This document shows, in pieces, positions 1 to 64,000 of a stretch of 64,000 nucleotides of DNA. Both the position numbers and the translations under genes were made by a program. A model generated the notes under the pieces. It made no database searches. It was not told where the DNA came from and saw only the letters and a program-made list of their open reading frames with translations. Source of the DNA: Geomonas agri (lineage in GTDB: Bacteria; Desulfobacterota; Desulfuromonadia; Geobacterales; Geobacteraceae); assembly GCF_020179605.1 (NCBI RefSeq), contig NZ_JAINZO010000001.1, forward strand, positions 682,001-746,000, read 5' to 3'. Numbering within the stretch: the stretch's first letter is position 1; each line of letters opens with the position of its first letter.

Positions 1-1146
1 CTGCAAGTCGAGATGGTGGCCGCGAGCATGGACGCGGTCCTCATGGTGCAAAACGCCGACCTGTTTTATTTCACCGGAACCGTGCAGACCGGTGTGCTCT
101 ACGTTCCCGCCTCGGGGCGTCCGCTGTACCTCGTGCGCCGCGACTTCATGCGCGCGCGCATGGAGAGCGGGCTCGCCGACGTGGTACCGCTCCCTTCCCT
201 GAACCAGTTGGCCGGACTGATCACCGAGCACGGCCACCCGCTGCCGCAACGCCTCGGCCTCGAGCTGGACGTCCTGCCGGTCAACCTCTACCATAGGTAC
301 TTCTCCCTCTTTCCCAACACCCAGGCGCTGGACGCCTCGCCCGCCATCAGGCGGGTGCGCATGACCAAAAGCCACTACGAGATCCACATCCTCCAGGATG
401 CCGGCACCCAGGCCGACAAGATGTACCGGCGCGCCGTCGAGGTGGTACGTGAGGGGATGAGCGAAGTCGAGCTCGCTTCCGAACTGGAACGCGTTGGGCG
501 CCAGGAGGGGCACCAGGGGTACGTCCGGATGCGCGCCTTCAACGGCGAGCTCTCCGGTGTCCAGGTCCTCTCCGGTGCCGACGGTGCCGCTCCCGCCTGC
601 ACCAACACGGCCCTGGGCGGCATGGGGCTCACCCCCGCCTTCGGGCACGGTGCCAGCTACAACAGGATCCGGCGCGACGAACCGATCATCGTCGACTTTG
701 CCAGCTGCTATGACGGCTACCTGGCGGACCAGACCCGGGTCTTCGCCATCGGCTCGGTGTCCGAGCGCATGCGGCGCGGCTATGACGACATGCTGCGCAT
801 CGAGGACCTGATGATGGAGCGTGCCGTCGAGGGGGCGAGCTGGGGGGGGATCTATGACGCCTGTCTGGACCTGGCGCGGCGCATGGGCTACGCGGAGCAC
901 TTCATGGGGACTCCGGGCAGCCAGATCTCTTTCATAGGCCATGGTCTGGGCATTGAAATAGACGAATATCCTTTCATAGCGAAAGGGTTCTCCGATGAGA
1001 CCCTGCAGGTCGGTATGGCCTTTGCCTTCGAGCCGAAACTCGTGTTTCCCGGTGAAGGCGCCGTCGGCATCGAAAATTCATTTTATCTCTCGGAACAAGG
1101 ACTTAAGCGGCTCACCTTCTCAAGCCAGGAACTGGTACTGCTATAA
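1..1146 (+). CDS. M24 family metallopeptidase (Xaa-Pro aminopeptidase-like), 5' end cut by the window
   Basis: Cytosolic dinuclear-metal peptidase of the pita-bread fold, likely cleaving Xaa-Pro or related N-terminal bonds. The frame is already open at base 1, and residues before the ATG at 13 continue a normal N-terminal creatinase-like domain, so the true start lies upstream. About 381 residues are visible. The metal ligands of the family can be picked out: Asp in IIVDFAS, Asp in YLADQTR, His in SFIGHGLGI, Glu in AFAFEPK and Glu in VGIENSF. The N-terminal 130 residues (YFTGTVQTG onward) are the non-catalytic domain. It is followed by a 216-bp gap holding the citrate synthase promoter. The exact substrate cannot be read from sequence; an ectoine-hydrolase or prolidase activity would look similar. 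Confidence 0.88.
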   Translation: MQVEMVAASMDAVLMVQNADLFYFTGTVQTGVLYVPASGRPLYLVRRDFMRARMESGLADVVPLPSLNQLAGLITEHGHPLPQRLGLELDVLPVNLYHRYFSLFPNTQALDASPAIRRVRMTKSHYEIHILQDAGTQADKMYRRAVEVVREGMSEVELASELERVGRQEGHQGYVRMRAFNGELSGVQVLSGADGAAPACTNTALGGMGLTPAFGHGASYNRIRRDEPIIVDFASCYDGYLADQTRVFAIGSVSERMRRGYDDMLRIEDLMMERAVEGASWGGIYDACLDLARRMGYAEHFMGTPGSQISFIGHGLGIEIDEYPFIAKGFSDETLQVGMAFAFEPKLVFPGEGAVGIENSFYLSEQGLKRLTFSSQELVLL

Positions 1147-1192
1147 CGTGAATTAAAATGTATGCAAAATACTAGAACACAATTTTTTTGTG

Positions 1193-1221
1193 TTGAAATT
1201 GGATCTGTGCAATGGTATACA
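1193..1221 (+). promoter_or_regulatory. Probable sigma-70 promoter of citrate synthase
   Basis: TTGAAA at 1193-1198 and TATACA at 1216-1221 are separated by 17 bases, a near-ideal sigma-70 pair. Transcription would begin near 1228, giving a leader of about 135 bases before the ATG at 1363. The -10 box overlaps the first of three GTATAC palindromes, so a repressor bound there would block RNA polymerase. Confidence 0.6.
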
Positions 1222-1248
1222 TTTGAAAAATCTTTGTATACAGTATAC
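1215..1248. promoter_or_regulatory. Cluster of three GTATAC palindromes, candidate operator over the citrate synthase promoter
   Basis: GTATAC occurs at 1215-1220, 1236-1241 and 1243-1248. The first two are 21 bases apart, two helical turns, and the second sits in TTGTATACAG, which resembles sites of FadR-type GntR regulators. The position over and just downstream of the -10 box suggests repression. The protein that binds is unknown. Confidence 0.4.
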
Positions 1249-1362
1249 CTACCTCACGCAACCGGCCGAGTGCTATCGGCGACCGGCGCGGTGTCAGCGG
1301 AAGATTCGATTGTTTAATTCGACGTATGTACCTCAACCCCAACAGAAAAGGAGATCTGGCAC

Positions 1363-2688
1363 ATGACGCAATTGAAAGAGAAGTTGTTTGAGAAGATCCA
1401 GGCCCACCGTCCCCGCATCACCAGACTGACCAAGGAGTTCGGCTCCGTGATCATCGACAAGGTGGACATCGGTCAGTGCATCGGCGGCGCCCGCGACATC
1501 AGGTCGCTCGTCACCGACATCTCCTATCTTGATCCGCAGGAAGGTATCCGCTTCCGTGGCAAGACCATCCCGGAGACCTTCGAGGCCCTGCCGAAAGCAG
1601 CCGGCTCCGAGTATCCGACCGTCGAGTCCTTCTGGTACTTCCTGCTGACCGGTGAGGTTCCGTCCCTCGAGCAGGTTGCTGCCGTCGAGGCAGAGTTCAA
1701 GACCCGTCAGGTCGTGCCCGAGTACGTGTACACCGCCGTGCGCGCTCTCCCGAAAGAGAGCCACCCGATGGTCATGCTTTCCGTCGGCATCATGGCTATG
1801 CAGAAAGACTCCAAGTTCGCTGCTTTCTACAGCGGCGGCAAGTTCAACAAGATGGACGCCTGGGAGTACGTGTACGAGGATGCCAGCGACATCGTCGCCC
1901 GTATCCCGGTTCTCGCCGCATTCATCTACAACCTGAAGTATCGCGGTGACAAGCAGATCGCCATCGATCCGAAACTCGACATGGGCGCGAACTTCGCCCA
2001 CATGATCGGGCAGAGCGAGCAGTACAAGGACGTGGCCAGGATGTACTTCATCCTCCACTCCGACCACGAGTCCGGCAACGTTTCGGCCCACACCACCCAC
2101 CTGGTGCACTCGGCCCTCTCCGACCCGTACTACGCGTACTCCGCAGGCCTCAACGGACTGGCAGGCCCGCTGCACGGCCTGGCTAACCAGGAAGTTCTCG
2201 GCTGGATCATGGAGTTCCAGAAGAAGCTCAACGGCGCCGAGCCGACCAAAGAGAACGTCACCAAGGCTCTCTGGGATACCCTCAACGCAGGCCAGGTTGT
2301 TCCGGGCTACGGCCACGCCGTTCTCAGGAAGACCGACCCGCGCTACACCGCACAGCGCGAGTTCTGCCTCAAGACCCCGGGCCTCAAGGACGATCCGCTG
2401 TTCAAGCTGGTCGCCATGATCTTCGAGACCGCCCCGGGCGTCCTCACCGAGCACGGCAAGACCAAGAACCCCTGGCCGAACGTCGACGCACAGTCCGGCG
2501 TCATCCAGTGGTACTACGGCCTCAAGGAGTGGGACTTCTACACCGTTCTCTTCGGTGTGGGCCGCGCTCTGGGCTGCATGGCTAACATCACTTGGGACCG
2601 CGGCCTTGGCTACGCCATCGAGCGTCCGAAGTCCGTCACCACCGACATGCTCGAGAAGTGGGCTGCCGAGGGCGGCAGGAAGATGTAA
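1363..2688 (+). CDS. gltA: Citrate synthase, eukaryote-like type
   Basis: Condenses oxaloacetate and acetyl-CoA to citrate, the entry step of the TCA cycle by which these bacteria oxidise acetate. The 441 residues match the mitochondrial-type branch: long N-terminal helix region, HSDHESGNVSAHT with one catalytic His, GPLHGLANQE with the second catalytic His, and RKTDPRY carrying the catalytic Asp. Length fits that branch rather than hexameric NADH-sensitive bacterial enzymes. The ATG at 1363 follows AAAGGAGATC. It is monocistronic between a strong promoter and a strong terminator at 2721. Geobacteraceae are known to use this eukaryote-like enzyme; regulation by a dedicated repressor is suggested by the operator-like palindromes upstream. 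Confidence 0.96.
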   Translation: MTQLKEKLFEKIQAHRPRITRLTKEFGSVIIDKVDIGQCIGGARDIRSLVTDISYLDPQEGIRFRGKTIPETFEALPKAAGSEYPTVESFWYFLLTGEVPSLEQVAAVEAEFKTRQVVPEYVYTAVRALPKESHPMVMLSVGIMAMQKDSKFAAFYSGGKFNKMDAWEYVYEDASDIVARIPVLAAFIYNLKYRGDKQIAIDPKLDMGANFAHMIGQSEQYKDVARMYFILHSDHESGNVSAHTTHLVHSALSDPYYAYSAGLNGLAGPLHGLANQEVLGWIMEFQKKLNGAEPTKENVTKALWDTLNAGQVVPGYGHAVLRKTDPRYTAQREFCLKTPGLKDDPLFKLVAMIFETAPGVLTEHGKTKNPWPNVDAQSGVIQWYYGLKEWDFYTVLFGVGRALGCMANITWDRGLGYAIERPKSVTTDMLEKWAAEGGRKM

Positions 2689-2720
2689 TTCGGCTTTTGC
2701 CGGCCAACTGTAATATGAGA

Positions 2721-2753
2721 AGAGGGGACACCCAGGTGTCCCCTCTTTTTTTT
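2721..2753 (+). terminator. Rho-independent terminator of citrate synthase
   Basis: A perfect 12-base stem, AGAGGGGACACC pairing with GGTGTCCCCTCT around a CA loop, is followed by nine T. It lies 33 bases after the gltA stop. Confidence 0.92.
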
Positions 2754-2808
2754 GATTGATTCGGGATTTGAACAGCCCGCCTGTCGCTGCAAAGAACAGC
2801 ATACCGAT

Positions 2809-2872
2809 CCACGGAGCGCAGCACGCGCACTAGCGTCCTCCCCTTTGTGAAGGGGAGACAGAGGGAATTTGC
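2809..2872 (+). repeat. Dispersed 64-bp palindromic repeat, full copy 1
   Basis: Begins CCACGGAGCGCAGCA, has a hairpin core CCTCCCCTTTGTGAAGGGG, and ends GGGAATTTGC. The same element recurs at 38252, 43461 and 49287, with core-only copies at 2989, 38167 and 60520. Only intergenic sites are hit in this window. Confidence 0.75.
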
Positions 2873-2988
2873 TGTTGGGGTAGACCAGCAGTCGAGAGTT
2901 GAAGGTGGGTATTCTGGAGATGCTCACGCCAGCAGGTGAATATATAGGGGATGACTTTAGTTCGGGAAGAGATGTTGCTGGTGTGTTG

Positions 2989-3030
2989 CAAAGCCCCCCT
3001 TGTCCCCCCTTCGCAAAAGGGCGGAACTCT
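2989..3030 (-). repeat. Dispersed palindromic repeat, core copy
   Basis: Reads GCAAAGCCCCCCTTGTCCCC followed by CTTCGCAAAAGGGCGG, the reverse orientation of copy 1. The two copies form an inverted pair about 120 bases apart. Confidence 0.6.
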
Positions 3031-3131
3031 GCGCCGCGTGCAAAGCCTATTCGTCAAGACTCGTGACAGCTGAACCTTTAGGGGAGGGAGAGAGAGCACG
3101 TGCCGCATGGGGGAGGGGAGGGGTAAAGAAA

Positions 3132-3155
3132 AGCCGCCCACGGGAATGAGCGGCT
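3132..3155 (-). terminator. Probable terminator of the AMMECR1-domain gene
   Basis: Read on the minus strand, AGCCGC pairs with GCGGCT around a 12-base loop and is followed by TTTTCTTT. The stem is short, so strength is uncertain. Confidence 0.5.
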
Positions 3156-3173
3156 GACAGGGGCGGTAGCTTA

Positions 3174-3725
3174 CTACTGCTGTTCGCCGAATACCTCGGC
3201 GCTGAAGACATACAGGTCGGCGCCTTCCTTCCAGTCGTCCTTCTTGAGGCCGGCCTTCAGCGCGGTCTGGTTCAGGAAGGTCTCCCGGTCCCAGTGGTGC
3301 TCCACGGCGACCTGGGGGAGCAGGACCCCGCGCGAGAAGTTCTTCTCCAGGTACAGGCCGTGCTTGCCCACTTCCACCTCTTCCGGGGAAGAGATCTTGC
3401 TCAGGGGGGACAGCACGGATATCTCCAGTTCGAAGTCGGCCAGGTCGGCCTCTTTCATCGGGTAGAAACGCGGGTCCCTGGTCGCGGCGGAGGCGGCCAT
3501 CTCCTGCACCAGCTGGTAGAGCGGCTTGTCCGAGTTGAAGTTGCCGATGCACCCCCGGAGCGCCCCCTGCTTCTTGATGGTGACAAAGCACCCGTGTGGC
3601 AAGGAGAGCTTGTCGTCGGTCACTTGCTGCATCTTCAGTTTGCCGGTCTGGACCGTGGCAGTGATCGCCTCCCGGGCCAGGTCCAGAAGAAGTTTTTTGT
3701 CTGCGGAATTGAGCGTATCGTTCAC
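3174..3725 (-). CDS. AMMECR1-domain protein (AmmeMemoRadiSam protein A type)
   Basis: A stand-alone AMMECR1 domain of 183 residues. The family signature LRGCIGN is present near residue 59, followed by the conserved DPRFYPM and the C-terminal LPQVAVEHHWDRETFLNQTALKAG block, which matches the family's typical end. In many bacteria this domain sits with a Memo protein and a radical SAM enzyme; neither is next to it here, and its biochemical role is not established. The ATG at 3725 begins MNDTLNSADKKLLLDLAR; upstream context GGGGGACGCCGTGAACG provides a weak ribosome site, so the start could be slightly different. Single-gene unit with its own terminator. Confidence 0.85.
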   Translation of the reverse strand: MNDTLNSADKKLLLDLAREAITATVQTGKLKMQQVTDDKLSLPHGCFVTIKKQGALRGCIGNFNSDKPLYQLVQEMAASAATRDPRFYPMKEADLADFELEISVLSPLSKISSPEEVEVGKHGLYLEKNFSRGVLLPQVAVEHHWDRETFLNQTALKAGLKKDDWKEGADLYVFSAEVFGEQQ

Positions 3726-4222
3726 GGCGTCCCCCTGGGTGGCGTTGCTCCGTGCTCGCCATGGATTAATTGGGCCAAAATAATATATTTGCGAGCCGTT
3801 TACAAGAAAGAACCGTGCTGTGGCCCCAGGTTCGCTCCCGTTTTTTTACCTCTTACGGGTAAGGGGCGGTGTGCTGGCCATGCTCTGCCGAGTGAATGAG
3901 GTGGGCATCGCGTCGGGTCGGTAGTGCAGGAAGCCGCGTCGGGCAGGTTTTTTGACGCTAAAACGGCAGGTTGTGCCGCTGGCCGGGTTTTGGGGGCGCC
4001 TTTCCCGTGCCCGTCCAACAACGGAATTTGGTTTCCTGCATGTTTGGCGGGGCCATCCAAATGTTCCGGATAATCTTTTAATAATTTTTTGCGATTTCCA
4101 GCTTTAAAAACTGTTGACTTTTCCAGGAATGCTAGTATATTCGCCCTTTGTTGTCGCACGAAAAAAACCATGCGCTTTGCGCAGTAATGGTAAATCTAAA
4201 AAGAAAAGAGGTGATATCGTCA
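3726..4222. other. Gene-free stretch between the AMMECR1 gene and the Ala/Pro lipoprotein
   Basis: About 500 bases with lower GC than the neighbours towards 4080-4220. It holds the promoter at 4114-4141 for the lipoprotein and presumably the AMMECR1 promoter. A 123-residue minus-strand frame at 3800-4171 lacks recognisable features and I do not call it. Confidence 0.5.
4114..4141 (+). promoter_or_regulatory. Strong sigma-70 promoter of the Ala/Pro-rich lipoprotein
   Basis: TTGACT at 4114-4119 and TATATT at 4136-4141 with a 16-base spacer. Start of transcription near 4148, about 75 bases before the ATG at 4223. An AT-rich upstream tract (4071-4112) could act as an UP element. Confidence 0.68.
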
Positions 4223-4432
4223 ATGAAAAAACTGATCTCCTTGGCACTTTGCCTGGCTCTGGCCCTGTCCTTTGCTGCTGGCTGCAAGAAGAAAGAAGAG
4301 GCTCCGGCTGCTCCGGCTGCTGAGCAGGCTGCTCCGGCCGCTCCGGCTCAGGCTCCGATGTCCTCCGCTAAAGCTCCGGAAGCTGCTCCGGCTGCTCCGG
4401 CTGCACCGGCCGCTCCGGCTGAGAAGAAGTAA
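4223..4432 (+). CDS. Small Ala/Pro-rich lipoprotein
   Basis: A 69-residue envelope lipoprotein of unknown function. The signal peptide MKKLISLALCLALALSFAAG ends in a lipobox (FAAGC), so Cys21 is the likely lipidated residue. The mature part is CKKKEE followed by about 40 residues made almost only of Ala, Pro, Glu and Gln in APA repeats, ending in AEKK. It has no globular domain; it may be an extended periplasmic tether. The start chosen is the ATG at 4223 after AGAGGTGATATCGTCA; an upstream in-frame ATG would disrupt the signal peptide. Strong promoter and terminator make it a single-gene unit, probably well expressed. Confidence 0.85.
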   Translation: MKKLISLALCLALALSFAAGCKKKEEAPAAPAAEQAAPAAPAQAPMSSAKAPEAAPAAPAAPAAPAEKK

Positions 4433-4460
4433 GCTGAAGCAGGGTCTCCCTGTTTCACGA

Positions 4461-4491
4461 AGCCCACAGATCCATCTGTGGGCTTTTTTTT
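4461..4491 (+). terminator. Terminator after the Ala/Pro lipoprotein
   Basis: AGCCCACAGA pairs perfectly with TCTGTGGGCT around TCCA, followed by seven further T. Confidence 0.93.
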
Positions 4492-4514
4492 GTCTCTCTA
4501 TCCGGCCATTTGCC

Positions 4515-4544
4515 TTGACAACGGGCGGACTGGAATGCTAATTA
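4515..4544 (+). promoter_or_regulatory. Probable sigma-70 promoter of ndk
   Basis: TTGACA at 4515-4520 and TAATTA at 4539-4544 with an 18-base spacer. It lies 37 bases before the ndk ATG. Confidence 0.55.
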
Positions 4545-4580
4545 GAAGGGTCGTCAACTACAATGAGTTCGGAGGAAACA

Positions 4581-4994
4581 ATGGAAAGAACATTTGCCAT
4601 CATAAAGCCTGATGCAGTTGAGAGGAACGTCACCGGCAAGGTGCTTGCCATGATCGAGGCCGGCGGCTTCAAGATCGTCGGCATGAAGAAGATCCTTCTC
4701 TCCAGGGCACAGGCAGAGGGCTTCTACTACGTGCACAAAGAGCGTCCGTTCTTCGGCGACCTCTGCACCTTCATGTCCCGCGGCCCGGTCATCGCGCTGG
4801 TGCTGGAGAAGGAAAACGCCATCGCCGACTGGCGCGGCCTGATGGGCGCCACCAACCCGGCTAACGCCGAGGCAGGCACCATCCGCAAGGAACTGGGCGT
4901 GAGCATCGAGGAGAACACCGTACACGGTTCCGACTCCCCGGAGTCCGCTTCCTACGAGATCCCCTACTTCTTCAATCAGCTGGAACTGGTTTAA
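4581..4994 (+). CDS. ndk: Nucleoside diphosphate kinase
   Basis: Transfers the gamma-phosphate of ATP to nucleoside diphosphates through a phospho-histidine, balancing NTP and dNTP pools. The 137-residue protein from [13 protein letters not shown] has the full family set: [11 protein letters not shown] with the nucleotide-binding Lys, [28 protein letters not shown] and the active-site His in [12 protein letters not shown]. Length matches bacterial Ndk. The ATG at 4581 is chosen because GGAGG lies six bases before it; the in-frame ATG at 4563 would add six residues absent from typical members. Own promoter and terminator. Confidence 0.97.
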
Positions 4995-5020
4995 TTCGAA
5001 GCAGGTTCAGGCAGATCAAG

Positions 5021-5046
5021 AGCCCTTCGCGAGAAGGGCTTTTTTA
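5021..5046 (+). terminator. Terminator after ndk
   Basis: AGCCCTTC pairs with GAAGGGCT around GCGA, followed by six T. It ends just before rlmN starts at 5060. Confidence 0.9.
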
Positions 5047-5059
5047 GTATCCGGAAAGC

Positions 5060-6094
5060 ATGGAAAAGACCGATATAAAGAATTTGACCCTCTCCGGGCT
5101 CGAGGCCTACATTTCCGGCCTGGGCAAGGAGCGTTTCCGCGCCAAGCAGATCTTCAAGTGGCTCTACCAGATGGACGCCATGGACTTCGACGAGATGACC
5201 AACGTCTCCAAGGATTTCCGGGCGGTACTGAAGGAGCGGGCCGAGATCAGCAACCTGGTCCCCGAGGCTGTCGAGGCGTCGGAGGACGGCACCAGGAAAT
5301 ACCTGTTCCGGTTGCAGGACGGCGCCAGCGTCGAGAGCGTTCTCATCCCCGACGAGGGGAGGAACACGCTCTGCATCTCCAGCCAGGTTGGCTGTGCCAT
5401 GAAGTGCGCCTTCTGCCTGACCGGAACCTTTGGCCTGGCCCGCAACCTGACCACGGCAGAGATAGTGAACCAGGTCTGCGCGGTGAAGCGCGAGCATCCG
5501 GTGAACAACATCGTCTTCATGGGCATGGGGGAGCCTCTGGCCAACCTGGGTGCTGTCATCCCGGCGGTGAACATCCTGACCGACCCTGACGGCTTCCAGT
5601 TCTCCACCCGTAAGGTCACCGTCTCTACGTCGGGGCTGGTCCCCGAGATGGCGGAACTGGGGCGCGGCTGCACCGTGAACCTCGCGGTGTCACTGAATGC
5701 CACCACGGACGAGGTCAGGGACCAGATCATGCCGGTGAACCGCGCCTACCCCCTGAAGGAGCTTTTGGCCGCCTGCAAGGCGTTCCCGCTTCCTTCGCGG
5801 CGCTGGATTACCATCGAGTACGTCATGATCCGCGACCTGAACGACACCCTGGACGACGCCAAGCGCCTGGTGCGCCTGATCAGCAACATCCCGTCCAAGG
5901 TGAACCTGATCCCGTTCAACGAGCACGATGGTTGCGCTTTCAAGAGCCCGACGCAGGAGACTATCGACCGTTTCCACAAGTACCTGCTGGATAAGCACGT
6001 CACCGTGATCACCCGCTCCAGCCGCGGCGGCGACATCTCCGCCGCCTGCGGGCAGTTGAAGGGGAAGCTGGACCAGATGCAGCAACAAGATTAG
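5060..6094 (+). CDS. rlmN: Dual-specificity 23S rRNA/tRNA adenine-C2 methyltransferase, radical SAM
   Basis: Methylates C2 of A2503 in 23S rRNA and A37 of some tRNAs by a radical SAM mechanism. The radical SAM cluster motif CAMKCAFC is visible near residues 112-119, preceded by [18 protein letters not shown] is the conserved SAM-binding GEP segment, and [17 protein letters not shown] and the late Cys in GCAFKSPT and SAACGQL complete the pattern, the last being the expected methyl-carrying Cys region. Length of 344 is typical. It starts 13 bases after the ndk terminator; GGAAAGC precedes the ATG at 5060. Confidence 0.96.
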
Positions 6095-6120
6095 ACCCTT
6101 CTCCCTCCGGGGGAGGGATG
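6095..6120. repeat. Short palindromic CCCTCCGGGGGAGGG element
   Basis: Directly after rlmN sits TTCTCCCTCCGGGGGAGGGA, a hairpin-capable sequence of the same kind seen at 17375, 36752 and 45812. No T run follows, so it is probably a repeat rather than an intrinsic terminator. Confidence 0.45.
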
Positions 6121-6183
6121 TGGACGTGCGTGGCGGCAGGTGCATGATCCTAAATTTCTATTTCCATGACGCTGGAGGGAGCT

Positions 6184-7047
6184 ATGGCTAACGAGGTAAT
6201 CGGGGTAATCGGCGGCAGTGGCCTGTACGAGATGGAGGGGATGACCGGGGTGTCCCAGGTGACCGTGGATACCCCCTTTGGTCGCCCCAGCGACGAGTAC
6301 GTGACCGGCACGCTGGACGGGGTGCAGATGGTCTTTCTGCCGCGCCACGGCAAGGGACACCGCTTCACGCCCAGCGAGGTCAACTACCGCGCCAACATCT
6401 ACGGCATGAAGAAGCTCGGCGTCACCCGGATCATCTCGGTCTCCGCCGTGGGGAGCCTCAGGGAGGAGATCGTCCCCGGGCACATCGTGGTGCCGGACCA
6501 GTTCATCGACCGCACCCGCGGCTTCCGCAAGGACACCTTCTTCGGCAACGGCATTGTCGGCCACGTCCAGTTCGCCGACCCGGTCTGCGGCGAGCTCTCC
6601 GAGATACTGTACCGTTCGGCCGGCGCGGTGGGCGCTACCGTCCATAAAGGTGGGTGCTACGTCTGCATGGAAGGGCCGGCCTTCTCCACCCGTGCCGAGA
6701 GCCACATGTACCGCTCCTTCGGCGCCTCCATCATCGGCATGACCAACCTCACCGAGGCGAAACTCGCCCGCGAGGCCGAGATCTGCTACGGGGTCATCGC
6801 CCTCTCTACCGATTACGACTGCTGGCACGAGTCCCACGACGACGTTTCGGTGGAGGCCATCATCGAGATCATCAAGAACAACGTTGCCACCGCCAAGAAG
6901 ATCATCCGCCAGGCCGTGGCCGAAGTCGCCGCCGGGCGCGGCTGCGCCTGCGGCGAGGCCCTCAAATACGCGGTGATCAGCGACACCTCGGTGATCCCGG
7001 TCGAAACTCGCGAGAACCTCGATCTGATCCTCGGCAAATACCTGTAA
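6184..7047 (+). CDS. mtnP: S-methyl-5'-thioadenosine (or thioinosine) phosphorylase
   Basis: Phosphorolyses methylthioadenosine to adenine and methylthioribose-1-phosphate in purine and methionine salvage. The 287-residue protein shows the phosphate loop GVIGGSGLYEMEG at the N-terminus, PRHGKGH, ISVSAVGSLREEI, MEGPAFSTRAES with the methionine/glutamate substrate motif, and STDYDCWH, the Asp-containing base-binding segment typical of MTA rather than purine nucleoside phosphorylases. The ATG at 6184 is preceded by GGAGGGAGCT; the in-frame ATG at 6166 lies before that ribosome site. The downstream PfkB-type kinase may be in the same transcript. Adenosine or inosine preference cannot be settled from sequence. 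Confidence 0.93.
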   Translation: MANEVIGVIGGSGLYEMEGMTGVSQVTVDTPFGRPSDEYVTGTLDGVQMVFLPRHGKGHRFTPSEVNYRANIYGMKKLGVTRIISVSAVGSLREEIVPGHIVVPDQFIDRTRGFRKDTFFGNGIVGHVQFADPVCGELSEILYRSAGAVGATVHKGGCYVCMEGPAFSTRAESHMYRSFGASIIGMTNLTEAKLAREAEICYGVIALSTDYDCWHESHDDVSVEAIIEIIKNNVATAKKIIRQAVAEVAAGRGCACGEALKYAVISDTSVIPVETRENLDLILGKYL

Positions 7048-7137
7048 CGCCCGTTGCGGCGCCCCGGTCGTGACCGGTGGCGCCGCTTTCATCTGGAAGC
7101 CGAACCAACCCTGACCCCGCAGTACACCGGAGGCTTT

Positions 7138-8055
7138 ATGAGCATACTCGTCGTTGGATCCGTAGCGCTTGATTCCGTGCAGACCCCCTTCGGGGAGAGG
7201 GACCGAGTCCTGGGAGGCTCGGCCACCTACTTCTCCACCTCGGCCAGCTTCTTCACCGACGTCAACCTGGTTGCCGTCGTCGGCGAGGATTTTCCCGAAG
7301 AGCACACCAGCTTTCTCACCTCGAGAAACATTGACCTCACCGGTCTCTCCCGCGTGCCCGGCCAGACCTTTCACTGGAAGGGGCGTTACGGCTACGACCT
7401 GAACGAGGCCCAGACCCTGGAAACACACCTGAACGTGTTCGAGAGCTTTAGGCCCGTGATCCCCGAGGCCTATGCCGATGCCCAGTACCTGATCCTGGCC
7501 AACATCGATCCCGAACTGCAGATGGAGGTGTTGAACCAGGTCAAGCAACCGCGCGTGGTCGCCTGCGACACCATGAACTTCTGGATCTCCTCCAAGATCG
7601 AGGCGCTCAAGAAGGTGATCAGCCGGGTCGACTTCCTGATCATCAACGAGGGTGAGGCGCGCCAGCTCTCCGGCGAGGTGAACCTGGTCAAGGCCGCCCG
7701 CGCCATCATCGCACTGGGGGTCAAGAACCTGATCGTTAAACGCGGCGAGTACGGCGTGCTCATGTTCAACGGCCACTCCGTGTTCGCGGCACCCGCGTAT
7801 CCCCTTGAGGAGGTCTTCGATCCCACCGGCGCCGGGGACACCTTCGCCGGCGGCTTCATGGGGTATCTCGCCAACACCGGCAACCTTTCCGACGAAGGGA
7901 TCCGCCAGGCGATCATCTTCGGCTCGGTGATGGCATCCTTCAACGTCGAGGCGTTCAGCCTGGACCGCCTGAAGACCCTCACCTACCCGGAGATCGAGGC
8001 CCGCTACCGCAGCTTCAAGAACATGACCCATTTTCAGGGAGTAGGGGAGCTGTAA
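7138..8055 (+). CDS. PfkB-family sugar/nucleoside kinase
   Basis: A cytosolic ribokinase-like kinase of 305 residues. It carries the N-terminal GGSATYFSTSA substrate-binding glycine motif (variant of the GG motif) and the C-terminal ATP/anion-hole motif DPTGAGDTFAGGF with the catalytic Asp. It lies 90 bases after the methylthioadenosine phosphorylase, so a role in nucleoside or methylthioribose salvage is possible but is inference only. The start at ATG 7138 (MSILVVGSVALD) follows ACCGGAGGCTTT; the upstream extension is not family-like. Specific substrate unknown. Confidence 0.88.
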   Translation: MSILVVGSVALDSVQTPFGERDRVLGGSATYFSTSASFFTDVNLVAVVGEDFPEEHTSFLTSRNIDLTGLSRVPGQTFHWKGRYGYDLNEAQTLETHLNVFESFRPVIPEAYADAQYLILANIDPELQMEVLNQVKQPRVVACDTMNFWISSKIEALKKVISRVDFLIINEGEARQLSGEVNLVKAARAIIALGVKNLIVKRGEYGVLMFNGHSVFAAPAYPLEEVFDPTGAGDTFAGGFMGYLANTGNLSDEGIRQAIIFGSVMASFNVEAFSLDRLKTLTYPEIEARYRSFKNMTHFQGVGEL

Positions 8056-8158
8056 CCGGGCGCTGGGACGGCCTTTGGTAAGGGGGTCCTCATTGACAAT
8101 GATGATCATATCTGTTAATTTTTGCAGGTGCATTTTCGCCAGTAATCCCGTGAGGTTT

Positions 8159-8911
8159 ATGATCCGTCCCAGAACCTTCATGCCGGTTGTCCTCCTCCTG
8201 CTTGCCTCGGGATGCGCCCTGAGCAAGGCCGAGAAGAACCAGTCCATCTACCACTACCAGATGGGGCAGTCCTTCTTTGCCGAGAACAACTTCACGGGCG
8301 CCCTTCAGGAGCTGACCGAGGCCGAGAAGCTCACACCTAAGAACCCAGAATTGCTCAACCTTTTGGGACTCACCTATTTCCGCAAGGGCCGCTACGAACT
8401 GGCGGAAACCAAGTACCTGAAAGCGATCCACCTGCGGGAGAATTACTCAGAGGCGCGCAACAACCTCGGCGTCAACTACCTGGAGATGAAGCGCTGGGAC
8501 GATGCGATCACCCAGTTCAAAATCGTCCAGGAGGATCTCTTCTTCTCGGGACAGGACAACGCAGCCAGCAACCTCGGGCTTGCCTACCTGGGCAAGGGGG
8601 AATACCAGCAGGCTCTGGCCGTATTGCGCGGGCTGGTAAGCAAAAATGGCAACGACCCGCGCACCAGGGTAAACCTGGGCCGTGTCTACTTCGCCATGAA
8701 CCGGACCGAACTGGCCGTGGAGGAATACCAGAAGGCTCTGCAGCTGAACGGTTCCTACGCGAGCGCCCATTATCACCTGGGTCTGGCGCTGATGAAGTTG
8801 AAGGATGCTGAAGCCGCCAAGAGCGCCTTTCAGGAAGTGGTACGGATCGCCCCCGATTCCGAGATGGGGCAGCTCTCCAGGGAGTACCTGGACCTGCTCA
8901 AGGTGAGGTAA
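8159..8911 (+). CDS. TPR-repeat lipoprotein (PilF/PilW-like)
   Basis: A 250-residue lipoprotein. The signal sequence MIRPRTFMPVVLLLLASGC ends in a lipobox with Cys19. The mature region is about six tetratricopeptide repeats (YYQMGQSFFAENNF, LLNLLGLTYFRKGRY, EARNNLGVNYLEMKRW, ASNLGLAYLGKGEY, RVNLGRVYFAMNR, AHYHLGLALMKLKD). This organisation matches PilF/PilW pilotins that help assemble the type IV pilus secretin, but generic TPR lipoproteins look alike. Start at ATG 8159 after GTGAGGTTT. It is one base from the following RodZ-like gene, a pairing that would fit cell-envelope assembly. Confidence 0.82.
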   Translation: MIRPRTFMPVVLLLLASGCALSKAEKNQSIYHYQMGQSFFAENNFTGALQELTEAEKLTPKNPELLNLLGLTYFRKGRYELAETKYLKAIHLRENYSEARNNLGVNYLEMKRWDDAITQFKIVQEDLFFSGQDNAASNLGLAYLGKGEYQQALAVLRGLVSKNGNDPRTRVNLGRVYFAMNRTELAVEEYQKALQLNGSYASAHYHLGLALMKLKDAEAAKSAFQEVVRIAPDSEMGQLSREYLDLLKVR

Positions 8912-8912
8912 C

Positions 8913-9782
8913 GTGGCTGAGCCAGAGGTTGACAGCGGCGCGGAAGTGCCGGTTGGGGAATACCTGCGCGGTGTTCGTGAGGCGAAGGGGCTTGAACTCG
9001 AGGAAGCCTCCCGCGTCACCAAGATCGGCAAGAACTACCTTGCCGCCATCGAGCAGGGGGAGTTTCACAAGCTCCCCAACGCCGCCTACATAAAGGGGTT
9101 CTTGAGGCTCTACGCCGGCTTTCTCTCCCTTTCCGGGGACGAGGTGGTGGCGCGTTACGAAAAAGGCCTTGCCCCGCCCCCCGGCGCCCAGCCCGAAGCG
9201 AGTGCGCCGAGCGCTACGCACGCCACGCGATCGCAAGGGATGGCGCCGCAGACCGGCATCGACACCCTGGAGCGGGCCAGGTTCCGTAATCCGGGGCGCT
9301 GGGTCGTCCCGGCGCTGCTGCTGGTCGCCGTGGCGGTCGCCGCACTGTTCTTCAGCGAGGGCGATCAGCCCAGGGTGCAGGCTCCGCCGAGCACTCCCGC
9401 CCCGGCCGCTCCCCCGGCACCGGCGCCGGTCACCCAACCCGTGCAGAAACCGGTGAGCAGCGCGCGCAGTGCGGCTGCCCCCCAACCGGCGGGAACCGAG
9501 ACCCCTGCAGCGGCACCTGCCGGCAAGCAAAGCGGCATCGTGCTGAAGTTGCGCTTCAACCGCGACAGCTGGCTCAGCATCACCATCGACGACAGCATCA
9601 CCCAGCGCTACGACCTCAAAGCGGGCGACCTCATCGAGTGGAAGGGGCAGCGCTCTTTTGCCCTGGACCTGGGTGACGGCGGTGCCGTCGAGGCTGAATT
9701 CAATGGGCGGCCGCTGAAGGCGCTGGGTGAGGCGGGCAAACCGGCCCACGTGGAGCTTAAGAGCGACCAGCCGGCGCCGTGA
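8913..9782 (+). CDS. RodZ-like protein: cytoplasmic HTH, one transmembrane helix, periplasmic DUF4115
   Basis: A 289-residue bitopic inner-membrane protein. Residues about 13-80 form an XRE-type helix-turn-helix (GEYLRGVREAKGLELEEAS, KNYLAAIEQGEF, KGFLRLYAGFL), the RodZ fold that binds MreB. A transmembrane segment WVVPALLLVAVAVAALFF lies near 130, then a long Ala/Pro linker, then a C-terminal DUF4115 domain (DSWLSITIDDS, LKAGDLIEWKG, LDLGDGGAVEAEFNGRPL). Such proteins act in rod shape and division. The GTG start at 8913 follows the TPR stop by one base, implying translational coupling. The symbol rodZ is plausible but not assigned because a true RodZ is defined by MreB contact. Confidence 0.85.
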   Translation: MAEPEVDSGAEVPVGEYLRGVREAKGLELEEASRVTKIGKNYLAAIEQGEFHKLPNAAYIKGFLRLYAGFLSLSGDEVVARYEKGLAPPPGAQPEASAPSATHATRSQGMAPQTGIDTLERARFRNPGRWVVPALLLVAVAVAALFFSEGDQPRVQAPPSTPAPAAPPAPAPVTQPVQKPVSSARSAAAPQPAGTETPAAAPAGKQSGIVLKLRFNRDSWLSITIDDSITQRYDLKAGDLIEWKGQRSFALDLGDGGAVEAEFNGRPLKALGEAGKPAHVELKSDQPAP

Positions 9783-9934
9783 CGGCAAACGGGGACTCGT
9801 GACTTACTGTGAGTGTGTCGTCTGGATCTTCTTTCTAGGCACAATCGAACCTGCTGTTTCGCAATGTACTAAGTCTTGTTTTTTAGGTAGTTAACATGGC
9901 AGTGGATAATCGCACACACAGCTGGTAACCACGC

Positions 9935-9962
9935 TTGACACATCTACTCGCAGTGTTAGAAT
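9935..9962 (+). promoter_or_regulatory. Sigma-70 promoter of the response-regulator/UspA unit
   Basis: TTGACA at 9935-9940 and TAGAAT at 9957-9962 with a 16-base spacer. The predicted start of transcription is about 30 bases before the TTG start codon at 10000. Confidence 0.68.
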
Positions 9963-9999
9963 CAATCCTGCGCTTTTTAATAAGAATCTGGAGTCGATC

Positions 10000-10380
10000 T
10001 TGCCAAAGCAGCCGAAGCGAATACTAGTAGTAGACGACGAGGAGAATGCGCGTATAGGCCTCTCCCGGTTGCTGGCCAAGGAAGGATTCCTGGTAGACAG
10101 TGTGGCAAACGGTTTCGAGGCGCTCAATTATCTGCGCGAGCAGGAGGTGAACCTGATCGTCACCGACATCAACATGCCGGAGATGAACGGCATCACCTTC
10201 TTGAAGGAGTTGAACCGCAGCTATCCGTCGAGCAACGTGATCATGATCACCGCCTACGGGGGAGTCGAATCGTATATCGAGGCGATGAACTTGGGCGCCT
10301 TCGAATACATCAACAAGCCGGTGAAGATCGACGAACTGAAGTCGATCCTGAAAAAGATCTTCAAGGAAACGAGCCACTGA
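10000..10380 (+). CDS. Single-domain response regulator
   Basis: A CheY-like receiver of 126 residues with no output domain. The acidic pocket is in LVVDDEEN, the phospho-acceptor Asp in IVTDINMPEMNG, the switch Thr in MITAYGG and the Lys in INKPVK. It starts at TTG 10000 with GGAG eight to nine bases upstream. It is followed within 33 bases by a universal stress protein and further by a receiver-histidine kinase, so it probably belongs to a local phosphorelay or acts as a diffusible signal. Partner kinase is not identified. Confidence 0.88.
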   Translation: MPKQPKRILVVDDEENARIGLSRLLAKEGFLVDSVANGFEALNYLREQEVNLIVTDINMPEMNGITFLKELNRSYPSSNVIMITAYGGVESYIEAMNLGAFEYINKPVKIDELKSILKKIFKETSH

Positions 10381-10413
10381 GCCACTGACCCAATGGCAAA
10401 ACGGGGGGAGCAG

Positions 10414-10857
10414 ATGCCAAACTTCGACAAGATTCTCTTTGCCACCGATTTTTCCGAGAATTCCGACCACGCCTTCCAGTACGCGCTCACCTTGGCCAAG
10501 CAGTTCAATGGCCGGCTGACCATCATTCACGTCATCAACGAACCGGTCGACCTGCGCGGTTTTTACGTCCCGCACGTCTCCTTCGAGAACCTCGAGAAGG
10601 AAATCGAGGAAGGCGCCCAGAAGATGATGGCTACCTTCGTAGCTAACAACGTCACCGGCTTCAATAACTACGAGACTGCCATCGTAACCGGCGTGCCGTG
10701 GGAGGAGATCCTGAAGCGGGCCGAGGTCGACAGTTCCTCCTGCATCGTGCTGGGGACCCAGGGGCGCAGCGGCATCGACCACCTGCTGTTCGGCTCTACC
10801 GCCGAGCGCGTGGTGCGAAAGGCACACTGCCCGGTAGTAACCGTCAGGCTTCCCTGA
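10414..10857 (+). CDS. Universal stress protein (UspA family)
   Basis: A 147-residue cytosolic Usp-fold protein, probably dimeric. The N-terminal strand KILFATDFSENSDHAFQYA and the C-terminal ATP-binding signature GTQGRSGIDHLLFGSTAERV (G-2x-G-9x-G-S/T) are both intact, so nucleotide binding is likely. The ATG at 10414 is preferred because GGGGGGAG lies immediately upstream; an in-frame ATG at 10393 would add seven residues. It shares a transcript with the upstream receiver and ends at a strong terminator. Confidence 0.9.
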   Translation: MPNFDKILFATDFSENSDHAFQYALTLAKQFNGRLTIIHVINEPVDLRGFYVPHVSFENLEKEIEEGAQKMMATFVANNVTGFNNYETAIVTGVPWEEILKRAEVDSSSCIVLGTQGRSGIDHLLFGSTAERVVRKAHCPVVTVRLP

Positions 10858-10879
10858 CGGCAGCGGCATATATCCATGC

Positions 10880-10907
10880 GGGGCAGCGTACGCTGCCCCT
10901 TTTTTTT
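10880..10907 (+). terminator. Terminator after the universal stress protein
   Basis: GGGGCAGC pairs with GCTGCCCC around GTAC, a fully self-complementary 20-mer, followed by eight T. Confidence 0.93.
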
Positions 10908-10945
10908 GACGAATGCGATTTTGATTGGAAGGAGCAGGCCCCGAT

Positions 10946-12136
10946 ATGACCACCACGGAGAAAGAGCCGCGCGGCCGCGTGCTGATCGTCGATGACGAAA
11001 AGGTCATCCTCGATCTTACCGGCATCATCCTTAAAAACCGCGGCTATGAAGTATTTACCGCCCTGAGCGCGCAAGAGGGGTTGGCGACCATCGAGGTCGA
11101 GCGCCCCGAGCTAGTCCTTTTGGACTACATGATGCCCAACATGGACGGCCTCACCGCGCTCAAGGAGATCAAGAGGCTCTACCCCGACACCTACGTGATC
11201 ATGTTCACGGGCAAGGGGAGCGAGGAGATCGCCGTCGAGTTGATGAAGGCCGGCGCCTCCGATTACATCCTGAAGCCCTTCAACAACCAGGACCTCGTCG
11301 AAAGGATCGAGAGCGTCCTGAAACTGCGCGGCATCGAGCTGCAGAACAAGGCCCTCTTGAGCGAGCGCGAGCGGCTTCTGGCCGAGATCGCGGACTGGAA
11401 CCGCGAGCTGGAGGCCCGGGTGCACGAGAAGAGCGAGGCCCTGTCCCGAGCGCAGGCCGAGGTGGTCCAGTCCGAGAAGCTGGCTTCCCTTGGTTACCTT
11501 TCCGCCGGGATGGCGCACGAGATCCGTAACCCGCTCAACTCCATCGCGCTGTTCGTGCAGCTCATCAAGGGGGGGCTGGACGAGCCGGAGCGCCAGGAAT
11601 ACGTGGAAAAGATCTTGAAGGAGGTGGACCGGATCGACAACATCCTGGGCAAACTCCTGGACGCCTCGAAGCGCCCGAGATTCGAGATCAGCGAGGTGCG
11701 CATGGACCGCATCCTCGAGCACACCCTGGAGGCCTTCACGCCGCAGCTGCGCCAAAAACGGATCAAGGTGGTGCGTGACTACAGGAACATCCCGCCTGCC
11801 ATTAAGGCCGACCCCATGGAGATCGAGCAGATTTTTACCAACCTGTTCCTGAATTCCATTCACGTCATGCCCGAGGACGGGACCCTGACCGTGGAACTCG
11901 ACCAGGACCAGGACTACATCAAACTCAGGGTGTCCGACACCGGCCCCGGCATTCCGCCCGAGAATCTCCCCAACATCTTCGACCCCTTCTTCACCACCAA
12001 CAGCCGGGGCACCGGTCTCGGGCTCTCGGTGGTGCTGCGCATCGTCAAGACCTACCGGGGCAAGATCGAGGTGGAGAAAAGCGACCCCAACGGCACCACC
12101 TTCGCGGTTCGCCTTCCGCTCAACGCACCGAGGTAA
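10946..12136 (+). CDS. Receiver-histidine kinase (REC-HisKA-HATPase)
   Basis: A 396-residue cytosolic kinase with no membrane segment, so it is probably controlled by phosphorylation of its own N-terminal receiver. Receiver at 1-125 with Asp60 (LVLLDYMMPNMDG) and Lys110; a coiled-coil linker at about 130-175; HisKA with His191 in AGMAHEIRNPLNS; HATPase with the N box NLFLNSIHVMP, G1 DTGPGIPPEN and G2 GTGLGLSV. Start at ATG 10946 after GGAAGGAG (11-base spacing); a TTG at 10925 is an alternative. The receiver-first order makes it an intermediate relay component. The next gene is a lone receiver and is its likely target. Confidence 0.92.
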   Translation: MTTTEKEPRGRVLIVDDEKVILDLTGIILKNRGYEVFTALSAQEGLATIEVERPELVLLDYMMPNMDGLTALKEIKRLYPDTYVIMFTGKGSEEIAVELMKAGASDYILKPFNNQDLVERIESVLKLRGIELQNKALLSERERLLAEIADWNRELEARVHEKSEALSRAQAEVVQSEKLASLGYLSAGMAHEIRNPLNSIALFVQLIKGGLDEPERQEYVEKILKEVDRIDNILGKLLDASKRPRFEISEVRMDRILEHTLEAFTPQLRQKRIKVVRDYRNIPPAIKADPMEIEQIFTNLFLNSIHVMPEDGTLTVELDQDQDYIKLRVSDTGPGIPPENLPNIFDPFFTTNSRGTGLGLSVVLRIVKTYRGKIEVEKSDPNGTTFAVRLPLNAPR

Positions 12137-12208
12137 GGGGTGGTTTCTACTTCCCTTTTCGGCCGCATTTTTGTATGATGTCCCATTCCATCATGCCTTG
12201 AGGTCGAG

Positions 12209-12616
12209 ATGACAGCAGAAAACAGGGGCAAAATACTCCTGGTAGACGACGACAAGTTCTTCCTGAAGGTGATGTCCGATGCCTTCACCGGCGCGGGCTT
12301 CTCCGTGGTGACCGCGGAGGACGGCGTCCTCGGCGTCAAAGCCTACGCTGCCGATGCTTTCGATGCCGTCATACTCGACCTGGTCATGCCCCGGATGGGA
12401 GGGGTGAGCGCTTCCCTGGAGATCGGGCGTCTGGCCAAGGAGGTGGACCCGATCATCGTCATGCTGACCTCCATGTTCCAGGGCGCCCCGCACGAGCACC
12501 CCATCCCAGAGATGGGCGCCAAGGTGCACATCCCGAAATCCACCCCTCCGTTGGACATCGTCATCATCGTCGAACAGCTCCTGGAAAGAAAACGGCGCGG
12601 AACCGGCGCCGCCTGA
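12209..12616 (+). CDS. Single-domain response regulator
   Basis: A 135-residue CheY-like protein with LLVDDDKFF, phospho-Asp in VILDLVMPRMGG, Thr in MLTSMFQ and Lys in HIPKSTPP. After the Asp the loop MFQGAPHEHPIPEMGAKV is longer than usual. It lies 72 bases after the receiver-histidine kinase and may take its phosphate. No output domain. Confidence 0.88.
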   Translation: MTAENRGKILLVDDDKFFLKVMSDAFTGAGFSVVTAEDGVLGVKAYAADAFDAVILDLVMPRMGGVSASLEIGRLAKEVDPIIVMLTSMFQGAPHEHPIPEMGAKVHIPKSTPPLDIVIIVEQLLERKRRGTGAA

Positions 12617-12626
12617 CGGACACCCC

Positions 12627-14198
12627 ATGCCATTTCTGTTACGTAACCTCACCCTGAGCCCCGGGGTGGAGGAGAGTGCGCTACGCCCGCTGGCCGCTGC
12701 CAAGCTCGGCGTGCGCGAGTCCGAGATCACCGGCGTCACCCTGGTCAGAAAGGGAGTCGACGCCAGGAAAAAGGGTGCCATCAAGCTGGTGTACACGGTG
12801 CAGGTGACACTCCGGGATGAATCGCGTGTGCGTCCTCACGGCGACGTCGCGCCCGTCGAGGCAGCCGTCCCGCTGCGTTTCCCGAAGCTCACCTCACCGG
12901 AGCGCATCGTCATCGTCGGCATGGGGCCGGCCGGATTGTTCGCGGCCCTGCGGCTCGCCGAGTACGGCCTCACGGCGCGGGTCCTGGAGCGCGGGCGTGA
13001 CGTGGACCGGCGCGCATCCGACGTATCCCGCTTCTGGCGCCTGGGCGAGCTGTGCGAGCAGAGTAACGTGCAGTTCGGCGAGGGGGGAGCGGGGACCTTC
13101 TCCGACGGCAAACTGACCACGAGGGTCAAGGACCCCAACTGCGGCTGGGTGCTGGAGCGCCTGGTCGAGTTCGGCGCGCCCCCCGAGATTCTCTACGCCG
13201 CCAAGCCCCATATCGGCACCGACCGGCTGCGCGCCGTGGTGCGCGGCATCCGGGAGCGCCTGATCGAGTCGGGCTTCCGGGTCGGCTTCGAGAGCCGGCT
13301 CACCGGCATCGGCATCGGCCAGGGGCGGGTGCACAGCGTTGTGGTGAACGACGCCGACGAGGAGCCGTGCGACTCGCTGGTGCTGGCGCCGGGACACAGC
13401 GCGCGCGACACGTACGCCCTGCTGCACGAACTGGGGGTGACCCTGGAGCAGAAGCCGTTCGCGGTGGGACTCCGGGTGGAGCACCCGCAGGCCCTGATCA
13501 ACGAGATCCAGTACGGCCGCAACGCGCATCCCGCGCTGCCGCCGGCGGAGTACGCGCAGACCTACAACAACGAGGTGACTGGGCGCTCCGCCTATTCCTT
13601 CTGCATGTGCCCGGGCGGGGTAGTGGTCGCAGCCGCCTCCGAGACGGGCGGTGTGGTGGTGAACGGCATGAGCGGCTACCGCCGCAACGGCCCCTACGCC
13701 AACAGCGCCCTCGTGGCCACCGTCGGTCCCGCTGACTTCACCGGGACCTCCCCGCTGGCCGGGGTTGAGTTTCAGCGCGAACTGGAGCGGCGCGCCTTCG
13801 TGGCTGGTGGGGAAAACTACCGGGCGCCGGCCCAGAGCCTGCTTAACTTTATTGGCCGGGGCGGGGGGAGGATTCTCTCCAGCTACCGTCCCGGCGTGAC
13901 CGAGTATGACCTCGCCTCGCTGCTCCCGGCGCCGGTCGCCGCGACCTTGAGGGAAGGGATCGAGCACTTCGACCGCAAGATGCGCGGTTTCATCAGCGCC
14001 GAGGCGACCCTTACCGCGGTGGAGACGCGGACCTCCGCGCCGCTGCGCATCGTCAGGGGAGGGGATCTGCAGTCCCTGAGCCACCGCGGCCTCTACCCGA
14101 CGGGGGAGGGCGCTGGGTATGCCGGCGGCATCATGAGCGCCGCCCTCGACGGCATCCGCGTGGCCGACGCCATCGCGGCGAGGATTGCCGCAAGCTAG
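12627..14198 (+). CDS. FAD-dependent oxidoreductase (COG2509-like)
   Basis: A 523-residue flavoprotein of a conserved but poorly characterised family. An N-terminal domain of about 85 residues (LLRNLTLSPGVEES...VTLVRKGVDARKK) precedes a Rossmann FAD-binding motif IVGMGPAGLFAALRL near residue 93 and an ELERGRD-like ribose-binding segment (VLERGRDVDRR). Conserved blocks FGEGGAGTFSDGKL, APGHSARDTY, FCMCPGGVVV and GEGAGYAGGIMSAALDG are present; the last is the C-terminal FAD contact. It starts 10 bases after the receiver gene. Substrate unknown. Confidence 0.85.
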   Translation: MPFLLRNLTLSPGVEESALRPLAAAKLGVRESEITGVTLVRKGVDARKKGAIKLVYTVQVTLRDESRVRPHGDVAPVEAAVPLRFPKLTSPERIVIVGMGPAGLFAALRLAEYGLTARVLERGRDVDRRASDVSRFWRLGELCEQSNVQFGEGGAGTFSDGKLTTRVKDPNCGWVLERLVEFGAPPEILYAAKPHIGTDRLRAVVRGIRERLIESGFRVGFESRLTGIGIGQGRVHSVVVNDADEEPCDSLVLAPGHSARDTYALLHELGVTLEQKPFAVGLRVEHPQALINEIQYGRNAHPALPPAEYAQTYNNEVTGRSAYSFCMCPGGVVVAAASETGGVVVNGMSGYRRNGPYANSALVATVGPADFTGTSPLAGVEFQRELERRAFVAGGENYRAPAQSLLNFIGRGGGRILSSYRPGVTEYDLASLLPAPVAATLREGIEHFDRKMRGFISAEATLTAVETRTSAPLRIVRGGDLQSLSHRGLYPTGEGAGYAGGIMSAALDGIRVADAIAARIAAS

Positions 14199-14285
14199 AA
14201 TCGGTATCGCAAAGAACGCGGCATCGCCGCGAACACCGGAACCGGCTGCCCCAACACGGGGCCTTTTATTACAAGGAGCCTTACT

Positions 14286-15434
14286 TTGAAAAAGAACGTT
14301 GCCGAAATAAAGGACCGCGACATCGTTGAAGCGGTCTTCCTGGTCAAGGAGAAGATCGTTGCCATGGCCAAGAACGGCAAGCCGTACCTCACCCTGAAGC
14401 TGATGGACAAGACGGGGGAGGTGGACGCCAAGGTCTGGGACAACGCGGACCAGGTCGGCTCCCTCTTCGACCGCAACGACTTCCTGGCGGTCAAGGGCAA
14501 GGCGAGCGTCTATCTCGGCAAGATGCAGTTGATCATCTCCGAGCTGAAGCGGGTCCCGGAGGAATCGGTGCAACTCGCCGATTTCCTCCCGGAGACCGAC
14601 AGCGACATCAAGGCCATGGTCGCCGAACTGGACGCCCTGGTGGCAAGCCTGACAGACCCGGACCTCGCGCGCCTGTTGCGCTCCTTCTTCGAGGACCCGG
14701 AGCTTTTGGCCCAGTACCGCACGGCGCCGGCGGCCAAGGGGATGCACCACGTCTATCTGGGTGGGCTCCTGGAGCACTCGCTTGCCGTCGCCAAGTTGGT
14801 CGATGCCATGGTGCCGCTCTACCAGGGGCTCAACCGCGATCTCCTTGTCGCCGGCGCGCTCCTGCACGACATCGGCAAGGTGCGCGAGATGACCTACCTG
14901 CGCTGCTTCGACTACTCCGACGAGGGTAAGCTGCTCGGCCACATCACCATCGGCGTCGAGATGCTGCAGGAGCGGATCGCACGACTCCCCGGCTTCCCGG
15001 TCGAGCTCGCCATGCTGTTGAAGCACATGATCCTGTCGCACCACGGCCAGTACGAGTACGGCTCGCCCAAGCGTCCCAAGACGCTGGAGGCGACCATCCT
15101 GAACTACCTGGACGACCTCGACTCCAAGATCAACGGTATCAGGACCCACATCCGCAAGGAGCCGGACAACCCGTCGCGCTGGACCTCGTACCACCGCCTG
15201 TACGACCGCTACTTCTTCAAGGAGAAGCCGCTTGTCGAGCAGGGGGGAGGGGAGCAGGCTGAGAACCCCGCGGTCTTGGCCGACTGCCTGGAGCCTTCGG
15301 AACTGATGCCGGAAACGGTGCCGGCCCCGGCCCAGCAAGCAAGCGAACCCACAAGGCCGGCACAAGAAAAGCGTGGAGGCGACCAGGGGCGCAAGGCATT
15401 CAGCAACAACCCGTTTGCCGTCCTGAAGAAGTGA
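14286..15434 (+). CDS. OB-fold plus HD-domain 3'-5' exoribonuclease (YhaM/CBF1-like)
   Basis: A 382-residue nuclease-like protein. Residues 1-95 form an OB-fold nucleic-acid-binding domain (GKPYLTLKLMDKTGEVDAKVWD, FLAVKGKASVYLGKMQLII). The HD domain spans about 150-310 with HHVYLGGLLEHSLAV, the metal-binding LLHDIGKVREM and ILSHHGQYEYGSPKRP, and DDLDSKI. The order matches YhaM-type exoribonucleases. A Pro/Ala/Glu-rich tail of about 70 residues ends in FSNNPFAVLKK. The start at 14286 is TTG with AAGGAGCC seven bases upstream. Nuclease activity is inferred. Confidence 0.87.
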   Translation: MKKNVAEIKDRDIVEAVFLVKEKIVAMAKNGKPYLTLKLMDKTGEVDAKVWDNADQVGSLFDRNDFLAVKGKASVYLGKMQLIISELKRVPEESVQLADFLPETDSDIKAMVAELDALVASLTDPDLARLLRSFFEDPELLAQYRTAPAAKGMHHVYLGGLLEHSLAVAKLVDAMVPLYQGLNRDLLVAGALLHDIGKVREMTYLRCFDYSDEGKLLGHITIGVEMLQERIARLPGFPVELAMLLKHMILSHHGQYEYGSPKRPKTLEATILNYLDDLDSKINGIRTHIRKEPDNPSRWTSYHRLYDRYFFKEKPLVEQGGGEQAENPAVLADCLEPSELMPETVPAPAQQASEPTRPAQEKRGGDQGRKAFSNNPFAVLKK

Positions 15435-15503
15435 CATCTGCCCGCATCTACCGGAGAGCCCCCCGCTGCATTGACCGGGGGCTGCCAGCACGGAGGAATT
15501 GCC

Positions 15504-16133
15504 ATGTTATTTGAGACTATAGTGGTGGGGCCGTTGGGGGTGAATTGCTTCATCCTCGGGGATAAACAGAGCAACGAAGGGATGATCGTCGATCCCGGCG
15601 CCGACTGCGAGATGGTCCTCGCCGCAGTGAGCCATTTCGGCATCAAGGTCAAGTACATCGTCAACACCCACGGCCACTTCGACCATATCGGCTGCAACCG
15701 CAGCTTGAAGGAGAAGACCGGCGCGCAGCTGCTGGCCCACAAGGAGGATGTCCCGTTCCTGGTCAACGCGGCGCGTTCGGCCCAGAAGTACGGGCTGACC
15801 GTGGAGAACTCGCCGGAGCCGGATGCCTTCCTGACCGACGGCATGAAACTGGAGCTCGGCCGCCGGGTGATCGAGGTGCTGCATACCCCCGGCCATACCC
15901 AGGGCGGATGCTGCCTCTACCTCGCCAACGAGAAGCTCCTGATCAGCGGCGATACCCTGTTCGCCGACTCGGTCGGCCGCACCGACCTCCCCGGCGGCAG
16001 CCACGAGCAACTGATCCAGTCGATCAAGACCAAGCTCATGCCGCTCCCGGACGATACCGTTGTCTGGCCCGGCCACGGCCCCTCCAGTACCATCGGGCAG
16101 GAGCGGAGCTTCAACCCGTACCTCAACGAGTAG
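15504..16133 (+). CDS. Metallo-beta-lactamase-fold hydrolase (glyoxalase II-like)
   Basis: A 209-residue zinc hydrolase. The binuclear site is in VNTHGHFDHIG (HxHxDH), with further ligands in HTPGHTQGGCC and SGDTLFADSVGRTD and the terminal WPGHGP. The GRTDLPGGS segment is typical of the short glyoxalase II-like group. It may hydrolyse a thioester; the substrate is not known. The ATG at 15504 follows ACGGAGGAATTGCC. It is nine bases ahead of coaBC and probably co-transcribed. Confidence 0.9.
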   Translation: MLFETIVVGPLGVNCFILGDKQSNEGMIVDPGADCEMVLAAVSHFGIKVKYIVNTHGHFDHIGCNRSLKEKTGAQLLAHKEDVPFLVNAARSAQKYGLTVENSPEPDAFLTDGMKLELGRRVIEVLHTPGHTQGGCCLYLANEKLLISGDTLFADSVGRTDLPGGSHEQLIQSIKTKLMPLPDDTVVWPGHGPSSTIGQERSFNPYLNE

Positions 16134-16142
16134 GGGGAACAG

Positions 16143-17357
16143 ATGCTGAAAGGCAAGGAGATCGTTCTCGGGGTGACCGGCGGCATCGCCGTCTACAAGG
16201 CGGTGGAACTGCTGCGCCTGCTGGTGAAGGCGGGCGCCAACGTGCACGTGGTGATGACCAAGTCGGCCACGGAATTCGTCACTCCGCTCACCTTCCAGAC
16301 CCTGTCCCGCAACCCGGTGCACCTGGAACTCTTCAACCTGATTTCCGAGGAGAAGATCGGCCACATCGCCCTCGCGGACCGCGCCGACCTCTACATCATC
16401 GCGCCAGCCACGGCCAACTGCATCGGTAAGCTTGCCAACGGCATCGCCGACGACCTCTTGACCACCACGGTCATGGCGACCCGGGCTCCGGTTCTCATCG
16501 CCCCCGCCATGAATGTCAACATGTACCGCAACAGCATCTATCGCGAGAACGAGGCGCGCCTAAAGGCACACGGCTACCTCTTCGTCGCCCCCGCCTGCGG
16601 CATGCTGGCCTGCGGTTACGAAGGGGAGGGGAAGCTGCAGGCGCCCGAGGTAATCTTCGAGGAGGCGGTTGCGGCCCTGACTCCCAAGCGGCTGGCGGGA
16701 GAGCGGATCCTGGTCACCGCCGGGCCGACGCTCGAAGAGATCGATCCGGTACGCTACATCAGCAACCATTCCTCCGGCAAGATGGGATACGCTATCGCCC
16801 GCCAGGCGCGCCTGAGAGGTGCGCAGGTTACGTTAGTGACCGGGCCGAGCTGTCTCGTCCCACCGCTCGGAGTGGAGGTGATCAAGGTTCAGAGCGCGCA
16901 GGAGATGCGGGACGCGGTGCAGGGATGCCTGCCCCGGATCGACGTCGTCATCAAGGCAGCCGCGGTGGCGGATTACCGGCCCAAGACGCGCGCCGGCGAG
17001 AAGGTCAAGAAGAGCCAGGAGAGCCTCTCCATCGAATTGGAGAAGAACCCGGACATACTGGCGGAGCTGGGTGCCAGCAAGGGGGATAGGATCCTGGTCG
17101 GTTTCGCCGCCGAGACCCAGGACCTGGTCCGCAACGCGGGGGCGAAACTCAAGGCCAAGAACCTGGACCTGGTGGTGGCCAACGACGTCTCCCAGGAAGG
17201 CGCCGGCTTCAACGTGGACACCAACATCGCGAAGCTCTTGTTCAGCGACGGCCGCATCGAGGAACTGCCGATGATGGGAAAAGAGGAACTGGCGGGGGTG
17301 ATCCTGGAAAACGTGGATACGTTGCGGGCTGAAAAGCGGGGCAGGACCAAGGTATAA
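16143..17357 (+). CDS. coaBC: Bifunctional phosphopantothenoylcysteine decarboxylase/phosphopantothenate-cysteine ligase
   Basis: Carries out two steps of coenzyme A synthesis: ligation of cysteine to 4'-phosphopantothenate (CoaB) and FMN-dependent decarboxylation to phosphopantetheine (CoaC). The CoaC half (residues 1-190) has GVTGGIAVYKAVELLR, the active-site His in KIGHIALADRAD, the PAMNVNMY motif and the redox Cys region PACGMLACGYEGEG. The CoaB half has LVTAGPTLEEIDPVRYISN, SSGKMGYAIA and AAAVADYRPK with the active-site Lys. The 404 residues match the usual bifunctional length. Start at 16143 after GGGGGAAC. Confidence 0.96.
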   Translation: MLKGKEIVLGVTGGIAVYKAVELLRLLVKAGANVHVVMTKSATEFVTPLTFQTLSRNPVHLELFNLISEEKIGHIALADRADLYIIAPATANCIGKLANGIADDLLTTTVMATRAPVLIAPAMNVNMYRNSIYRENEARLKAHGYLFVAPACGMLACGYEGEGKLQAPEVIFEEAVAALTPKRLAGERILVTAGPTLEEIDPVRYISNHSSGKMGYAIARQARLRGAQVTLVTGPSCLVPPLGVEVIKVQSAQEMRDAVQGCLPRIDVVIKAAAVADYRPKTRAGEKVKKSQESLSIELEKNPDILAELGASKGDRILVGFAAETQDLVRNAGAKLKAKNLDLVVANDVSQEGAGFNVDTNIAKLLFSDGRIEELPMMGKEELAGVILENVDTLRAEKRGRTKV

Positions 17358-17374
17358 AAGCGCTTCCCCCTCCC

Positions 17375-17402
17375 CAGCTCTCCCCTCCGGGGGCGGGAGC
17401 TG
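17375..17402. repeat. Hairpin between convergent coaBC and the phospholipase-C-like gene
   Basis: CAGCTCTCCC pairs imperfectly with GGGAGCTG across CTCCGGGGGC. There is no T run in either direction. It may still help end both convergent transcripts, or it is one of the CCTCCGGGGG repeats. Confidence 0.4.
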
Positions 17403-17415
17403 TCAGGGAGCGGGG

Positions 17416-18336
17416 CTACTTCGAAAGAATCTGCAGCAGCAGTTCCGGCTCGCAGATCGCTTCTTTCAGCTTCAGCTTCAGTTCGTCGAGTTCGGCGTAG
17501 GCTTGCGGCTTGCTGATCTTCCCGGTGCGGTACAAAAGCCTCAGGTTCTTGCGCACCGCCTCCGCCGCCGCCAGCGCCCGCTCGCCGGTCGGGTCGGCGT
17601 GGAAGAAGCGCGAGGATTCGTCGTTGTTCAGGAAGTCGAAGACCGCTTCCTGGGCCAACTGCATGTATTCCTCCCGGTCGTTTTCCTCGAGGGAGTAACG
17701 CGAGGTGTCGGACAGGGTCTGCAGGATGCCCTGCCATTTCTCCAGGCGGCTCACCAGCAGGATAGAGTTGAAGATCTTCTTGTTGGTGCCGAAGGAGAAG
17801 ATGGTGTCCGAGAGTACCTTGCGCAGCAGCTGATCGTTGCTGCTGAAGTGTTCCAGCGAAACCTTCCTGGCGGTCTCCCAGATCTCCTTTTCCACGTAGT
17901 TTTCGAAGCGCATCTCCCAGTAGGCGTGCTTCAGCGTAAGCGACGAGAAGCTGCGCATCACCTTGTACGGGACGTAGTAGTTGTGGGCGATGCAGTCCGC
18001 AGCCAGGTGGCTTAGATATCCGTAGGCGCAGGCCTGTTGGGCAGGATCGCCCGCCTTGTCCAGAACCCGGTGCCCGACGCGCCAGCGGTGGCAATGGTGC
18101 AGGTAGTGAGTGAACTTCTTGCCCAGGGTGATGTCGGCTGCGATGGTGCCGTAGAGGAAGTCGTAGGGATGTGCCGAGATAATGGCGGCAACGGCAGGCT
18201 TCAGGGCATCGAGATTGTTCAGCACGTTCATGCCCAGTTGAAGGTGCACGCCGGCGCCCCAGGCGAGGGCCTGCTCAGGGAGCGCCAAGATCAGCAGGGA
18301 TGTGACGAGAAGTAAAAGCGGCATGCTTTCGAGCAT
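17416..18336 (-). CDS. Exported zinc-dependent phospholipase C-like protein
   Basis: About 300 residues with an N-terminal signal peptide (MPLLLLVTSLLILALPEQALA then WGAGVHLQ). The mature N-terminus begins at Trp-Gly, as in zinc-dependent phospholipases C whose first Trp ligates zinc, and His residues follow in GVHLQLG, KFTHYLHHCHRW and GYLSHLAADCIAHNYYVP, a His-rich pattern fitting the S1/P1-like helical fold. The C-terminal half is helical and charged (EENDREEYMQLAQEAV). Start may be ATG 18336 or 18324; neither has a clear ribosome site. It is convergent with coaBC and divergent from the next gene. Actual lipase activity is inferred. Confidence 0.7.
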   Translation of the reverse strand: MLESMPLLLLVTSLLILALPEQALAWGAGVHLQLGMNVLNNLDALKPAVAAIISAHPYDFLYGTIAADITLGKKFTHYLHHCHRWRVGHRVLDKAGDPAQQACAYGYLSHLAADCIAHNYYVPYKVMRSFSSLTLKHAYWEMRFENYVEKEIWETARKVSLEHFSSNDQLLRKVLSDTIFSFGTNKKIFNSILLVSRLEKWQGILQTLSDTSRYSLEENDREEYMQLAQEAVFDFLNNDESSRFFHADPTGERALAAAEAVRKNLRLLYRTGKISKPQAYAELDELKLKLKEAICEPELLLQILSK

Positions 18337-18370
18337 AGTTAATGAAACCGGAAATGTAAAGGGGTTTAGG

Positions 18371-19045
18371 ATGGCGGAAATGGAGGAGCGGGAGCTGTTG
18401 TTGCGCTCCCTGAAGGGGTACCTGGTGGACCTGGCCGACAGCGGCGTGGACGAACTCGCCTACGGCACCGTGGCCGTCGCGGCCCCGCCTTTGACGGCGA
18501 CTGCTTCCGCTACTCCGGCCGTGCCCCCCGCTGTGTCCATCGAGACTACTGAGCCCGCTGTCCCCGCTGGGCCGGTTGCACCGGCAGCACCGGTAGCATC
18601 CGCGGCGTCTGACGAGGAGCCGCCGTGCCGGCAGGAGGGAGCCACCCAGGCACGCCTGCTCTTCCTGATGACCGGACCCGGCTACGACGGAGCGGCCGGT
18701 GACCTTTTGGCCAAGATCATCGGGGCCATGAAATTCAGTACCGACCAGGTTTGCCTGCTGACGTTCGACACCGGAGTCGACGCCGAAGCCATGGCACGAT
18801 GCCTCGCCAAGAGGGTCGATGCCGTGGGACCGGAGGTGGTGGTTACGCTAGGCGAGGAGGCGACCCGCCTGGTGGTAGGCGGGAAGGTCAACCTGGAGCG
18901 GGTGCGCGGCCAGTGGCAAGGGGTGCGGGGCAGGGCGGTGATGCCGACCCTGCATCCGGACGCACTGCTCTCGGACGAGGGGCTCAAACGTCACGTCTGG
19001 GAGGATATGAAGCTCGTGATGCGCCGACTGGCCGGGGCGGGCTAG
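18371..19045 (+). CDS. Divergent uracil-DNA glycosylase-superfamily-like protein
   Basis: A 224-residue protein: an N-terminal helix (MEERELLLRSLKGYLVDLADSGVDEL, as in family-4 UDG starts), an Ala/Pro/Val linker at about 35-90, then a UDG-like core with LLFLMTGPGYDG in place of the usual GExPGxxED water-activating motif, VVVTLGEEATRLV, and TLHPDALL in place of the HPS motif. The four Fe-S cysteines of family 4 are missing (only three scattered Cys). It may be a catalytically dead relative or a new branch. Start at ATG 18371 chosen because the sequence upstream overlaps the divergent gene. Confidence 0.6.
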   Translation: MAEMEERELLLRSLKGYLVDLADSGVDELAYGTVAVAAPPLTATASATPAVPPAVSIETTEPAVPAGPVAPAAPVASAASDEEPPCRQEGATQARLLFLMTGPGYDGAAGDLLAKIIGAMKFSTDQVCLLTFDTGVDAEAMARCLAKRVDAVGPEVVVTLGEEATRLVVGGKVNLERVRGQWQGVRGRAVMPTLHPDALLSDEGLKRHVWEDMKLVMRRLAGAG

Positions 19046-19458
19046 TGCGGGGAGGAACAGGATTTCAACTTCCCCGTTTCGAACAGCGTGATGGGCTGCT
19101 GCCCGACACAGGTCTTGCCGTCCACTTCGATCCGTGAGGCCAGGACGCAACTCTCCAGCTTACCGGAAGGGTAGAAACTTATGAAGCTGTACTCGTTGCA
19201 GACCAAGTCCTCGTAGTAAAAAAAGTTCTTGGTGATGCAGCTTTTAAGCATTCCCTGTTCATAGAATTCCGCAGTAGAGAGCATGTTGCAGGTCACACCG
19301 CTCAAGATGGTGATGTCGCCCAGGTTGCATGACTTGAGCTCGCCGTTGGGATAGTAGAGGATGTCGGAACCGGCATTGCAGATGGTCGCGTCCAGCGCCA
19401 GTGCCTGTCCCGTTGCCACAGTCAGCAGGAAAATCAGAATCAGCAGCATCTGTTTCAT
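19042..19458 (-). CDS. Exported protein with four YxxGxLxSC repeats
   Basis: A 138-residue exported protein of unknown function. Signal peptide MKQMLLILIFLLTVATGQALA. The mature part is built from about four units of roughly 30 residues, each ending in a consensus F/Y-x-x-G-x-L-K/E-S-C: YYPNGELKSC, FYEQGMLKSC, FYPSGKLESC, LFETGKLKSC, with a second Cys in each spacer (TICNAG, VTCNML, LVCNEY, KTCVGQ). Pairing of these cysteines as disulfides is likely. The unit resembles YwqK/MORN-like strand repeats. A perfect GGAGGTGATC precedes the ATG. It overlaps the end of the opposite-strand gene by four bases. Confidence 0.75.
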   Translation of the reverse strand: MKQMLLILIFLLTVATGQALALDATICNAGSDILYYPNGELKSCNLGDITILSGVTCNMLSTAEFYEQGMLKSCITKNFFYYEDLVCNEYSFISFYPSGKLESCVLASRIEVDGKTCVGQQPITLFETGKLKSCSSPH

Positions 19459-19553
19459 AGATCACCTCCAGCGACAGTGTTGACTCACCCCGAACCACCC
19501 CGCCAAGTATAGATTCACCCTTGAATAATTCAAATCATGCCGGTCCTCGTTTC

Positions 19554-19581
19554 TTGACGCCATCTGCTGATTAGTTATCCT
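19554..19581 (+). promoter_or_regulatory. Sigma-70 promoter of the BON-domain lipoprotein
   Basis: TTGACG at 19554-19559 and TATCCT at 19576-19581 with a 16-base spacer, 45 bases before the ATG. Confidence 0.5.
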
Positions 19582-19625
19582 TAATCGGTTCCAGGTGGCA
19601 AAATTCTGCGAGAAAGGAGATCGTC

Positions 19626-19946
19626 ATGGGAAAAGCAAAACGAATCGTCATGGTCCTTGTCAGCGCCTGTCTACTCACCTCCATGGTCGGGTGTAGCCAC
19701 ACCCATACCACCACACATGAAACGGCTGGCGAGTACGTCGATGACTCTGTCATCACCACCCGCGTCAAGGCCGCCATCTTTGATGAATTGGCGCTCAAGA
19801 CCTTCCAGATCAACGTCACCACCTACCAGGGTGTGGTGCAGTTGAGCGGGTTCGTGGACTCGGCTGAGAACGCGAGAAAGGCTGGTGACATCGCCCGCGG
19901 TGTGAAGGGAGTACGGGAAGTGACGAACGACCTGATTACCAAGTAA
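19626..19946 (+). CDS. BON-domain lipoprotein (OsmY-like)
   Basis: A 106-residue periplasmic lipoprotein. The signal MGKAKRIVMVLVSACLLTSMVGC ends in a lipobox. After a His/Thr-rich stretch comes a single BON domain (DDSVITTRVKAAIFDELALKTFQINVTTYQGVVQLSGFVDS cut here into its parts DDSVITTRVKAAI and VVQLSGFV, ending VKGVREVTNDL). BON domains bind membranes or phospholipids and are typical of envelope-stress proteins. AAAGGAGATCGTC precedes the ATG. Single-gene unit with its own promoter and a shared bidirectional terminator. Confidence 0.88.
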   Translation: MGKAKRIVMVLVSACLLTSMVGCSHTHTTTHETAGEYVDDSVITTRVKAAIFDELALKTFQINVTTYQGVVQLSGFVDSAENARKAGDIARGVKGVREVTNDLITK

Positions 19947-19956
19947 CGAGGTAAAA

Positions 19957-19990
19957 AAAAGCCCCCTCCCGAGAGGGAGGGGGCTTTGCT
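19957..19990. terminator. Bidirectional terminator between the BON and DUF2795 genes
   Basis: AGCCCCCTCCC pairs with GGGAGGGGGCT around GAGA. The plus strand is preceded by eight A, giving a T run for the minus-strand gene, while the plus-strand side has only TTTGCTTG. Confidence 0.85.
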
Positions 19991-19992
19991 TG

Positions 19993-20295
19993 TTAGTGGT
20001 GTGCCCTGCTGTGGGATTTACCCTGGTCTGCCTGCCCGCTTGTTTGTTGTTTAGACCTCGATTTGCTGGATTGCCCGGATTCCTCACCGCCACGCTCTTT
20101 CCCGAAGGACTTCATGACGTCGGCCATGTTGCCGTATTCCCGGTCTTCCATTTTCTGGATTTCGTCGAGGACCACTTTCTCTGCTTTCATGTGCTGAGCA
20201 TGTTTGAGCAGGTCCTGTTTCTCAGCCGGGAAGTCTATGCCTTTGAGATGTTTCGTTACGTTTGCCGGTGAATGACCAGTGCCTCGGGTTGCCAT
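19993..20295 (-). CDS. DUF2795-domain protein
   Basis: A 100-residue cytosolic protein. The N-terminal half has the DUF2795 pattern SPANVTKHLKGIDFPAEKQD with a following helix LLKHAQHMKAEKVV and an EIQKMEDREYGNMADVM tail; the C-terminal third is a Ser/Gln/Lys/His-rich disordered tail ending SHSRAHH. These short proteins are often stress-linked, function unknown. The ATG at 20295 is preceded by GGAGGAAGTTATGGC context, a strong ribosome site. Confidence 0.78.
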   Translation of the reverse strand: MATRGTGHSPANVTKHLKGIDFPAEKQDLLKHAQHMKAEKVVLDEIQKMEDREYGNMADVMKSFGKERGGEESGQSSKSRSKQQTSGQADQGKSHSRAHH

Positions 20296-20403
20296 AACTT
20301 CCTCCTTTTGCTGATGTACTTTTTCCCGATCACAAGTCGATTGTATTGAATTGGTTTTTTTTAATCAACACAAAAAGCCCGTTCAATTGAGGCCGGGACA
20401 GTG

Positions 20404-22212
20404 TCAGAACCAGAACTGTGCCAGCACCATCATGATGCCGGTGCCGCAGATGAACCAAGTGACGTAATCGCCGATGTAGCCGCTGTGGACGCGGCGCAGG
20501 ATACTTACCGGTCCTCGCAGCAGCGCCTTCACGCTTTCCCGCCCGCGCCCACGCAGCGGCCCGGGGCCGAGGAAAACTGTGGCGACGGCCAACGCTGCAA
20601 CCGCGGTAACAAGTGGGATCGCCACACCCGGCCTTGCCTGCGGCACCGCGTCTTGCGCCGGCGCCGGCTGTCCATGCAGGACCAAGGCATGATAGCCGGC
20701 GCGGTCGATGAAGCGTGCGGCGGCCTGCTGCGTCACGTGCTGCGCCTGTGGCAGGATCCCTACGACCAGTGAGAGAACAAGGAGCAGGCCCAGGGAGACC
20801 AGCATGATGCGGGGCGTCGGACCGTGCGAGTGACCGGTCTCCGATCCCTCTTCACCGGTGGCGGGGGCCGAACTCGAGACGGCGTCGGGATGTCCCAGGC
20901 CAAAGAAGATGCCGCCGGCTGCACGTAGCACTGCGCCCGCTGTCAGCGCAGAACAGAGCGACAAGAGCGGCGAGAGGTAATGGTAGTCGAGACTGGAAGC
21001 TGTTTCCTCGATGATTCCCTTGCCGGCCCAGGTGCCGAAGGGGGGGAGCCCGGACAGGGCCAGGCCGGCAACGCAGAAGAGCACGCCGGTCACGCGCAGG
21101 CTCCGGCACCGGCCATGCAACTCTTTCTCGTCGACCGAGCGGTGGTGGTACACCAGCACGCCGGTGCCGATGAACAGGGCCCCCTTAACGAAGCCGTGTC
21201 CGGCGATGTAGAGAAGGGTTCCTGCCAAGGCTTGCCGGTCCAGCAGCGCCAACCCGGCCAGAATCATGCCGCTATGGCTTACCGTCGAGTAGGCCAGCAA
21301 CCGTTTCAGGTGCCGCTGCAGGCAGGCCATTACCGCACCGATTACCGCGGTGGCGATGCCGGTACCGAGAAGCATCTGGCGCATCACTTCGGGGTCGAGG
21401 GTGGCGCTGAAGACGACCCAGTAAATGCGTGCCACGGCGTAGAGGCCAAGCTGCACCATGATCCCGGAGAACAGGACCGAGGCGGGCGTCGGCGCCACCG
21501 AATGCGCATCGGGCAGCCAGAAATGGAAGGGGAGCACCGCCCCCTTGATCATGAACCCGACGGCGAGCAGGATGAAGGCTGCGCTCACGGCGGGACCGGC
21601 AGGTTTGCCCGATAGCGCCGCGCCCGCCCAGGCGAGGTTGAGACCGCCGGTCTCCCCGTAGATCAGCGCGATACCCAATAGCACCACGAGGCCCGCAACG
21701 CTGTTCATCACGGCGAAGTTCAACGCCCCTTCCAGGGGACCGCTCTCCTCGATCTTGTAGCCGGTCAGCGCGTAGGCGGCCACCCCCATCAGCTCGAAGT
21801 AGACGAACATGTTGAAGAGATCGCCGGTCAGGGCAAAGCCCTGCAGCGAGGCGAGGAACAGGAGCATCAGCGTGTGGTAGTAGGTGCGCACGGCATGGAA
21901 ATGATGCCAGGAGAAAAGCAGTGCAGCCGAGGTGAGCAGCGCCGCCAGCAGCGCGAGGCCGGCCGAAGCGGGGTCGATCACGAAGGCGATCCCGGCGGGG
22001 AAGCCGCGCATGGGGGTCCAGTCGCCGAACCAGTAGACGATGGTGCCGGTGAGGGACGTCCTGAGAAGTTGCAGGTCGATGGCGGCGACGGCCAGCGCGG
22101 TCGCCAGGGAGAGCACATCCAAAACGCGGCGCCGTGAGCTTACTTGCTCCAGTGCCGCCAAAAGGGTCGCCATGAACAGGGCGGTGATAACGGGGAAGGG
22201 CGCGAGTGTCAT
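20404..22212 (-). CDS. Mrp/Mbh-type antiporter large subunit D (NuoN/NuoL-like)
   Basis: A 602-residue polytopic membrane protein of the complex I antiporter-subunit family, translocating H+ or Na+. Signature segments: LMLLFLASLQGFALTGDLFN, YFELMGVAAYALTGYKIEE, AVLPFHFWLPDAHSVAPTPA (conserved Lys/His helix), YSTVSHSGMILAG and HGFVKGALFIGTG. The C-terminus after about 480 is hydrophilic then a last pair of helices. It is the last gene of the minus-strand set, two bases after subunit C. As the only large antiporter-like subunit here it must take the place of both MrpA and MrpD. Confidence 0.88.
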   Translation of the reverse strand: MTLAPFPVITALFMATLLAALEQVSSRRRVLDVLSLATALAVAAIDLQLLRTSLTGTIVYWFGDWTPMRGFPAGIAFVIDPASAGLALLAALLTSAALLFSWHHFHAVRTYYHTLMLLFLASLQGFALTGDLFNMFVYFELMGVAAYALTGYKIEESGPLEGALNFAVMNSVAGLVVLLGIALIYGETGGLNLAWAGAALSGKPAGPAVSAAFILLAVGFMIKGAVLPFHFWLPDAHSVAPTPASVLFSGIMVQLGLYAVARIYWVVFSATLDPEVMRQMLLGTGIATAVIGAVMACLQRHLKRLLAYSTVSHSGMILAGLALLDRQALAGTLLYIAGHGFVKGALFIGTGVLVYHHRSVDEKELHGRCRSLRVTGVLFCVAGLALSGLPPFGTWAGKGIIEETASSLDYHYLSPLLSLCSALTAGAVLRAAGGIFFGLGHPDAVSSSAPATGEEGSETGHSHGPTPRIMLVSLGLLLVLSLVVGILPQAQHVTQQAAARFIDRAGYHALVLHGQPAPAQDAVPQARPGVAIPLVTAVAALAVATVFLGPGPLRGRGRESVKALLRGPVSILRRVHSGYIGDYVTWFICGTGIMMVLAQFWF

Positions 22213-22214
22213 GG

Positions 22215-22559
22215 CTAACCCCTCTGGGGCGGCTCTTTACGCGGATCGAGCGTCCCGGTCAGCTTGTGCCTCTGCAGGGCGAAGGCGAGCAGCAGCGCGG
22301 AGACGGCGGCACCCACCACGATGTCGGTCAACGTCAGGGCCTGGACCACCGGGTCGACCATGCGTGCGTGGCCGGGGATTTCGTCGGTGATCGGCGCGGT
22401 CCCGCCCTGCAGGTAACCGATGGAGAGGAGCAGCAGGTAGGTGGACGACTGGGCCACGAAGAGGCAGCTCACCAGGTGAATCGTGTTCCTGCTGGTCGCG
22501 ATTCCGTAGAGGCCGACCAAGAGCAACTCGATGACAATAAGGTAGGGGAAGACGCTCAC
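22215..22559 (-). CDS. mnhC: Mrp antiporter subunit C (NuoK-like)
   Basis: A 114-residue protein with three transmembrane helices (PYLIVIELLLVGLYGI, VSCLFVAQSSTYLLLLSIGY, LTDIVVGAAVSALLLAFALQ), the NuoK/MrpC pattern. The TDIVVGAAVSALLLA helix is characteristic, including the DPVVQALTLTDIVVG block before it. Start overlaps the upstream B subunit by four bases. Confidence 0.88.
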   Translation of the reverse strand: MSVFPYLIVIELLLVGLYGIATSRNTIHLVSCLFVAQSSTYLLLLSIGYLQGGTAPITDEIPGHARMVDPVVQALTLTDIVVGAAVSALLLAFALQRHKLTGTLDPRKEPPQRG

Positions 22560-23317
22560 GGTTTCTTCTCCTTACGGATCACGAGCACCTGCCTGAGAAA
22601 TGCCACTATGAGGAGCAGGAACGCGCTGGTCACCTCGGTTCCCACGGTGATGTTAAGGAGGGGAAGGGTGCCGGCCGACAGGAGCTCCCCCTTGTCGCCC
22701 AGTGGCAGCAGGTTGTGCAGGTAGCGGTATCCCGCCGGCAGCGCGAGCAGGCCGATGATCACGTACCCGGCCGCACCGCCGGCCTCGAGGTGGGATACAG
22801 TATGGTCGCGCGACATACCGAGCAGATCGTCATACTCCCCGCTCAGGTAAACGTAGTAGAAGGCTGTCGCGAGGAGGACGCCACCCTGGAAGCCGCCGCC
22901 GGGGGTGAGGTGGCCGTGCAGCACGATGTAGATACCGAGCAGCAGGGTGAAGGGGAACATCAGGACCCCCAGGCCAAGCACGGCGGGGGCGGGCTGGATC
23001 CACTGGCGGTCGGAGGTCTGGTCCACCGGCTCTTGCGCCACCTCGGATTCCTGGCGCCGCAACAAAAGTAGACAGCCGGCGACGGCGGCGAAGAGGATGA
23101 ACTCCTCGCCGAGAGTGTCGAAGCCACGGTAGTCGAAAGTGACCGACGCGACGGCCTGCTGGACGTGGCGCAACGGTTCCATGGTGACCAGAATGGCAGG
23201 CCCATAGGTGCCCCGGTAGTCGCCGAAGGGGGGGAGGGCATCGAGGGCGCGCAGCAGGGACGCGCCGAAAAGGAGGGCTCCCAAGAAGAAGGGGAGATGG
23301 CGCCGTTTGCCGCTCAT
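22556..23317 (-). CDS. mnhB: Mrp antiporter subunit B with N-terminal MbhE-like extension
   Basis: A 253-residue membrane protein. The C-terminal 150 residues are the MnhB domain (FPFTLLLGIYIVLHGHLTPGG, FQGGVLLATAFYYVYLSG, VGTEVTSAFLLLIVAFLRQ). The N-terminal 100 residues (RALDALPPFGDYRGTYGPAIL, RGFDTLGEEFILFAAVAGCLLLL) match the small E-type domain usually found at the end of MrpA, so it carries the tail of the missing A subunit. Overlaps both neighbours by four bases. Confidence 0.85.
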   Translation of the reverse strand: MSGKRRHLPFFLGALLFGASLLRALDALPPFGDYRGTYGPAILVTMEPLRHVQQAVASVTFDYRGFDTLGEEFILFAAVAGCLLLLRRQESEVAQEPVDQTSDRQWIQPAPAVLGLGVLMFPFTLLLGIYIVLHGHLTPGGGFQGGVLLATAFYYVYLSGEYDDLLGMSRDHTVSHLEAGGAAGYVIIGLLALPAGYRYLHNLLPLGDKGELLSAGTLPLLNITVGTEVTSAFLLLIVAFLRQVLVIRKEKKP

Positions 23318-23556
23318 TTCCGGTCACCGGTACGTGCTTTGGCCACGGTGAGCAGCACCATGAGGGGGAATGCGACGGCGCCGACCACCATTTCCGAAAG
23401 CGCCACGTCCGGGGCTTGCAGCACCACGAACAGGAGGCTCAGTGTGAGTCCAAAGAACCCGGCGACGAACGTCTGCAGCAGCGGGTCGCGTGTGGTCACC
23501 ACCGCCCAGCCGGCAGCCCCTACGGTGAAAAAGGTCACCGCTTGCAAAGGGTCCAC
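23314..23556 (-). CDS. DUF4040/MbhD-like subunit
   Basis: An 80-residue, two- to three-helix protein (FFTVGAAGWAVVTTRDPLLQ, FVAGFFGLTLSLLFVVLQAPD, ALSEMVVGAVAFPLMVLLTV). QAPDVALSEMVVGA is the conserved core of the domain that is normally fused inside MrpA; here it is a separate gene. GTG start at 23556 three bases after the G subunit stop. Confidence 0.85.
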   Translation of the reverse strand: MDPLQAVTFFTVGAAGWAVVTTRDPLLQTFVAGFFGLTLSLLFVVLQAPDVALSEMVVGAVAFPLMVLLTVAKARTGDRK

Positions 23557-23559
23557 GTG

Positions 23560-23931
23560 TCACTCCTCCACCGGGGTAGCTTGTTCCGGTGTCTCTCGCT
23601 CCCGGTTCGGGCCCGATACCTCTTCCTGCAGCCGTTTCCGGTGCGCCTCGCGCAGGTAATGGGCCCTCGCTGCCGCGAAGGTGATTACTGGGTTGCCGAT
23701 CACCAGAACCAAAAGTACCAGGCCCGCCTTTATCGTCGGTGCCCCCAGCCCCTCCTGAACGGCTATGGCCGCGGCGACCGCCGCGCATCCCAGGACGGCG
23801 GGGGGAGCCAGGTAGTGCAACTTGCGGTACACCCCCTTCATCACCATGAGCCCCAGACAGGAGAAGGCGCAGATTGCCAGTGCGAAGCACAGGAGCAGGA
23901 TGACCCAAATGCCGGCCGGCATGTCGGGGCT
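23560..23931 (-). CDS. mnhG: Mrp antiporter subunit G
   Basis: A 123-residue protein with three helices (WVILLLCFALAICAFSCLGL, LAPPAVLGCAAVAAAIAVQ, GLVLLVLVIGNPVITFAAARA). GNPVITFAAARA is the MnhG signature. I choose the GTG at 23931, which overlaps the subunit F stop as GTGA and has GGAG eight bases upstream; an ATG at 23922 would be three codons shorter. A charged C-terminal tail is longer than in many MrpG proteins. Confidence 0.83.
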   Translation of the reverse strand, partial: SPDMPAGIWVILLLCFALAICAFSCLGLMVMKGVYRKLHYLAPPAVLGCAAVAAAIAVQEGLGAPTIKAGLVLLVLVIGNPVITFAAARAHYLREAHRKRLQEEVSGPNRERETPEQATPVEE

Positions 23932-24182
23932 CACAGCCAGCGCTCCAAGAAACGAAGGTAGACCAGCCCCGAGGCGAGGGAGAGGACAGTGAGCACCAGC
24001 GACAGGTCGAAATAGATGGTGCGGCGATACCCTTCGGCCAGCAGCAGAACGATCAGGACCGCGAAGAGCTGCGCCATCTGCAAGGCAACGAAGCGCTCCA
24101 GGGGCGTCCCGGTATAGCAGAGCCATCCACAGGGGAGCATCAAGATGACCAGGACCAGGGCGGCGACGAGCCAGATGTTCAT
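23931..24182 (-). CDS. mnhF: Mrp antiporter subunit F
   Basis: An 83-residue, three-helix membrane protein (WLVAALVLVILMLPCGWLC, FVALQMAQLFAVLIVLLLAE, DLSLVLTVLSLASGLVYL). Size and the GTPLERFVALQ loop fit MnhF. Starts within the last codon of subunit E (four-base overlap). Confidence 0.83.
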   Translation of the reverse strand: MNIWLVAALVLVILMLPCGWLCYTGTPLERFVALQMAQLFAVLIVLLLAEGYRRTIYFDLSLVLTVLSLASGLVYLRFLERWL

Positions 24183-24664
24183 GGCAGCTCCACGAAGAGC
24201 CGGTCGATGGTGGAGAGGTCCTTGCCCACCAGTTGCCGGATCAGCACTTTCTTTTGGTCTTTATCGACGAAGACAAGGTAGCTGTTGGGAGTGATGCATA
24301 CGCCGAAGGTCATCCAGGCACGCCGGGCCGATTCGTGCGCGTCCTCCGGGAAGTCGAAGCTGTGTTCTATCATGACTCCATCCTCTTCCCCGCCGCCAAG
24401 CGTGCGAACCAGGGCGACCAGCAACTGCCAGGACTCGGAGAACATCGCCAACGGAATGCGCCAGAGCAGGAGAAGCCAGGACGGTTTCAGGCGCAAGGGA
24501 CTACGGAAGGAATCACGCAGCAGGCCAACCAGCCAGAGGGCGAGCAACGCCGCCGCCCCCCCCGTGACTGCCTCGGCCAGGTCCGCCTTGGCGCAGAAGA
24601 GCATGTACAGTCCCAGAAAGAGGAGCCAAGTCACTACAGCGGTGGCGATGGCTTTTTTATTCAT
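24179..24664 (-). CDS. mnhE: Mrp antiporter subunit E
   Basis: A 161-residue protein: two to three N-terminal helices (AIATAVVTWLLFLGLYMLFC, AAALLALWLVGLL), then the conserved cytoplasmic domain with MTFGVCITPNSYLVFVDKDQ and LFVELP end, as in MnhE. First of the seven Mrp genes; 57 bases separate it from the upstream NhaP-type antiporter. GGAGGA lies 11 bases before the ATG. Confidence 0.87.
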   Translation of the reverse strand: MNKKAIATAVVTWLLFLGLYMLFCAKADLAEAVTGGAAALLALWLVGLLRDSFRSPLRLKPSWLLLLWRIPLAMFSESWQLLVALVRTLGGGEEDGVMIEHSFDFPEDAHESARRAWMTFGVCITPNSYLVFVDKDQKKVLIRQLVGKDLSTIDRLFVELP

Positions 24665-24691
24665 GAATAAAATTCCTCCGCCATCCAGCCC

Positions 24692-24712
24692 CCCTCGTAT
24701 CGAGTGAGGGGG
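24692..24712. repeat. Hairpin between the NhaP-type antiporter and mnhE
   Basis: CCCCCTC pairs with GAGGGGG around GTATCGAGT. No T run follows on the minus strand, so read-through from the antiporter into the Mrp genes is likely; it could tune relative expression. Confidence 0.4.
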
Positions 24713-24721
24713 AATCAGGTA

Positions 24722-25954
24722 CTACTTCCCGTTCAGCAGACGCCCCAGCGTGGGGCCCTGCACGAGTATCGAGAAGAGCACCACCATGTAGGTCGCCATG
24801 ACCAGGATGTGTACCCCCGGCCCCCGGGGAAGCGACATGGCGAGGGCGATGGCGATGCCGCCGCGCAGGCCGCTCCAGGTCATGATAGTGGCGTCGCGCA
24901 ACGAGAATGGCTCCCGGAGCCGCACCAGCCCCCCCACGGCCAGCACGGAAAGGAACCTACCCAGCAACACCACGGGGATCACCATCAGCCCGGTGGAGAT
25001 GTGGATCAGGGTGAGCCGGTTGCTCAACACCAGCACCTCCAGCCCGATCAGGGTGAACAGGATCGCGTTCAGGTACTTCTCCACCAGGTCCCAGAACTGG
25101 TCCAGGTGCTCGCGGGTGTGCTCGGTCATGGCGAGCTTCCTGCCCCGGCCGCCGATCAAGAGGCCGGCCACCACCATGGCCAGCGGTCCGGAAACTCCGA
25201 CCAGGAGTGCCAGTGAGTACCCTCCAAGCACCAGCGCCAGCGTAATCAGGATCTCCAGCCGGTAGTTGTCGACGGTCTTGATGATGAGGTACCCGGCCCA
25301 TCCCAGCACGGTGCCGAAAGCGATCCCGCCAGCGGCCTGGGTGACCAGGGTGTCGAACACCATCCGTGCGGTCGGCTGCGCCGTCCCCTGCGACACGGCC
25401 AGCAGGGTCAGGAACAGTACGATGCCGATGCCGTCGTTGAAGAGCGCCTCCCCGGCGATCCAGGCGTTGAGCCGGTCCGGGATGCCGTGGCTCCTGAGCG
25501 TCGGGAGCACGGCTACCGGGTCGGTGGGGGACATGATGGCGCCGAAGAGCAGCGACTGGGCCAGCCCGACCTTGAGCCCCAAGATGAGCGTAATCAGGTG
25601 GAATCCGGCGCCGATCGCCCCCGCCGAGACCAACACCCCGGCTACGGCAAACAGGGCGATGCTGAGCTTCACGTTGAGGAGTTCTTCCACCTTGACGAAG
25701 AGGCCGCCGGCGAAGAGGAGCAGGCTCAGGATCCCCTGCAGGAACAGGACGTCGAAGTCGATGCGGCTCATGATCCGCTGCGCCGGGGTCATCACATCGA
25801 TCCCCAGCGCCAGCAAAAGCCACAGCAACAGGGACAGGAGCAGGCTCTGCAGCATGAGCCCGACCGTGGGCTCCAGCTTCAGGAAGCGGTGATTGATATA
25901 GGCGAAGGCCGCGGTGAGCGTGGTCAGAAGCGCCGTGATCTGGAAGACGCGCAT
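24722..25954 (-). CDS. CPA1-type Na+/H+ antiporter (NhaP-like)
   Basis: A 410-residue polytopic inner-membrane antiporter exchanging Na+ (or K+) for H+. About 12 helices are visible. Key family motifs: GAIMSPTDPVAV, LFNDGIGIVLFLTLL with the ion-binding NDG (ND pair of CPA1), and TWSGLRGGIAIALAMSLP. No large cytosolic C-terminal domain is present, unlike many NhaP proteins. It lies six bases after the glucosidase gene and 57 bases before mnhE, so two different classes of Na+/H+ antiporter sit in one transcript. Confidence 0.92.
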   Translation of the reverse strand: MRVFQITALLTTLTAAFAYINHRFLKLEPTVGLMLQSLLLSLLLWLLLALGIDVMTPAQRIMSRIDFDVLFLQGILSLLLFAGGLFVKVEELLNVKLSIALFAVAGVLVSAGAIGAGFHLITLILGLKVGLAQSLLFGAIMSPTDPVAVLPTLRSHGIPDRLNAWIAGEALFNDGIGIVLFLTLLAVSQGTAQPTARMVFDTLVTQAAGGIAFGTVLGWAGYLIIKTVDNYRLEILITLALVLGGYSLALLVGVSGPLAMVVAGLLIGGRGRKLAMTEHTREHLDQFWDLVEKYLNAILFTLIGLEVLVLSNRLTLIHISTGLMVIPVVLLGRFLSVLAVGGLVRLREPFSLRDATIMTWSGLRGGIAIALAMSLPRGPGVHILVMATYMVVLFSILVQGPTLGRLLNGK

Positions 25955-25960
25955 CCCGCG

Positions 25961-28000
25961 TCACTGGGCCGTCTTGAGCCAGCAGCGCAGCATCTCCGCC
26001 ACGCTCCAGGCCTGGGCGATGCATCCCTTCGGGTTATACGGCTGTTCGGCGTCGAAGATCTCGCTGATGGAGCCGATGCACTGCTGGTTCAACTGCTGCA
26101 CCAGTCCGTCCAGGAAGCTGCGCGCGGCGCCGACCTGTTCCGGGTAGAGCTTGAGCCACGAGTCGATGAAGGTGCCGATGAGCCAGGGCCACACCGTCCC
26201 CTGGTGGTAGGCGGCATCGCGCGCCCTGAGATCGCCATGGTAGGTGGGCTTGTAGTCGGTGTGCCCGGGGGCAAGGGTGCGCAGGCCAACCGGCGTCAGG
26301 AGACGCTGGCGCACCGTGTCCAGCACGTTGGGCCAGCGGTCCCGTTCGAGGACCGGGTAGGGGAGCGAGATGGCAAAGAGCTGGTTCGGGCGGCAGGCGT
26401 TGTCGTCGCCGAGTTCGCCGTCCACCACGTCGTAGAGGTAGCCGCCGTCCGCGTACCAGAAGCGCTGGTTGAAGGAGCGATAGGTCTGGTCGGCGTAGCC
26501 GCCCAACTGGCGCGAGTACTGTTCGTCCCCCATATGCTCGGTCCACTGCTGCATCAGGCGCAACGCGTTGTACCAGAGCGCGTTCAGTTCCACCGCCTTG
26601 CCCCGGCGCGGCGTCACCACCCAGTCGCCGACCTTGGCATCCATCCAGGTGAGCTGGTATCCTTCGGCGCCCTGCTTCAACAGGCCGTCGCTCGGGTCGA
26701 CGCCGATGCCGAAGCTGGTGCCGGAAAGGTGCCGGTCGATGATCTCGCGCATCTGGGGCATGATCATGTGCAGCGTCGCGCGGTCGTTGGTGTATTCCAG
26801 GTAGCGGTTCAGGGCGTGGAAGAACCAGAGGCTCGCGTCGGCGGTGTGGTAGAGCCCCTCGCTGTGCCCCTCGGGGAAGAGGTTGGGGATGAGCCCGTTC
26901 TTCACGTAGTGAGCGAAGGTGCGCAGGATCCACCCGGCCTCGGTGTGGCGCCCGGTGGCCAGGGTGAGCCCCTCCAGGGAGATCATGGTGTCGCGCCCCC
27001 AGTCGGTGAACCAGTGGTAGCCGGCGATGACAGTGCAGACCTCGTCCCCCATGGCGTGGGCGCGCACACTTTCCTTGTGCCGCCCGGCAGGGGTGATGAT
27101 GAACTGGTCGGTGGCGAGGACCAGTTCGGCAGGGAGCCCCTGGCGTGCCCTCGGGTCCGCCGCGGCCAGGAGCAGCCGGCGCCGTTCCCGTTCCATCTCC
27201 AGGGCGGCCGACGGGGCCAGCGCCGCGAGGGTCTCCCAGCTTTCAGTGGAGGCGGTGAGTGCGGCGTCCTGTCCGATACCGAGGTCAACGGCGAAGTAGC
27301 CGGCGGTCCAGAGCGTCCCCAGAGAGTCGTAGCCGCGAGAGCTCTCGACGTCGTAGAATATGTCGGTACTGTGCTTTTCCTCCAGGGTAAAGTTGCCCCG
27401 GCCGCCGTTGATCACCAACCGGAGCTGTGGTGAGTTGGTGCCGGAGGAGATCTGGTAGCGGTTCTGTACCGCGGTGAACATGTAGGGATCGTCGGAGACG
27501 ATGTCCACCGAGGCGTCGTGTGGCCGGAACTGCAGGTAAGGCTGCAGCTTCAGGCGCACCATCTTCTCGCCGGAGATGAGGCGGTAGATCAGGTGTACCG
27601 TGTTCTGCCGGTGCACCATGACCAGTTGCTTCTCGATCACGGTGCCGTTGATCTCGTAGTGCCAGACCGGGAGGCCGTCCTCCAGCCGGAAACCGGTCAG
27701 GTATTCCATGCCGTGAAAGTCGAGCCCTGCCTCTTTCTGGTCCCCGCCGAAACGCACCATGCTGCCATCGGGAAAGCGGATGGCCTCGGTGAGCCGGTTC
27801 AGCATCACCAGGCGTCCCATGGGGGAGGGGTAGGCGGCGATGAGCAACCCGTGGTAGCGCCGGGTCAGTGCACCGCAGACGGTGCCCGAGGCGTACCCCC
27901 CCAGCCCGTTGGTCAACAGCCACTCCTGTTCCAAGAGTTGCCGCGTCTTCTCTTCCTCGTCGTGGCGGTCGAAATGGAATTCCCGCGTCACCGTGGTCAT
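25961..28000 (-). CDS. Amylo-alpha-1,6-glucosidase / glycogen-debranching-type enzyme
   Basis: A 679-residue cytosolic glucosidase. N-terminal domain (LTNGLGGYASGTVCGALTRR then YHGLLIAA, the classic archaeal/bacterial GDE start) of about 260 residues and an alpha/alpha barrel GH15/GH133-type catalytic domain with WFTDWGRDTMISLEGL carrying the catalytic Asp, and YHQGTVWPWLIGTFID. Removes alpha-1,6 branch glucose from glycogen or limit dextrins. ATGA overlap with treZ upstream implies coupling: debranching would feed linear chains to trehalose synthesis. Confidence 0.92.
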   Translation of the reverse strand: MTTVTREFHFDRHDEEEKTRQLLEQEWLLTNGLGGYASGTVCGALTRRYHGLLIAAYPSPMGRLVMLNRLTEAIRFPDGSMVRFGGDQKEAGLDFHGMEYLTGFRLEDGLPVWHYEINGTVIEKQLVMVHRQNTVHLIYRLISGEKMVRLKLQPYLQFRPHDASVDIVSDDPYMFTAVQNRYQISSGTNSPQLRLVINGGRGNFTLEEKHSTDIFYDVESSRGYDSLGTLWTAGYFAVDLGIGQDAALTASTESWETLAALAPSAALEMERERRRLLLAAADPRARQGLPAELVLATDQFIITPAGRHKESVRAHAMGDEVCTVIAGYHWFTDWGRDTMISLEGLTLATGRHTEAGWILRTFAHYVKNGLIPNLFPEGHSEGLYHTADASLWFFHALNRYLEYTNDRATLHMIMPQMREIIDRHLSGTSFGIGVDPSDGLLKQGAEGYQLTWMDAKVGDWVVTPRRGKAVELNALWYNALRLMQQWTEHMGDEQYSRQLGGYADQTYRSFNQRFWYADGGYLYDVVDGELGDDNACRPNQLFAISLPYPVLERDRWPNVLDTVRQRLLTPVGLRTLAPGHTDYKPTYHGDLRARDAAYHQGTVWPWLIGTFIDSWLKLYPEQVGAARSFLDGLVQQLNQQCIGSISEIFDAEQPYNPKGCIAQAWSVAEMLRCWLKTAQ

Positions 28001-29874
28001 GACTGGTTCCCTCCTTCCGGCACCGGAATCAGTACCAGCGTCGCGTATCCCTGTAGACGCCAGAATTTCTCCGTGTCGAGCTTCGGCGTGCCGGAACCGC
28101 CGAACTCGATCTTTTCACTGCTCCAAAGGATCTCCCAGGAGGACCCGAGGGGCGGCGCGAGCATCGGTTCCGGGATCGGCACCAGGTGCTGCTCGCGTCC
28201 CAGGTTGACCAGCACCAGGCGCTGCTCGTCCTCGAGGAAATAACGGAGGAGAAAACCCGCCCGTCCCAGGACCGCCCCCTCGATATGACAGGCGTAGCCG
28301 CGGCTGAAGACCGGATCCTCGCGCCGTAGCCGGATCAGGTCGCGGTAGAGCGCGTACACCTTGCCGTGGCGCTCCCTCTCTCTCAGGTCGAGGCGCGACT
28401 GCTGGAAGGTCTCCAGCTCGTAGGGCTTGTCGATGGTATCGATCACCTCGGGCGAATCGATGTTGGTGAACTGTTTCAGGAACTCGATGCGACCGGTATG
28501 GACCTGCTGCGAGATCTCCGGGTTGAGGTCGGCGAAGTAAAGGAAGGGGGAACTGGCGGAGAACTCTTGCCCCTGGAAGATCATCGGGGTTTGGGGGAGG
28601 AGGAACATGAGCGCCGCCATCGCCCGCAGACCGGCCGGGTTGGTGAGCCGGTCGATGCGGATGCCCCAGGCGGAGTTGCCGATCTGGTCGTGGTTCTGGA
28701 TGTAGTTGATGTAGCAGCTGGGGCTGTGGCCCATGGTGGGGGAGCCACGCCGCTTTCCCTGCCAGAAGTAGAACTGCCCCTGGTACAGGTAGCTCCACTT
28801 GGCGCAGGAGATCATCTCCTGGGGAGATCCGTAGTATTCCGAATAGTAGGCGTCGTGGTAACCGGTGAGGGCGACGTGGGCGGTGTGGTGGAAGTCATCG
28901 TTCCAGACCCCGTCCATGCCGAAGCCCCCTCGCTCCCTGGGCTGCAGGCAGCGGAAGTCCTGGTTCTCGTTCTCGGCCACCAGCAGCAGGCGACGCTTGC
29001 CGGCGCGCTCCCGGACCCGGCTGGTGATGTCCCCCAGGATGTGGATCTCGGAGGTGTCGATGATGGCGTGGGTGGCGTCGAAACGCAGGCCGTCGATGTG
29101 AAACTCGTCGATCCAGTAGGCGGCGTTGGCCATGAAGAACTCGCGCACCGGGCCGCACTGCCTGCCGTCGAAATTCATCACCTTGCCCCAGTCGCTTTCC
29201 TTGTCGCCGTAGTAGAAGTCGGAGTAGCGGGCCAGGTAGTTCCCCTCCGGGCCAAAATGGTTGTAGACCACGTCCAGCAGGACGCCCAGCCCCAAGCTGT
29301 GGGCGCGGTCCACGAAGCGGCGCATATCGTCGGGCCTACCGTAAAGACGGGTGGGGGCGAAGTGGTTGACCCCGTCGTAGCCCCAGCCGAACCGACCGGG
29401 AAAGTCGGCCACCGGCATCACCTCGACCAGGGTGATCCCCAGCTCCTTAAGTGCCGGGAGCTGCTCCTCGGCGGCGTGCCAGGTCCCTTCCATGGTGAAT
29501 GTGCCCAGGTGCAGCTCGTAAATCACGTGCCCCTCGCGCTCCACCCCGGGCCACTCCTGGTCGCTCCAGGCAAAATCGTTCGGGTCGATCACCTGGGATG
29601 GGCCGTGCGGGCCTTCGGGCTGGAACCGTGATGCTGGGTCGGGAAAACATTCGCCGCCGTCCAGGCAGTAGCGGTATCGCGAACCGGCACTCGCCTCGCG
29701 GCAGGTGCCGGAAAAGTAGCCACTTTCCTCGGGGGCGAGCACCGTTGCCTGCGGAGCCGGAGTCCCCTCGAGGACCACCTCGACCTCCATGTGTCCCGGC
29801 GCCCAAACCCTGAAATTCACGCCATCCGGTACCACCTCCGCACCGATCGGCATCCTTCTCTGTACCGCGGCCAT
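27997..29874 (-). CDS. treZ: Malto-oligosyltrehalose trehalohydrolase
   Basis: Releases trehalose from maltooligosyl-trehalose (GH13). The 625-residue protein begins with the CBM48-like domain (GAEVVPDGVNFRVWAPGHME), then the barrel: IYELHLGTFTMEGTW, VVYNHFGPEGNYL, DGLRFDATHAI with the nucleophile Asp, LLLVAENENQ with the acid/base Glu and NYIQNHDQIGNSAWG with the transition-state Asp. The ELHLGTFTxEGTW and NHFGPEGNYL blocks are TreZ-specific versus glycogen branching enzymes. The partner TreY is not in this window. First gene of a minus-strand unit running to 20404; GGGGGGACG precedes the ATG. Confidence 0.93.
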   Translation of the reverse strand: MAAVQRRMPIGAEVVPDGVNFRVWAPGHMEVEVVLEGTPAPQATVLAPEESGYFSGTCREASAGSRYRYCLDGGECFPDPASRFQPEGPHGPSQVIDPNDFAWSDQEWPGVEREGHVIYELHLGTFTMEGTWHAAEEQLPALKELGITLVEVMPVADFPGRFGWGYDGVNHFAPTRLYGRPDDMRRFVDRAHSLGLGVLLDVVYNHFGPEGNYLARYSDFYYGDKESDWGKVMNFDGRQCGPVREFFMANAAYWIDEFHIDGLRFDATHAIIDTSEIHILGDITSRVRERAGKRRLLLVAENENQDFRCLQPRERGGFGMDGVWNDDFHHTAHVALTGYHDAYYSEYYGSPQEMISCAKWSYLYQGQFYFWQGKRRGSPTMGHSPSCYINYIQNHDQIGNSAWGIRIDRLTNPAGLRAMAALMFLLPQTPMIFQGQEFSASSPFLYFADLNPEISQQVHTGRIEFLKQFTNIDSPEVIDTIDKPYELETFQQSRLDLRERERHGKVYALYRDLIRLRREDPVFSRGYACHIEGAVLGRAGFLLRYFLEDEQRLVLVNLGREQHLVPIPEPMLAPPLGSSWEILWSSEKIEFGGSGTPKLDTEKFWRLQGYATLVLIPVPEGGNQS

Positions 29875-30208
29875 CGTCCCCCCAATACCCTTCAGTGTCT
29901 GGGAAAATTAACACGCTCTAAAATAACACACTCCGCGAATTTTAAAACCGAAGCGGCGCCGGTCCATCTTCATGTGCCTTTCATTCCCTCGCGCGAACCT
30001 CGCGAATGACGCAACTGTCAGTGGCGGTGGGGGCGGGAACATCCCCCATGTCCGCCATCTTACTGGGGTAAAAAGCGCATTTTTGTATGAACTGGTTTGA
30101 CAGAAAATCCGTCACTGTTAGTATTGAGTTTTGTTAATTTGAATGAATTAACTTTGTACTAATTAGACGACCGCTACCGCAGATATCTCACCCCCCAGGG
30201 AGGATCCT
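29875..30208. other. Divergent intergenic region between treZ and the sugar cluster
   Basis: 334 bases separate two divergent operons. It holds the plus-strand promoter at 30097-30124 and an AT-rich tract (29910-29945, 30120-30170) that presumably includes the treZ promoter, which I cannot place with confidence. Confidence 0.5.
30097..30124 (+). promoter_or_regulatory. Sigma-70 promoter of the sugar-modification cluster
   Basis: TTGACA at 30097-30102 and TAGTAT at 30119-30124 with a 16-base spacer. Predicted leader about 78 bases, AT-rich. It is the only good promoter I find ahead of the nine-gene cluster. Confidence 0.62.
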
Positions 30209-31330
30209 ATGTCAGGGAGCGTTCTTATCACGGGAGGGGCCGGCTTCATCGGTTCCCACCTGGCGGACGAGCTGCTGCGTCACGACTACCGGGTGCGCGT
30301 GCTGGACAGCCTGGTGCCGCAGGTCCACGGTCCCGATGCGGGCCGGCCCGCGTACCTCGACCCCGAGGTCGAACTGATCAAGGGGGACGTGCGGGACCCG
30401 GCGGCAGTGCAAAAGGCGCTGGTCGGCACCGAGGCGGTGTTCCACTTCGCCGCCATGGTCGGGGTGGGGCAGAGCATGTACGAGATCGAGCGCTACACCT
30501 CGGTGAACAACTGTGGCACGGCGGTACTGCTCGAGGCGATGGCGCAGGCACAGGGGGAGAGAAAGCTCATCGTCGCCTCAAGCATGAGCATCTACGGGGA
30601 AGGACGTTACCGGGACGGCAGCGGGGCCTACTACGACGACGTGAAACGGGAGGTCGGGCAGTTGCAGCGGGGGAGCTGGGAGCCGCTACTCAAGGAGAGT
30701 GAGCCGCTCATCCCGGTGCCGACGCCCGAGCAGAAGACGCCATCCCTCGCCTCGGTCTATGCTCTAAGCAAGTACGACCAGGAACGCATGGCGCTCATCG
30801 TCGGGGGGTGCTACCGGATCCCGGTCATTGCCCTGCGCTTTTTCAACGTCTACGGAACCAGGCAGGCTCTCTCCAATCCCTACACTGGGGTATTGGCCAT
30901 CTTCGCCTCCCGCCTCATGAACGGCAATCCGCCCCGCATCTTCGAGGACGGCCGGCAGCAGCGCGACTTCGTCAGCGTGCACGACGTGGTCACCGCCTGC
31001 CGCCTGGCGCTGGGGGTGGACCAGCAGAAACAGCAGCTCTTCAACATAGGTAGCGGCGCCAACATCTCCGTACTGCAGGTGCTGGAGCGTTTCTGCCAAG
31101 TGCTCAATATGGACTCCGTCGAACCCGAGATCACCGGCAGTTACCGCGCCGGCGACATCCGCCACTGCTTCGCCGACATCACCAGCGCCCGCGAGGTCCT
31201 CGGGTACGCCCCCCGGGTCAACTTCGAAGACGGCCTCAGGGAACTGGCGGGGTGGCTGGAAGGGGAAGTGGCGATAGATCGGGTTGCCCAGGCGCACGCC
31301 GAGCTGACCCAGCGGGGGCTGACGCTATGA
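30209..31330 (+). CDS. Extended SDR nucleotide-sugar epimerase/dehydratase (dTDP-rhamnose 4-epimerase-like)
   Basis: A 373-residue cytosolic NAD-dependent enzyme acting on a nucleotide-sugar. NAD motif TGGAGFIGSHLADELL at the N-terminus; VFHFAAMVGVGQSMYE; SSMSIYGEG; the catalytic YALSK (Tyr-x-x-x-Lys); and FFNVYGTRQALSNPYTG, an arrangement resembling dTDP-L-rhamnose 4-epimerases. The insert between the Ser and Tyr motifs (about 60 residues, QLQRGSWEPLLKESEPLIPV) is longer than in simple epimerases. GGGAGGATCCT precedes the ATG. It overlaps the next gene by four bases. Exact substrate unknown. Confidence 0.85.
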   Translation: MSGSVLITGGAGFIGSHLADELLRHDYRVRVLDSLVPQVHGPDAGRPAYLDPEVELIKGDVRDPAAVQKALVGTEAVFHFAAMVGVGQSMYEIERYTSVNNCGTAVLLEAMAQAQGERKLIVASSMSIYGEGRYRDGSGAYYDDVKREVGQLQRGSWEPLLKESEPLIPVPTPEQKTPSLASVYALSKYDQERMALIVGGCYRIPVIALRFFNVYGTRQALSNPYTGVLAIFASRLMNGNPPRIFEDGRQQRDFVSVHDVVTACRLALGVDQQKQQLFNIGSGANISVLQVLERFCQVLNMDSVEPEITGSYRAGDIRHCFADITSAREVLGYAPRVNFEDGLRELAGWLEGEVAIDRVAQAHAELTQRGLTL

Positions 31331-33390
31331 GCTGGCCAGTCGAATCGCTACCGGACAAGTTCGGCATGGTCGAGTGGTTCCGTCCCGGGGAACGGGGGCG
31401 GGTGGAGCGGGTGCTCGCCGACATGAAGAAGCTCGGAGCGAAGCGTCTGCGCACCGGCATCTCCTGGGCTGACTGGTACACCACTGAGGGGCGGGAGTGG
31501 TACGACTGGCTGGTGCCGCGCCTGTCCAGCGAGGTTGAGTTGCTTCCTTGCGTGCTCTACACGCCCCCGTCCATCGGCCTGGAGCCCAAGACCTCCTCGC
31601 CCCCCAAGAGGGCCCTCGACTACGCCGATTTCATCGACCTCTTTATCACCTCCTTCGGGGACCACTTCGAGTACGTGGAGCTCTGGAACGAGCCCAACAA
31701 CTTGAGCGAATGGGACTGGACCCTCGACCCGCACTGGACCGGGTTCGGCGAGATGATCGGGGCTGCGGCGTACTGGGCCAGGAAGCGGGGCAAGAAGACC
31801 GTGCTGGGCGGGATGAGCCCCATTGACGGGCACTGGCTCTGCCGCATGTTCGACCTGGGCGTCATGGAGTACATCGACGTGGTGGGGATCCACGGCTTTC
31901 CTGACATCTTCGACTACACCTGGAAGGGGTGGGCGCGCAACGTCTCCATGGTGCGGGAGATCCTGGACCAGCATGACTCTCCCTGCGACATCTGGGTTAC
32001 CGAGGCCGGCTTCTCCACCTGGCAGCACGACGAGTTCAAGCAGGCCCGGGTCTTCCTGGAGTTCCTGGAGGCGCCGGCGCAGCGCCTGTACTGGTACGGC
32101 GCCGACGACCTGGATCCGGGACTGGCCGCGGTGGACCGGTTCCACCTGGACGAGCGCGAGTACTACTTCGGATTCCGCAAGGCGGACGGCACACCCAAGC
32201 TGCTCTACCGCTTGCTCGAGGAGGGGAAGGTGACGGCGATAAAAAAGGTCGGGGAAGTGGCGACGGCGGCCCCGGTACGTACAAGCTCGGCCGGGGACAA
32301 GGCGATCCTGGTTACCGGGGGGGCGGGCTTCATCGGCACTAACCTGGTGCACCACCTGGCCCGCGAGGGGAAAAGGGTCATCGTCTACGACAACCTGTCT
32401 CGCCCGGGCGTGGAGGAGAACCTGCTCTGGCTCAAGGAGAACTGCGGCGACCGGCTCGAGGTGAGGATCGCGGATACCCGGAACCACCTGGCGCTGCACG
32501 ACGCCATCGCCCAGTGCTCCCACGTGTACCACTTCGCTGCCCAGGTCGCGGTTACCACCAGCATCGACAACCCCGCCGCCGACTTCGCCATCAACGGGCT
32601 GGGGACCTTCGCGCTACTGGAGGCGATCCGCACCGCGAAAGAGCGCCCGTCGCTCTTGTTCACCTCGACCAACAAGGTGTACGGCGGCATCGAGGGGTGT
32701 CGCATCCGCAAAAACGGCAGTCGGTACCAGCCGCTCGACCCGGAGCTCAGGCGCTACGGTTTCGGTGAGGGGACCCCGCTCGATTTCCTGAGCCCCTACG
32801 GCTGCTCCAAGGGGTGCGCCGACCAATACGTGCTCGACTACTCGCGCAGCTTCGGCATCAACGCTGCCGTGTTCCGCATGAGCTGCATCTACGGCCCGCA
32901 CCAGTACGGCACCGAGGACCAGGGATGGGTGGCCCACTTTGCCATCCGGACACTGAAGGGTGAGCCGATCACCCTCTATGGCGACGGCTACCAGGTGCGC
33001 GACCTCCTCTTCGTCGAGGACCTGGTGGACGCCATGTGCCGCGCCGGCGCGGTGATGCCGAAGATCTCCGGCCAGGCCTTCAACATCGGGGGCGGCCCAG
33101 AGCGCGCCGCGAGCCTCTTGGAGCTTTTGGACCTGCTGCGCGACCTGCACGGCTCCCTGCCGCAGGTCAGCTTCGACGAGTGGCGAACCGGGGACCAGCG
33201 CTACTACATCTCCGACACCAGGAAGTTCGCGGCGGCGACCGGGTGGGCCCCGCGCCATTCCGTTCGGGAAGGAGTGGAGCGCCTGTACCGGTGGCTGTGC
33301 CAGTCGCTGGGAACATCGCCGCGCGGCGCCGAGACGGCTGAAGAGAAGAAGAGAAAAAGCTACCCGGCTCCGGGTGTGGAGGCGATGTGA
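31327..33390 (+). CDS. Fusion of a clan GH-A glycosidase-like domain with a CDP-tyvelose/paratose-type 2-epimerase
   Basis: A 687-residue two-domain protein. Residues 1-300 look like a TIM-barrel retaining glycosidase: VELWNEPNNLSEW puts the acid/base Glu at 122 and DIWVTEAGFSTWQ puts the nucleophile Glu at 226, with GGMSPIDGHW and DVVGIHGFPD between. After a linker (about 305-325) a full extended SDR starts with VTGGAGFIGTNL (331-340); TSTNKVYGG (447-454) is the CDP-tyvelose/CDP-paratose 2-epimerase signature; YGCSK (491-495) is the catalytic pair; SCIYGPHQYGTEDQGWVAHF follows. No signal peptide, so the glycosidase half works in the cytosol. Start at ATG 31327 overlaps the previous stop as ATGA. 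The fusion is clear in-frame; what it acts on is unknown. Confidence 0.82.
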   Translation: MSWPVESLPDKFGMVEWFRPGERGRVERVLADMKKLGAKRLRTGISWADWYTTEGREWYDWLVPRLSSEVELLPCVLYTPPSIGLEPKTSSPPKRALDYADFIDLFITSFGDHFEYVELWNEPNNLSEWDWTLDPHWTGFGEMIGAAAYWARKRGKKTVLGGMSPIDGHWLCRMFDLGVMEYIDVVGIHGFPDIFDYTWKGWARNVSMVREILDQHDSPCDIWVTEAGFSTWQHDEFKQARVFLEFLEAPAQRLYWYGADDLDPGLAAVDRFHLDEREYYFGFRKADGTPKLLYRLLEEGKVTAIKKVGEVATAAPVRTSSAGDKAILVTGGAGFIGTNLVHHLAREGKRVIVYDNLSRPGVEENLLWLKENCGDRLEVRIADTRNHLALHDAIAQCSHVYHFAAQVAVTTSIDNPAADFAINGLGTFALLEAIRTAKERPSLLFTSTNKVYGGIEGCRIRKNGSRYQPLDPELRRYGFGEGTPLDFLSPYGCSKGCADQYVLDYSRSFGINAAVFRMSCIYGPHQYGTEDQGWVAHFAIRTLKGEPITLYGDGYQVRDLLFVEDLVDAMCRAGAVMPKISGQAFNIGGGPERAASLLELLDLLRDLHGSLPQVSFDEWRTGDQRYYISDTRKFAAATGWAPRHSVREGVERLYRWLCQSLGTSPRGAETAEEKKRKSYPAPGVEAM

Positions 33391-34361
33391 TGAGCAAGAT
33401 GATGCAGGCTGCGGTGATCACCGGCCCGGGTGAGGCCGCCGTGCAACTGGTGCCTCGTCCGGAACCGCAGGAGGGAGAGGTGTTGGTTGCCCTGGAGGGG
33501 TGCGGCGTCTGCGCCTCGAACCTCCCCTTGTGGCAGGGGCGCAGCTGGTTCAATTACCCGGCCCTTCCGGGTGCCCCCGGGCACGAAGGGTGGGGGAGGG
33601 TGCAGGCGCTGGGCGAAGGAGTTCAGGGAGTGAAGATCGGCGACCGGGTCACCTTTCTCTCCTACAACGCCTACGCTCAATACGACATGGTACGGCACGA
33701 CGCCCTGGTGAAGATCCCGGCCTCGCTGGACGGGCAGCCTTTCCCGGGAGAGCCGGTCGGCTGCGCCATGAACGTGTTCCGCCGTTCCGCCATCGAACCG
33801 GGGCAGACCGTGGCCCTGATTGGGGCCGGGTTCCTGGGTGCCATCTTCACAGCGCTCGCTACGGCGCGGGGCGCGCACGTGATCGCCCTCTCGCGCCGCG
33901 GCTTCGCCCTGGAGCTCGCCAAGCGCTGCGGCGCCGAGGAGACCGTGGTCCTGGATGACCACCAGCGGGTCATGGACCGGGTGCGGCAGCTGGCCGGAGA
34001 GCGTGGCTGCGATCGGGTTGTGGAAGCCACCGGATACCAGTGGCCGCTGGATCTGGCCGGGGAACTGGTGCGGGAAGGGGGCAAGATCGTCATCGCCGGC
34101 TACCACCAGGACGGGCTGCGCCAGGTCAACGTCCAGCTCTGGAACTGGAAGGGGATCGACGTCATCAACGCGCACGAGCGCTACCCGCGCGTCTACCTCG
34201 AGGGGATGCGCGCCGGCATCGCCGCCGTGGAGTCGCGGATGTTTCCGCTCAAGGAGCTGATCACCCACAGTTTCAGCCTCGACGAACTGGGACGCGCCTA
34301 CCAGGCGCTGGAAGGGCGTCCCGACGGCTTCCTGAAAGGGATGATCCGTATCGAGCATTAG
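33390..34361 (+). CDS. Zinc-type MDR alcohol/sugar dehydrogenase
   Basis: A 323-residue medium-chain dehydrogenase. Catalytic zinc ligands are in GCGVCASNLPLW (Cys) and PGHEGWGRV (His-Glu). The usual four-Cys structural zinc loop is absent: the region after GDRVTFLS is short. The Rossmann motif is ALIGAGFLGAIFTALA. Probably oxidises or reduces a sugar hydroxyl using NAD(P). Start at ATG 33390, sharing its A with the preceding TGA stop, with GGAGG seven bases upstream. Its position suggests it works with the neighbouring Gfo/Idh oxidoreductase on one sugar intermediate. Confidence 0.87.
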   Translation: MSKMMQAAVITGPGEAAVQLVPRPEPQEGEVLVALEGCGVCASNLPLWQGRSWFNYPALPGAPGHEGWGRVQALGEGVQGVKIGDRVTFLSYNAYAQYDMVRHDALVKIPASLDGQPFPGEPVGCAMNVFRRSAIEPGQTVALIGAGFLGAIFTALATARGAHVIALSRRGFALELAKRCGAEETVVLDDHQRVMDRVRQLAGERGCDRVVEATGYQWPLDLAGELVREGGKIVIAGYHQDGLRQVNVQLWNWKGIDVINAHERYPRVYLEGMRAGIAAVESRMFPLKELITHSFSLDELGRAYQALEGRPDGFLKGMIRIEH

Positions 34362-34374
34362 GAAAGGGGAAGTA

Positions 34375-35385
34375 ATGAGGAAGAAACAGGCACTACCGAG
34401 ACTTGGCTTTCTCGGCACCGGCTGGATCGGCCGGCACCGGATGGAGGCCATCGTGAAAAGCGGGGAGGCCGAGGTGGCCGCCATCGCGGACCTTTGCCCT
34501 GACAACGCCCGGGAGGCGGGGGAACTCGCGCCCGGGGCGCCGATCATGGAGTCGATGGAGGAACTCCTCGAACTCGACCTGGACGGCGTGGTGATTGCGA
34601 CGCCCAGCGCGGGCCATTGTTACCAGGCGCTGCGCGCCCTCGACCGCGGCCTGGCCGTGTTCTGCCAGAAGCCGCTGGGGAGAAACGCCGAAGAGGCGCA
34701 GCTCGTAGTTGGGGCGGCGCGGGCGGTGAACCGGCTCCTGGGGGTCGATTTCTCCTACCGTTACACCGACGCCATCCAGAAGATGCACCAGCTGGTGAGT
34801 TCGGGCGAACTGGGGCAGGTCTACGCCGCCGACCTCGTCTTCCACAACGCCTACGGTCCCGACAAGGACTGGTTCTACGACCCGGAACTCTCCGGGGGAG
34901 GCTGCCTGATGGACCTGGGAAGCCACCTGGTCGATCTTGCCCTCTGGTTCTTCGGATACCCCGAGGTGCGCAGCGTGTCCAGTTCCATCTTCGCGGGCGG
35001 CGAGCGGCTCAAGGTCGGCTCCGGCAAGGTCGAGGACTACGCGGTGGTTTCCCTGGTGCTTGAGGATGGGCACGCGGTGCGGGTGGCCTGTTCCTGGAAT
35101 GTCTCGGCGGGACGCGATGCCGTCATCGAGTCGAGCTTCTACGGGACCCACGGCGGCGTGAGCTTCAAGAATGTGCAGGGCTCCTTCTACGACTTCGTGG
35201 CTGAACGCTTCCGTGGCACCACCTCCGAGACCATCGCCGCTCCACCGGACGAGTGGGGGGGACGCTGCGCCGTGGCCTGGGCGCGCCAGTTGAGATTAGG
35301 AGGCAACGGCTTCGATCCTCAGGCGGAGCAGTTGGTCCGGGTGGCCGAGGTCCTCGACGCCGCCTACGGCAGGTCATCAAGGTAA
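34375..35385 (+). CDS. Gfo/Idh/MocA-family oxidoreductase
   Basis: A 336-residue NAD(P)-dependent sugar oxidoreductase. N-terminal Rossmann motif GFLGTGWIGRHRMEAI, the QKPLGRNAEEA segment where most family members have EKP (Lys retained, Glu replaced by Gln), and the catalytic GGGCLMDLGSHLVDLALWF with the conserved Asp-x-x-x-His pair. Thirteen bases after the dehydrogenase; AGGAAAGGGGAAGTA precedes the ATG. Typical substrates are inositols, hexoses or UDP-sugars; not resolved here. Confidence 0.88.
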   Translation: MRKKQALPRLGFLGTGWIGRHRMEAIVKSGEAEVAAIADLCPDNAREAGELAPGAPIMESMEELLELDLDGVVIATPSAGHCYQALRALDRGLAVFCQKPLGRNAEEAQLVVGAARAVNRLLGVDFSYRYTDAIQKMHQLVSSGELGQVYAADLVFHNAYGPDKDWFYDPELSGGGCLMDLGSHLVDLALWFFGYPEVRSVSSSIFAGGERLKVGSGKVEDYAVVSLVLEDGHAVRVACSWNVSAGRDAVIESSFYGTHGGVSFKNVQGSFYDFVAERFRGTTSETIAAPPDEWGGRCAVAWARQLRLGGNGFDPQAEQLVRVAEVLDAAYGRSSR

Positions 35386-35589
35386 GCCGGTAATCAGATA
35401 CACCAATACAGCGATAAGTCGATACGTCGCGCCGGGCGGCGCTTCAGCACTACCATCTCGGGGAGATCCGGGCATGGGAACGGCTGTCGCTTCGCCTCGT
35501 GCGGCCTGTTCAACTCATGAGATGACAGTGGCTTAGTGGCTAATATTTCGAGTGATTATTTAACAGGACTGCAACCGGGATTTTTATTC

Positions 35590-36723
35590 ATGAATAAAGT
35601 TGTTTCTCCCACAACAGCAAGCGATGCTCCCCCTGTCGGGGCACCGGGACTGATACTGATGACTGCGGATCCCATCGGCGGGGTCTGGAACTACGTCTTG
35701 GAACTCTGCCGCGGCCTGGCCCCTCACGGGGTGCAGATCGCGCTCGCCACCATGGGGCGCCCGCTCTCACCGGGACAGCACCGCGAGGTGGCCGACGAGG
35801 CCAACGTCACCCTCTACGAGAGCGGCTATCGGCTGGAGTGGATGGAAGATCCGTGGGCCGACGTGGAGAAGAGCGGCGAGTGGCTCCTTTCCCTTGAGGC
35901 GGAGCTGAAACCGGACCTGGTGCACCTGAACGGCTACGCCCACGCCGCGCTCCCCTGGCGCCGCCCCTGCCTCGTGGTGGCCCACTCCTGCGTTCTTTCC
36001 TGGTGGGAGGCGGTGCGCGGCGAGCAGGCGCCGCAGCGGCTGGACGATTACCGGGTTCGGGTGTCCCGGGGGCTCGCCGCCGCGGATCTGGTGGCCGCCC
36101 CTTCTACGGCGATGCTCGATTGCATCAGGAGGCTCTACTTGCCGCTCCCCGAAGCGCAAGTGATCTACAACGCCCGCGGCCGCACCCGCTTTCGTCCCGG
36201 CATGAAGGAAGACTTCATCCTGTCGGTGGGGCGGGTCTGGGACGAGGCCAAGAACATCGGCGCCCTGGTGCGCAACGCCTACGACCTCCCCTGGCCGGTG
36301 TATGTGGCGGGGGAGATCAACCAGCCCGGCGGTGGGGCTGCCAACGTCGACGGGGTGAACCGGCTCGGCTTCCTGGCGCCGGAATCGCTGGCCCCCTGGT
36401 ATGCTGCCGCTGCCATCTACGTCCTCCCGGCGCGTTACGAACCCTTCGGACTCACCGTCCTCGAGGCGGCCCAGTCCGGTTGCGCCCTGGTCCTCGGCGA
36501 CATCCCCAGCCTGCGCGAGCTCTGGGACGGGGCGGCCCTGTTCGTCGACCCGGAGTCGGCGATGGACCTGCAAAAGCAGTTGCGCGCGCTCTGCGCCGAC
36601 CGCAGCCGCCAGGCGAGCCTCAGGGAGAAGGCGCTGGAGCGCAGCCGTAGTTTCACCGCCGCCAAGATGACCGCCGGGTATCTCTCCCTGTACAGCCGGC
36701 TCCGTGGTGGCAGGCCTGTATAA
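35590..36723 (+). CDS. GT4-family glycosyltransferase
   Basis: A cytosolic retaining GT-B glycosyltransferase, about 377 residues from the ATG at 35590. N-terminal acceptor domain with the GGVWNYVLELCRGLAPHGV loop, then the donor domain with LSVGRVWDEAKNI and the EPFGLTVLE (E-x7-E) motif that contacts the nucleotide-sugar. The start is uncertain: a GTG at 35536 in the same frame would add 18 residues, and neither has a clear ribosome site. It is 150-200 bases after the oxidoreductase, so a second promoter is possible but none is convincing. Confidence 0.85.
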   Translation: MNKVVSPTTASDAPPVGAPGLILMTADPIGGVWNYVLELCRGLAPHGVQIALATMGRPLSPGQHREVADEANVTLYESGYRLEWMEDPWADVEKSGEWLLSLEAELKPDLVHLNGYAHAALPWRRPCLVVAHSCVLSWWEAVRGEQAPQRLDDYRVRVSRGLAAADLVAAPSTAMLDCIRRLYLPLPEAQVIYNARGRTRFRPGMKEDFILSVGRVWDEAKNIGALVRNAYDLPWPVYVAGEINQPGGGAANVDGVNRLGFLAPESLAPWYAAAAIYVLPARYEPFGLTVLEAAQSGCALVLGDIPSLRELWDGAALFVDPESAMDLQKQLRALCADRSRQASLREKALERSRSFTAAKMTAGYLSLYSRLRGGRPV

Positions 36724-36771
36724 AGATGCAGTGAAGGATCCCCCTCCCTAACCCTCCCCCTCCGGGGGAGG

Positions 36772-36963
36772 GGATAATGGGAAGCCGGTGCCGGTATCCT
36801 CCTCCCCCCGGAGGGGTTGGGATGATGTGAAGCTGATGCCGGTAACCTCCTCCCCTCGGAGGGGCTGGGATGATGGGAAGCTGGTGCCGGTATCCTCATC
36901 CCTTCGGAGGGGCTGGGATAATGGGAAGCCCGTGCCGGTATCCTCCTCCCCCCGGAGGGGGGA
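36772..36963. repeat. Four exact-period 48-bp tandem repeats
   Basis: Units begin at 36772, 36820, 36868 and 36916, each starting GGAT(A/G)ATG and containing GTGCCGGTATCCTCCTCCC then CGGAGGGG, which folds into a hairpin. The period is exactly 48, so open frames run through it on both strands (16-residue repeats). A half unit (CCCTCCGGGGGAGG) precedes the array. No spacers, so it is not CRISPR. It sits between two glycosyltransferase genes. Confidence 0.85.
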
Positions 36964-37012
36964 GGTCGGGAGGTCGAGAGGGGGGAAATCAACTTGGAGG
37001 GCACGCTGACCG

Positions 37013-38110
37013 ATGCGCATCGTGATGTTTTACCACTCCATCCTTTCGGACTGGAACCATGGCAACGCCCATTTCCTGCGCGGCATCGTCACCGAACTGG
37101 GGCAGCTTGGGCACGAGGTGACGGTCTATGAGCCGGAGAATGGCTGGAGCTACAGCAACATGCTGCGCGACAGCGGCGATGCGGCCGTGCGCGGCTTCGA
37201 GCGCGCCTATCCCGGCCTCACCGGTACCCGCTACCTGCTCGATGAACTGGACCTGGACCGGGCCCTGTTCGGCGCGGATCTCGTCATCGTGCACGAGTGG
37301 AGCGACCACGAGCTGGTCCGGCGCCTGGGGGGGCATCGCAAAAGCGGCGGCAGCTACCGGCTGCTGTTCCACGATACCCACCACAGAAGCGTCACCGACG
37401 AAGAGTCCATGGCAGCCTACGACCTTTCCGGCTTTGACGGCGTGCTGGCCTACGGTGCAAGGATTCGGGAGATCTACCTGGCCCGTGGCTGGGCCGAGCG
37501 GGCCTGGCTGTGGCACGAGGCGGCGGACGTGCGGGTGTTCCGGCCGATGCAGTCGCCTGACAAGGTGGGAGACGTGGTCTGGATCGGCAACTGGGGCGAC
37601 GACGAGCGCAGCCAGGAGATCCGGGAGTTCTTCATTGAGCCGGTGCGCCGGCTGCATCTGAAAGGGGTGGTGTACGGCGTGCGCTACCCGAAGCAGGCGC
37701 TACAGCTTTTGGCCGAGGCGGGCATCGGCTACGGTGGCTGGCTCCCGAACTTCGAGGTGCCCCGGGTGTTCAGTCGGTTCCGGCTCACGGTTCACATCCC
37801 GCGCCGCCCTTACGTGGAGGCCCTGCCCGGCATCCCCACCATCCGTCCCTTCGAGGCGTTGGCGTGCGGCATCCCGCTGGTCTCGGCGCCCTGGGTCGAC
37901 AGCGACCGGCTTTTTACCGGCGGCGTCGACCTCCTCTACGCCCGGGACCGGAAGGAGATGGAGTGGCAGATGCAGAGCCTGCTGCACGACCCTGTGCTGG
38001 CCAGGAGCCTTGCCGAGCACGGCAGGGAGACCATCCTAGCCCGGCACACCTGCCGCCACCGCATGGAGGAGCTGCTGGCCATCTGCAGCGAGCTCGGCAT
38101 AAAGCAGTAG
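37013..38110 (+). CDS. CgeB-like glycosyltransferase, paralogue 1
   Basis: A 365-residue protein with a two-domain GT-B layout. N-terminus MRIVMFYHSILSDWNHGNAHF followed by LRGIVTELGQLGHEVTVYEPE; HEWSDHELV and LLFHDTHHRS in the first domain; a second domain starting WIGNWGDDERSQEI and ending with TIRPFEALACGIPLVSAPW and a C-terminal helix, the usual CgeB/spore-maturation glycosyltransferase pattern. Same N-terminal pattern as the two next genes. Cytosolic, no signal. It follows the tandem repeats; donor and acceptor unknown. Confidence 0.8.
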   Translation: MRIVMFYHSILSDWNHGNAHFLRGIVTELGQLGHEVTVYEPENGWSYSNMLRDSGDAAVRGFERAYPGLTGTRYLLDELDLDRALFGADLVIVHEWSDHELVRRLGGHRKSGGSYRLLFHDTHHRSVTDEESMAAYDLSGFDGVLAYGARIREIYLARGWAERAWLWHEAADVRVFRPMQSPDKVGDVVWIGNWGDDERSQEIREFFIEPVRRLHLKGVVYGVRYPKQALQLLAEAGIGYGGWLPNFEVPRVFSRFRLTVHIPRRPYVEALPGIPTIRPFEALACGIPLVSAPWVDSDRLFTGGVDLLYARDRKEMEWQMQSLLHDPVLARSLAEHGRETILARHTCRHRMEELLAICSELGIKQ

Positions 38111-38166
38111 TGGGTATGTCCTGGTAACTTCGGGTGCTGGTAACTTCAGGATGCACGTGAACCAGA

Positions 38167-38206
38167 GTTACCCCCCTTGTGAAAGGGGGGACAGGGGGGA
38201 TTTGCT
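38167..38206 (+). repeat. Dispersed palindromic repeat, core copy
   Basis: Core CCCCCCTTGTGAAAGGGGGG followed by ACAGGGGGGATTTGC. Faces the full copy at 38252. Confidence 0.65.
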
Positions 38207-38251
38207 TTTACCGCACCCAGCAGCCTCTCCTCCGGACAAAAGGTTCCCAAG

Positions 38252-38315
38252 GCAAATCCCCTCTGTCTCCCCTTCGCAAAGGGGAGGACGCGGGGGCTAG
38301 TGCTGCGCTTCGTAG
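38252..38315 (-). repeat. Dispersed 64-bp palindromic repeat, full copy 2
   Basis: Reverse orientation: GCAAATCCCCTCTGTCTCCCC, the hairpin core with TTCGCAAAGGGGAGG, then ACGCGGG and the terminal GCTGCGCTTCGTAG. Confidence 0.75.
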
Positions 38316-38419
38316 CAGCAGATAGGCTTTCCGCTGCAACTCGGCAGCAGATAGGTTTCCTGCTGAAAATCGCAGCGATAAGATCGCGCTTCAAATCTCT
38401 CTTTTAAGAAAGGAACCCC

Positions 38420-39529
38420 ATGGCTGCCCCTCTCTCCATCGCCTTCTTCGCCTCGAGCCTGGTCTCCGCCTACTGGAACGGCGCCGCCACCTACTACCGC
38501 GGCATGGTCCGGGCGCTCTCACGCCTGGGACACCGCATCACCTTCTACGAACCAGACGCCTACGACCGGCAGGCGCACCGGGACATCGAGGACCCCGAGT
38601 GGGCCACCGTGGTGGTCTACCCGGCCACCGAAGAGGGGGTGCTGCGCTCCCTGGAAGCGGCCAGGGGCTCCGACCTGGTCATCAAGGCGAGCGGGGTCGG
38701 GGTCTTCGACGAGCTGCTGGAACTCGAGGTGCTGCGCCTGAAGCGGCCCGGGACCCAAGTCATCTTCTGGGATGTCGACGCGCCGGCCACGCTGGAGCGG
38801 ATCGGCAGCGACGTGCGCGACCCGTTCCGCCCCCTGATCCCGCAGTACGACCTGGTGCTCACCTACGGCGGCGGCGACCCCATCGTGCGCGCCTACCGCG
38901 GCTTCGGCGCCCGCAACTGCATCCCCATCTACAACGCGCTTGACCCTGACACCCACTACCCGGTCCCGCCCGAGGCGCGGCTCAAGGCGGACCTCTCGTT
39001 CCTGGGCAACCGCCTGCCGGACCGCGAGCGCCGGGTCGACGAGTTCTTCCTCGCCGTCGCGAACAAGCTACCCAACCGGAGCTTCCTGCTGGCTGGCAGC
39101 GGCTGGAACGACAAGGCGCGCTCGGGCAACGTCCGCTATCTTGGGCACCTGGGGACCGGCGATCACAACGCTTTCAACTGCAGCGCCATGGCCGTTCTCA
39201 ACGTTAGCCGCGACGGGATGGCGCGCAATGGCTTCTCCCCGGCCACCCGCGTTTTCGAGGCGGCCGGCGCCGGCGCCTGCATGATCACCGACCACTGGGA
39301 GGGGATCGAATACTTTTTCGAGCCGGAGCGGGAGATCTGTGTCGCACGCAACGGGGACGAGGTGGCGCAGATCCTGGAGCGACTCACTCCGTCTGTTGCG
39401 GCGGCCATGGGGGTGCGGGCGCTGGCGCGGGTGCGGGCACACCACACCTACGCGCACCGCGCAAAACAGTTCCAGGAGATCTTTGCCGCCGGCCCGGTGC
39501 CGCAAGCCTACATCGGGGGGGCACCATGA
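38420..39529 (+). CDS. CgeB-like glycosyltransferase, paralogue 2
   Basis: A 369-residue GT-B-like protein. N-terminus IAFFASSLVSAYWNGAATYY then RGMVRALSRLGHRITFYEPD, matching the neighbouring paralogues; WDVDAPATLERI, LVLTYGGGDPIV; second domain LSFLGNRLPDRERRVDEFF; FSPATRVFEAAGAGACMITD is the donor-site block; GIEYFFEPEREI and a final HHTYAHRAKQF helix. AAGAAAGGAACCCC precedes the ATG. It overlaps the third paralogue by four bases. Confidence 0.82.
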   Translation: MAAPLSIAFFASSLVSAYWNGAATYYRGMVRALSRLGHRITFYEPDAYDRQAHRDIEDPEWATVVVYPATEEGVLRSLEAARGSDLVIKASGVGVFDELLELEVLRLKRPGTQVIFWDVDAPATLERIGSDVRDPFRPLIPQYDLVLTYGGGDPIVRAYRGFGARNCIPIYNALDPDTHYPVPPEARLKADLSFLGNRLPDRERRVDEFFLAVANKLPNRSFLLAGSGWNDKARSGNVRYLGHLGTGDHNAFNCSAMAVLNVSRDGMARNGFSPATRVFEAAGAGACMITDHWEGIEYFFEPEREICVARNGDEVAQILERLTPSVAAAMGVRALARVRAHHTYAHRAKQFQEIFAAGPVPQAYIGGAP

Positions 39530-40581
39530 AAATCGTCGTCTTCGGCCTGTCCATCACCTCGTCCTGGGGCAACGGCCACGCCACCACCTACCGCGGGCTG
39601 CTGCGCGAAATGGACCGGCGGGGGCACGAAATCCTGTTCCTGGAGCGCGACGCCATCTGGTACGAGGCCCACCGCGACCTCCCCGAGCCCCCCTTCTGCA
39701 ACACGCTGATCTACAAGTCGCTGGACGAGCTCTTTGCGGAATACGGTCCCGAGATCTGCGACGCCGACTGTGTCATCGTTGGCTCTTACGTCTACCAGGG
39801 CATCGAGGTGGGCAAGTGGGTCAGCAAACACGCCAGGGGGATCAAGGCCTTCTACGACATCGACACACCCGTGACGCTGGCTGCGCTGGACCGGGGCGAG
39901 TGCCAGTACCTGAGCGAGGATCTGATACCCTGCTACGACCTCTACCTTTCCTTCACCGGCGGACCGACCCTGGACCACATCGAGCGCCGCTACGGCTCAA
40001 GGGCGGCTCGCCCCCTGTACTGCTCGGTCGATCCCATGGTGCACTACCCGATGCAGATCACACCGCGCTGGGATCTGGGCTACCTGGGGACCTACAGCCG
40101 TGACCGCCAGCCCGGCCTGGTTCAGCTGCTGTGCCAGCCGGCCGCGTCCTGGGAAAAGGGGCGCTTCGTGGTCGCTGGCGCCCAGTACCCCTCAGAGCTC
40201 AAGTGGTCCAAGAACACGCACCGGATCGAGCATTTGCCGCCGGAGTGCCACAGCGAATTTTACAGTTCCCAGCGCTTTACCCTGAACCTGACCAGGAAGC
40301 AGATGCAGCTCGCCGGTTACTCCCCCAGTGTGCGCCTCTTCGAGGCCGCCGCCTGCGCCGTCCCCATCGTGAGCGATCACTGGCCTGGACTGGAGCAGTT
40401 CTTTGTGCCGGGCAAGGAGATCCTGCTCGCCTCCGGGAGCCAGGAGATGCTGCGCATCCTGCAGCGTTTCCCCGACGAGGCGCGCCGCGCCATCGGCGAG
40501 CGTGCCCGCGCCCGTGTAATGCAGTCCCACTCCGCCTCTTGCCGCGCCGAGGAGCTCGAGGAATACCTGACCACGCTGTAA
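39526..40581 (+). CDS. CgeB-like glycosyltransferase, paralogue 3
   Basis: A 351-residue member of the same family: MKIVVFGLSITSSWGNGHAT then TYRGLLREMDRRGHEILFLER; AFYDIDTPVTLAAL; YLSFTGGPTLDHIE; second domain LGYLGTYSRDRQP; YSPSVRLFEAAACAVPIVSD and GLEQFFVPGKEILL. Closest by eye to paralogue 2 (shared EAHRD and donor-site blocks). ATGA overlap with the previous gene. Cytosolic; transfers an unknown sugar. Confidence 0.82.
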   Translation: MKIVVFGLSITSSWGNGHATTYRGLLREMDRRGHEILFLERDAIWYEAHRDLPEPPFCNTLIYKSLDELFAEYGPEICDADCVIVGSYVYQGIEVGKWVSKHARGIKAFYDIDTPVTLAALDRGECQYLSEDLIPCYDLYLSFTGGPTLDHIERRYGSRAARPLYCSVDPMVHYPMQITPRWDLGYLGTYSRDRQPGLVQLLCQPAASWEKGRFVVAGAQYPSELKWSKNTHRIEHLPPECHSEFYSSQRFTLNLTRKQMQLAGYSPSVRLFEAAACAVPIVSDHWPGLEQFFVPGKEILLASGSQEMLRILQRFPDEARRAIGERARARVMQSHSASCRAEELEEYLTTL

Positions 40582-40594
40582 GGAGAAAGAACGG

Positions 40595-41374
40595 ATGACG
40601 CACGCCAAGGCGAGAACGCTGGAAGACGACATCAAGGAACTGTCCCCCTGGTTCCACAACCTGCACCTGCCCGACGGGACGGAGACAGCCCCGGACCACT
40701 TCCTGGGGGACTTCCCCAGCTTCAAGTGGCGTGAGATATCGGGCTGCATCCCCGAGGACCTGACCGGGTGGAGTGCCCTCGACATCGGCTGCAACGCGGG
40801 CTTTTACTCATTCGAACTGGCGCGCCGCGGTGCCCGGGTGCTTGGTATAGACTGCGACAACCATTACCTGGACCAGGCCAACTGGGCTGCGGCGCAGTAC
40901 GGTTTGCAAAGCCTGGTGGAGTTTCGGCAGATGCAGGTTTATGACCTGGCGCGGGTCAAGGGAAAGTTCGACCTGGTACTTTTCATGGGGGTGTTCTACC
41001 ACCTGCGCTACCCGCTGCTGGCGCTCGACATCGTGGCGCAGAAGACTGCAGGGATGATGCTGTTCCAGACCATCACCATGCCCGGCCGCGCTGTCGCCGG
41101 ACAGCACGACTTCTGGATCAACGAGCGCGACGCCCTGCACGACGCGGGGTGGCCCAAGATGGCATTCATCGAAGAGCGCTTCGCCGGGGACCCGACCAAC
41201 TGGTGGATCGCCAACCACGCCGGCGTCGAGGCCATGCTCCGCTCGGCGGGGCTCAAGATTGCCGGGCACCCCGGGGACGAGATCTATCTCTGTCACCCCG
41301 ACCTGGAGCATCCTTCCTGCATGACTACCTGGAACCGTTCGGAATACCTGTCAGCCACCAACGCCGGTGAGTGA
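40595..41374 (+). CDS. SAM-dependent methyltransferase (CmoB/DUF1698-like)
   Basis: A 259-residue class I methyltransferase. SAM site LDIGCNAGFYSFELARRGAR with GIDCDNHYLDQA (acidic ribose contact), then DLVLFMGVFYHLRYPLLALD, and a C-terminal WWIANHAGVEAMLRSAGLKI. The core resembles the tRNA wobble-uridine CmoB/DUF1698 branch, but the genomic setting behind three glycosyltransferases suggests O-methylation of a sugar or glycan. I recall that related methyltransferases are found with CgeB-like genes in other bacteria; that is from memory. AAGGAGAAAGAACGG precedes the ATG. Last gene of the cluster. Confidence 0.83.
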   Translation: MTHAKARTLEDDIKELSPWFHNLHLPDGTETAPDHFLGDFPSFKWREISGCIPEDLTGWSALDIGCNAGFYSFELARRGARVLGIDCDNHYLDQANWAAAQYGLQSLVEFRQMQVYDLARVKGKFDLVLFMGVFYHLRYPLLALDIVAQKTAGMMLFQTITMPGRAVAGQHDFWINERDALHDAGWPKMAFIEERFAGDPTNWWIANHAGVEAMLRSAGLKIAGHPGDEIYLCHPDLEHPSCMTTWNRSEYLSATNAGE

Positions 41375-41472
41375 GTCGGCGTCTTCCCTGGATCAGTCGT
41401 GCTCCTTATGCCAACCGCCTGTTTTCACGCTTGAAAGAAGGTATACACAATCAAACCTACTTTTTGTGTCTA

Positions 41473-41496
41473 CGCTATAACGTTTATGATATAACG
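41473..41496. promoter_or_regulatory. Candidate ModE operator
   Basis: CGCTATAA at 41473-41480 and ATATAACG at 41489-41496 bracket an 8-base centre. This resembles the E. coli ModE palindrome as I remember it (CGCTATAT...ATATAACG). It lies about 135 bases before the modE-like gene, in the gap after the methyltransferase, suggesting autoregulation. Confidence 0.5.
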
Positions 41497-41629
41497 TGTA
41501 GCCCACAATGAGAGGAACAGGGCAAGTGCCTCTTTACTCTCAAAGAAATGATCGTATACTCAGTGAGATACGGGCAGATGCCTGTGCAAGAAACCTCCTC
41601 ACAGTCTTTGCTCTTACACGAGGTGTGCA

Positions 41630-42442
41630 TTGAGTCGTAGCGCAAAACACGGCATAGAGCTCGAAGGGGCTCTCTGGTTTCACAAGGATGAGCAGAAGTT
41701 CCTGGGACTGGACCGGATCGCGCTGCTACAGAAGATCGACGAGTTGGGCTCCATTACCAAGGCGGCCAAGGCCGTCGGTATCAGCTACAAGAACGCCTGG
41801 GACCTGGTCAACATGATCAACAACCTCGCGGAAAAGCCGCTGGTGGAACGGGTGACCGGCGGCAGGGGAGGCGGGGGGACGACCCTCACCGCCTACGGTA
41901 AGGAAGTGGTCAAGCAGTACGGCGTACTCCAGGAGGAGCATCGCAGGTTCCTGGAGAACCTTGAGGGACGGCTGGGCGACAGCGCCAGCCTGTACCAACT
42001 TTTGCGGAGGATATCCATGAAAGTAAGTGCCCGTAACGTGTTGTCCGGGACCATCACCAAGATAACCAAGGGTGTGGTGAACGCAGAGGTGACCCTGGCG
42101 CTCACCGGCGGCGCGCCGCTGGTCGCCGTGATCACCAACGGTGCCGTTGAGAATCTCGCCCTTAAGGAAGGGGGCTCCGCCTACGCCATCATCAAGGCCA
42201 GCTCGGTCATGGTAGGCACCGACCTGCACGACGCCAAGATCAGCGCCCGCAACGTCATGTGTGGCACCGTGGTCAAGATCGTGGAAGGGCCTGTGTCCAC
42301 CGAGGTCGACGTCGAGGTGGGTGGCGGCAACACCATCAGTGCCGTCATCACCCACGAAAGCGGCACGAGCCTCGACCTTAAGGTCGGCGCCCACGCCTGC
42401 ACCCTGTTCAAGGCATCCAGCGTAATCCTTGGGGTTAGTTGA
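41630..42442 (+). CDS. modE: ModE-type molybdate/tungstate-responsive regulator
   Basis: A 270-residue DNA-binding regulator. Residues 1-115 are a LysR-like winged helix (IALLQKIDELGSITKAAKAV, SYKNAWDLVNMINNL, ERVTGGRGGGGTTLTAYGKE) as in ModE. Residues about 128-270 are two tandem Mop/TOBE domains (SARNVLSGTITKITKGVVNA and SARNVMCGTVVKIVEGPVS) that bind oxyanions. Start is TTG 41630, nine bases after GAGG. The following tupABC-like transporter and the upstream operator support a role in tungstate/molybdate homeostasis. Confidence 0.9.
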   Translation: MSRSAKHGIELEGALWFHKDEQKFLGLDRIALLQKIDELGSITKAAKAVGISYKNAWDLVNMINNLAEKPLVERVTGGRGGGGTTLTAYGKEVVKQYGVLQEEHRRFLENLEGRLGDSASLYQLLRRISMKVSARNVLSGTITKITKGVVNAEVTLALTGGAPLVAVITNGAVENLALKEGGSAYAIIKASSVMVGTDLHDAKISARNVMCGTVVKIVEGPVSTEVDVEVGGGNTISAVITHESGTSLDLKVGAHACTLFKASSVILGVS

Positions 42443-42487
42443 AATAAGGGAGGGGGCCACATCCAATCCCGGATGATCCGGAATGAC

Positions 42488-42516
42488 AAGGGGGCGGTGC
42501 GCCGTTCCCCTTTTTT
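42488..42516 (+). terminator. Terminator after modE
   Basis: AAGGGG pairs with CCCCTT, with an inner CGG/CCG pair around TGCG, followed by TTTTTT. It separates modE from tupA. Confidence 0.8.
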
Positions 42517-42542
42517 AGGCTACCCGCTGTAGCTGAAGCACC

Positions 42543-42562
42543 ATAACGGTCGACACCGTAAC
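42543..42562. promoter_or_regulatory. Inverted repeat upstream of tupA
   Basis: ACGGT and ACCGT flank CGAC, within ATAACGGT...ACCGTAAC. Located 30 bases before the tupA ATG. It could be a regulator site, but it is not a clear match to the ModE palindrome. Confidence 0.3.
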
Positions 42563-42591
42563 AGGATAAACATCATAAAAGGAGTTAGACG

Positions 42592-43458
42592 ATGACCCGA
42601 ATTTTCAGAATGTTGCCGCTGTTCGTTGCCCTGTTCCTGTTTTCTGCAGTAGCCTCGGTCTCCACCAGCTGGGCCGCCCAGCAGAAGAACCTGATCCTCG
42701 CCACCACCACCTCCACCCAGGACTCCGGTCTTCTGGACGTACTGATCCCGATCTTCGAGAAGCAGACCGGCTACTTCGTGAAGACCATCTCGGTCGGCTC
42801 CGGTCAGGCCATGAAGATGGGGGAGAAGGGGGAAGCCGACGTGCTGCTGGTGCACTCCCCGGACGCCGAGAAGAAGTTCATGGCCGACGGCTTCGGTGTA
42901 GACCGCAAACTGGTCATGCACAACGACTTCATCGTGCTGGGACCGGCTAACGACCCGGCGAAGATCCGCGGCACCAAGACCGCTGCCGATGCGCTCAAGG
43001 CCATCGCCAAGGCCAACGCGCTGTGGCTCTCCCGTGGTGACAACTCGGGCACCCACGCCAAGGAAAAGGGACTTTTCAAGGCTGCCGCCATCAACCCGGA
43101 GGGTCAGAAATGGTTCCAGCAGACCGGCCTGGGCATGGGCGAGACCCTGAACGTTGCCGCAGAGAAGAAGGGGTACCTGCTGGCTGACCGTGGCACCTAC
43201 CTGGCGCTCAACAAGAAGGCGCACCTGGGCCTTGAGGTCATGGTCCAGGGCGAGCCGAAGCTCCTCAACATCTACCACGTTATCGAGGTGAACCCGGCCA
43301 AGTGGCCCAAGGTGAACAATGCCGGCGCCAGGGCTTTCGCCGACTTCATGGTCTCCAAGAAGACCCAGGAAATCATCTCCACCTTCGGCAAGAAGGAATT
43401 CGGCTCGCCGCTGTTCTTCCCTGACGCAGGCAAGGATCCGAAGTTGCTCGGTCTGTAA
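42592..43458 (+). CDS. tupA: Tungstate ABC transporter substrate-binding protein
   Basis: A 288-residue periplasmic oxyanion-binding protein. Signal peptide ends at VSTSWAA-QQK. The mature start LILATTTSTQDSGLLDVLIP has the TTTS motif that binds tungstate in TupA; later VGSGQAMKMGEKGEADVLLV, MHNDFIVLGPANDPAKI and SRGDNSGTHAKEK are TupA-typical. By this motif it is more likely tungstate- than molybdate-selective. Tungsten enzymes such as aldehyde oxidoreductases occur in this family of bacteria. Good ribosome site AAAGGAG before the ATG. Confidence 0.92.
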   Translation: MTRIFRMLPLFVALFLFSAVASVSTSWAAQQKNLILATTTSTQDSGLLDVLIPIFEKQTGYFVKTISVGSGQAMKMGEKGEADVLLVHSPDAEKKFMADGFGVDRKLVMHNDFIVLGPANDPAKIRGTKTAADALKAIAKANALWLSRGDNSGTHAKEKGLFKAAAINPEGQKWFQQTGLGMGETLNVAAEKKGYLLADRGTYLALNKKAHLGLEVMVQGEPKLLNIYHVIEVNPAKWPKVNNAGARAFADFMVSKKTQEIISTFGKKEFGSPLFFPDAGKDPKLLGL

Positions 43459-43460
43459 AA

Positions 43461-43523
43461 GCAAATCCCCCTGTCCCCCCTTTCGCAAAGGGGGGACGTC
43501 AGGTCACATGCTGCGCTTCGTGG
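43461..43523 (-). repeat. Dispersed 64-bp palindromic repeat, full copy 3
   Basis: GCAAATCCCCCTGTCCCCC, core with TTTCGCAAAGGGGGG, ACGTCAGGTCACATGCTGCG, ending CTTCGTGG. Lies between tupA and tupB inside the operon. Confidence 0.75.
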
Positions 43524-43563
43524 CTGAGCACCCCCTGATCGCCCCATTCACGGAGGAAGCTGA

Positions 43564-44262
43564 ATGGATGTAATTCTCGAAGGTTTGACAAAGGCGTTCC
43601 AGCTCCTCGCGTCGCTTGATCGCGAGGTGCTGGGCATCGCCTGGCTGTCGCTCAAGGTCTCCGGGCTCGCCACGCTCTTTTCGCTGGTGCTCGGTCTTTC
43701 CGTGGGTACGCTGGTGGCACTCACCAGCTTCCCCGGTAAGAAGATCCTGGTGAGCGTGGTGAATACGGGGATGGGACTGCCGCCGGTGGTGGTGGGCCTC
43801 TTCGTGTCCATCATGCTCTGGAGAAACGGCCCGCTGGGGTACCTTGAGCTCCTCTACACGCCGACCGCCATCATCATCGCGCAGACCGTGATTGCGACCC
43901 CCATCGTCATGGGGGTCACCATCGGCGCCATGCAGAACCTTCCGGCCAACCTGAGGCTGCAGATCCTCGCCCTGGGTGCCACCCGGGTGCAGATGGTCTG
44001 GATGCTGATCAAGGAGGCACGGCTGCCGCTCATGGCCGGCGTGATGGCCGGCTTCGGCGGGGTCATCTCGGAAGTGGGCGCCTCCATCATGGTCGGTGGC
44101 AACGTGAGAGGCTACACCCGCGTGCTCACCACCGCTACGGTGATGGAGACCGGCCGCGGCAACTTCGACATGGCCATTGCCCTGTCGGTGATACTTCTGC
44201 TATTCTGCTTCGCCGTCAACTACATCCTCACCTACATCCAGCAGCGGGAAAGACCCAGATGA
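43564..44262 (+). CDS. tupB: Tungstate ABC transporter permease
   Basis: A 232-residue polytopic inner-membrane protein with about five to six helices (LASLDREVLGIAWLSLKVSG, ATLFSLVLGLSVGTLVAL, GLPPVVVGLFVSIMLWRNG, ILLLFCFAVNYILTYI) and the EAA-type loop ALGATRVQMVWMLIKEARLP. It forms the channel with TupC. CGGAGGAAGCTGA precedes the ATG. Overlaps tupC by four bases. Confidence 0.9.
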   Translation: MDVILEGLTKAFQLLASLDREVLGIAWLSLKVSGLATLFSLVLGLSVGTLVALTSFPGKKILVSVVNTGMGLPPVVVGLFVSIMLWRNGPLGYLELLYTPTAIIIAQTVIATPIVMGVTIGAMQNLPANLRLQILALGATRVQMVWMLIKEARLPLMAGVMAGFGGVISEVGASIMVGGNVRGYTRVLTTATVMETGRGNFDMAIALSVILLLFCFAVNYILTYIQQRERPR

Positions 44263-45359
44263 CGCAGCAACAAAACCTGCTCGACCTGAAACAGCTGAGG
44301 GTTGATCGAGGCGGCGTGACCGTGCTCGACATACCCTCTTTTTCTTTGTGCCCTAACGAGTTCGTCTCGCTGATCGGCCCCAATGGCGCTGGCAAGTCGA
44401 CCCTGCTCCTGTCCCTTTTGGGGCTCATGAAGCGCCAGACCGGCACCGTTACCTATCAGGGCGGTGCCATCGTTTCCGAGGCGCAATGGCTCGATCTGCG
44501 CCGCCGCACCGCCATGGTGTTGCAGGAGCCGCTCCTTTTCGACAGCACCGTCTTCGACAACGTGGCCAGCGGCCTGAAACTCAGGGGGCTTGGGCGCGCA
44601 GAGATCAAGAGCCGCGTCGCCACCTACCTCGATCGATTCAACCTGGCCCACATGGCGCAGCGCTCGGCGCGCAAGCTCTCCGGCGGCGAGGCCCGGCGGG
44701 TGAGCCTTGCGCGTGCCTTCGCGGTGGAGCCCGAGGTGATCTTCTTCGACGAACCCTTCGCCAACCTCGACCCACCCACCAGGCAGGCGCTCACCGAGGA
44801 CATGGACCGCATCATCCGAGACCGGGGCATCGCCGCCATCCTGGTCACCCACGACCAGTCCGAAGCGCTCCGGATGTCGCAGCGCATCGTGGTGATGAAC
44901 GCGGGTCACATCGTGCAGCAGGGAACCCCGGCGGCGGTGATGAACCACCCGGTGAACGAGTTCGTCGCCAATTTCGTAGGAATGGAAACCATCCTGGAAG
45001 GGGAGGTGCTCAGCAACCGGCAGCAGCAGCTCGCGGTTCGGGTGGCGGGCCGGGAGATCGACACGGTGGGGGACGAGGTGTCCGGCGCTCAGGTCTATTG
45101 CTGTATCCGCCCCGAGAACGTCACCGTCACAGTCGGTCATCCCGAGCACAAAAGCAGTGCCAGGAATCACTACGAAGGGCGCATCGTCGAGATCGCCGCC
45201 ATGGGGCCGTTCCTGAAGCTGCGGCTAGATTGCGGTTTCTTGCTCACCGCCTACGTCACCCGTGAGTCCTTCACTGAACTGGCCTTGTATGAAGGGAAGG
45301 AGATCCACGCCTCCTTCAAGGCCACCTCCGTCCATCTTATCCCCAGGCGCGCTGTGTAA
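44259..45359 (+). CDS. tupC: Tungstate/molybdate ABC transporter ATP-binding protein with TOBE domain
   Basis: A 366-residue ATPase. Walker A SLIGPNGAGKSTLLLSL, signature LSGGEARRVSLARAF, Walker B VIFFDEPFANLDPP and the switch His in ILVTHDQSEAL. The C-terminal 120 residues after about 245 hold a TOBE domain (YCCIRPENVTVTVG), as in ModC-type ATPases, which senses oxyanion. ATGA coupling with tupB. Confidence 0.9.
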   Translation: MTQQQNLLDLKQLRVDRGGVTVLDIPSFSLCPNEFVSLIGPNGAGKSTLLLSLLGLMKRQTGTVTYQGGAIVSEAQWLDLRRRTAMVLQEPLLFDSTVFDNVASGLKLRGLGRAEIKSRVATYLDRFNLAHMAQRSARKLSGGEARRVSLARAFAVEPEVIFFDEPFANLDPPTRQALTEDMDRIIRDRGIAAILVTHDQSEALRMSQRIVVMNAGHIVQQGTPAAVMNHPVNEFVANFVGMETILEGEVLSNRQQQLAVRVAGREIDTVGDEVSGAQVYCCIRPENVTVTVGHPEHKSSARNHYEGRIVEIAAMGPFLKLRLDCGFLLTAYVTRESFTELALYEGKEIHASFKATSVHLIPRRAV

Positions 45360-45435
45360 ATAGCGCTTTGCAAAACGTCGCTTGTGCCTTATATTCCTAC
45401 CTGTTTTGCCAACAGGGTAACTAGGAGGATAGAGC

Positions 45436-45771
45436 ATGAAAAAAGCCGTTAACCTCATCGTCGCCGTCTCGGCCGTCGTGATGCTGTCCGCCCCCGCCTA
45501 TGCCGACGAGACCGTGAGGTGCAAAGGTGGCATCGTGTCGGTCGGGGATTCCGCGGGAGAGGTGCTCGCCAAGTGCGGCCAGCCTGCCACGACCACGCAA
45601 AGTTCGAAGAAGGTGGTGCAGAAGGACCAGCAGTCCAGCCCGACCAGGAGCATCACCAACATCATCGTCGACAACTGGATTTTCAACTTCGGCCCCAACG
45701 AGTTCCAGTACCAGCTGGAGCTGCAGGACGGCCGCGTCTCCCGCATCCAGAGCCTCGATTACGGCTACTGA
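45436..45771 (+). CDS. Exported DUF2845 protein
   Basis: A 111-residue periplasmic protein of unknown function. Signal peptide MKKAVNLIVAVSAVVMLSAP then AYA-DETVRC. The mature part has the DUF2845 pattern: CKGGIVSVGDSAGEVLAKCG with two Cys and VDNWIFNFGPNEFQYQLELQ near the end. TAGGAGGATAGAGC precedes the ATG. The two Cys may form a disulfide. No clear operon partner. Confidence 0.85.
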   Translation: MKKAVNLIVAVSAVVMLSAPAYADETVRCKGGIVSVGDSAGEVLAKCGQPATTTQSSKKVVQKDQQSSPTRSITNIIVDNWIFNFGPNEFQYQLELQDGRVSRIQSLDYGY

Positions 45772-45811
45772 AGTCGCAGCTGGCAGCCGCCCGATCAGCT
45801 GTCGTCCTGTC

Positions 45812-45923
45812 CCCTCGCCCTCCGGGAGAGGGTGGCCGTCAGGCCGGGTGAGGGCGCTGCCACTAGCGCCACTGTCCCTTCGTTGCGCTGCCCTCACCCC
45901 GACCCTCTCCTAGGGGGAGAGGG
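45812..45923. repeat. 112-bp MITE-like inverted repeat
   Basis: The left arm (CCCTCGCCCTCCGGGAGAGG then GGCCGGGTGAGGGC) pairs imperfectly with the right arm (GCCCTCACCCCGACCCTCTCC then GGGGGAGAGGG as a reverse complement). No coding frame. It sits between the DUF2845 and mntP genes. This kind of GGGTGAGGGC element is common in GC-rich genomes. Confidence 0.65.
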
Positions 45924-45999
45924 ATGTTCCGCTTCTTTCCAGAGGAAGGGGGCGTGACTAGCGGATCTATAAGCAACTGCAAAAAAAGTTGGAGTCTTA

Positions 46000-46563
46000 A
46001 TGGATTGGATTAGCATCTTCGGCATCGCCCTGGCCCTGGCCATGGATGCCTTCGCCGTCGCCCTGGCAACCGGCGCGGTATTGAACCCGGTTACCGGCCG
46101 GCACCTGTTTCGCCTCGGTTTTCATTTCGGCCTGTTCCAGGCGCTCATGCCCATCGCGGGATGGCTGCTCGGCCTCACGGTCCAGAAATGGATCACCGCC
46201 TACGACCATTGGATCGCCTTCGGCCTGTTGGCCTACGTCGGTGGCAGGATGATCGTCGAGGCCTTCGAGGAGGATGACGACAGCTCCCCGTCCGACCCGA
46301 CCAAGGGTCTTACCATGGTGATGCTCTCCGTTGCCACCAGCATCGACGCCTTCGCAGTCGGCCTCTCGCTGGCCATGCTCGGGGTCAGCGTGTGGGTCCC
46401 GTCCGTGATCATCGGTATTGTCGCGGCGGTGCTGACCGTGGCCGGCATGCTCCTGGGGCGCCGCCTCGGGGACAACTGGGGCAAGCGCGTCGAGGTCTGC
46501 GGCGGGGTGGTGCTTTGCCTGATCGGCCTCAAGATTCTCTTGGAGCACACACTCTTCAAGTGA
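46000..46563 (+). CDS. mntP: Manganese efflux pump
   Basis: Exports Mn2+ across the inner membrane. The 187-residue protein has six helices arranged as two triplets, each with the conserved acidic motif: AMDAFAVALATG in helix 1 and SIDAFAVGLSLAML in helix 4. Length and the paired DAFAV motifs match MntP. GTTGGAGTCTTA precedes the ATG. I find no yybP-ykoY riboswitch upstream; the leader holds the 112-bp inverted repeat instead. Confidence 0.93.
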   Translation: MDWISIFGIALALAMDAFAVALATGAVLNPVTGRHLFRLGFHFGLFQALMPIAGWLLGLTVQKWITAYDHWIAFGLLAYVGGRMIVEAFEEDDDSSPSDPTKGLTMVMLSVATSIDAFAVGLSLAMLGVSVWVPSVIIGIVAAVLTVAGMLLGRRLGDNWGKRVEVCGGVVLCLIGLKILLEHTLFK

Positions 46564-46609
46564 GGCGCGGGCTTTATTTGTCTGCGCACGTTCCACTTCC
46601 TTTCATTTA

Positions 46610-46651
46610 ACTTCAAGCCTCCTCTCAGTAAAATTGAAAGAGGCTTGAAGT
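46610..46651. repeat. Perfect 12-bp stem hairpin after mntP
   Basis: ACTTCAAGCCTC pairs perfectly with GAGGCTTGAAGT around an 18-base AT-rich loop. No T run follows, so not a standard terminator; it may protect the mntP 3' end or mark a regulator site ahead of the kinase gene. Confidence 0.5.
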
Positions 46652-46737
46652 GTCATAAAAGCCCTGTATATTTTCCCAATTGCAAATAGCCGCTCGTCTA
46701 ACCCCGATGTAAGAGATTGTCTATAACAGAGGGCCGA

Positions 46738-48456
46738 GTGACAGATTCTCTCAACCCTACCGAAGAACTGTGTCGCTTCATTATCGATACGATCCCCCAG
46801 ATTGTCTGGACAGCCACGGCCGATGGCGCTCAGGACTTCGCGAACCTGCGCTGGTACGAGTTCAACGGTCTCGTTCCCGGTGAGCCCGACCCCGAGCCCT
46901 GGCGCAGTATCATCCATCCCGACGACGTCGAAATCACCGCGCAGAAATGGAAGCACTCCCTGGAAACCGGCGAGCCCTACAGTTGCTTGCACCGCAACCG
47001 GCGCTTCGATGGACAGTACCGCTGGGTGTTGTCACGGGCGGTCGCCCAGAAGGACCAAGATGGGCGCATCGTGCGCTGGATCGGCAGCGGCACCGACATC
47101 ACAGAGCAGAAGGTTGCCGAGGCCGAACTGATGAAGTACCGCGACCACCTGGAAGAGCTGGTCAGGGAGCGGACCGAGGAACTGGTGGCGGCCAAGGAGC
47201 GGGCCGAGGTGGCGACACGCGCCGTCCTGGAGGCGAACGACCTTCTGGAAATGCGGGTCGAGGCGCGCACGGCGGAATTGCGCAAGACCGAGAAGGACCT
47301 GCGCCAAGCGCAGAAGATGGAGGCCATCGGCACCCTCGCCGCCGGTATCGCCCACGACTTCAACAACATCCTCACCTCGATCCTCGGCTTCACTGACATG
47401 GTGCTGCACAAGGTGCCGGAAGGTGGCACGGGGCGCGCGGAGATGCAGCAGGTCTTCACCGCGGCCCAGCGGGCGGCGGACCTGGTGCGGCAGATCCTCA
47501 GTTTCAGCAGACACTCCGAGCAGGAACGAAAGCCGGTGCACCTCGCCGCCATCATCGATGACGCCTTCCGCCTGCTGCGCTCGTCGCTGCCCACCTCTAT
47601 AGCCATGGTCAAGGAGATCGATGTCCCTCCTGACGCCGACAAGGTGCTCGCTGACCCAACCCAGTTGCACCAGGTGCTGATGAATCTCGGTACCAACGCG
47701 GCCCACGCCATGCTGCCGGACGGCGGCACTCTAACTGTCTCCCTCCAGTCGGTCGCGGCCGGCTCACCACAGCTCGCCCCGCATCCCATCCTTGATCCCG
47801 TGGATCACCTGCATCTGTGCGTTCGCGACACCGGCCGCGGCATGGAAAGCCGCATGCTGGAGCGGATCTTCGACCCGTATTTCACCACCAAGCCGGCGGG
47901 GGAGGGGACCGGTCTCGGCTTGGCGGTTGTCCAGGGCATCGTCAAGAACCACGGCGGCCTCATTGCGGTGCACAGTGAACCCGGGGCGGGGACCTGCTTC
48001 GAGGTATTCTTGCCGGCAGTCTCGCTCGAGATCCAGCGCGAAGAGGAGCTTCCTGAGCAGTTGCTGCAGGGAACCGAGCGCGTCCTGTTCGTGGACGACG
48101 AGGAGTCGCTCACCGTGCTGGGGCAGGGTATCCTGGAGAACCTGGGCTACAGCGTGGTTACCGCCAGCAATAGCGTCGCTGCACTCGATCTTTTTCGCAC
48201 CGATCCCGCCCGCTTCGACCTGGTGATCACCGACCTCACCATGCCGGGGCTGTCGGGAAAGTCGCTGGCTAAGGAGATCTCGACGCTACGTCCCGACATT
48301 CCCGTCATTCTCTGCACTGGTTTCAAGGAAACCGTAGACGAGAGGGATGCCGAGTACGGCATCCGCGCCTGCCTGATGAAGCCGTACACGTCGCGGACCC
48401 TGGGGCGGACCATCCGCCAGGTGCTGGACCGCAAAGCAGCTTTGAAAGAGGGATAA
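46738..48456 (+). CDS. PAS hybrid histidine kinase (PAS-HisKA-HATPase-REC)
   Basis: A 572-residue soluble hybrid kinase. PAS domain at about 10-125 (LCRFIIDTIPQIVWTATADG, FDGQYRWVLSRAV); coiled coil 130-195; HisKA with His206 in AAGIAHDFNNILTSILGFTD (HDFNN subtype); HATPase with VLMNLGTNAAHAM, DTGRGMES and GTGLGLAVVQGIV; C-terminal receiver with Asp499 in DLVITDLTMPGLSG. No helix-turn-helix. The start is GTG 46738 because AGAGGG lies four to nine bases upstream; a TTG seven codons earlier is possible. The ligand sensed is unknown. Confidence 0.9.
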   Translation: MTDSLNPTEELCRFIIDTIPQIVWTATADGAQDFANLRWYEFNGLVPGEPDPEPWRSIIHPDDVEITAQKWKHSLETGEPYSCLHRNRRFDGQYRWVLSRAVAQKDQDGRIVRWIGSGTDITEQKVAEAELMKYRDHLEELVRERTEELVAAKERAEVATRAVLEANDLLEMRVEARTAELRKTEKDLRQAQKMEAIGTLAAGIAHDFNNILTSILGFTDMVLHKVPEGGTGRAEMQQVFTAAQRAADLVRQILSFSRHSEQERKPVHLAAIIDDAFRLLRSSLPTSIAMVKEIDVPPDADKVLADPTQLHQVLMNLGTNAAHAMLPDGGTLTVSLQSVAAGSPQLAPHPILDPVDHLHLCVRDTGRGMESRMLERIFDPYFTTKPAGEGTGLGLAVVQGIVKNHGGLIAVHSEPGAGTCFEVFLPAVSLEIQREEELPEQLLQGTERVLFVDDEESLTVLGQGILENLGYSVVTASNSVAALDLFRTDPARFDLVITDLTMPGLSGKSLAKEISTLRPDIPVILCTGFKETVDERDAEYGIRACLMKPYTSRTLGRTIRQVLDRKAALKEG

Positions 48457-48467
48457 GGAGGTCAGGC

Positions 48468-48908
48468 ATGTGGAACTACGTAACCCAGGCCCTCACCGCG
48501 CTGGTGAGCTTCGCTTTCATGGTGCTGTTCATGACCGCCGCCGTCAAACGGGGCGTATCGGTCCAGTTTTCCATGCTGGTGCTCTCGCTGGTACTCACGG
48601 TGAGCTTCGCCGCCTGGTCGGCAGGGGACTGGGGGATGTGGCCGGCCTGGAAGTCCGCGGTGCCGCTGCTCCTTGCCGCGGGTGCCTGCAGCGTGCTCGG
48701 CAACTGGGCCATGTTTCTTGCTACTTCGTCGAGCGCCAACGCGGGATACGCGCTGGCCATCATCGGGTGCCAGTCTGCGCTGGTGCTGCTGCTCTCCTGG
48801 TGGTTCCTGGGCGGCGAGATGCACTGGCTGCGCCTGGTCGGCATCGCCACCTGCATCCTAGGCGTGGTGATCATCAGCTGGCCGGTCGCCCCGGCAGTAA
48901 AGGGGTAA
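48468..48908 (+). CDS. Small EamA-like membrane protein
   Basis: A 146-residue protein with four to five helices (YVTQALTALVSFAFMVLFMT, LVLSLVLTVSFAAWSAG, AVPLLLAAGACSVLGNWAMF, ALAIIGCQSALVLLLSWWFL, LRLVGIATCILGVVIISW). The last two resemble the end of an EamA (drug/metabolite) domain. It is half the length of a normal two-domain EamA transporter, closer to SMR-like dimeric carriers. Starts 11 bases after the hybrid kinase stop, so it may be co-transcribed. Substrate unknown. Confidence 0.72.
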   Translation: MWNYVTQALTALVSFAFMVLFMTAAVKRGVSVQFSMLVLSLVLTVSFAAWSAGDWGMWPAWKSAVPLLLAAGACSVLGNWAMFLATSSSANAGYALAIIGCQSALVLLLSWWFLGGEMHWLRLVGIATCILGVVIISWPVAPAVKG

Positions 48909-48918
48909 TCGGCGTAGT

Positions 48919-49193
48919 TTAGGCGGTACGGGGGGAAGTGCGGGGCCAAGCCGTGGTGATGTGCAGCCCCGCGCGGCGCTCGCGGCAGGTGACGGTCAGG
49001 GTTACTGGGGTGATCGCCTCGATGATCAACGTTTCACCGTGCAGCACAGCCAGGCGGGCCCCCTCCTGCAGGCAGTAGTCGCGGGTGTCCGACGAGCGGG
49101 TAAGCCAGATCGCCCGGCGATCAGCGACAGCGACTCGATGGCGTCGTCCGCTTGCAGGGTGATTACCTCTCCTTCAGCCAGAAGGTAACGCAT
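48919..49193 (-). pseudogene. Frameshifted DUF2917-like gene
   Basis: From ATG 49193 the frame reads MRYLLAEGEVITLQADDAIE then SLSLIAGR, and then goes off into SGLPARRTPATT and stops at 49026 (55 residues). In the next frame the sequence continues naturally from about 49106: IWLTRSSDTRDYCLQEGARL, AVLHGETLIIEA, ending at a TAA at 48919. LIAGRIWLTRSSDTRDYCL is the DUF2917 pattern, so a single base appears to be missing after GGGCG near 49107. Either a recent mutation or a sequencing error. The restored protein would be about 91 residues. AGGAGGTTGTT precedes the ATG. Confidence 0.72.
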
Positions 49194-49286
49194 AACAACC
49201 TCCTCTCAGAACTTCTCTCACAACTTCCAACAAAGTATTCCAGGATCACTCCAACTGCTGCATCCCACTATCACTCTAACTGCTGT

Positions 49287-49350
49287 CCACGAAGCGCAGT
49301 ACGTGACCTCGCGTCCTCCCCTTTGCGAAGGGGAGACAGAGGGGATTTGC
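49287..49350 (+). repeat. Dispersed 64-bp palindromic repeat, full copy 4
   Basis: CCACGAAGCGCAGTACGTGA, CCTCGCGT, core CCTCCCCTTTGCGAAGGGG, then AGACAGAGGGGATTTGC. Lies between the frameshifted gene and the GlxA-type regulator. Confidence 0.75.
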
Positions 49351-49369
49351 TGCTGGGAAGTTAAACTCT

Positions 49370-50353
49370 TCAAAACCGGGTCCGGTAGGCGAGGGGGGTG
49401 ACACCGATGTCCCGGATGAAAGCGCGCCGCATCTGTTCGGCGCTGGTAAAGCCGCTGTCACGGGCCACCCGTTCCAGGGGGAGGGTCGTTTCCTCCAACA
49501 GCGCGACGGACCGCTCCAGCCTCAGCTGGTCCAGGTACCTCGCTGGCGTCTTCCCGGTCTCCCGCAGGAACACCCGGGCAAAATTACGCGGGCTCATCGC
49601 CGCCCGCTGCGCCAAGTCCTCTACCGTCACCTTGCAGCACGGGTTCTCCCTGAGCCAGGCAAGGAGCGGCGCCATCTGCCCGCCCTCGACCATCTGCGCC
49701 CGGAGCTGTGTGCTGAACTGGGCCTGCCCACCCGGGCGCTTCAGGAACATCACTAGTCGCCGCGCCACCGCGAGTGCTGTCTTCCTCCCGAAATCCTCTT
49801 CTACTAGCGCCAGCGCCAAGTCCATCCCGGCAGTCACCCCGGCGGACGTTGCCACCGAACCGTCCCGCGTGTAGATGGCGTCGTTCTCCACCCGCACCTC
49901 CGGGTAGTCGCGCCTTAGCCGCTCCAGGTCCATCCAGTGGGTGGTCGCACGCTTTCCTTTCAACAGTCCCGCCTCGGCAAGGATCAGCGCCCCCGTGCAG
50001 ACCGATACCAGGCGCCGCGCCCTCGGCCCCTCCGTTGCCAGCCAGGAGATGAATCCCTCGTCCTTCATGGCCCTCTCCAACGCATCGTCCGGGCTTCCCG
50101 GGACCAGGATGGTATCGGCCTTTTCAGGAAAGTCCTGCCAAGCGTGGTCTGCCACGACGCGCACACCGGGGCCAGTGCTGAAAGGACCCGCCTTTTCGGC
50201 CAGGATCACAACCCGGTACCCCGGGCGTTGCGGCTCCGATTCGCCAAGGCAGCGGTTTAGCATGTTGAAGACCTCGATGGGGCCCGTTACGTCCAGCAGT
50301 TCCGCACCTTCGTAGCCTGCTACCGCGATAGTGATAGTGATAGGCGCGCCCAT
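49370..50353 (-). CDS. GlxA-family AraC-type transcriptional regulator
   Basis: A 327-residue regulator. Residues 1-190 form a DJ-1/PfpI-like domain (ITIAVAGYEGAELLDVTGPIEV cut at 20, VSVCTGALILAEAGLLKG with the nucleophile-elbow Cys, ATTHW). Residues 215-327 form an AraC double helix-turn-helix (MSPRNFARVFLRETGKTPAR, YLDQLRLERSVALLEETTL, ERVARDSGFTSAEQMRRAF). No metal ligands, so the first domain is a sensor. The start at ATG 50353 has GGGAGGTGCC before it. The longer open frame upstream is not coding. Effector unknown; targets likely nearby or itself. Confidence 0.9.
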   Translation of the reverse strand: MGAPITITIAVAGYEGAELLDVTGPIEVFNMLNRCLGESEPQRPGYRVVILAEKAGPFSTGPGVRVVADHAWQDFPEKADTILVPGSPDDALERAMKDEGFISWLATEGPRARRLVSVCTGALILAEAGLLKGKRATTHWMDLERLRRDYPEVRVENDAIYTRDGSVATSAGVTAGMDLALALVEEDFGRKTALAVARRLVMFLKRPGGQAQFSTQLRAQMVEGGQMAPLLAWLRENPCCKVTVEDLAQRAAMSPRNFARVFLRETGKTPARYLDQLRLERSVALLEETTLPLERVARDSGFTSAEQMRRAFIRDIGVTPLAYRTRF

Positions 50354-50506
50354 GGCACCTCCCGTTTCAGTCGTTGCTAGCCTGCCGGAATCATTGCACA
50401 ACACCAACTCGCGTTCAAGGACAACGAACCAGCAGACTCTGCCATTCTGGATAAAAGAAGCAGTAGCGATTCCGACAGAGGCGGCAGAGGAGTGCAGGCT
50501 GTGAAC

Positions 50507-50535
50507 TTGACGTAGTGAAACCATTTCGCTACTAT
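50507..50535 (+). promoter_or_regulatory. Sigma-70 promoter of the DUF4160 pair, predicted leaderless
   Basis: TTGACG at 50507-50512 and TACTAT at 50530-50535 with an exact 17-base spacer. The predicted start of transcription is at about 50541-50543, coinciding with the ATG of the first gene, so the message would lack a leader. Confidence 0.62.
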
Positions 50536-50542
50536 TCATGCC

Positions 50543-50776
50543 ATGCCAACCATCATCCGCTTTAGTACAAGCAGGTTGACCATCTACCCTAACGAACACG
50601 GTACACCTCACTTCCACTTGGAATTCATGGACGGGGACCGTTGCTCTGTTGCGATTGAGACGTTGGAAATTTTGGTCGGAGTTGTCACCCCGGCAAAGAA
50701 GATGGCCGAGGCGATGAAGTGGGCCGCAGAGAATCAGGCTCTGCTGCTTGCTAAATGGGAGGAAATAACCAGATGA
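50543..50776 (+). CDS. DUF4160 protein, putative toxin-antitoxin component
   Basis: A 77-residue protein. MPTIIRFSTSRLTIYPNEHG, PHFHLEFMDGDRCSVAIETL then EILVG are the DUF4160 pattern, with the conserved HxHxE segment (HFHLE). MPTIxRF is the usual start of the family, so the ATG at 50543 is right even though no ribosome site precedes it. It overlaps the DUF2442 gene by four bases. Lower GC than the neighbours, suggesting acquired DNA. Function as toxin or antitoxin is inferred from this gene pairing. Confidence 0.83.
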   Translation: MPTIIRFSTSRLTIYPNEHGTPHFHLEFMDGDRCSVAIETLEILVGVVTPAKKMAEAMKWAAENQALLLAKWEEITR

Positions 50777-51216
50777 ACAAACCGCCACGTATTGAAGAAG
50801 TGACTGCAACGGCACCTGCCAGTCTCGAAATTCGCTGGACTACCGGTGAAACCATGCAAGCTGATATCGGCGACTGGATGACGCGTTTTGCTCTCTTGTT
50901 GCCGATCAAAGATCCAAAGCTCTTTACGACGGTTCGCGTAGGTTGGTATGGGCACAGCGTTGCATGGGGAGATGAGATCGAACTGGGAGCCGACGAACTT
51001 TATAATCGCTGCAAGGCACAAGCAGGTGAACCCTCTCCCGACGAGTTCAATGAGTGGATGAAACGCAACGAGCTTTCGTTGTCAACCGCTGCGGAGGCGC
51101 TGGGTATGACACGCAGGATGATCACTCATTACCGAACCGGCAGTAAACCAATACCTCGGAGTATTTGGCTTGCCTGCATCGGGTGGGAAACCATAAAGCA
51201 CACAAACGCAGCCTGA
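50773..51216 (+). CDS. DUF2442 plus helix-turn-helix protein, partner of the DUF4160 gene
   Basis: A 147-residue protein. Residues 1-80 are a DUF2442 domain (IEEVTATAPASLEIRWTTGE, FTTVRVGWYGHSVAWGD, IELGADELYNRC); residues 90-140 are an XRE/Cro-type helix-turn-helix (FNEWMKRNELSLSTAAEALG, MTRRMITHYRTGSKPIP). Likely DNA-binding and autoregulatory. Start at ATG 50773 overlaps the DUF4160 stop (ATGA). The HTH fusion is what makes a toxin-antitoxin role probable. Ends before a bidirectional terminator. Confidence 0.83.
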   Translation: MNKPPRIEEVTATAPASLEIRWTTGETMQADIGDWMTRFALLLPIKDPKLFTTVRVGWYGHSVAWGDEIELGADELYNRCKAQAGEPSPDEFNEWMKRNELSLSTAAEALGMTRRMITHYRTGSKPIPRSIWLACIGWETIKHTNAA

Positions 51217-51240
51217 TTCAGCCTGAGAAAACAAAGAGCC

Positions 51241-51276
51241 AACAAAAAACCCGCCAGCGATGACGGGTTTTTTGTT
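51241..51276. terminator. Bidirectional terminator between the HTH gene and the ferritin-like gene
   Basis: AACAAAAAACCCG pairs perfectly with CGGGTTTTTTGTT around CCAGCGATGA, giving T runs on both strands for these convergent genes. Confidence 0.93.
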
Positions 51277-51296
51277 ACTGAAAGCGTGTCGAGAGC

Positions 51297-51806
51297 CTAT
51301 CCCTTCATCGCCCCCACCAGCAACTCGTAATCCTCCAGGAGCGACTGCAGGTCCTCCTCGTGCTCGACCTCCTGCTGCAGGATGGTGAGCACCATGTTGT
51401 AGGTGACCGGGTCCTTCTCGCGGGTCAGGTCCAAAAGCTTCTTGTACACGCCGATGGCGCACTGCTCTCCCTTGATGTTCTGCTCAAGAATGGTCTTTAC
51501 GAAGGGATCGTCGGGCGCGTCGTAGCCGCAGTTGGTGAACTTGTACCACTCCTCCGGCTTGGTGACCGGGGTGCCGCCCAACTGGATGATGCGTAGCGCC
51601 ACCAGGTCGGCGTGCGCCAGTTCCTCGGTGGCATGCACCAAAAGCTCGGCACCGACCGCGTCCTTCATGGGCCCTTTGACCAGTTTGGCGCCCAGCCAGT
51701 ACTGGTAATAGGCGAACCATTCGTCGCAGAAGGCACGGTTGAGCAGGTTCAGCAGTTCCTCGACGTCCATTCCGACTATTTCACGTCCCTTAGATCCCAT
51801 ACCCAT
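51297..51806 (-). CDS. Ferritin-like/bacterioferritin-related four-helix protein
   Basis: A 169-residue four-helix bundle. Iron-ligand pattern: NRAFCDEWFAYYQYWLGAKL (Glu), HATEELAHADLVALRII (E-x-x-H), NIKGEQCAIGVYKKLL (Glu), LQQEVEHEEDLQSLLED (E-x-x-H). This is a complete diiron set. Stores iron or scavenges peroxide. The ATG at 51806 has AAAGGAGATATGGGT before it, so the exact start among the closely spaced ATGs is uncertain by two codons. Own promoter upstream. Confidence 0.85.
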   Translation of the reverse strand: MGMGSKGREIVGMDVEELLNLLNRAFCDEWFAYYQYWLGAKLVKGPMKDAVGAELLVHATEELAHADLVALRIIQLGGTPVTKPEEWYKFTNCGYDAPDDPFVKTILEQNIKGEQCAIGVYKKLLDLTREKDPVTYNMVLTILQQEVEHEEDLQSLLEDYELLVGAMKG

Positions 51807-51855
51807 ATCTCCTTTGGTCGTTGTAGTGTCATTGGGAAATATCTCAGACTCAAGG

Positions 51856-51883
51856 AGTATACTGGCGCTTTGTCATTGCGCAA
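51856..51883 (-). promoter_or_regulatory. Probable promoter of the ferritin-like gene
   Basis: On the minus strand TTGCGC (51883-51878) and TATACT (51861-51856) with a 16-base spacer. The -10 is good, the -35 weak. Confidence 0.42.
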
Positions 51884-52025
51884 TCGGCCACAGTGTTCCG
51901 TAAGATGCCATCAAACAGGTTGACCCTGCTTCTGTGTTGGCGTATAGCTCAAGAGTGACGCATGCCGTCGACCAGAGGCCGGATCCAGTTGTCCGGCAAC
52001 CACGTCTGTCAGCAAGGAAGGCAAA

Positions 52026-53645
52026 GTGAAGAAGAAGATCGCAGGACTGTCCCCGCTGCCGCAGGAAATCCCCGCTCCCTATCGCATAGAAAGCCCGATC
52101 CGACAGGACTACTACCTGATCGGCGGCGAACTGCGCCGCTGGGAGGGCCCCATGCAGGAGGTGTTCTCGCCGGTGCAGGTGCTCAACGGAGCATACCCTG
52201 AAGCGCAGAGGGTAGGGGAGGCGCCCGCCCTTTCCGTGGCGGCGTCCCTGGAGGCGCTCGACGTCGCCGTGAACGCCTACGACAACGGCCGGGGGACCTG
52301 GCCCACCATGTCGGTCGGGGAGCGGATCCAGTGCGTGAACTGCTTCAGTAGCGCCGTGCGCGCCAAGCGTGCCGATGTGGTCAAACTCCTCATGTGGGAG
52401 ATTGGCAAATCGCTCCAAGAGGCCGAAGCCGAATTCGACCGCGCGCTCGCCTACCTGAAGGACACCGTCGAGGCGCTCAAGGAACTGGACCGGGTCTCCT
52501 CCCGTTTCGTCATCCAGCAGGGGATCATCGGCCAGATCCGCCGCGCGCCCTTGGGCGTCGTGCTCTGCATGGGCCCCTACAACTTCCCCCTCTACGAGAC
52601 CTTCACCACGCTGATCCCGTCGCTGGTGATGGGCAACACCATCCTGCTCAAGCCGCCGCGTTTCGGGGTCCTCCTGTTCGCGCCGCTTCTGGAGGCATTC
52701 CGCGACTGCTTCCCCGCCGGCGTGGTCAACACCGTGTACGGCGACGGCGAGGAGGTGCTCCCCCCCCTGATGGCCACCGGCCGCATCGATGTCCTCGGCT
52801 TCATCGGCACCAGTAAGGTTGCCGACGCCCTGCGCGCGAGCCATCCCCGCCCGCACCGGCTGCGCTGCGTGCTCGGACTGGACGCCAAGAACCCCGCCAT
52901 CATCCTTCCCGACGCTGACCTCGACCTCGCTGTCGAGGAGTGCGTCTCTGGCGCCCTGGGCTTCAACGGCCAGCGCTGCACCGCGTTGAAGATCATCTTC
53001 GTACACCGGGACATCGCCGAGCCCTTCCTGGAGGGGATGGCGCGCGGGATTGCTGCGCTCAAGTGCGGCGTACCCTGGCAGGACTGTGTCGCCATCACCG
53101 CGCTCCCGGAGCCGGAGAAACCTGAGTACCTGGAGGGCCTTCTGCGCGACGCCGAGGCCTTCGGGGCCCGCGTGGTTAACCCCGGCGGCGGGACCACGAG
53201 CGGCTCCTTCTTCTATCCGGCGCTGTTGTACCCGGTGACCGACCGGATGCGGGTCTACCACGAGGAGCAGTTCGGCCCGGTGGTCCCGGTGGTGGTCTAC
53301 GACGACCTCAAGGAGACCATCGACTACGTGGTGCAGTCCAACTACGGCCAGCAGGCAAGCATCTTCGGCAGGAACGAGGAGCAACTGTCGCAATTGATCG
53401 ACGCCCTGGTGAACCAGGTCTGCCGCATCAACATCAACAGCAAGTGCCAGAGAAGCCCGGACAGCTTCCCTTTCAACGGACGCAAGAACTCGGCCGAAGG
53501 GACCCAGTCCGTCGCCGACGCTCTGCGCGTCTTCTCGATCAGGATCGTGGTGGCGGCGCGCGAGACCGATGCCAACCGCGACATCATCACCGGCATCGTC
53601 AAGGAAAGAAAGTCCCACTTCCTCTCCACCGATTACATCCTATGA
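52026..53645 (+). CDS. Aldehyde dehydrogenase family protein (GapN-like) with atypical catalytic Glu motif
   Basis: A 539-residue NAD(P)-dependent dehydrogenase. It has LGVVLCMGPYNFPLYETFTT cut at 20, GNTILLKPPRFGV, the catalytic Cys in GFNGQRCTALK, and YHEEQFGPVVPVVVYDDL, the overall pattern of non-phosphorylating glyceraldehyde-3-phosphate dehydrogenase. The conserved LELGGK block is VLGLDAKNPAII: aligned on the Lys, the catalytic Glu is replaced by Gly with an Asp two positions on. N- and C-terminal extensions are longer than standard. Start is GTG 52026 after AAGGAAGGCAAA. Substrate unproven. Confidence 0.8.
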   Translation: MKKKIAGLSPLPQEIPAPYRIESPIRQDYYLIGGELRRWEGPMQEVFSPVQVLNGAYPEAQRVGEAPALSVAASLEALDVAVNAYDNGRGTWPTMSVGERIQCVNCFSSAVRAKRADVVKLLMWEIGKSLQEAEAEFDRALAYLKDTVEALKELDRVSSRFVIQQGIIGQIRRAPLGVVLCMGPYNFPLYETFTTLIPSLVMGNTILLKPPRFGVLLFAPLLEAFRDCFPAGVVNTVYGDGEEVLPPLMATGRIDVLGFIGTSKVADALRASHPRPHRLRCVLGLDAKNPAIILPDADLDLAVEECVSGALGFNGQRCTALKIIFVHRDIAEPFLEGMARGIAALKCGVPWQDCVAITALPEPEKPEYLEGLLRDAEAFGARVVNPGGGTTSGSFFYPALLYPVTDRMRVYHEEQFGPVVPVVVYDDLKETIDYVVQSNYGQQASIFGRNEEQLSQLIDALVNQVCRININSKCQRSPDSFPFNGRKNSAEGTQSVADALRVFSIRIVVAARETDANRDIITGIVKERKSHFLSTDYIL

Positions 53646-53650
53646 CGTGG

Positions 53651-56263
53651 TCAGTTGAGTGGCAGCGAGGATGGTATGGGTGAGCGTTTCAGGTAGGGAA
53701 CGAGTTCTTCCGGTGGCAGCGGGCGGCTGAAGTAGTACCCCTGTACGATGTCGCAGCGCTGCCCTTGCAGGAAGCGGCACTGGGACTCGGTTTCCACCCC
53801 TTCGGCCACAACTTCCTTGCCCAGCGTGTGTGCGAGCGCGATGGTCGCGGCGGCGATTTCGGCGTCGTCGGTGTCAGTGTCAATATCCTTGACGAAGGAG
53901 CGGTCGATCTTCAGCCGGTGCACCGGAAAGAGCTTTAGGTAGCTGAGCGACGAGTAGCCGGTGCCGAAGTCGTCGATAGCCAACTCTACCCCCATCTCCC
54001 TGAAGCCCTGCAGGTGCAGGATAGCGTCCGCCGGGTTGTCCATCGCCGAACTCTCCGTTATCTCCAGTTCCAAAAGGTGCGCTGCGATCCCGGTCTCGCG
54101 CAGGATCTCAAGCAAAAGGGTGGGAAGGTTGTCCTGCCGGAACTGGCGCGCCGACAGGTTGACCGATACCCTGATCGGCGGGAGCCCGTCCGCGATCCAG
54201 GACGCGAGCTGGCGACACGCGCTTTTCAGCGCCAACTCCCCTATGGCGACGATCATCCCGGTTTCCTCCGCTACCGGTATGAAGCGGTCCGGCGCCACCA
54301 GTCCGCGTACCGGGTGCTGCCAGCGCAAAAGCGCCTCCACGCCGACCACCCGGCCGCTGCTCATCTCCACCTGCGGCTGGTAATGCAGCACAAATTCGCC
54401 CCGCTCAATGGCCACCCTCAGGTCCCCCTCCAGCGCCAGCCTTTCCTGCACTGTCTGGTTCATCTCCTGTGTAAAAAACTGGAAGTTGTTTCGACCTCCG
54501 GCCTTGGCGTGGTACATGGCGAGGTCCGCGTTCTTCATCAACTCCTGGACCGTCTCGCCGTCGTCCGGGAAGATGCTGATGCCGATACTCGGCGTGACAC
54601 TCAGCTCGTGCCCCTCGACGTAGTAGCTCTGGGACAGGGCATGCTGGATCTTGCCTATGGCGTGCGCCGCCGAGACGTTGGAGCGGAGCAGGGGGAGCCC
54701 CACCACGAATTCGTCGCCACCAAGCCGGGCCACGATGTCCGCGCTGCGGATCGACTCCAAAAGGCGCCCCGCCACCTGGAAGAGCAGGAGGTCGCCCACG
54801 TGGTGCCCCAGGGAGTCGTTGATGTTCTTGAACCGGTCCAGGTCGATGAAGATCAGCGCGAGGCGGCTTTCGCATCGCTTGGCCAGTTCCAGTGCGTGGG
54901 CCAGCCGGGCCATGAGGCTGAAGCGGTTGGGGAGCTTGGTAACCGGGTCGTAGTGTGCCAGGTACTCGATTTTCTGGGCATGCTGTTCCCGTTCCTGGAG
55001 ACGGCGTGACGTTTCCTCGAGGAGCGCCCGTTCCACCTCCAGCCTGCGGTCGTCCCTGACCATGTTGCCCAAGGCGAAGGAGATGTCGGCTCCCATCTGG
55101 CGCAATAATTCCACTTGGGGACGGTCGAAGTAGTTCTTCTTGTCGGCGTACAGGGTGAGCGCGCCGATGACCCGTCCCTCCTGCTGCAACGCGATGCTGG
55201 CAGAGGCTCGGATGCCGTACTCCCTGCCGCGCTCGTGCCAGGGCGCCGTGTTCTCGGCCTGCAGGAAGTCGTTACAGATGTAGAAGCTCCCGTTCTTGAT
55301 GGCGCTGGCCGTCGGGCCGCTGCCGGTCGGTTCCTGGTCCAGTGTGATGGTGACACCGTTCAGGTAGGCGATCGTCCCCCGCGCGGCGGCGACTTGCACC
55401 ACCGTTCCTCCCTTGTCGAGGAGCCCCACCCAGGCCAGCTTGAAACAGCCGTGGTCCACCGCGATGCGGCAGAAGTCATGGAACAGCGATTGCCGGTCCT
55501 TGATGTGCACGACTGCCTTGCTGGTTTCCGTGAGCACGGAGTGCAGACGGTTCAGCCGCCGCACGCACTCCTCCGCACTTTCCCGGTCGGCTATCTCCTG
55601 CCTCAGTTCGCTAATGGTATTTCTGAGTTCCGCGGTCCGCTTGGCAACCCTTGTTTCCAGCTCTTCGTTGAGCCGTCTCAGGGCGTCATGCGTCTTCGAT
55701 ATTTCCTGGTTCTTCTCCACCGCAAGCTCGTACGTCGCCAGCAAAAGGTCGATGATCTGGGGTTTCGATGCCGCGATTGCATACCGGTTGCCGTAGTAGT
55801 TACAGTTGACCGAGCCGTCGTCAGCGGCCACGCAGCCCCCCTGCTCGCGTCGCAAGGCTGCAGCGACACGCGACAGTAGGATACCGTTATGGTAGGGCTT
55901 GGAGATAAAGTAGTTGGCGCCGGCCTCGAGGCTGCGCAGTACGTGGGTAGGGTCGTTGAGGTGAGTGAGCAGGATGACGGGGAGCTGGCTGGCCTCTTTC
56001 TGGGCCCTGATCCGGCGACAGAGTTCGAATCCGTCCATGCCGGGCATGAGGACGTCGCTGATGACGAGGTCGGGTTGCGTTTGGTCTATGCCCGCCAGTG
56101 CTTCGCCGGCATCCCGGCACCCCAGCACGCGGTAGCCCTCGGCCGCGAGCAGATGTTCCAGGCGCCTCGTCTGGGTCGGGCTGTCGTCCACCAGCAGTAT
56201 GGTAGGCCCCTGCGCCGTGCGCTGCCGCTCTGGATTCCGTGCTTGTACAGTGGCGGTAGCCAT
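53651..56263 (-). CDS. REC-GAF-GGDEF-EAL c-di-GMP signalling protein
   Basis: An 870-residue soluble protein that may make and/or degrade c-di-GMP. Receiver at 15-130 with Asp70 (LVISDVLMPGMDG) and Lys122; coiled coil at about 185-240; GAF at about 250-420 (LFHDFCRIAVDHGCFKLAWV); GGDEF at about 460-600 with intact ARLGGDEFVVG; EAL at about 615-865 with VEALLRWQHPVRG, LEITESS, AIDDFGTGYSSLSYLKLFPV and VVAEGVETES. Both catalytic domains keep their key residues. The ATG at 56263 follows GGAGGAAGAG. Convergent with the aldehyde dehydrogenase, five bases apart with no visible terminator. Confidence 0.92.
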   Translation of the reverse strand: MATATVQARNPERQRTAQGPTILLVDDSPTQTRRLEHLLAAEGYRVLGCRDAGEALAGIDQTQPDLVISDVLMPGMDGFELCRRIRAQKEASQLPVILLTHLNDPTHVLRSLEAGANYFISKPYHNGILLSRVAAALRREQGGCVAADDGSVNCNYYGNRYAIAASKPQIIDLLLATYELAVEKNQEISKTHDALRRLNEELETRVAKRTAELRNTISELRQEIADRESAEECVRRLNRLHSVLTETSKAVVHIKDRQSLFHDFCRIAVDHGCFKLAWVGLLDKGGTVVQVAAARGTIAYLNGVTITLDQEPTGSGPTASAIKNGSFYICNDFLQAENTAPWHERGREYGIRASASIALQQEGRVIGALTLYADKKNYFDRPQVELLRQMGADISFALGNMVRDDRRLEVERALLEETSRRLQEREQHAQKIEYLAHYDPVTKLPNRFSLMARLAHALELAKRCESRLALIFIDLDRFKNINDSLGHHVGDLLLFQVAGRLLESIRSADIVARLGGDEFVVGLPLLRSNVSAAHAIGKIQHALSQSYYVEGHELSVTPSIGISIFPDDGETVQELMKNADLAMYHAKAGGRNNFQFFTQEMNQTVQERLALEGDLRVAIERGEFVLHYQPQVEMSSGRVVGVEALLRWQHPVRGLVAPDRFIPVAEETGMIVAIGELALKSACRQLASWIADGLPPIRVSVNLSARQFRQDNLPTLLLEILRETGIAAHLLELEITESSAMDNPADAILHLQGFREMGVELAIDDFGTGYSSLSYLKLFPVHRLKIDRSFVKDIDTDTDDAEIAAATIALAHTLGKEVVAEGVETESQCRFLQGQRCDIVQGYYFSRPLPPEELVPYLKRSPIPSSLPLN

Positions 56264-56492
56264 CTCTTCCTCCACGCACCCGTTCCGCGTGTTTCTGCTT
56301 CCACATCCGCTGCAGTGCTTTCCCTCATCCTTTGTCGGGCCAAAACTGTTACGATTAAAACTTTTTATTAATACCGTTTTATTCTCGGGTGGCAAGGAGG
56401 AAAGTCGGTGCGGCCAATTTCCTTGCCTCCCCGTCCACGGCGGGTGGAAGGCATCATTTTGCGTCACGGTTTTTTACAAAGTCTTGCGGCGG

Positions 56493-56510
56493 TTGTAACC
56501 GGACTGCAAC
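56493..56510 (+). promoter_or_regulatory. PhoB-box-like direct repeat upstream of pstS
   Basis: TTGTAAC at 56493-56499 and CTGCAAC at 56504-56510 are 11 bases apart, the spacing of PhoB half-sites. A third, weaker unit may start at 56482. Located 44 bases before the pstS ATG. Confidence 0.55.
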
Positions 56511-56553
56511 ATAACACCGCTATAGTCGCTTCAAAACCAATGAGGAGGAAAAG

Positions 56554-57582
56554 ATGATCCAGACCATTAAGAAAGCATTCCTGGCGCTGGCCCTGGTTGC
56601 CACAGTGGGCGCGGCGGGCGAGGCGTCGGCAGAGACCCTGATCAACGGCGCCGGTGCTACCTTCCCGTACCCGTTGTATTCCAAGTGGTTCAGCGAGTAC
56701 GCCAAGATCGACAAGAGCGTGAAATTCAACTACCAGTCCATCGGCAGCGGCGGCGGCATTAAGCAGGTCACGGCGCAGACCGTCGACTTCGGCGCCAGCG
56801 ATAAGTTCCTTACCGATGCGGAACTCAAGGGGGCCCCCGGCAAGCTGATCCACATTCCGACCGTCATGGGTGCCGTCGTGGTAACGTACAACCTTCCCGG
56901 TGTTCCTTCCGGTATCAAGCTGAATTCCGAGGACCTGGCCAACATCTACCTGGGCAAGATCACCAAGTGGAACGACCCGAGGATCGCCGATGACAACAAA
57001 GGTATCAACCTCCCGGCCAAACCCATCATCGTCGTGCACCGTTCAGATGGCAGCGGTACCACCAGCATTTTCACCGACTACCTTTCCGGCGTAAATGCCG
57101 AGTGGGCGCAGAAGGTAGGGAAGGGCGCCTCCGTCAAGTGGCCGGTAGGCCTGGGCGGCAAGGGGAACGAAGGTATTGCCGGGCAGATCAAGACCACCCC
57201 GTATTCCATCGGCTACGTCGAGCTTGCCTACGCCTTTGAGAACAAGCTTCCCTATGCCTCCTTGAAAAACCAGGCTGGCGTCTTTGTGGCGCCTTCGATC
57301 AAGTCCACCAGCGCTGCTGCCGCAGCCGCTGTGAAACACATGCCCGCCGACTACCGCATCTCGCTGGTGAACCAGCCCGGTAAGGATGCCTATCCCGTGG
57401 TCGGTTTCACCTGGCTGCTGGTTTATGAACACCGGAAGGATCCGGCCAAAGGAAAGAAGCTGGTCGAATTCCTGAACTGGAGCATGACCAAGGGGCAGAA
57501 GATGGCCGCCCCGATGCTCTACGCCCCGCTTCCCGAGAGCGTGGTGAAGATGGTGCAGAAGACCATCAAGACCATCAAGTAG
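56554..57582 (+). CDS. pstS: Phosphate ABC transporter substrate-binding protein
   Basis: A 342-residue periplasmic phosphate-binding protein. Signal peptide ends GEASA-ETLING; the mature start INGAGATFPYPLYSKWF is the PstS signature, with IGSGGGIKQV and DFGASDKFL binding the anion, VVTYNLPGV, and HRSDGSGTTSIFTDYLS. ATGAGGAGGAAAAG precedes the start. Separated from pstCAB-phoU by about 5.5 kb and on the opposite strand, with metNIQ in between. A PhoB-like box lies upstream. Confidence 0.95.
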   Translation: MIQTIKKAFLALALVATVGAAGEASAETLINGAGATFPYPLYSKWFSEYAKIDKSVKFNYQSIGSGGGIKQVTAQTVDFGASDKFLTDAELKGAPGKLIHIPTVMGAVVVTYNLPGVPSGIKLNSEDLANIYLGKITKWNDPRIADDNKGINLPAKPIIVVHRSDGSGTTSIFTDYLSGVNAEWAQKVGKGASVKWPVGLGGKGNEGIAGQIKTTPYSIGYVELAYAFENKLPYASLKNQAGVFVAPSIKSTSAAAAAAVKHMPADYRISLVNQPGKDAYPVVGFTWLLVYEHRKDPAKGKKLVEFLNWSMTKGQKMAAPMLYAPLPESVVKMVQKTIKTIK

Positions 57583-57600
57583 ACCGGTTGGAAAAAACAG

Positions 57601-57633
57601 GGGGACTGGCTCCGAAAGGTGCCAGTCCCCTTT
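57601..57633 (+). terminator. Terminator after pstS, first hairpin
   Basis: GGGGACTGGC pairs with GCCAGTCCCC around TCCGAAAGGT, followed by only TTTG. Weak by itself. Confidence 0.65.
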
Positions 57634-57640
57634 GCCTACA

Positions 57641-57674
57641 GGTGGGTCGGCGCTGTGCCGGCCCACCTTTTTTT
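57641..57674 (+). terminator. Terminator after pstS, second hairpin
   Basis: GGTGGGTCGGC pairs with GCCGGCCCACC (one mismatch) around GCTGT, followed by eight T. With the first hairpin it makes a tandem terminator. Confidence 0.87.
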
Positions 57675-57831
57675 GTTTCGTGTCAGCCACCCCCAGCTAA
57701 CAGTTGGGACATCGCGGCCGGGTCAGAGACCTGCTCGAGTAAATGCTGGCTTGAGGATCAGCCTGAGAATACCGAATCTCTATTCTACTGTGTGTTAGTG
57801 CATGTTTGTGTGCGTTAATTTGATTGTCTAC

Positions 57832-57866
57832 TTGACTTGTATGGTCAAATTTGGTAAACCATGATA
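57832..57866 (+). promoter_or_regulatory. Candidate promoter and palindrome upstream of metN
   Basis: TTGACT at 57832-57837 and TAAACC at 57855-57860 with a 17-base spacer. ATGGT (57841) and ACCAT (57858) form an inverted repeat, and TGGTAAACCA lies within it over the -10. A repressor site is likely; the regulator is unknown. Confidence 0.4.
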
Positions 57867-57972
57867 CCACACTGATTAAAGAAGGAAGCACTAATCGCCG
57901 ACCAGAAAGCTGGGGGCGGAAGAAGTTCCCTCGCCTTGTTTTTGCATCAGCGTCGTATTCCCCGGGGGGCAA

Positions 57973-58737
57973 GTGATAACCATAGACAGCCTGAACAAGC
58001 TGTACCATACGCCGCGCGGAACGTTCACCGCGTTGCGCGACGTCAACCTGCACATTGAGAGAGGGGACGTCTTCGGCATTATCGGGCTGAGCGGGGCTGG
58101 CAAGTCCACCCTGATCCGCTGCCTGAACCGGCTCGAGGAGCCTGACAGCGGCAGCATAGTCGTCGACGGCAGGGAGATCACCCGACTGGCGACGCACGAG
58201 TTGCGCGAGGCGCGCAAGAAGATCGGCATGATCTTCCAGCACTTCAACCTGCTCGATTCGCGGACGGTGCAGGGGAACGTCGCCTTTCCCCTCGAGTTGG
58301 CCGGCTATCCGCGCAAGGAGATCACGCAGCGGGTCGAGGAGATCCTGGACCTGGTCGGGCTTTCGGACAAGGCAGGGAGCTACCCCGCGCAGCTCTCTGG
58401 TGGGCAGAAACAGCGGGTCGGCATCGCGCGCGCCCTTGCCAACCACCCGGAGGTGCTCTTGAGTGACGAGGCGACTTCGGCGCTCGACCCGCAGACTACC
58501 AGCTCGATCCTGGAACTACTGGCCGACATAAACCGCAAGCTTGGCCTGACCATCGTCCTGATCACCCACGAAATGAGCGTGATCAAGCAGATCTGCAGCA
58601 AGGTGGCAGTCATGGACCGGGGCGAGATCGTCGAGTGCGGATCTGTGCAGCAGGTCTTTTCCGCGCCTTCCAGCGCGACCATGAAGCTCTTTTTGGAGCA
58701 CAGCGCGCTGTTACAGGGCTACGGAGCCGGAATCTAG
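57973..58737 (+). CDS. metN: Methionine-type ABC transporter ATP-binding protein, lacking the C-terminal NIL domain
   Basis: A 254-residue ATPase. Walker [15 protein letters not shown], signature [15 protein letters not shown], Walker [14 protein letters not shown], switch His [28 protein letters not shown] is MetN-typical. Standard MetN has about 340 residues with a C-terminal NIL domain that binds methionine for feedback inhibition; this one ends before it. GTG start at 57973 after GGGGGGCAA. First gene of metN-I-Q order. Confidence 0.88.
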
Positions 58738-58755
58738 GAACGGGAGGAGATGACC

Positions 58756-59424
58756 ATGCATGAAGACCTGATACCGATGCTCCTCACGGGCTTCGGAGAA
58801 ACGCTGTACATGGTGGTGCTGTCCACGGTCGCGGCCATCGTGCTGGGCCTCCCGCTCGGGGTGCTGGTCGTGATCACGTCGACCGGCCACGTCCTGGAGT
58901 CGCCGCGGCTGAACCGTGTTCTTGGCGCCGTGATCAACATCACCCGCTCCTTTCCCTTCATCATCATGATCGTGCTGCTGTTGCCGCTGTCGCGTTTCCT
59001 GGTGGGGACAACGCTAGGAGCGACGGCGGCCTGCGTTCCGCTCTCGATCGCCGCGGCCCCGTTCCTGGCGCGCATCATCGAGAACAGCCTGAAGGAAGTC
59101 GACCGTGGCAAGGTCGAGGCGGCCCTCGCCATGGGGGCGACACCGCTGCAGATCGTGCGCAAGGTGTTGATTCCCGAGGCCCTGTCGTCGCTCGTGCTCG
59201 GCGTGACCCTCGCGGTCATTACCATTACCGGGTTCACGGCGACCGCAGGGGCGATCGGGGCAGGGGGGCTGGGTAGCCTCGCCATTCGTTACGGCTACAT
59301 GCGCTACCGCGAGGACGTCATGTTCGCGACTGTCCTCATTCTCGTCGTTTTCGTTCAGGGGGTGCAGTGGAGTGGCGACCGACTGGCGCGACGGATCAAT
59401 AGAAACCAACATAGGCTCGGCTAA
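58756..59424 (+). CDS. metI: Methionine-type ABC transporter permease
   Basis: A 222-residue permease with about five helices (ETLYMVVLSTVAAIVLGLPL, LGVTLAVITITGFTATAGAI) and the EAA loop AALAMGATPLQIVRKVLIPE. SFPFIIMIVLLLPLSRF matches MetI. The ATG at 58756 is chosen because GGAG lies about seven bases before; ATG 58750 directly abuts the ribosome site. 18 bases after metN. Confidence 0.9.
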   Translation: MHEDLIPMLLTGFGETLYMVVLSTVAAIVLGLPLGVLVVITSTGHVLESPRLNRVLGAVINITRSFPFIIMIVLLLPLSRFLVGTTLGATAACVPLSIAAAPFLARIIENSLKEVDRGKVEAALAMGATPLQIVRKVLIPEALSSLVLGVTLAVITITGFTATAGAIGAGGLGSLAIRYGYMRYREDVMFATVLILVVFVQGVQWSGDRLARRINRNQHRLG

Positions 59425-59454
59425 GGGCCTGATTACCAACGGAGGGACACAAAG

Positions 59455-60303
59455 ATGAAGAATAGATTTACCGGCAAGTTGAGCGTCGCCCTGGTCGCAC
59501 TGGCACTGGTTGCAGTGGCCGCGGCGGGTTGCAAGAAAAAGGAAGGTGATGCCGGTAAGGGCGCTGGGAACGCGGCCCCGGCAGGGAAGACCTTGAAGGT
59601 CGGAGCGGCGGTGGTGCCGCACGCCGACATCCTCAAGTTCGTGGTGCCGAAACTTAAGGAGCAGGGGGTAAACCTCGAGGTGGTGACCTTCGACGACGAA
59701 GTGCAGCTCAACCCGGCACTCGCCGAGAAACAGATCGATGCCAACTACTTCCAGCACGTCCCCTACCTCGAGGCCGTGGTGAAGGAGAAGAACTACCAGT
59801 TCAACGTGGCCGGCAGCATCCACGTGGAGCCGATCGGCCTCTACTCCAAGAAGATCAAGTCTGTGGCTGAACTTAAAAACGGCGCCCAGATCGCCGTCCC
59901 GAACAACCCCTCCAACGAGTACCGCGCCCTGGCGCTCCTGGAGAAGCAGGGGCTTATCAAGCTCAAGCCCGGCATCTCCAACTTCCAGGCGACGCCGCAG
60001 GATATCGTGGGAAACCCGAAGAAGATCAAATTTGTCGAGGTCGAGGCGGCCCAGCTCACCAGGACCCTTCCTGACGTGGACGGCGCGGTGATCAACACCA
60101 ATTTCATACTCGACGCCAAGATCGACCCGCAGAGCGCCATCGCGCGCGAGGATGCCAAGTCTCCTTACGCGAACATCGTAGTTGTGAGAAAAGGTGAGGA
60201 AACCCGCGAGGACATCAAGAAACTGGTGGCGGCACTGCAGTCCCCCGAGCTCAAGCAGTTCCTCAAGGAAAAGTACGGCGCTGCCATCATCCCCGCGTTC
60301 TAG
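59455..60303 (+). CDS. metQ: Methionine-type ABC transporter substrate-binding lipoprotein
   Basis: A 282-residue lipoprotein anchored on the outer face of the inner membrane. Signal LSVALVALALVAVAAAGC with the lipobox Cys, a Lys/Gly-rich tether, then the NlpA/MetQ domain: VGAAVVPHADILKFVVPKLK, DDEVQLNPALAEKQIDANYF, QHVPYLEA, IAVPNNPSNEYRALALLEKQ and DGAVINTNFILDA. GGAGGGACACAAAG precedes the ATG. Could import D/L-methionine or a related amino acid. Confidence 0.92.
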   Translation: MKNRFTGKLSVALVALALVAVAAAGCKKKEGDAGKGAGNAAPAGKTLKVGAAVVPHADILKFVVPKLKEQGVNLEVVTFDDEVQLNPALAEKQIDANYFQHVPYLEAVVKEKNYQFNVAGSIHVEPIGLYSKKIKSVAELKNGAQIAVPNNPSNEYRALALLEKQGLIKLKPGISNFQATPQDIVGNPKKIKFVEVEAAQLTRTLPDVDGAVINTNFILDAKIDPQSAIAREDAKSPYANIVVVRKGEETREDIKKLVAALQSPELKQFLKEKYGAAIIPAF

Positions 60304-60391
60304 AGCAGCAGATCGCGCTGCGTCCCGGCCGGCCGGGGGGCGCGTGAAAATAGCCACTGCTCCGACCGCACCGACGTTTCAACTCCGTGTA

Positions 60392-60424
60392 ACAGCCCGC
60401 GCATCCAGCGCGGGCTGTTTTTAT
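60392..60424 (+). terminator. Terminator after metQ
   Basis: ACAGCCCGCGC pairs perfectly with GCGCGGGCTGT around ATCCA, followed by TTTTATT. Confidence 0.9.
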
Positions 60425-60519
60425 TCAGGAAACGGTGAGCCAGAGTGTGTTCCGGTTAAGGACGAGACCAGGAAACGTGGACCCAGAGGGTGTGGCAAAG
60501 GAGGAGGCGATGCCATAAC

Positions 60520-60555
60520 GTGCCCCCCTTTGCAAAGGGGGGACAGGGGTGATTT
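60520..60555 (+). repeat. Dispersed palindromic repeat, core copy
   Basis: GTGCCCCCCTTTGCAAAGGGG followed in sequence by GGACAGGGGTGATTTT; only the hairpin core and the right end are kept, the CCACGAAGCGCAG end is absent. Confidence 0.65.
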
Positions 60556-60611
60556 TGATGGGGGACTGCCGTGCGGTCCTTTATGTTACTGCCCGGAGAT
60601 GCTTCGGGGAA

Positions 60612-61283
60612 TCACGCGATGGTGTGGCGAATGTCCTTCCCCTTGATCATGAAGATGACCATCTCCGCGATGTTGGTGGCGTGATCGGCGATGCGCTCGA
60701 GGCACTTAGAGATGTAGATGACCTTCATGGCGCGGCTGATGGTTTTAGGGTCAGCCATCATGAAGGTCAACAGCTCCCGCTGGATCTGCTCATTCAGTTC
60801 GTCCACGCACTGGTCGTCCTGGCAGACCTTGATGGCCAGGGCGTCGTCACCGCGCACGAAGGCGTCGAGTGCTTCCTTCACCATGTCCGACGCGGCCTTG
60901 GCCATGCGCGGCAGGTCGATGTAGGGCTTCAGAGACGGCTCCTGGTTCAACTCCCGCGCGCGCTTGCAGATATTGGCACACTGGTCGCCGATTCGCTCCA
61001 GGTCGGTCACGATCTTCAGGGCCAGTGTTATGAAGCGCAGGTCGCGTGCCGCCGGCTGGCGACGTGCCAGGACCTCCAGGCACTTCTCGTCGATCACCAT
61101 CTCCAGGGTGTTGATCTCGTGGTCGAAGGCGATAGTGCGCTCCGCCAGTTCGGTATCCCGTTCCACCAGCGATTTCATGGCGTTGGCGATCATCGACTCC
61201 ACCTTGCCGCCCATCTCCAACAGTTTTTCACGTATCACGTTCAGTTCGTTGTCGAACTGTTTGCTGAAATGCTCTCTTTCCAT
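60612..61283 (-). CDS. phoU: Phosphate transport system regulator
   Basis: A 223-residue, all-helical cytosolic protein with two PhoU repeats. FSKQFDNELNVIREKLLEMG, FDHEINTLEMVIDEKCLEVL, RQPAARDLRFITLALKIVTD (E/DxxRD pattern), LERIGDQCANICKRAREL and the mirrored CLERIADHATNIAEMVIFM bind metal and contact PstB/PhoR. It damps Pho signalling and Pst uptake when phosphate is ample. The ATG at 61283 follows GGAGAGACT; the longer open frame upstream overlaps pstB and is not used. Last gene of pstC-A-B-phoU. Confidence 0.94.
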   Translation of the reverse strand: MEREHFSKQFDNELNVIREKLLEMGGKVESMIANAMKSLVERDTELAERTIAFDHEINTLEMVIDEKCLEVLARRQPAARDLRFITLALKIVTDLERIGDQCANICKRARELNQEPSLKPYIDLPRMAKAASDMVKEALDAFVRGDDALAIKVCQDDQCVDELNEQIQRELLTFMMADPKTISRAMKVIYISKCLERIADHATNIAEMVIFMIKGKDIRHTIA

Positions 61284-61327
61284 AGTCTCTCCGCTCTGAA
61301 ATTCGATGGGGTACGGCGCTTCCGGGT

Positions 61328-62089
61328 CTAGCCGAAACGCCCCGTGATGTAGTCCTCGGTCCGCTTCTCCTCGGGGGTGGTGAAGATCTTCTTGGTCTCG
61401 CCGCACTCGACCAGGTCCCCCATGTACAAGAAGGCGGTGTAGTCAGAAACCCTCGCGGCCTGCTGCATGTTATGAGTGACGATGATGATAGTGTAGCGCT
61501 CCTTCAACTCCTCGATCAGTTCCTCGATCTTCAAGGTTGAGATGGGGTCGAGTGCGGAGGCGGGCTCGTCCATGAGGATCACTTCCGGCTTGACCGCAAT
61601 GGTGCGCGCGATGCAAAGGCGCTGCTGCTGCCCGCCGGAGAGCATCATGGCGTTGCTCTTGAGGCGGTCCTTGACCTCGTCCCAGAGCGCCACGCGATTC
61701 AGGCAACTCTCGACGATCTCGTCCGCCTCCTCGCGCGGAAGCCTGCCGTTCAGCTTGTAGCCGGCGATCACGTTGTCGTAGATGGACATGGCCGGGAACG
61801 GGTTCGGCTTCTGGAACACCATGCCGACGCGGCGGCGGATGGCGACCGGGTCCACTCCCTTGTCGTAGATGTCGCCGTTATCGACCAGGATCTTTCCGGT
61901 GACGCGTGCGGATGGAACCAGGTCGTGCATCCGGTTCATGGAGCGCAGCAGCGTGGACTTGCCGCAACCGGACGGCCCGATGATGGCGGTGACGCTGTTT
62001 TCCGGGAAGGTCATGCTGATGTCGCGCACCGCATGGGTCTTGCCGAAGTGTATGTTGACTTGTTCCAGTTGTACCTTGTTGGTGTTCAT
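61328..62089 (-). CDS. pstB: Phosphate ABC transporter ATP-binding protein
   Basis: A 253-residue ATPase. Walker [21 protein letters not shown], signature [15 protein letters not shown], Walker [16 protein letters not shown], switch His [36 protein letters not shown] and ITGRFG end are PstB-specific. The ATG at 62089 follows GAGAGGAAACAG; the longer frame upstream adds residues not found in PstB. 44 bases before phoU. Confidence 0.95.
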
Positions 62090-62184
62090 CTGTTTCCTCT
62101 CGAATTCCGTTTGACGTTGAAGCCCGGGAACCTGTCGCACCCTGCGCCTCAACCTTAACCTCAATCTTAATCTTGACCTGTCTT

Positions 62185-63027
62185 TTACCCTGCCTGCCTG
62201 GTCCTGCCGAAGTAGCGGGCCGTGAGGCTCAGGGCGAACATGACCGTCACCAGCACCAGCGCGCCGGCCCAGGCAAGGCGGTGCCAGTCCTCGTAGGGGG
62301 CGATGGCGAAGCTGAAGATCTGCAGCGGGAGCGCCGCCATCGGTTGCAGCACGTTCTTGCTCCAGAATTGGTTGCCGAGCGCGGTGAACAGGAGCGGCGC
62401 GGTTTCGCCCGCGATCCTGGCCACGGCCAGAAGGATGCCGGTGAGCACGCCGGACAGTGCGCTGCGCAGGGTGACCTTGAGGCTGGTGCGCCAGAAGGGG
62501 ACGCCGAGGGCCAGCGATGCCTCCCGTAGCGAACCCGGGACCATCTTCAACTGCTCCTCGGTGGTGCGTAGCACGATCGGGATCATGATCATGGCTAGCG
62601 CCACCGATCCGGCCAGGCCGGAGAAGCCCTTCATGGGTACCACGAGCAGCGTGTAGGCGACCATGCCGGTGATGATGGACGGGGTCCCCGAAAGGACGTC
62701 GGCGGCGAAACGGATCACGGTGGAGACCCTGGAGCCGCCAAACTCGGACAGGTAGATGGCCCCGAGTATGCCGATGGGAAGCCCGATCAGCGAGGCGCCG
62801 GCGATCATGATGGCCGAGCCGAACATGCCGTTGGCCATCCCCCCTCCCGGTTCACCTGTCGGCGCGGGCACATGGGTAAAGAAGTCGAGTGAGAGCGAAC
62901 TCAGCCCCATTTTCAGGATGTGGAAGAAGATGAGCCCCAGCGGAATCAATACGGCCAGAGTGCAGACCAGCATGAGCCCGCTCATCAGGTGGTTCTTCAG
63001 TTTGCGGTAGGTAACGCTCTGCATCAT
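62185..63027 (-). CDS. pstA: Phosphate ABC transporter permease PstA
   Basis: A 280-residue inner-membrane permease with six helices ([60 protein letters not shown]) and the EAA loop [37 protein letters not shown] is PstA-typical. Start at ATG 63027, overlapping the pstC stop; the adjacent ATG at 63024 is the alternative. Confidence 0.94.
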
Positions 63028-64000
63028 GCCACGCCTCCCTTGGCGCTTCTGGACACGCTCCAGATCAAAAGCCGCGCCAGGGCATTCACGATCAGGGTGA
63101 CCACCATGAGGATCAGACCGATCTCCATGAGCGCGGAGGCGTGCAGCTTGGAAGTGGTTTCGGCGAACTCGTTGGCGATCACGCTGGGCATGGTGTAGGC
63201 GGGTGACAGCAGCGAGAGTGATATGTTGGGCGCGTTGCCGATTACCATGGTGACGGCCATGGTCTCGCCGATGGCACGTCCCAGGCCGAGGATGGCGGCT
63301 CCCAGTATCCCGGATTTGCCGTAGGGGAGGATGGCGACCCTGATGGTCTCCCAGCGCGTCGCACCCAGGGCGATGGCGGCCTCCTTCTGGCTCTGCGGCA
63401 CTGCCAACAGCACTTCACGGGTGATGGAGGTGATAATGGGCACCACCATGATCATCAGGATGAAGATGGCGGCCAGCATGCTGACACCGTAGGGTGCCCC
63501 GTCAAAGAACGGGAGGAAGCCGAAGTGCTCTATCAGGTACGGTTGGACCGTGCTCTGCAGCCAGGGCGCCATCACCAGCACGCCCCAAAGGCCGTAGATG
63601 ACCGAGGGGATGGCGGCCAACAGTTCCACCAGCGGCGCCACCAGGGAGCCGAGGCGCCCTGGGGCGATCTCGGTGATGAAGAGCGCGGCGCCGATACTCA
63701 GCGGGGTAGCGAGCAGCAAGGCCAGCACCGAGGAGACCACCGAACCGTACAGGTAGGGGAGGGCGCCGAAATGTCCCTGCACCGCGTCCCATTCCTTCGA
63801 CTTCACGAAGTTCCAGCCGAACTCCTTGATGGCCGGCAGACTCTCGCCTGCCATTTCGTAAAGCATGAGCGCCAGAATGGCAAGGATGCTGAAGGCGAAA
63901 ATGGTGGTCAGGTAACGGAAGACGGCATCTCCACCCAGTTTCCTGGCCAGGGCCGGTTCGGTTCTCTTGCTTGCCGCGGCTGAGCCGTCCGTCTCATGTG
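63024..64000 (-). CDS. pstC: Phosphate ABC transporter permease PstC, 5' end beyond the window
   Basis: The partner permease of PstA. The visible 324 residues include a first helix (RYLTTIFAFSILAILALMLY) upstream of the ATG at 63866, showing that the real start lies further out, probably beyond base 64000: the frame is open to the edge through a basic stretch (SKRT, ALARKLGG). Also seen: LATPLSIGAALFITEIAPGR, AAIPSVIYGLWGVLVMAPWL and the EAA loop ALGATRWETIRVAILPYGKS. Overlaps pstA by four bases. Confidence 0.93.
   Translation of the reverse strand, partial: HETDGSAAASKRTEPALARKLGGDAVFRYLTTIFAFSILAILALMLYEMAGESLPAIKEFGWNFVKSKEWDAVQGHFGALPYLYGSVVSSVLALLLATPLSIGAALFITEIAPGRLGSLVAPLVELLAAIPSVIYGLWGVLVMAPWLQSTVQPYLIEHFGFLPFFDGAPYGVSMLAAIFILMIMVVPIITSITREVLLAVPQSQKEAAIALGATRWETIRVAILPYGKSGILGAAILGLGRAIGETMAVTMVIGNAPNISLSLLSPAYTMPSVIANEFAETTSKLHASALMEIGLILMVVTLIVNALARLLIWSVSRSAKGGVA

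What the first reader, a model, noticed from the sequence alone, without database searches (positions are those of the whole stretch)
30209..41374. Uncharacterised nine-gene sugar-modification and glycosyltransfer cluster
Seen: on one strand lie an SDR epimerase, a GH-A/epimerase fusion, a zinc dehydrogenase, a Gfo/Idh/MocA oxidoreductase, a GT4 enzyme, three CgeB-like glycosyltransferases and a methyltransferase, mostly with overlaps of 1-4 bases or 13-base gaps, behind one good promoter. Known: each family acts on nucleotide-sugars or glycans. Inference: the first four make a rare (perhaps deoxy or branched) sugar, the four transferases build a short glycan, the methyltransferase caps it. 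No flippase, polymerase, acyl carrier or export gene is present, so the product is not an ordinary O-antigen; a glycosylated small molecule, glycolipid or protein is possible.
Basis: partly seen in the sequence, partly recalled or inferred. Interest (0 to 1): 0.85.

Follow-up and report, generated by a model that had tools for sequence, protein, structure and literature searches.

The report
Widespread nine-gene oligosaccharide assembly line
Nine neighbouring bacterial genes form a biosynthetic set, found in nearly the same order in many bacterial phyla, that very probably builds a defined, methyl-capped short sugar chain whose structure and purpose have not been worked out.

Summary
In detail: nine co-directional ORFs at the stated coordinates in a Geomonas-like genome. 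The same nine genes recur in the same order in Geomonas, many Bacteroidota and a distant member of the phylum. The core (GT4 plus three distinct PF13524/CgeB-like transferases) is complete in 79 of 84 loci from at least 13 phyla and in 24 of 24 further loci.

Three refinements. (1) The 'GH-epimerase' is a distant PslG-like barrel fused to a CDP-tyvelose-2-epimerase-type enzyme. (2) The zinc-dehydrogenase/Gfo-Idh module and a B12-radical-SAM enzyme (TIGR04295) exclude each other: 31 loci with the latter, 72 with the former, none with both, of 108. (3) The GH, where it stands alone, is usually a circular permutant. Inositol-1-phosphate synthase is linked in 27 of 108 loci, yet the window's genome has none.

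Best reading: a patchily distributed pathway making one fixed O-methylated oligosaccharide or glycoside. Product, acceptor and role are inferred. NCBIfam holds models for two of its families; the held papers I searched gave no description of the cluster.

The parts
30097..30124 (+). sigma-70-like promoter candidate (TTGACA N16 TAGTAT, extended TG)
   Evidence: consensus match only
30209..31330 (+). S: extended-SDR nucleotide-sugar epimerase (GalE/4-epimerase-like)
31327..33390 (+). H-E fusion: N-terminal distant PslG-like (beta/alpha)8 glycosidase domain with both catalytic Glu motifs (NEP, TEAG), C-terminal CDP-tyvelose-2-epimerase-type SDR
   Evidence: start ATG 31327 overlaps the previous stop by 4 bases
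33387..34361 (+). Z: zinc-dependent polyol/alcohol dehydrogenase
34375..35385 (+). O: Gfo/Idh/MocA oxidoreductase, best solved match DgpA
35536..36723 (+). 4: GT4-family glycosyltransferase
36753..36992 (+). 48-base tandem repeat with palindromic core in the GT4-CgeB1 gap (not part of the coding system)
37013..38110 (+). a: PF13524 (CgeB-like) glycosyltransferase 1
38173..38284 (+). 36-base inverted repeat in the CgeB1-CgeB2 gap (not part of the coding system)
38420..39529 (+). b: PF13524 (CgeB-like) glycosyltransferase 2; the marker used for the wide searches
39526..40581 (+). c: PF13524 (CgeB-like) glycosyltransferase 3
40595..41374 (+). M: TIGR04290-family SAM methyltransferase

Best explanation
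The nine genes are one biosynthetic operon, patchily distributed over many phyla, that makes a single, defined short glycan in the cytosol. Inferred steps: S and the E domain convert a nucleotide-activated hexose by NAD-dependent epimerisation (E at C2, as in CDP-glucose to CDP-mannose). Z plus O, or in other lineages one B12-radical-SAM enzyme, carry out an equivalent redox or stereochemical change on a sugar or on the acceptor. GT4 starts the chain and the three different PF13524 transferases each add one residue in a fixed order. The TIGR04290 enzyme O-methylates and so caps it. The PslG-like glycosidase trims, proofreads or recycles intermediates. Shown: gene content, order, mutual exclusion, family placement, catalytic motifs. 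Inferred: every reaction, the order of transfer, the cytosolic location, and any protective or surface role.
For: Same order of all nine genes in L035 at 46-65% identity and in named Geomonas, Pontibacter, Hymenobacter and others (in Rufibacter with an insertion before M). 4-a-b-c all present in 79 of 84 and 24 of 24 loci, each a separate orthologue rather than a variable set. 13 phylum groups on an 83-row tree. Rare within other phyla: at E<=1e-120, 2 of 292, 6 of 297, 14 of 398 and 8 of 301 genomes (these counts include genomes whose loci I already held); 26 of 117 in the window's own order at 1e-60, 24 of them below 1e-120. E domain: PDB 1orr 3.6e-112 and 9rl0 9.2e-111, next family 7e-49; triad and TNK segment invariant in 9 rows (read against the passages). 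H fused to E, or separate, in the same clusters. TIGR04290 above cut-off.
Against: No reaction or product is known. Of three aromatic residues named for CDP binding in TaTyvE, one (Trp210) is His215 in all 9 E rows aligned, so the nucleotide or substrate may differ. S, Z and O score below the cut-off of every NCBIfam model listed for them (25 of 32 shown for S). An ABCB-type exporter is linked in L047, L078, L080, L085 and L113, the others 49-67% identical to that of L078, which suits export at least there. M was found in 64 of 84 loci only, some cut by contig ends, so methylation may be dispensable. The 80 named loci are the best-scoring of 580 and lean to close relatives; the tree mostly groups by phylum (16 changes, 12 the minimum), so old spread with losses is as good a reading of the patchiness as recent transfer.
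Confidence: 0.5

Rival explanations
1. A surface or exported glycan (glycolipid, exopolysaccharide unit or spore-crust-like coat) whose lipid carrier and exporter are encoded elsewhere in most genomes.
For: An ABCB-type exporter, nearest to glucan exporters and MsbA but below cut-off for all 25 of 182 models shown, sits beside the cluster in L047, L078, L080, L085 and L113. The GH domain's best solved relative is PslG, an exopolysaccharide enzyme (recalled). CgeB of Bacillus acts on the spore surface (recalled).
Against: I saw no Wzx, Wzy, initiating phosphoglycosyltransferase or polysaccharide export gene among the 40 recurrent neighbour families listed, not all of them identified. The best match to that exporter in the window's genome is only 39% identical. 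O-antigen loci vary between strains (recalled), whereas this set is fixed across phyla.
Confidence: 0.25
2. An inositol-based glycoside: inositol (or its phosphate) is the acceptor or the substrate of Z/O or the radical-SAM enzyme, and the transferases build on it.
For: Inositol-1-phosphate synthase genes of two dissimilar types are linked to the cluster in 17 of 84 and 10 of 24 loci, in Pseudomonadota, Verrucomicrobiota, Myxococcota, Bacteroidota and (by the search group) Acidobacteriota. Z and O rank inosose or inositol dehydrogenases among their nearest NCBIfam models, far below cut-off.
Against: The window's genome has no PF01658 match, and 13 of 35 other cluster-bearing genomes searched have none (36 were asked for, L056 was not held). 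Import would be needed there.
Confidence: 0.15
3. Protein glycosylation: the transferases decorate a specific protein.
For: Soluble transferases without a lipid carrier can glycosylate proteins (recalled; no call bears on it).
Against: No recurrent candidate acceptor protein noticed among neighbour families; a dedicated GH in the operon would be unusual for this (judgement).
Confidence: 0.08
4. Several independent sugar genes that merely tend to cluster.
For: Three intergenic gaps of 150-309 bases in the window.
Against: Conserved order across 13 phylum groups and mutual exclusion of modules.
Confidence: 0.02

Closest known systems
TIGR04290 (meth_Rta_06860) and TIGR04295 (B12_rSAM_oligo), NCBIfam hypothetical equivalogs
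   Same: The window's methyltransferase is a TIGR04290 member; the alternative module of relatives is TIGR04295 (one protein scanned). The model name suggests that curators linked the family to oligosaccharides.
   Different: These are protein families without a named pathway or product; the window's genome has no TIGR04295 match above cut-off. No held paper contains either accession.
CDP-tyvelose 2-epimerase (1ORR; TaTyvE, 9RL0)
   Same: Sequence, fold and catalytic triad of the E domain.
   Different: Fused to a glycosidase barrel; CDP-contacting Trp210 replaced by His; VAM segment reads VAV.
Mycobacterial 3-O-methylmannose polysaccharide (MMP) cluster
   Same: Small cluster of a glycosyltransferase, methyltransferases and a hydrolase, conserved arrangement, scattered distribution (PMC9883506, passages seen).
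   Different: MMP has one mannosyltransferase and two methyltransferases; here four non-identical transferases, epimerases and redox enzymes. Homology of the enzymes was not tested.
PslG
   Same: Best solved relative of the GH domain, E 8.9e-7, and of the stand-alone form, 5.3e-7; that it is a GH39-type endoglycosidase is recalled.
   Different: Distant; the fusion and the circular permutation are not seen in PslG, which matches the fused form nearly end to end but the stand-alone form over one part only.

Membership tests
TIGR04290 methyltransferase | whole-protein score above the curated cut-off of 300 bits | tested here: met
   368.5 bits
CDP-tyvelose/paratose 2-epimerase (E domain) | closest sequence and fold match is a TyvE | tested here: met
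   1orr 3.6e-112, 9rl0 9.2e-111; Foldseek 1orr TMt 0.91, 43% identity
CDP-tyvelose/paratose 2-epimerase (E domain) | catalytic Thr-Tyr-Lys triad and TNK segment | tested here: met
   invariant T126-N127-K128, Y169, K173 in A7, against residues named
CDP-tyvelose/paratose 2-epimerase (E domain) | CDP-contacting Trp207, Trp210, Phe211 | tested here: not met
   Trp207 and Phe211 kept, Trp210 is His215 in all 9 rows; so it is called TyvE-like, not a CDP-tyvelose epimerase
PF13524 (CgeB-like) glycosyltransferases | score above Pfam gathering cut-off | tested here: met
   125.7, 136.0, 124.3 bits against 25
CgeB spore-crust system | sporulation context | tested here: inconclusive
   most hosts are not known as endospore formers (recalled); no sporulation family was noticed among the neighbour families listed
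O-antigen/capsule locus | flippase, polymerase or ABC polysaccharide export with initiating transferase | tested here: inconclusive
   none among 8 flanking window genes scanned and none noticed among recurrent neighbour families; the rest of the window and unidentified neighbours were not all scanned
GH39-type glycosidase (H domain) | assignment to a curated Pfam GH family | tested here: not met
   no GH family for the window protein; 2 of 27 relatives hit PF11790 weakly
GH39-type glycosidase (H domain) | two catalytic Glu motifs of clan GH-A | tested here: met
   NEP and TEAG-type motifs; the motif meaning is recalled
MMP-type intracellular methylated polysaccharide | product is a cytosolic O-methylated glycan | not testable with these tools
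   needs chemistry
Inositol-dependent pathway | host can make inositol-1-phosphate | tested here: not met
   no PF01658 in the window's genome

The most novel reading that the evidence does not exclude
A previously undescribed, phylum-spanning small glycan, assembled by a fixed GT4-PF13524x3 relay, in which one chemical step is done interchangeably by a two-enzyme dehydrogenase/reductase module or by a B12-radical-SAM enzyme (a non-homologous exchange made at least six times), and which in several lineages is built on inositol as a stress-protective solute or glycolipid.
Probability: 0.2. Interest if true: 0.85.

Novelty: new variant of a known kind. Interest (0 to 1): 0.62.

Why it matters
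A biosynthetic set so conserved in order, yet scattered over at least 13 phyla, implies one useful product shared by unrelated bacteria, many of them from soil, desert crust or sediment (habitats recalled from genus names). The exchange of a dehydrogenase module for a B12-radical-SAM enzyme gives a natural way to learn what TIGR04295 does: whichever reaction Z and O perform should be its reaction or its functional substitute. It would also assign a function to a CgeB-like transferase relay and to a GH barrel that exists as a fusion and as a circular permutant.

Tried and rejected
Inositol as a universal building block: attractive from linked Ino1 genes, rejected as universal because the window's genome and 13 of 35 other cluster genomes lack PF01658. 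Foldseek of the permuted barrel gave poor sequential matches (TMq 0.19-0.52 in the 50 rows shown), as expected for a permutant; it neither proves nor disproves it. Search for a common stress partner: 101 flanking proteins (of 151 that picked from 32 loci; 140 printed) showed no Pfam family in more than 4 members (25 of 114 families shown). A stress role therefore rests only on host habitats (recalled) and on the window's own neighbours (antiporter-like genes, TreZ, a debranching enzyme), and is not claimed as shown. Phage-family scan of two CgeB-like proteins: nothing. Literature on the cluster: (listings and abstract starts; only 20 of 61, 15 of 8,618 and 10 of 151,745 rows seen) gave no paper on it; most subscription papers are not held. 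sought analogues. The Ramlibacter genome paper PMC3164672 (passages) has no Rta_068 gene number in its main text. BtrN as a radical-SAM dehydrogenase was seen in passages of PMC10991966; its zinc-enzyme counterpart is recalled only.

Rows and limits of the counts. In the exclusion test a zinc dehydrogenase of 25-26% identity in L033 and L034, a weak distant radical-SAM hit in L043 and a 28% Gfo hit in L065 were not counted (thresholds R>=40%, Z>=38%, O>=33%). In the second set five of the ten Z/O loci (Chloroflexota group) are only 33-42% identical in the hits counted; with a 45% threshold 5 remain and still none has both. L075 and L112 were left out of the tree. Loci cut by contig ends were kept in all denominators. 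The tree is the quick LG kind with 20 of 80 inner branches open. L032-L035 were found through the methyltransferase, the other loci through CgeB2, so presence of those two genes is not independent of sampling. Counts of permuted GH rest on motif patterns: 20 of 22 h copies in the first set and 11 of 20 in the second had both motifs, all permuted; 39 of 46 H copies of the first set had both, all canonical; the 2 H copies of the second set were unresolved.

Full report
Observation. The window is part of a 4.68 Mb genome whose nearest named relatives at this locus are Geomonas species (93% identity over three proteins to Geomonas paludis). The junctions are -4, -4, +13, +150, +289, +309, -4, +13 bases with the fusion starting at ATG 31327. 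One promoter-like site precedes the first gene. G+C is 65.7% inside and 61.6% in the rest of the window.

Conservation. A search for the methyltransferase model TIGR04290 found 5 of 297 genomes of the phylum above its cut-off, the window's own included. One of them (L035) has all nine genes in the same order at 46-65% identity. Their titles include Geomonas, Citrifermentans, Pontibacter, Rufibacter, Hymenobacter, Dyadobacter, Ramlibacter, Variovorax, Sorangium, Opitutus, cyanobacteria such as Symplocastrum, Mojavia and Kastovskya, and Chloroflexi, Acidobacteria, Armatimonadaceae, Gemmatimonadaceae, Phycisphaerales and Nitrospirae bins. Reading every locus with the window's proteins gives the order S-(H)E-[ZO or R]-4-a-b-c-(N)-M again and again. 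In 84 loci (these 80 plus L032-L035): 4-a-b-c complete in 79, S in 72, E in 69, M in 64. A second set of 24 loci, new genomes found in three of four searches of other phyla, has 4-a-b-c in 24, E in 22, M in 22, S in 19, there with a more rearranged order. Within other phyla the set is rare (2 of 292, 6 of 297, 14 of 398, 8 of 301; genomes already held are counted). The tree of 4+a+b needs 16 changes for 13 phylum labels where 12 is the minimum, so frequent transfer between phyla is not seen in the sampled part; transfer long ago, or losses, would explain the patchiness.

A module that is swapped. In 55 of 84 loci Z and O are present, mostly in the slot between E and GT4; in 17 that slot holds TIGR04295, a B12-binding radical-SAM protein (605 bits against a cut-off of 400 for the one scanned); 5 have Z alone, 2 O alone, 5 neither. 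In the second set 14 have TIGR04295, 7 ZO and 3 Z alone, the Z/O genes often placed elsewhere in the locus. None of 108 has both at the thresholds (expected if independent 12.5 and 5.8; hypergeometric 1e-13 and 5e-7, not corrected for kinship); a stricter threshold leaves the result unchanged. On the tree at least six exchanges are needed. The simplest inference is that both modules serve the same step, though they could also give two versions of the product.

The fusion. The C-terminal half of the second protein is a CDP-tyvelose-2-epimerase-type enzyme: PDB 1orr 3.6e-112 and 9rl0 9.2e-111, the next family 7e-49; in the predicted model (pLDDT 82.7, pTM 0.83) it matches 1orr with TM 0.91 over that chain. 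Papers on the Thermodesulfatator enzyme (PMC7851689 and PMC13098431, passages only) name Thr124-Tyr164-Lys168, the TNK segment and CDP contacts Trp207, Trp210, Phe211. All are kept except Trp210, which is His in all nine rows. The N-terminal half has no Pfam GH family; its profile finds PslG at 8.9e-7 and it keeps NEP and TEAG-type glutamates.

A circular permutant. In clusters where the epimerase is not fused, a stand-alone GH often lies nearby. In 31 of 42 such 'h' copies both motifs were found, and in all 31 NEP precedes LRTGxSWA; in 39 of 48 'H' copies both were found, and in all 39 the order is the reverse. Three stand-alone H copies (L035, L077, L107) are canonical. Local alignments pair h about 2-190 with H about 117-305 and h 195-294 with H 12-115 (four h against three H). 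The predicted h model has eight strands in that order (best pTM 0.85; the five models range from pLDDT 64 to 83). The profile of h matches PslG only from its residue 132 on.

Accessory genes. Inositol-1-phosphate synthases of two dissimilar types are linked in 17 of 84 and 10 of 24 loci. But PF01658 is absent from the window's genome and from 13 of 35 other cluster genomes. A nucleotidyltransferase occurs in 23 of 108 loci, in 22 of these with a GH that best matches the permuted form. A PIG-L deacetylase, a second GT4 and a GNAT enzyme accompany five or six of the first 84 loci. An ABCB-type exporter sits beside five loci; more distant ABC hits in others were not counted.

Mechanism. From these families: two epimerases (and in some loci a nucleotidyltransferase) prepare nucleotide sugars; the Z/O or radical-SAM module makes a redox or stereochemical change (O's best solved match is DgpA, which oxidises glycosides at C3, recalled); four non-identical transferases then make a fixed short chain, because the set of transferases does not vary the way O-antigen loci do; the methyltransferase caps it; the glycosidase trims or recycles, as MmpH does for the mycobacterial methylmannose polysaccharide (PMC9883506, passages). 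Only gene-level facts are shown; the chemistry is inferred.

Known or new. NCBIfam already holds TIGR04290 and TIGR04295 as hypothetical equivalogs, so curators had seen parts of this. Searches of the held library (long lists only partly seen) found no description of the cluster or its product; much of the literature is not held. I therefore call it a new variant of a known kind, glycan assembly clusters, with an unknown product.

Noticed in passing
L032:9476-10363 (-), L052:1233-2117 (-), L060:1341-2276 (-), L090:15397-16284 (+) and others: The stand-alone form of the cluster's PslG-like barrel is a natural circular permutant that starts at the strand bearing the acid/base Glu motif.
   Followed up: yes
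L047, L078, L080, L085, L113: An ABCB-type (glucan exporter/MsbA-like) transporter is linked to the cluster in two phyla; it may be the exporter.
   Followed up: partly
L084:2022-3230 (-), L110:13171-14580 (+), L095:13511-14833 (-): Two dissimilar types of inositol-1-phosphate synthase are linked to the cluster in different phyla.
   Followed up: yes
window 36753-36992 and 38173-38284: A 48-base tandem repeat with palindromic core and a 36-base inverted repeat fill two gaps inside the operon.
   Followed up: no
L056:6572-7666 (+), also L047, L057, L069: A gene that looks like a DNA topoisomerase IB (recalled; no NCBIfam hit) lies beside the cluster, in L056 inside it.
   Followed up: no
L034:3001-4746 (-), also L032, L033, L090, L094, L123: A protein family of about 580 residues with no Pfam or NCBIfam hit recurs near the cluster.
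   Followed up: no
window 20404-29874 (-): Antiporter-like genes, a glycogen debranching enzyme and malto-oligosyltrehalose trehalohydrolase lie divergently upstream, which looks like an osmotic-adaptation neighbourhood.
   Followed up: partly
window 41630-45359 (+): A ModE-like regulator and a tungstate-type ABC transporter (all below NCBIfam equivalog cut-offs) follow the cluster.
   Followed up: partly
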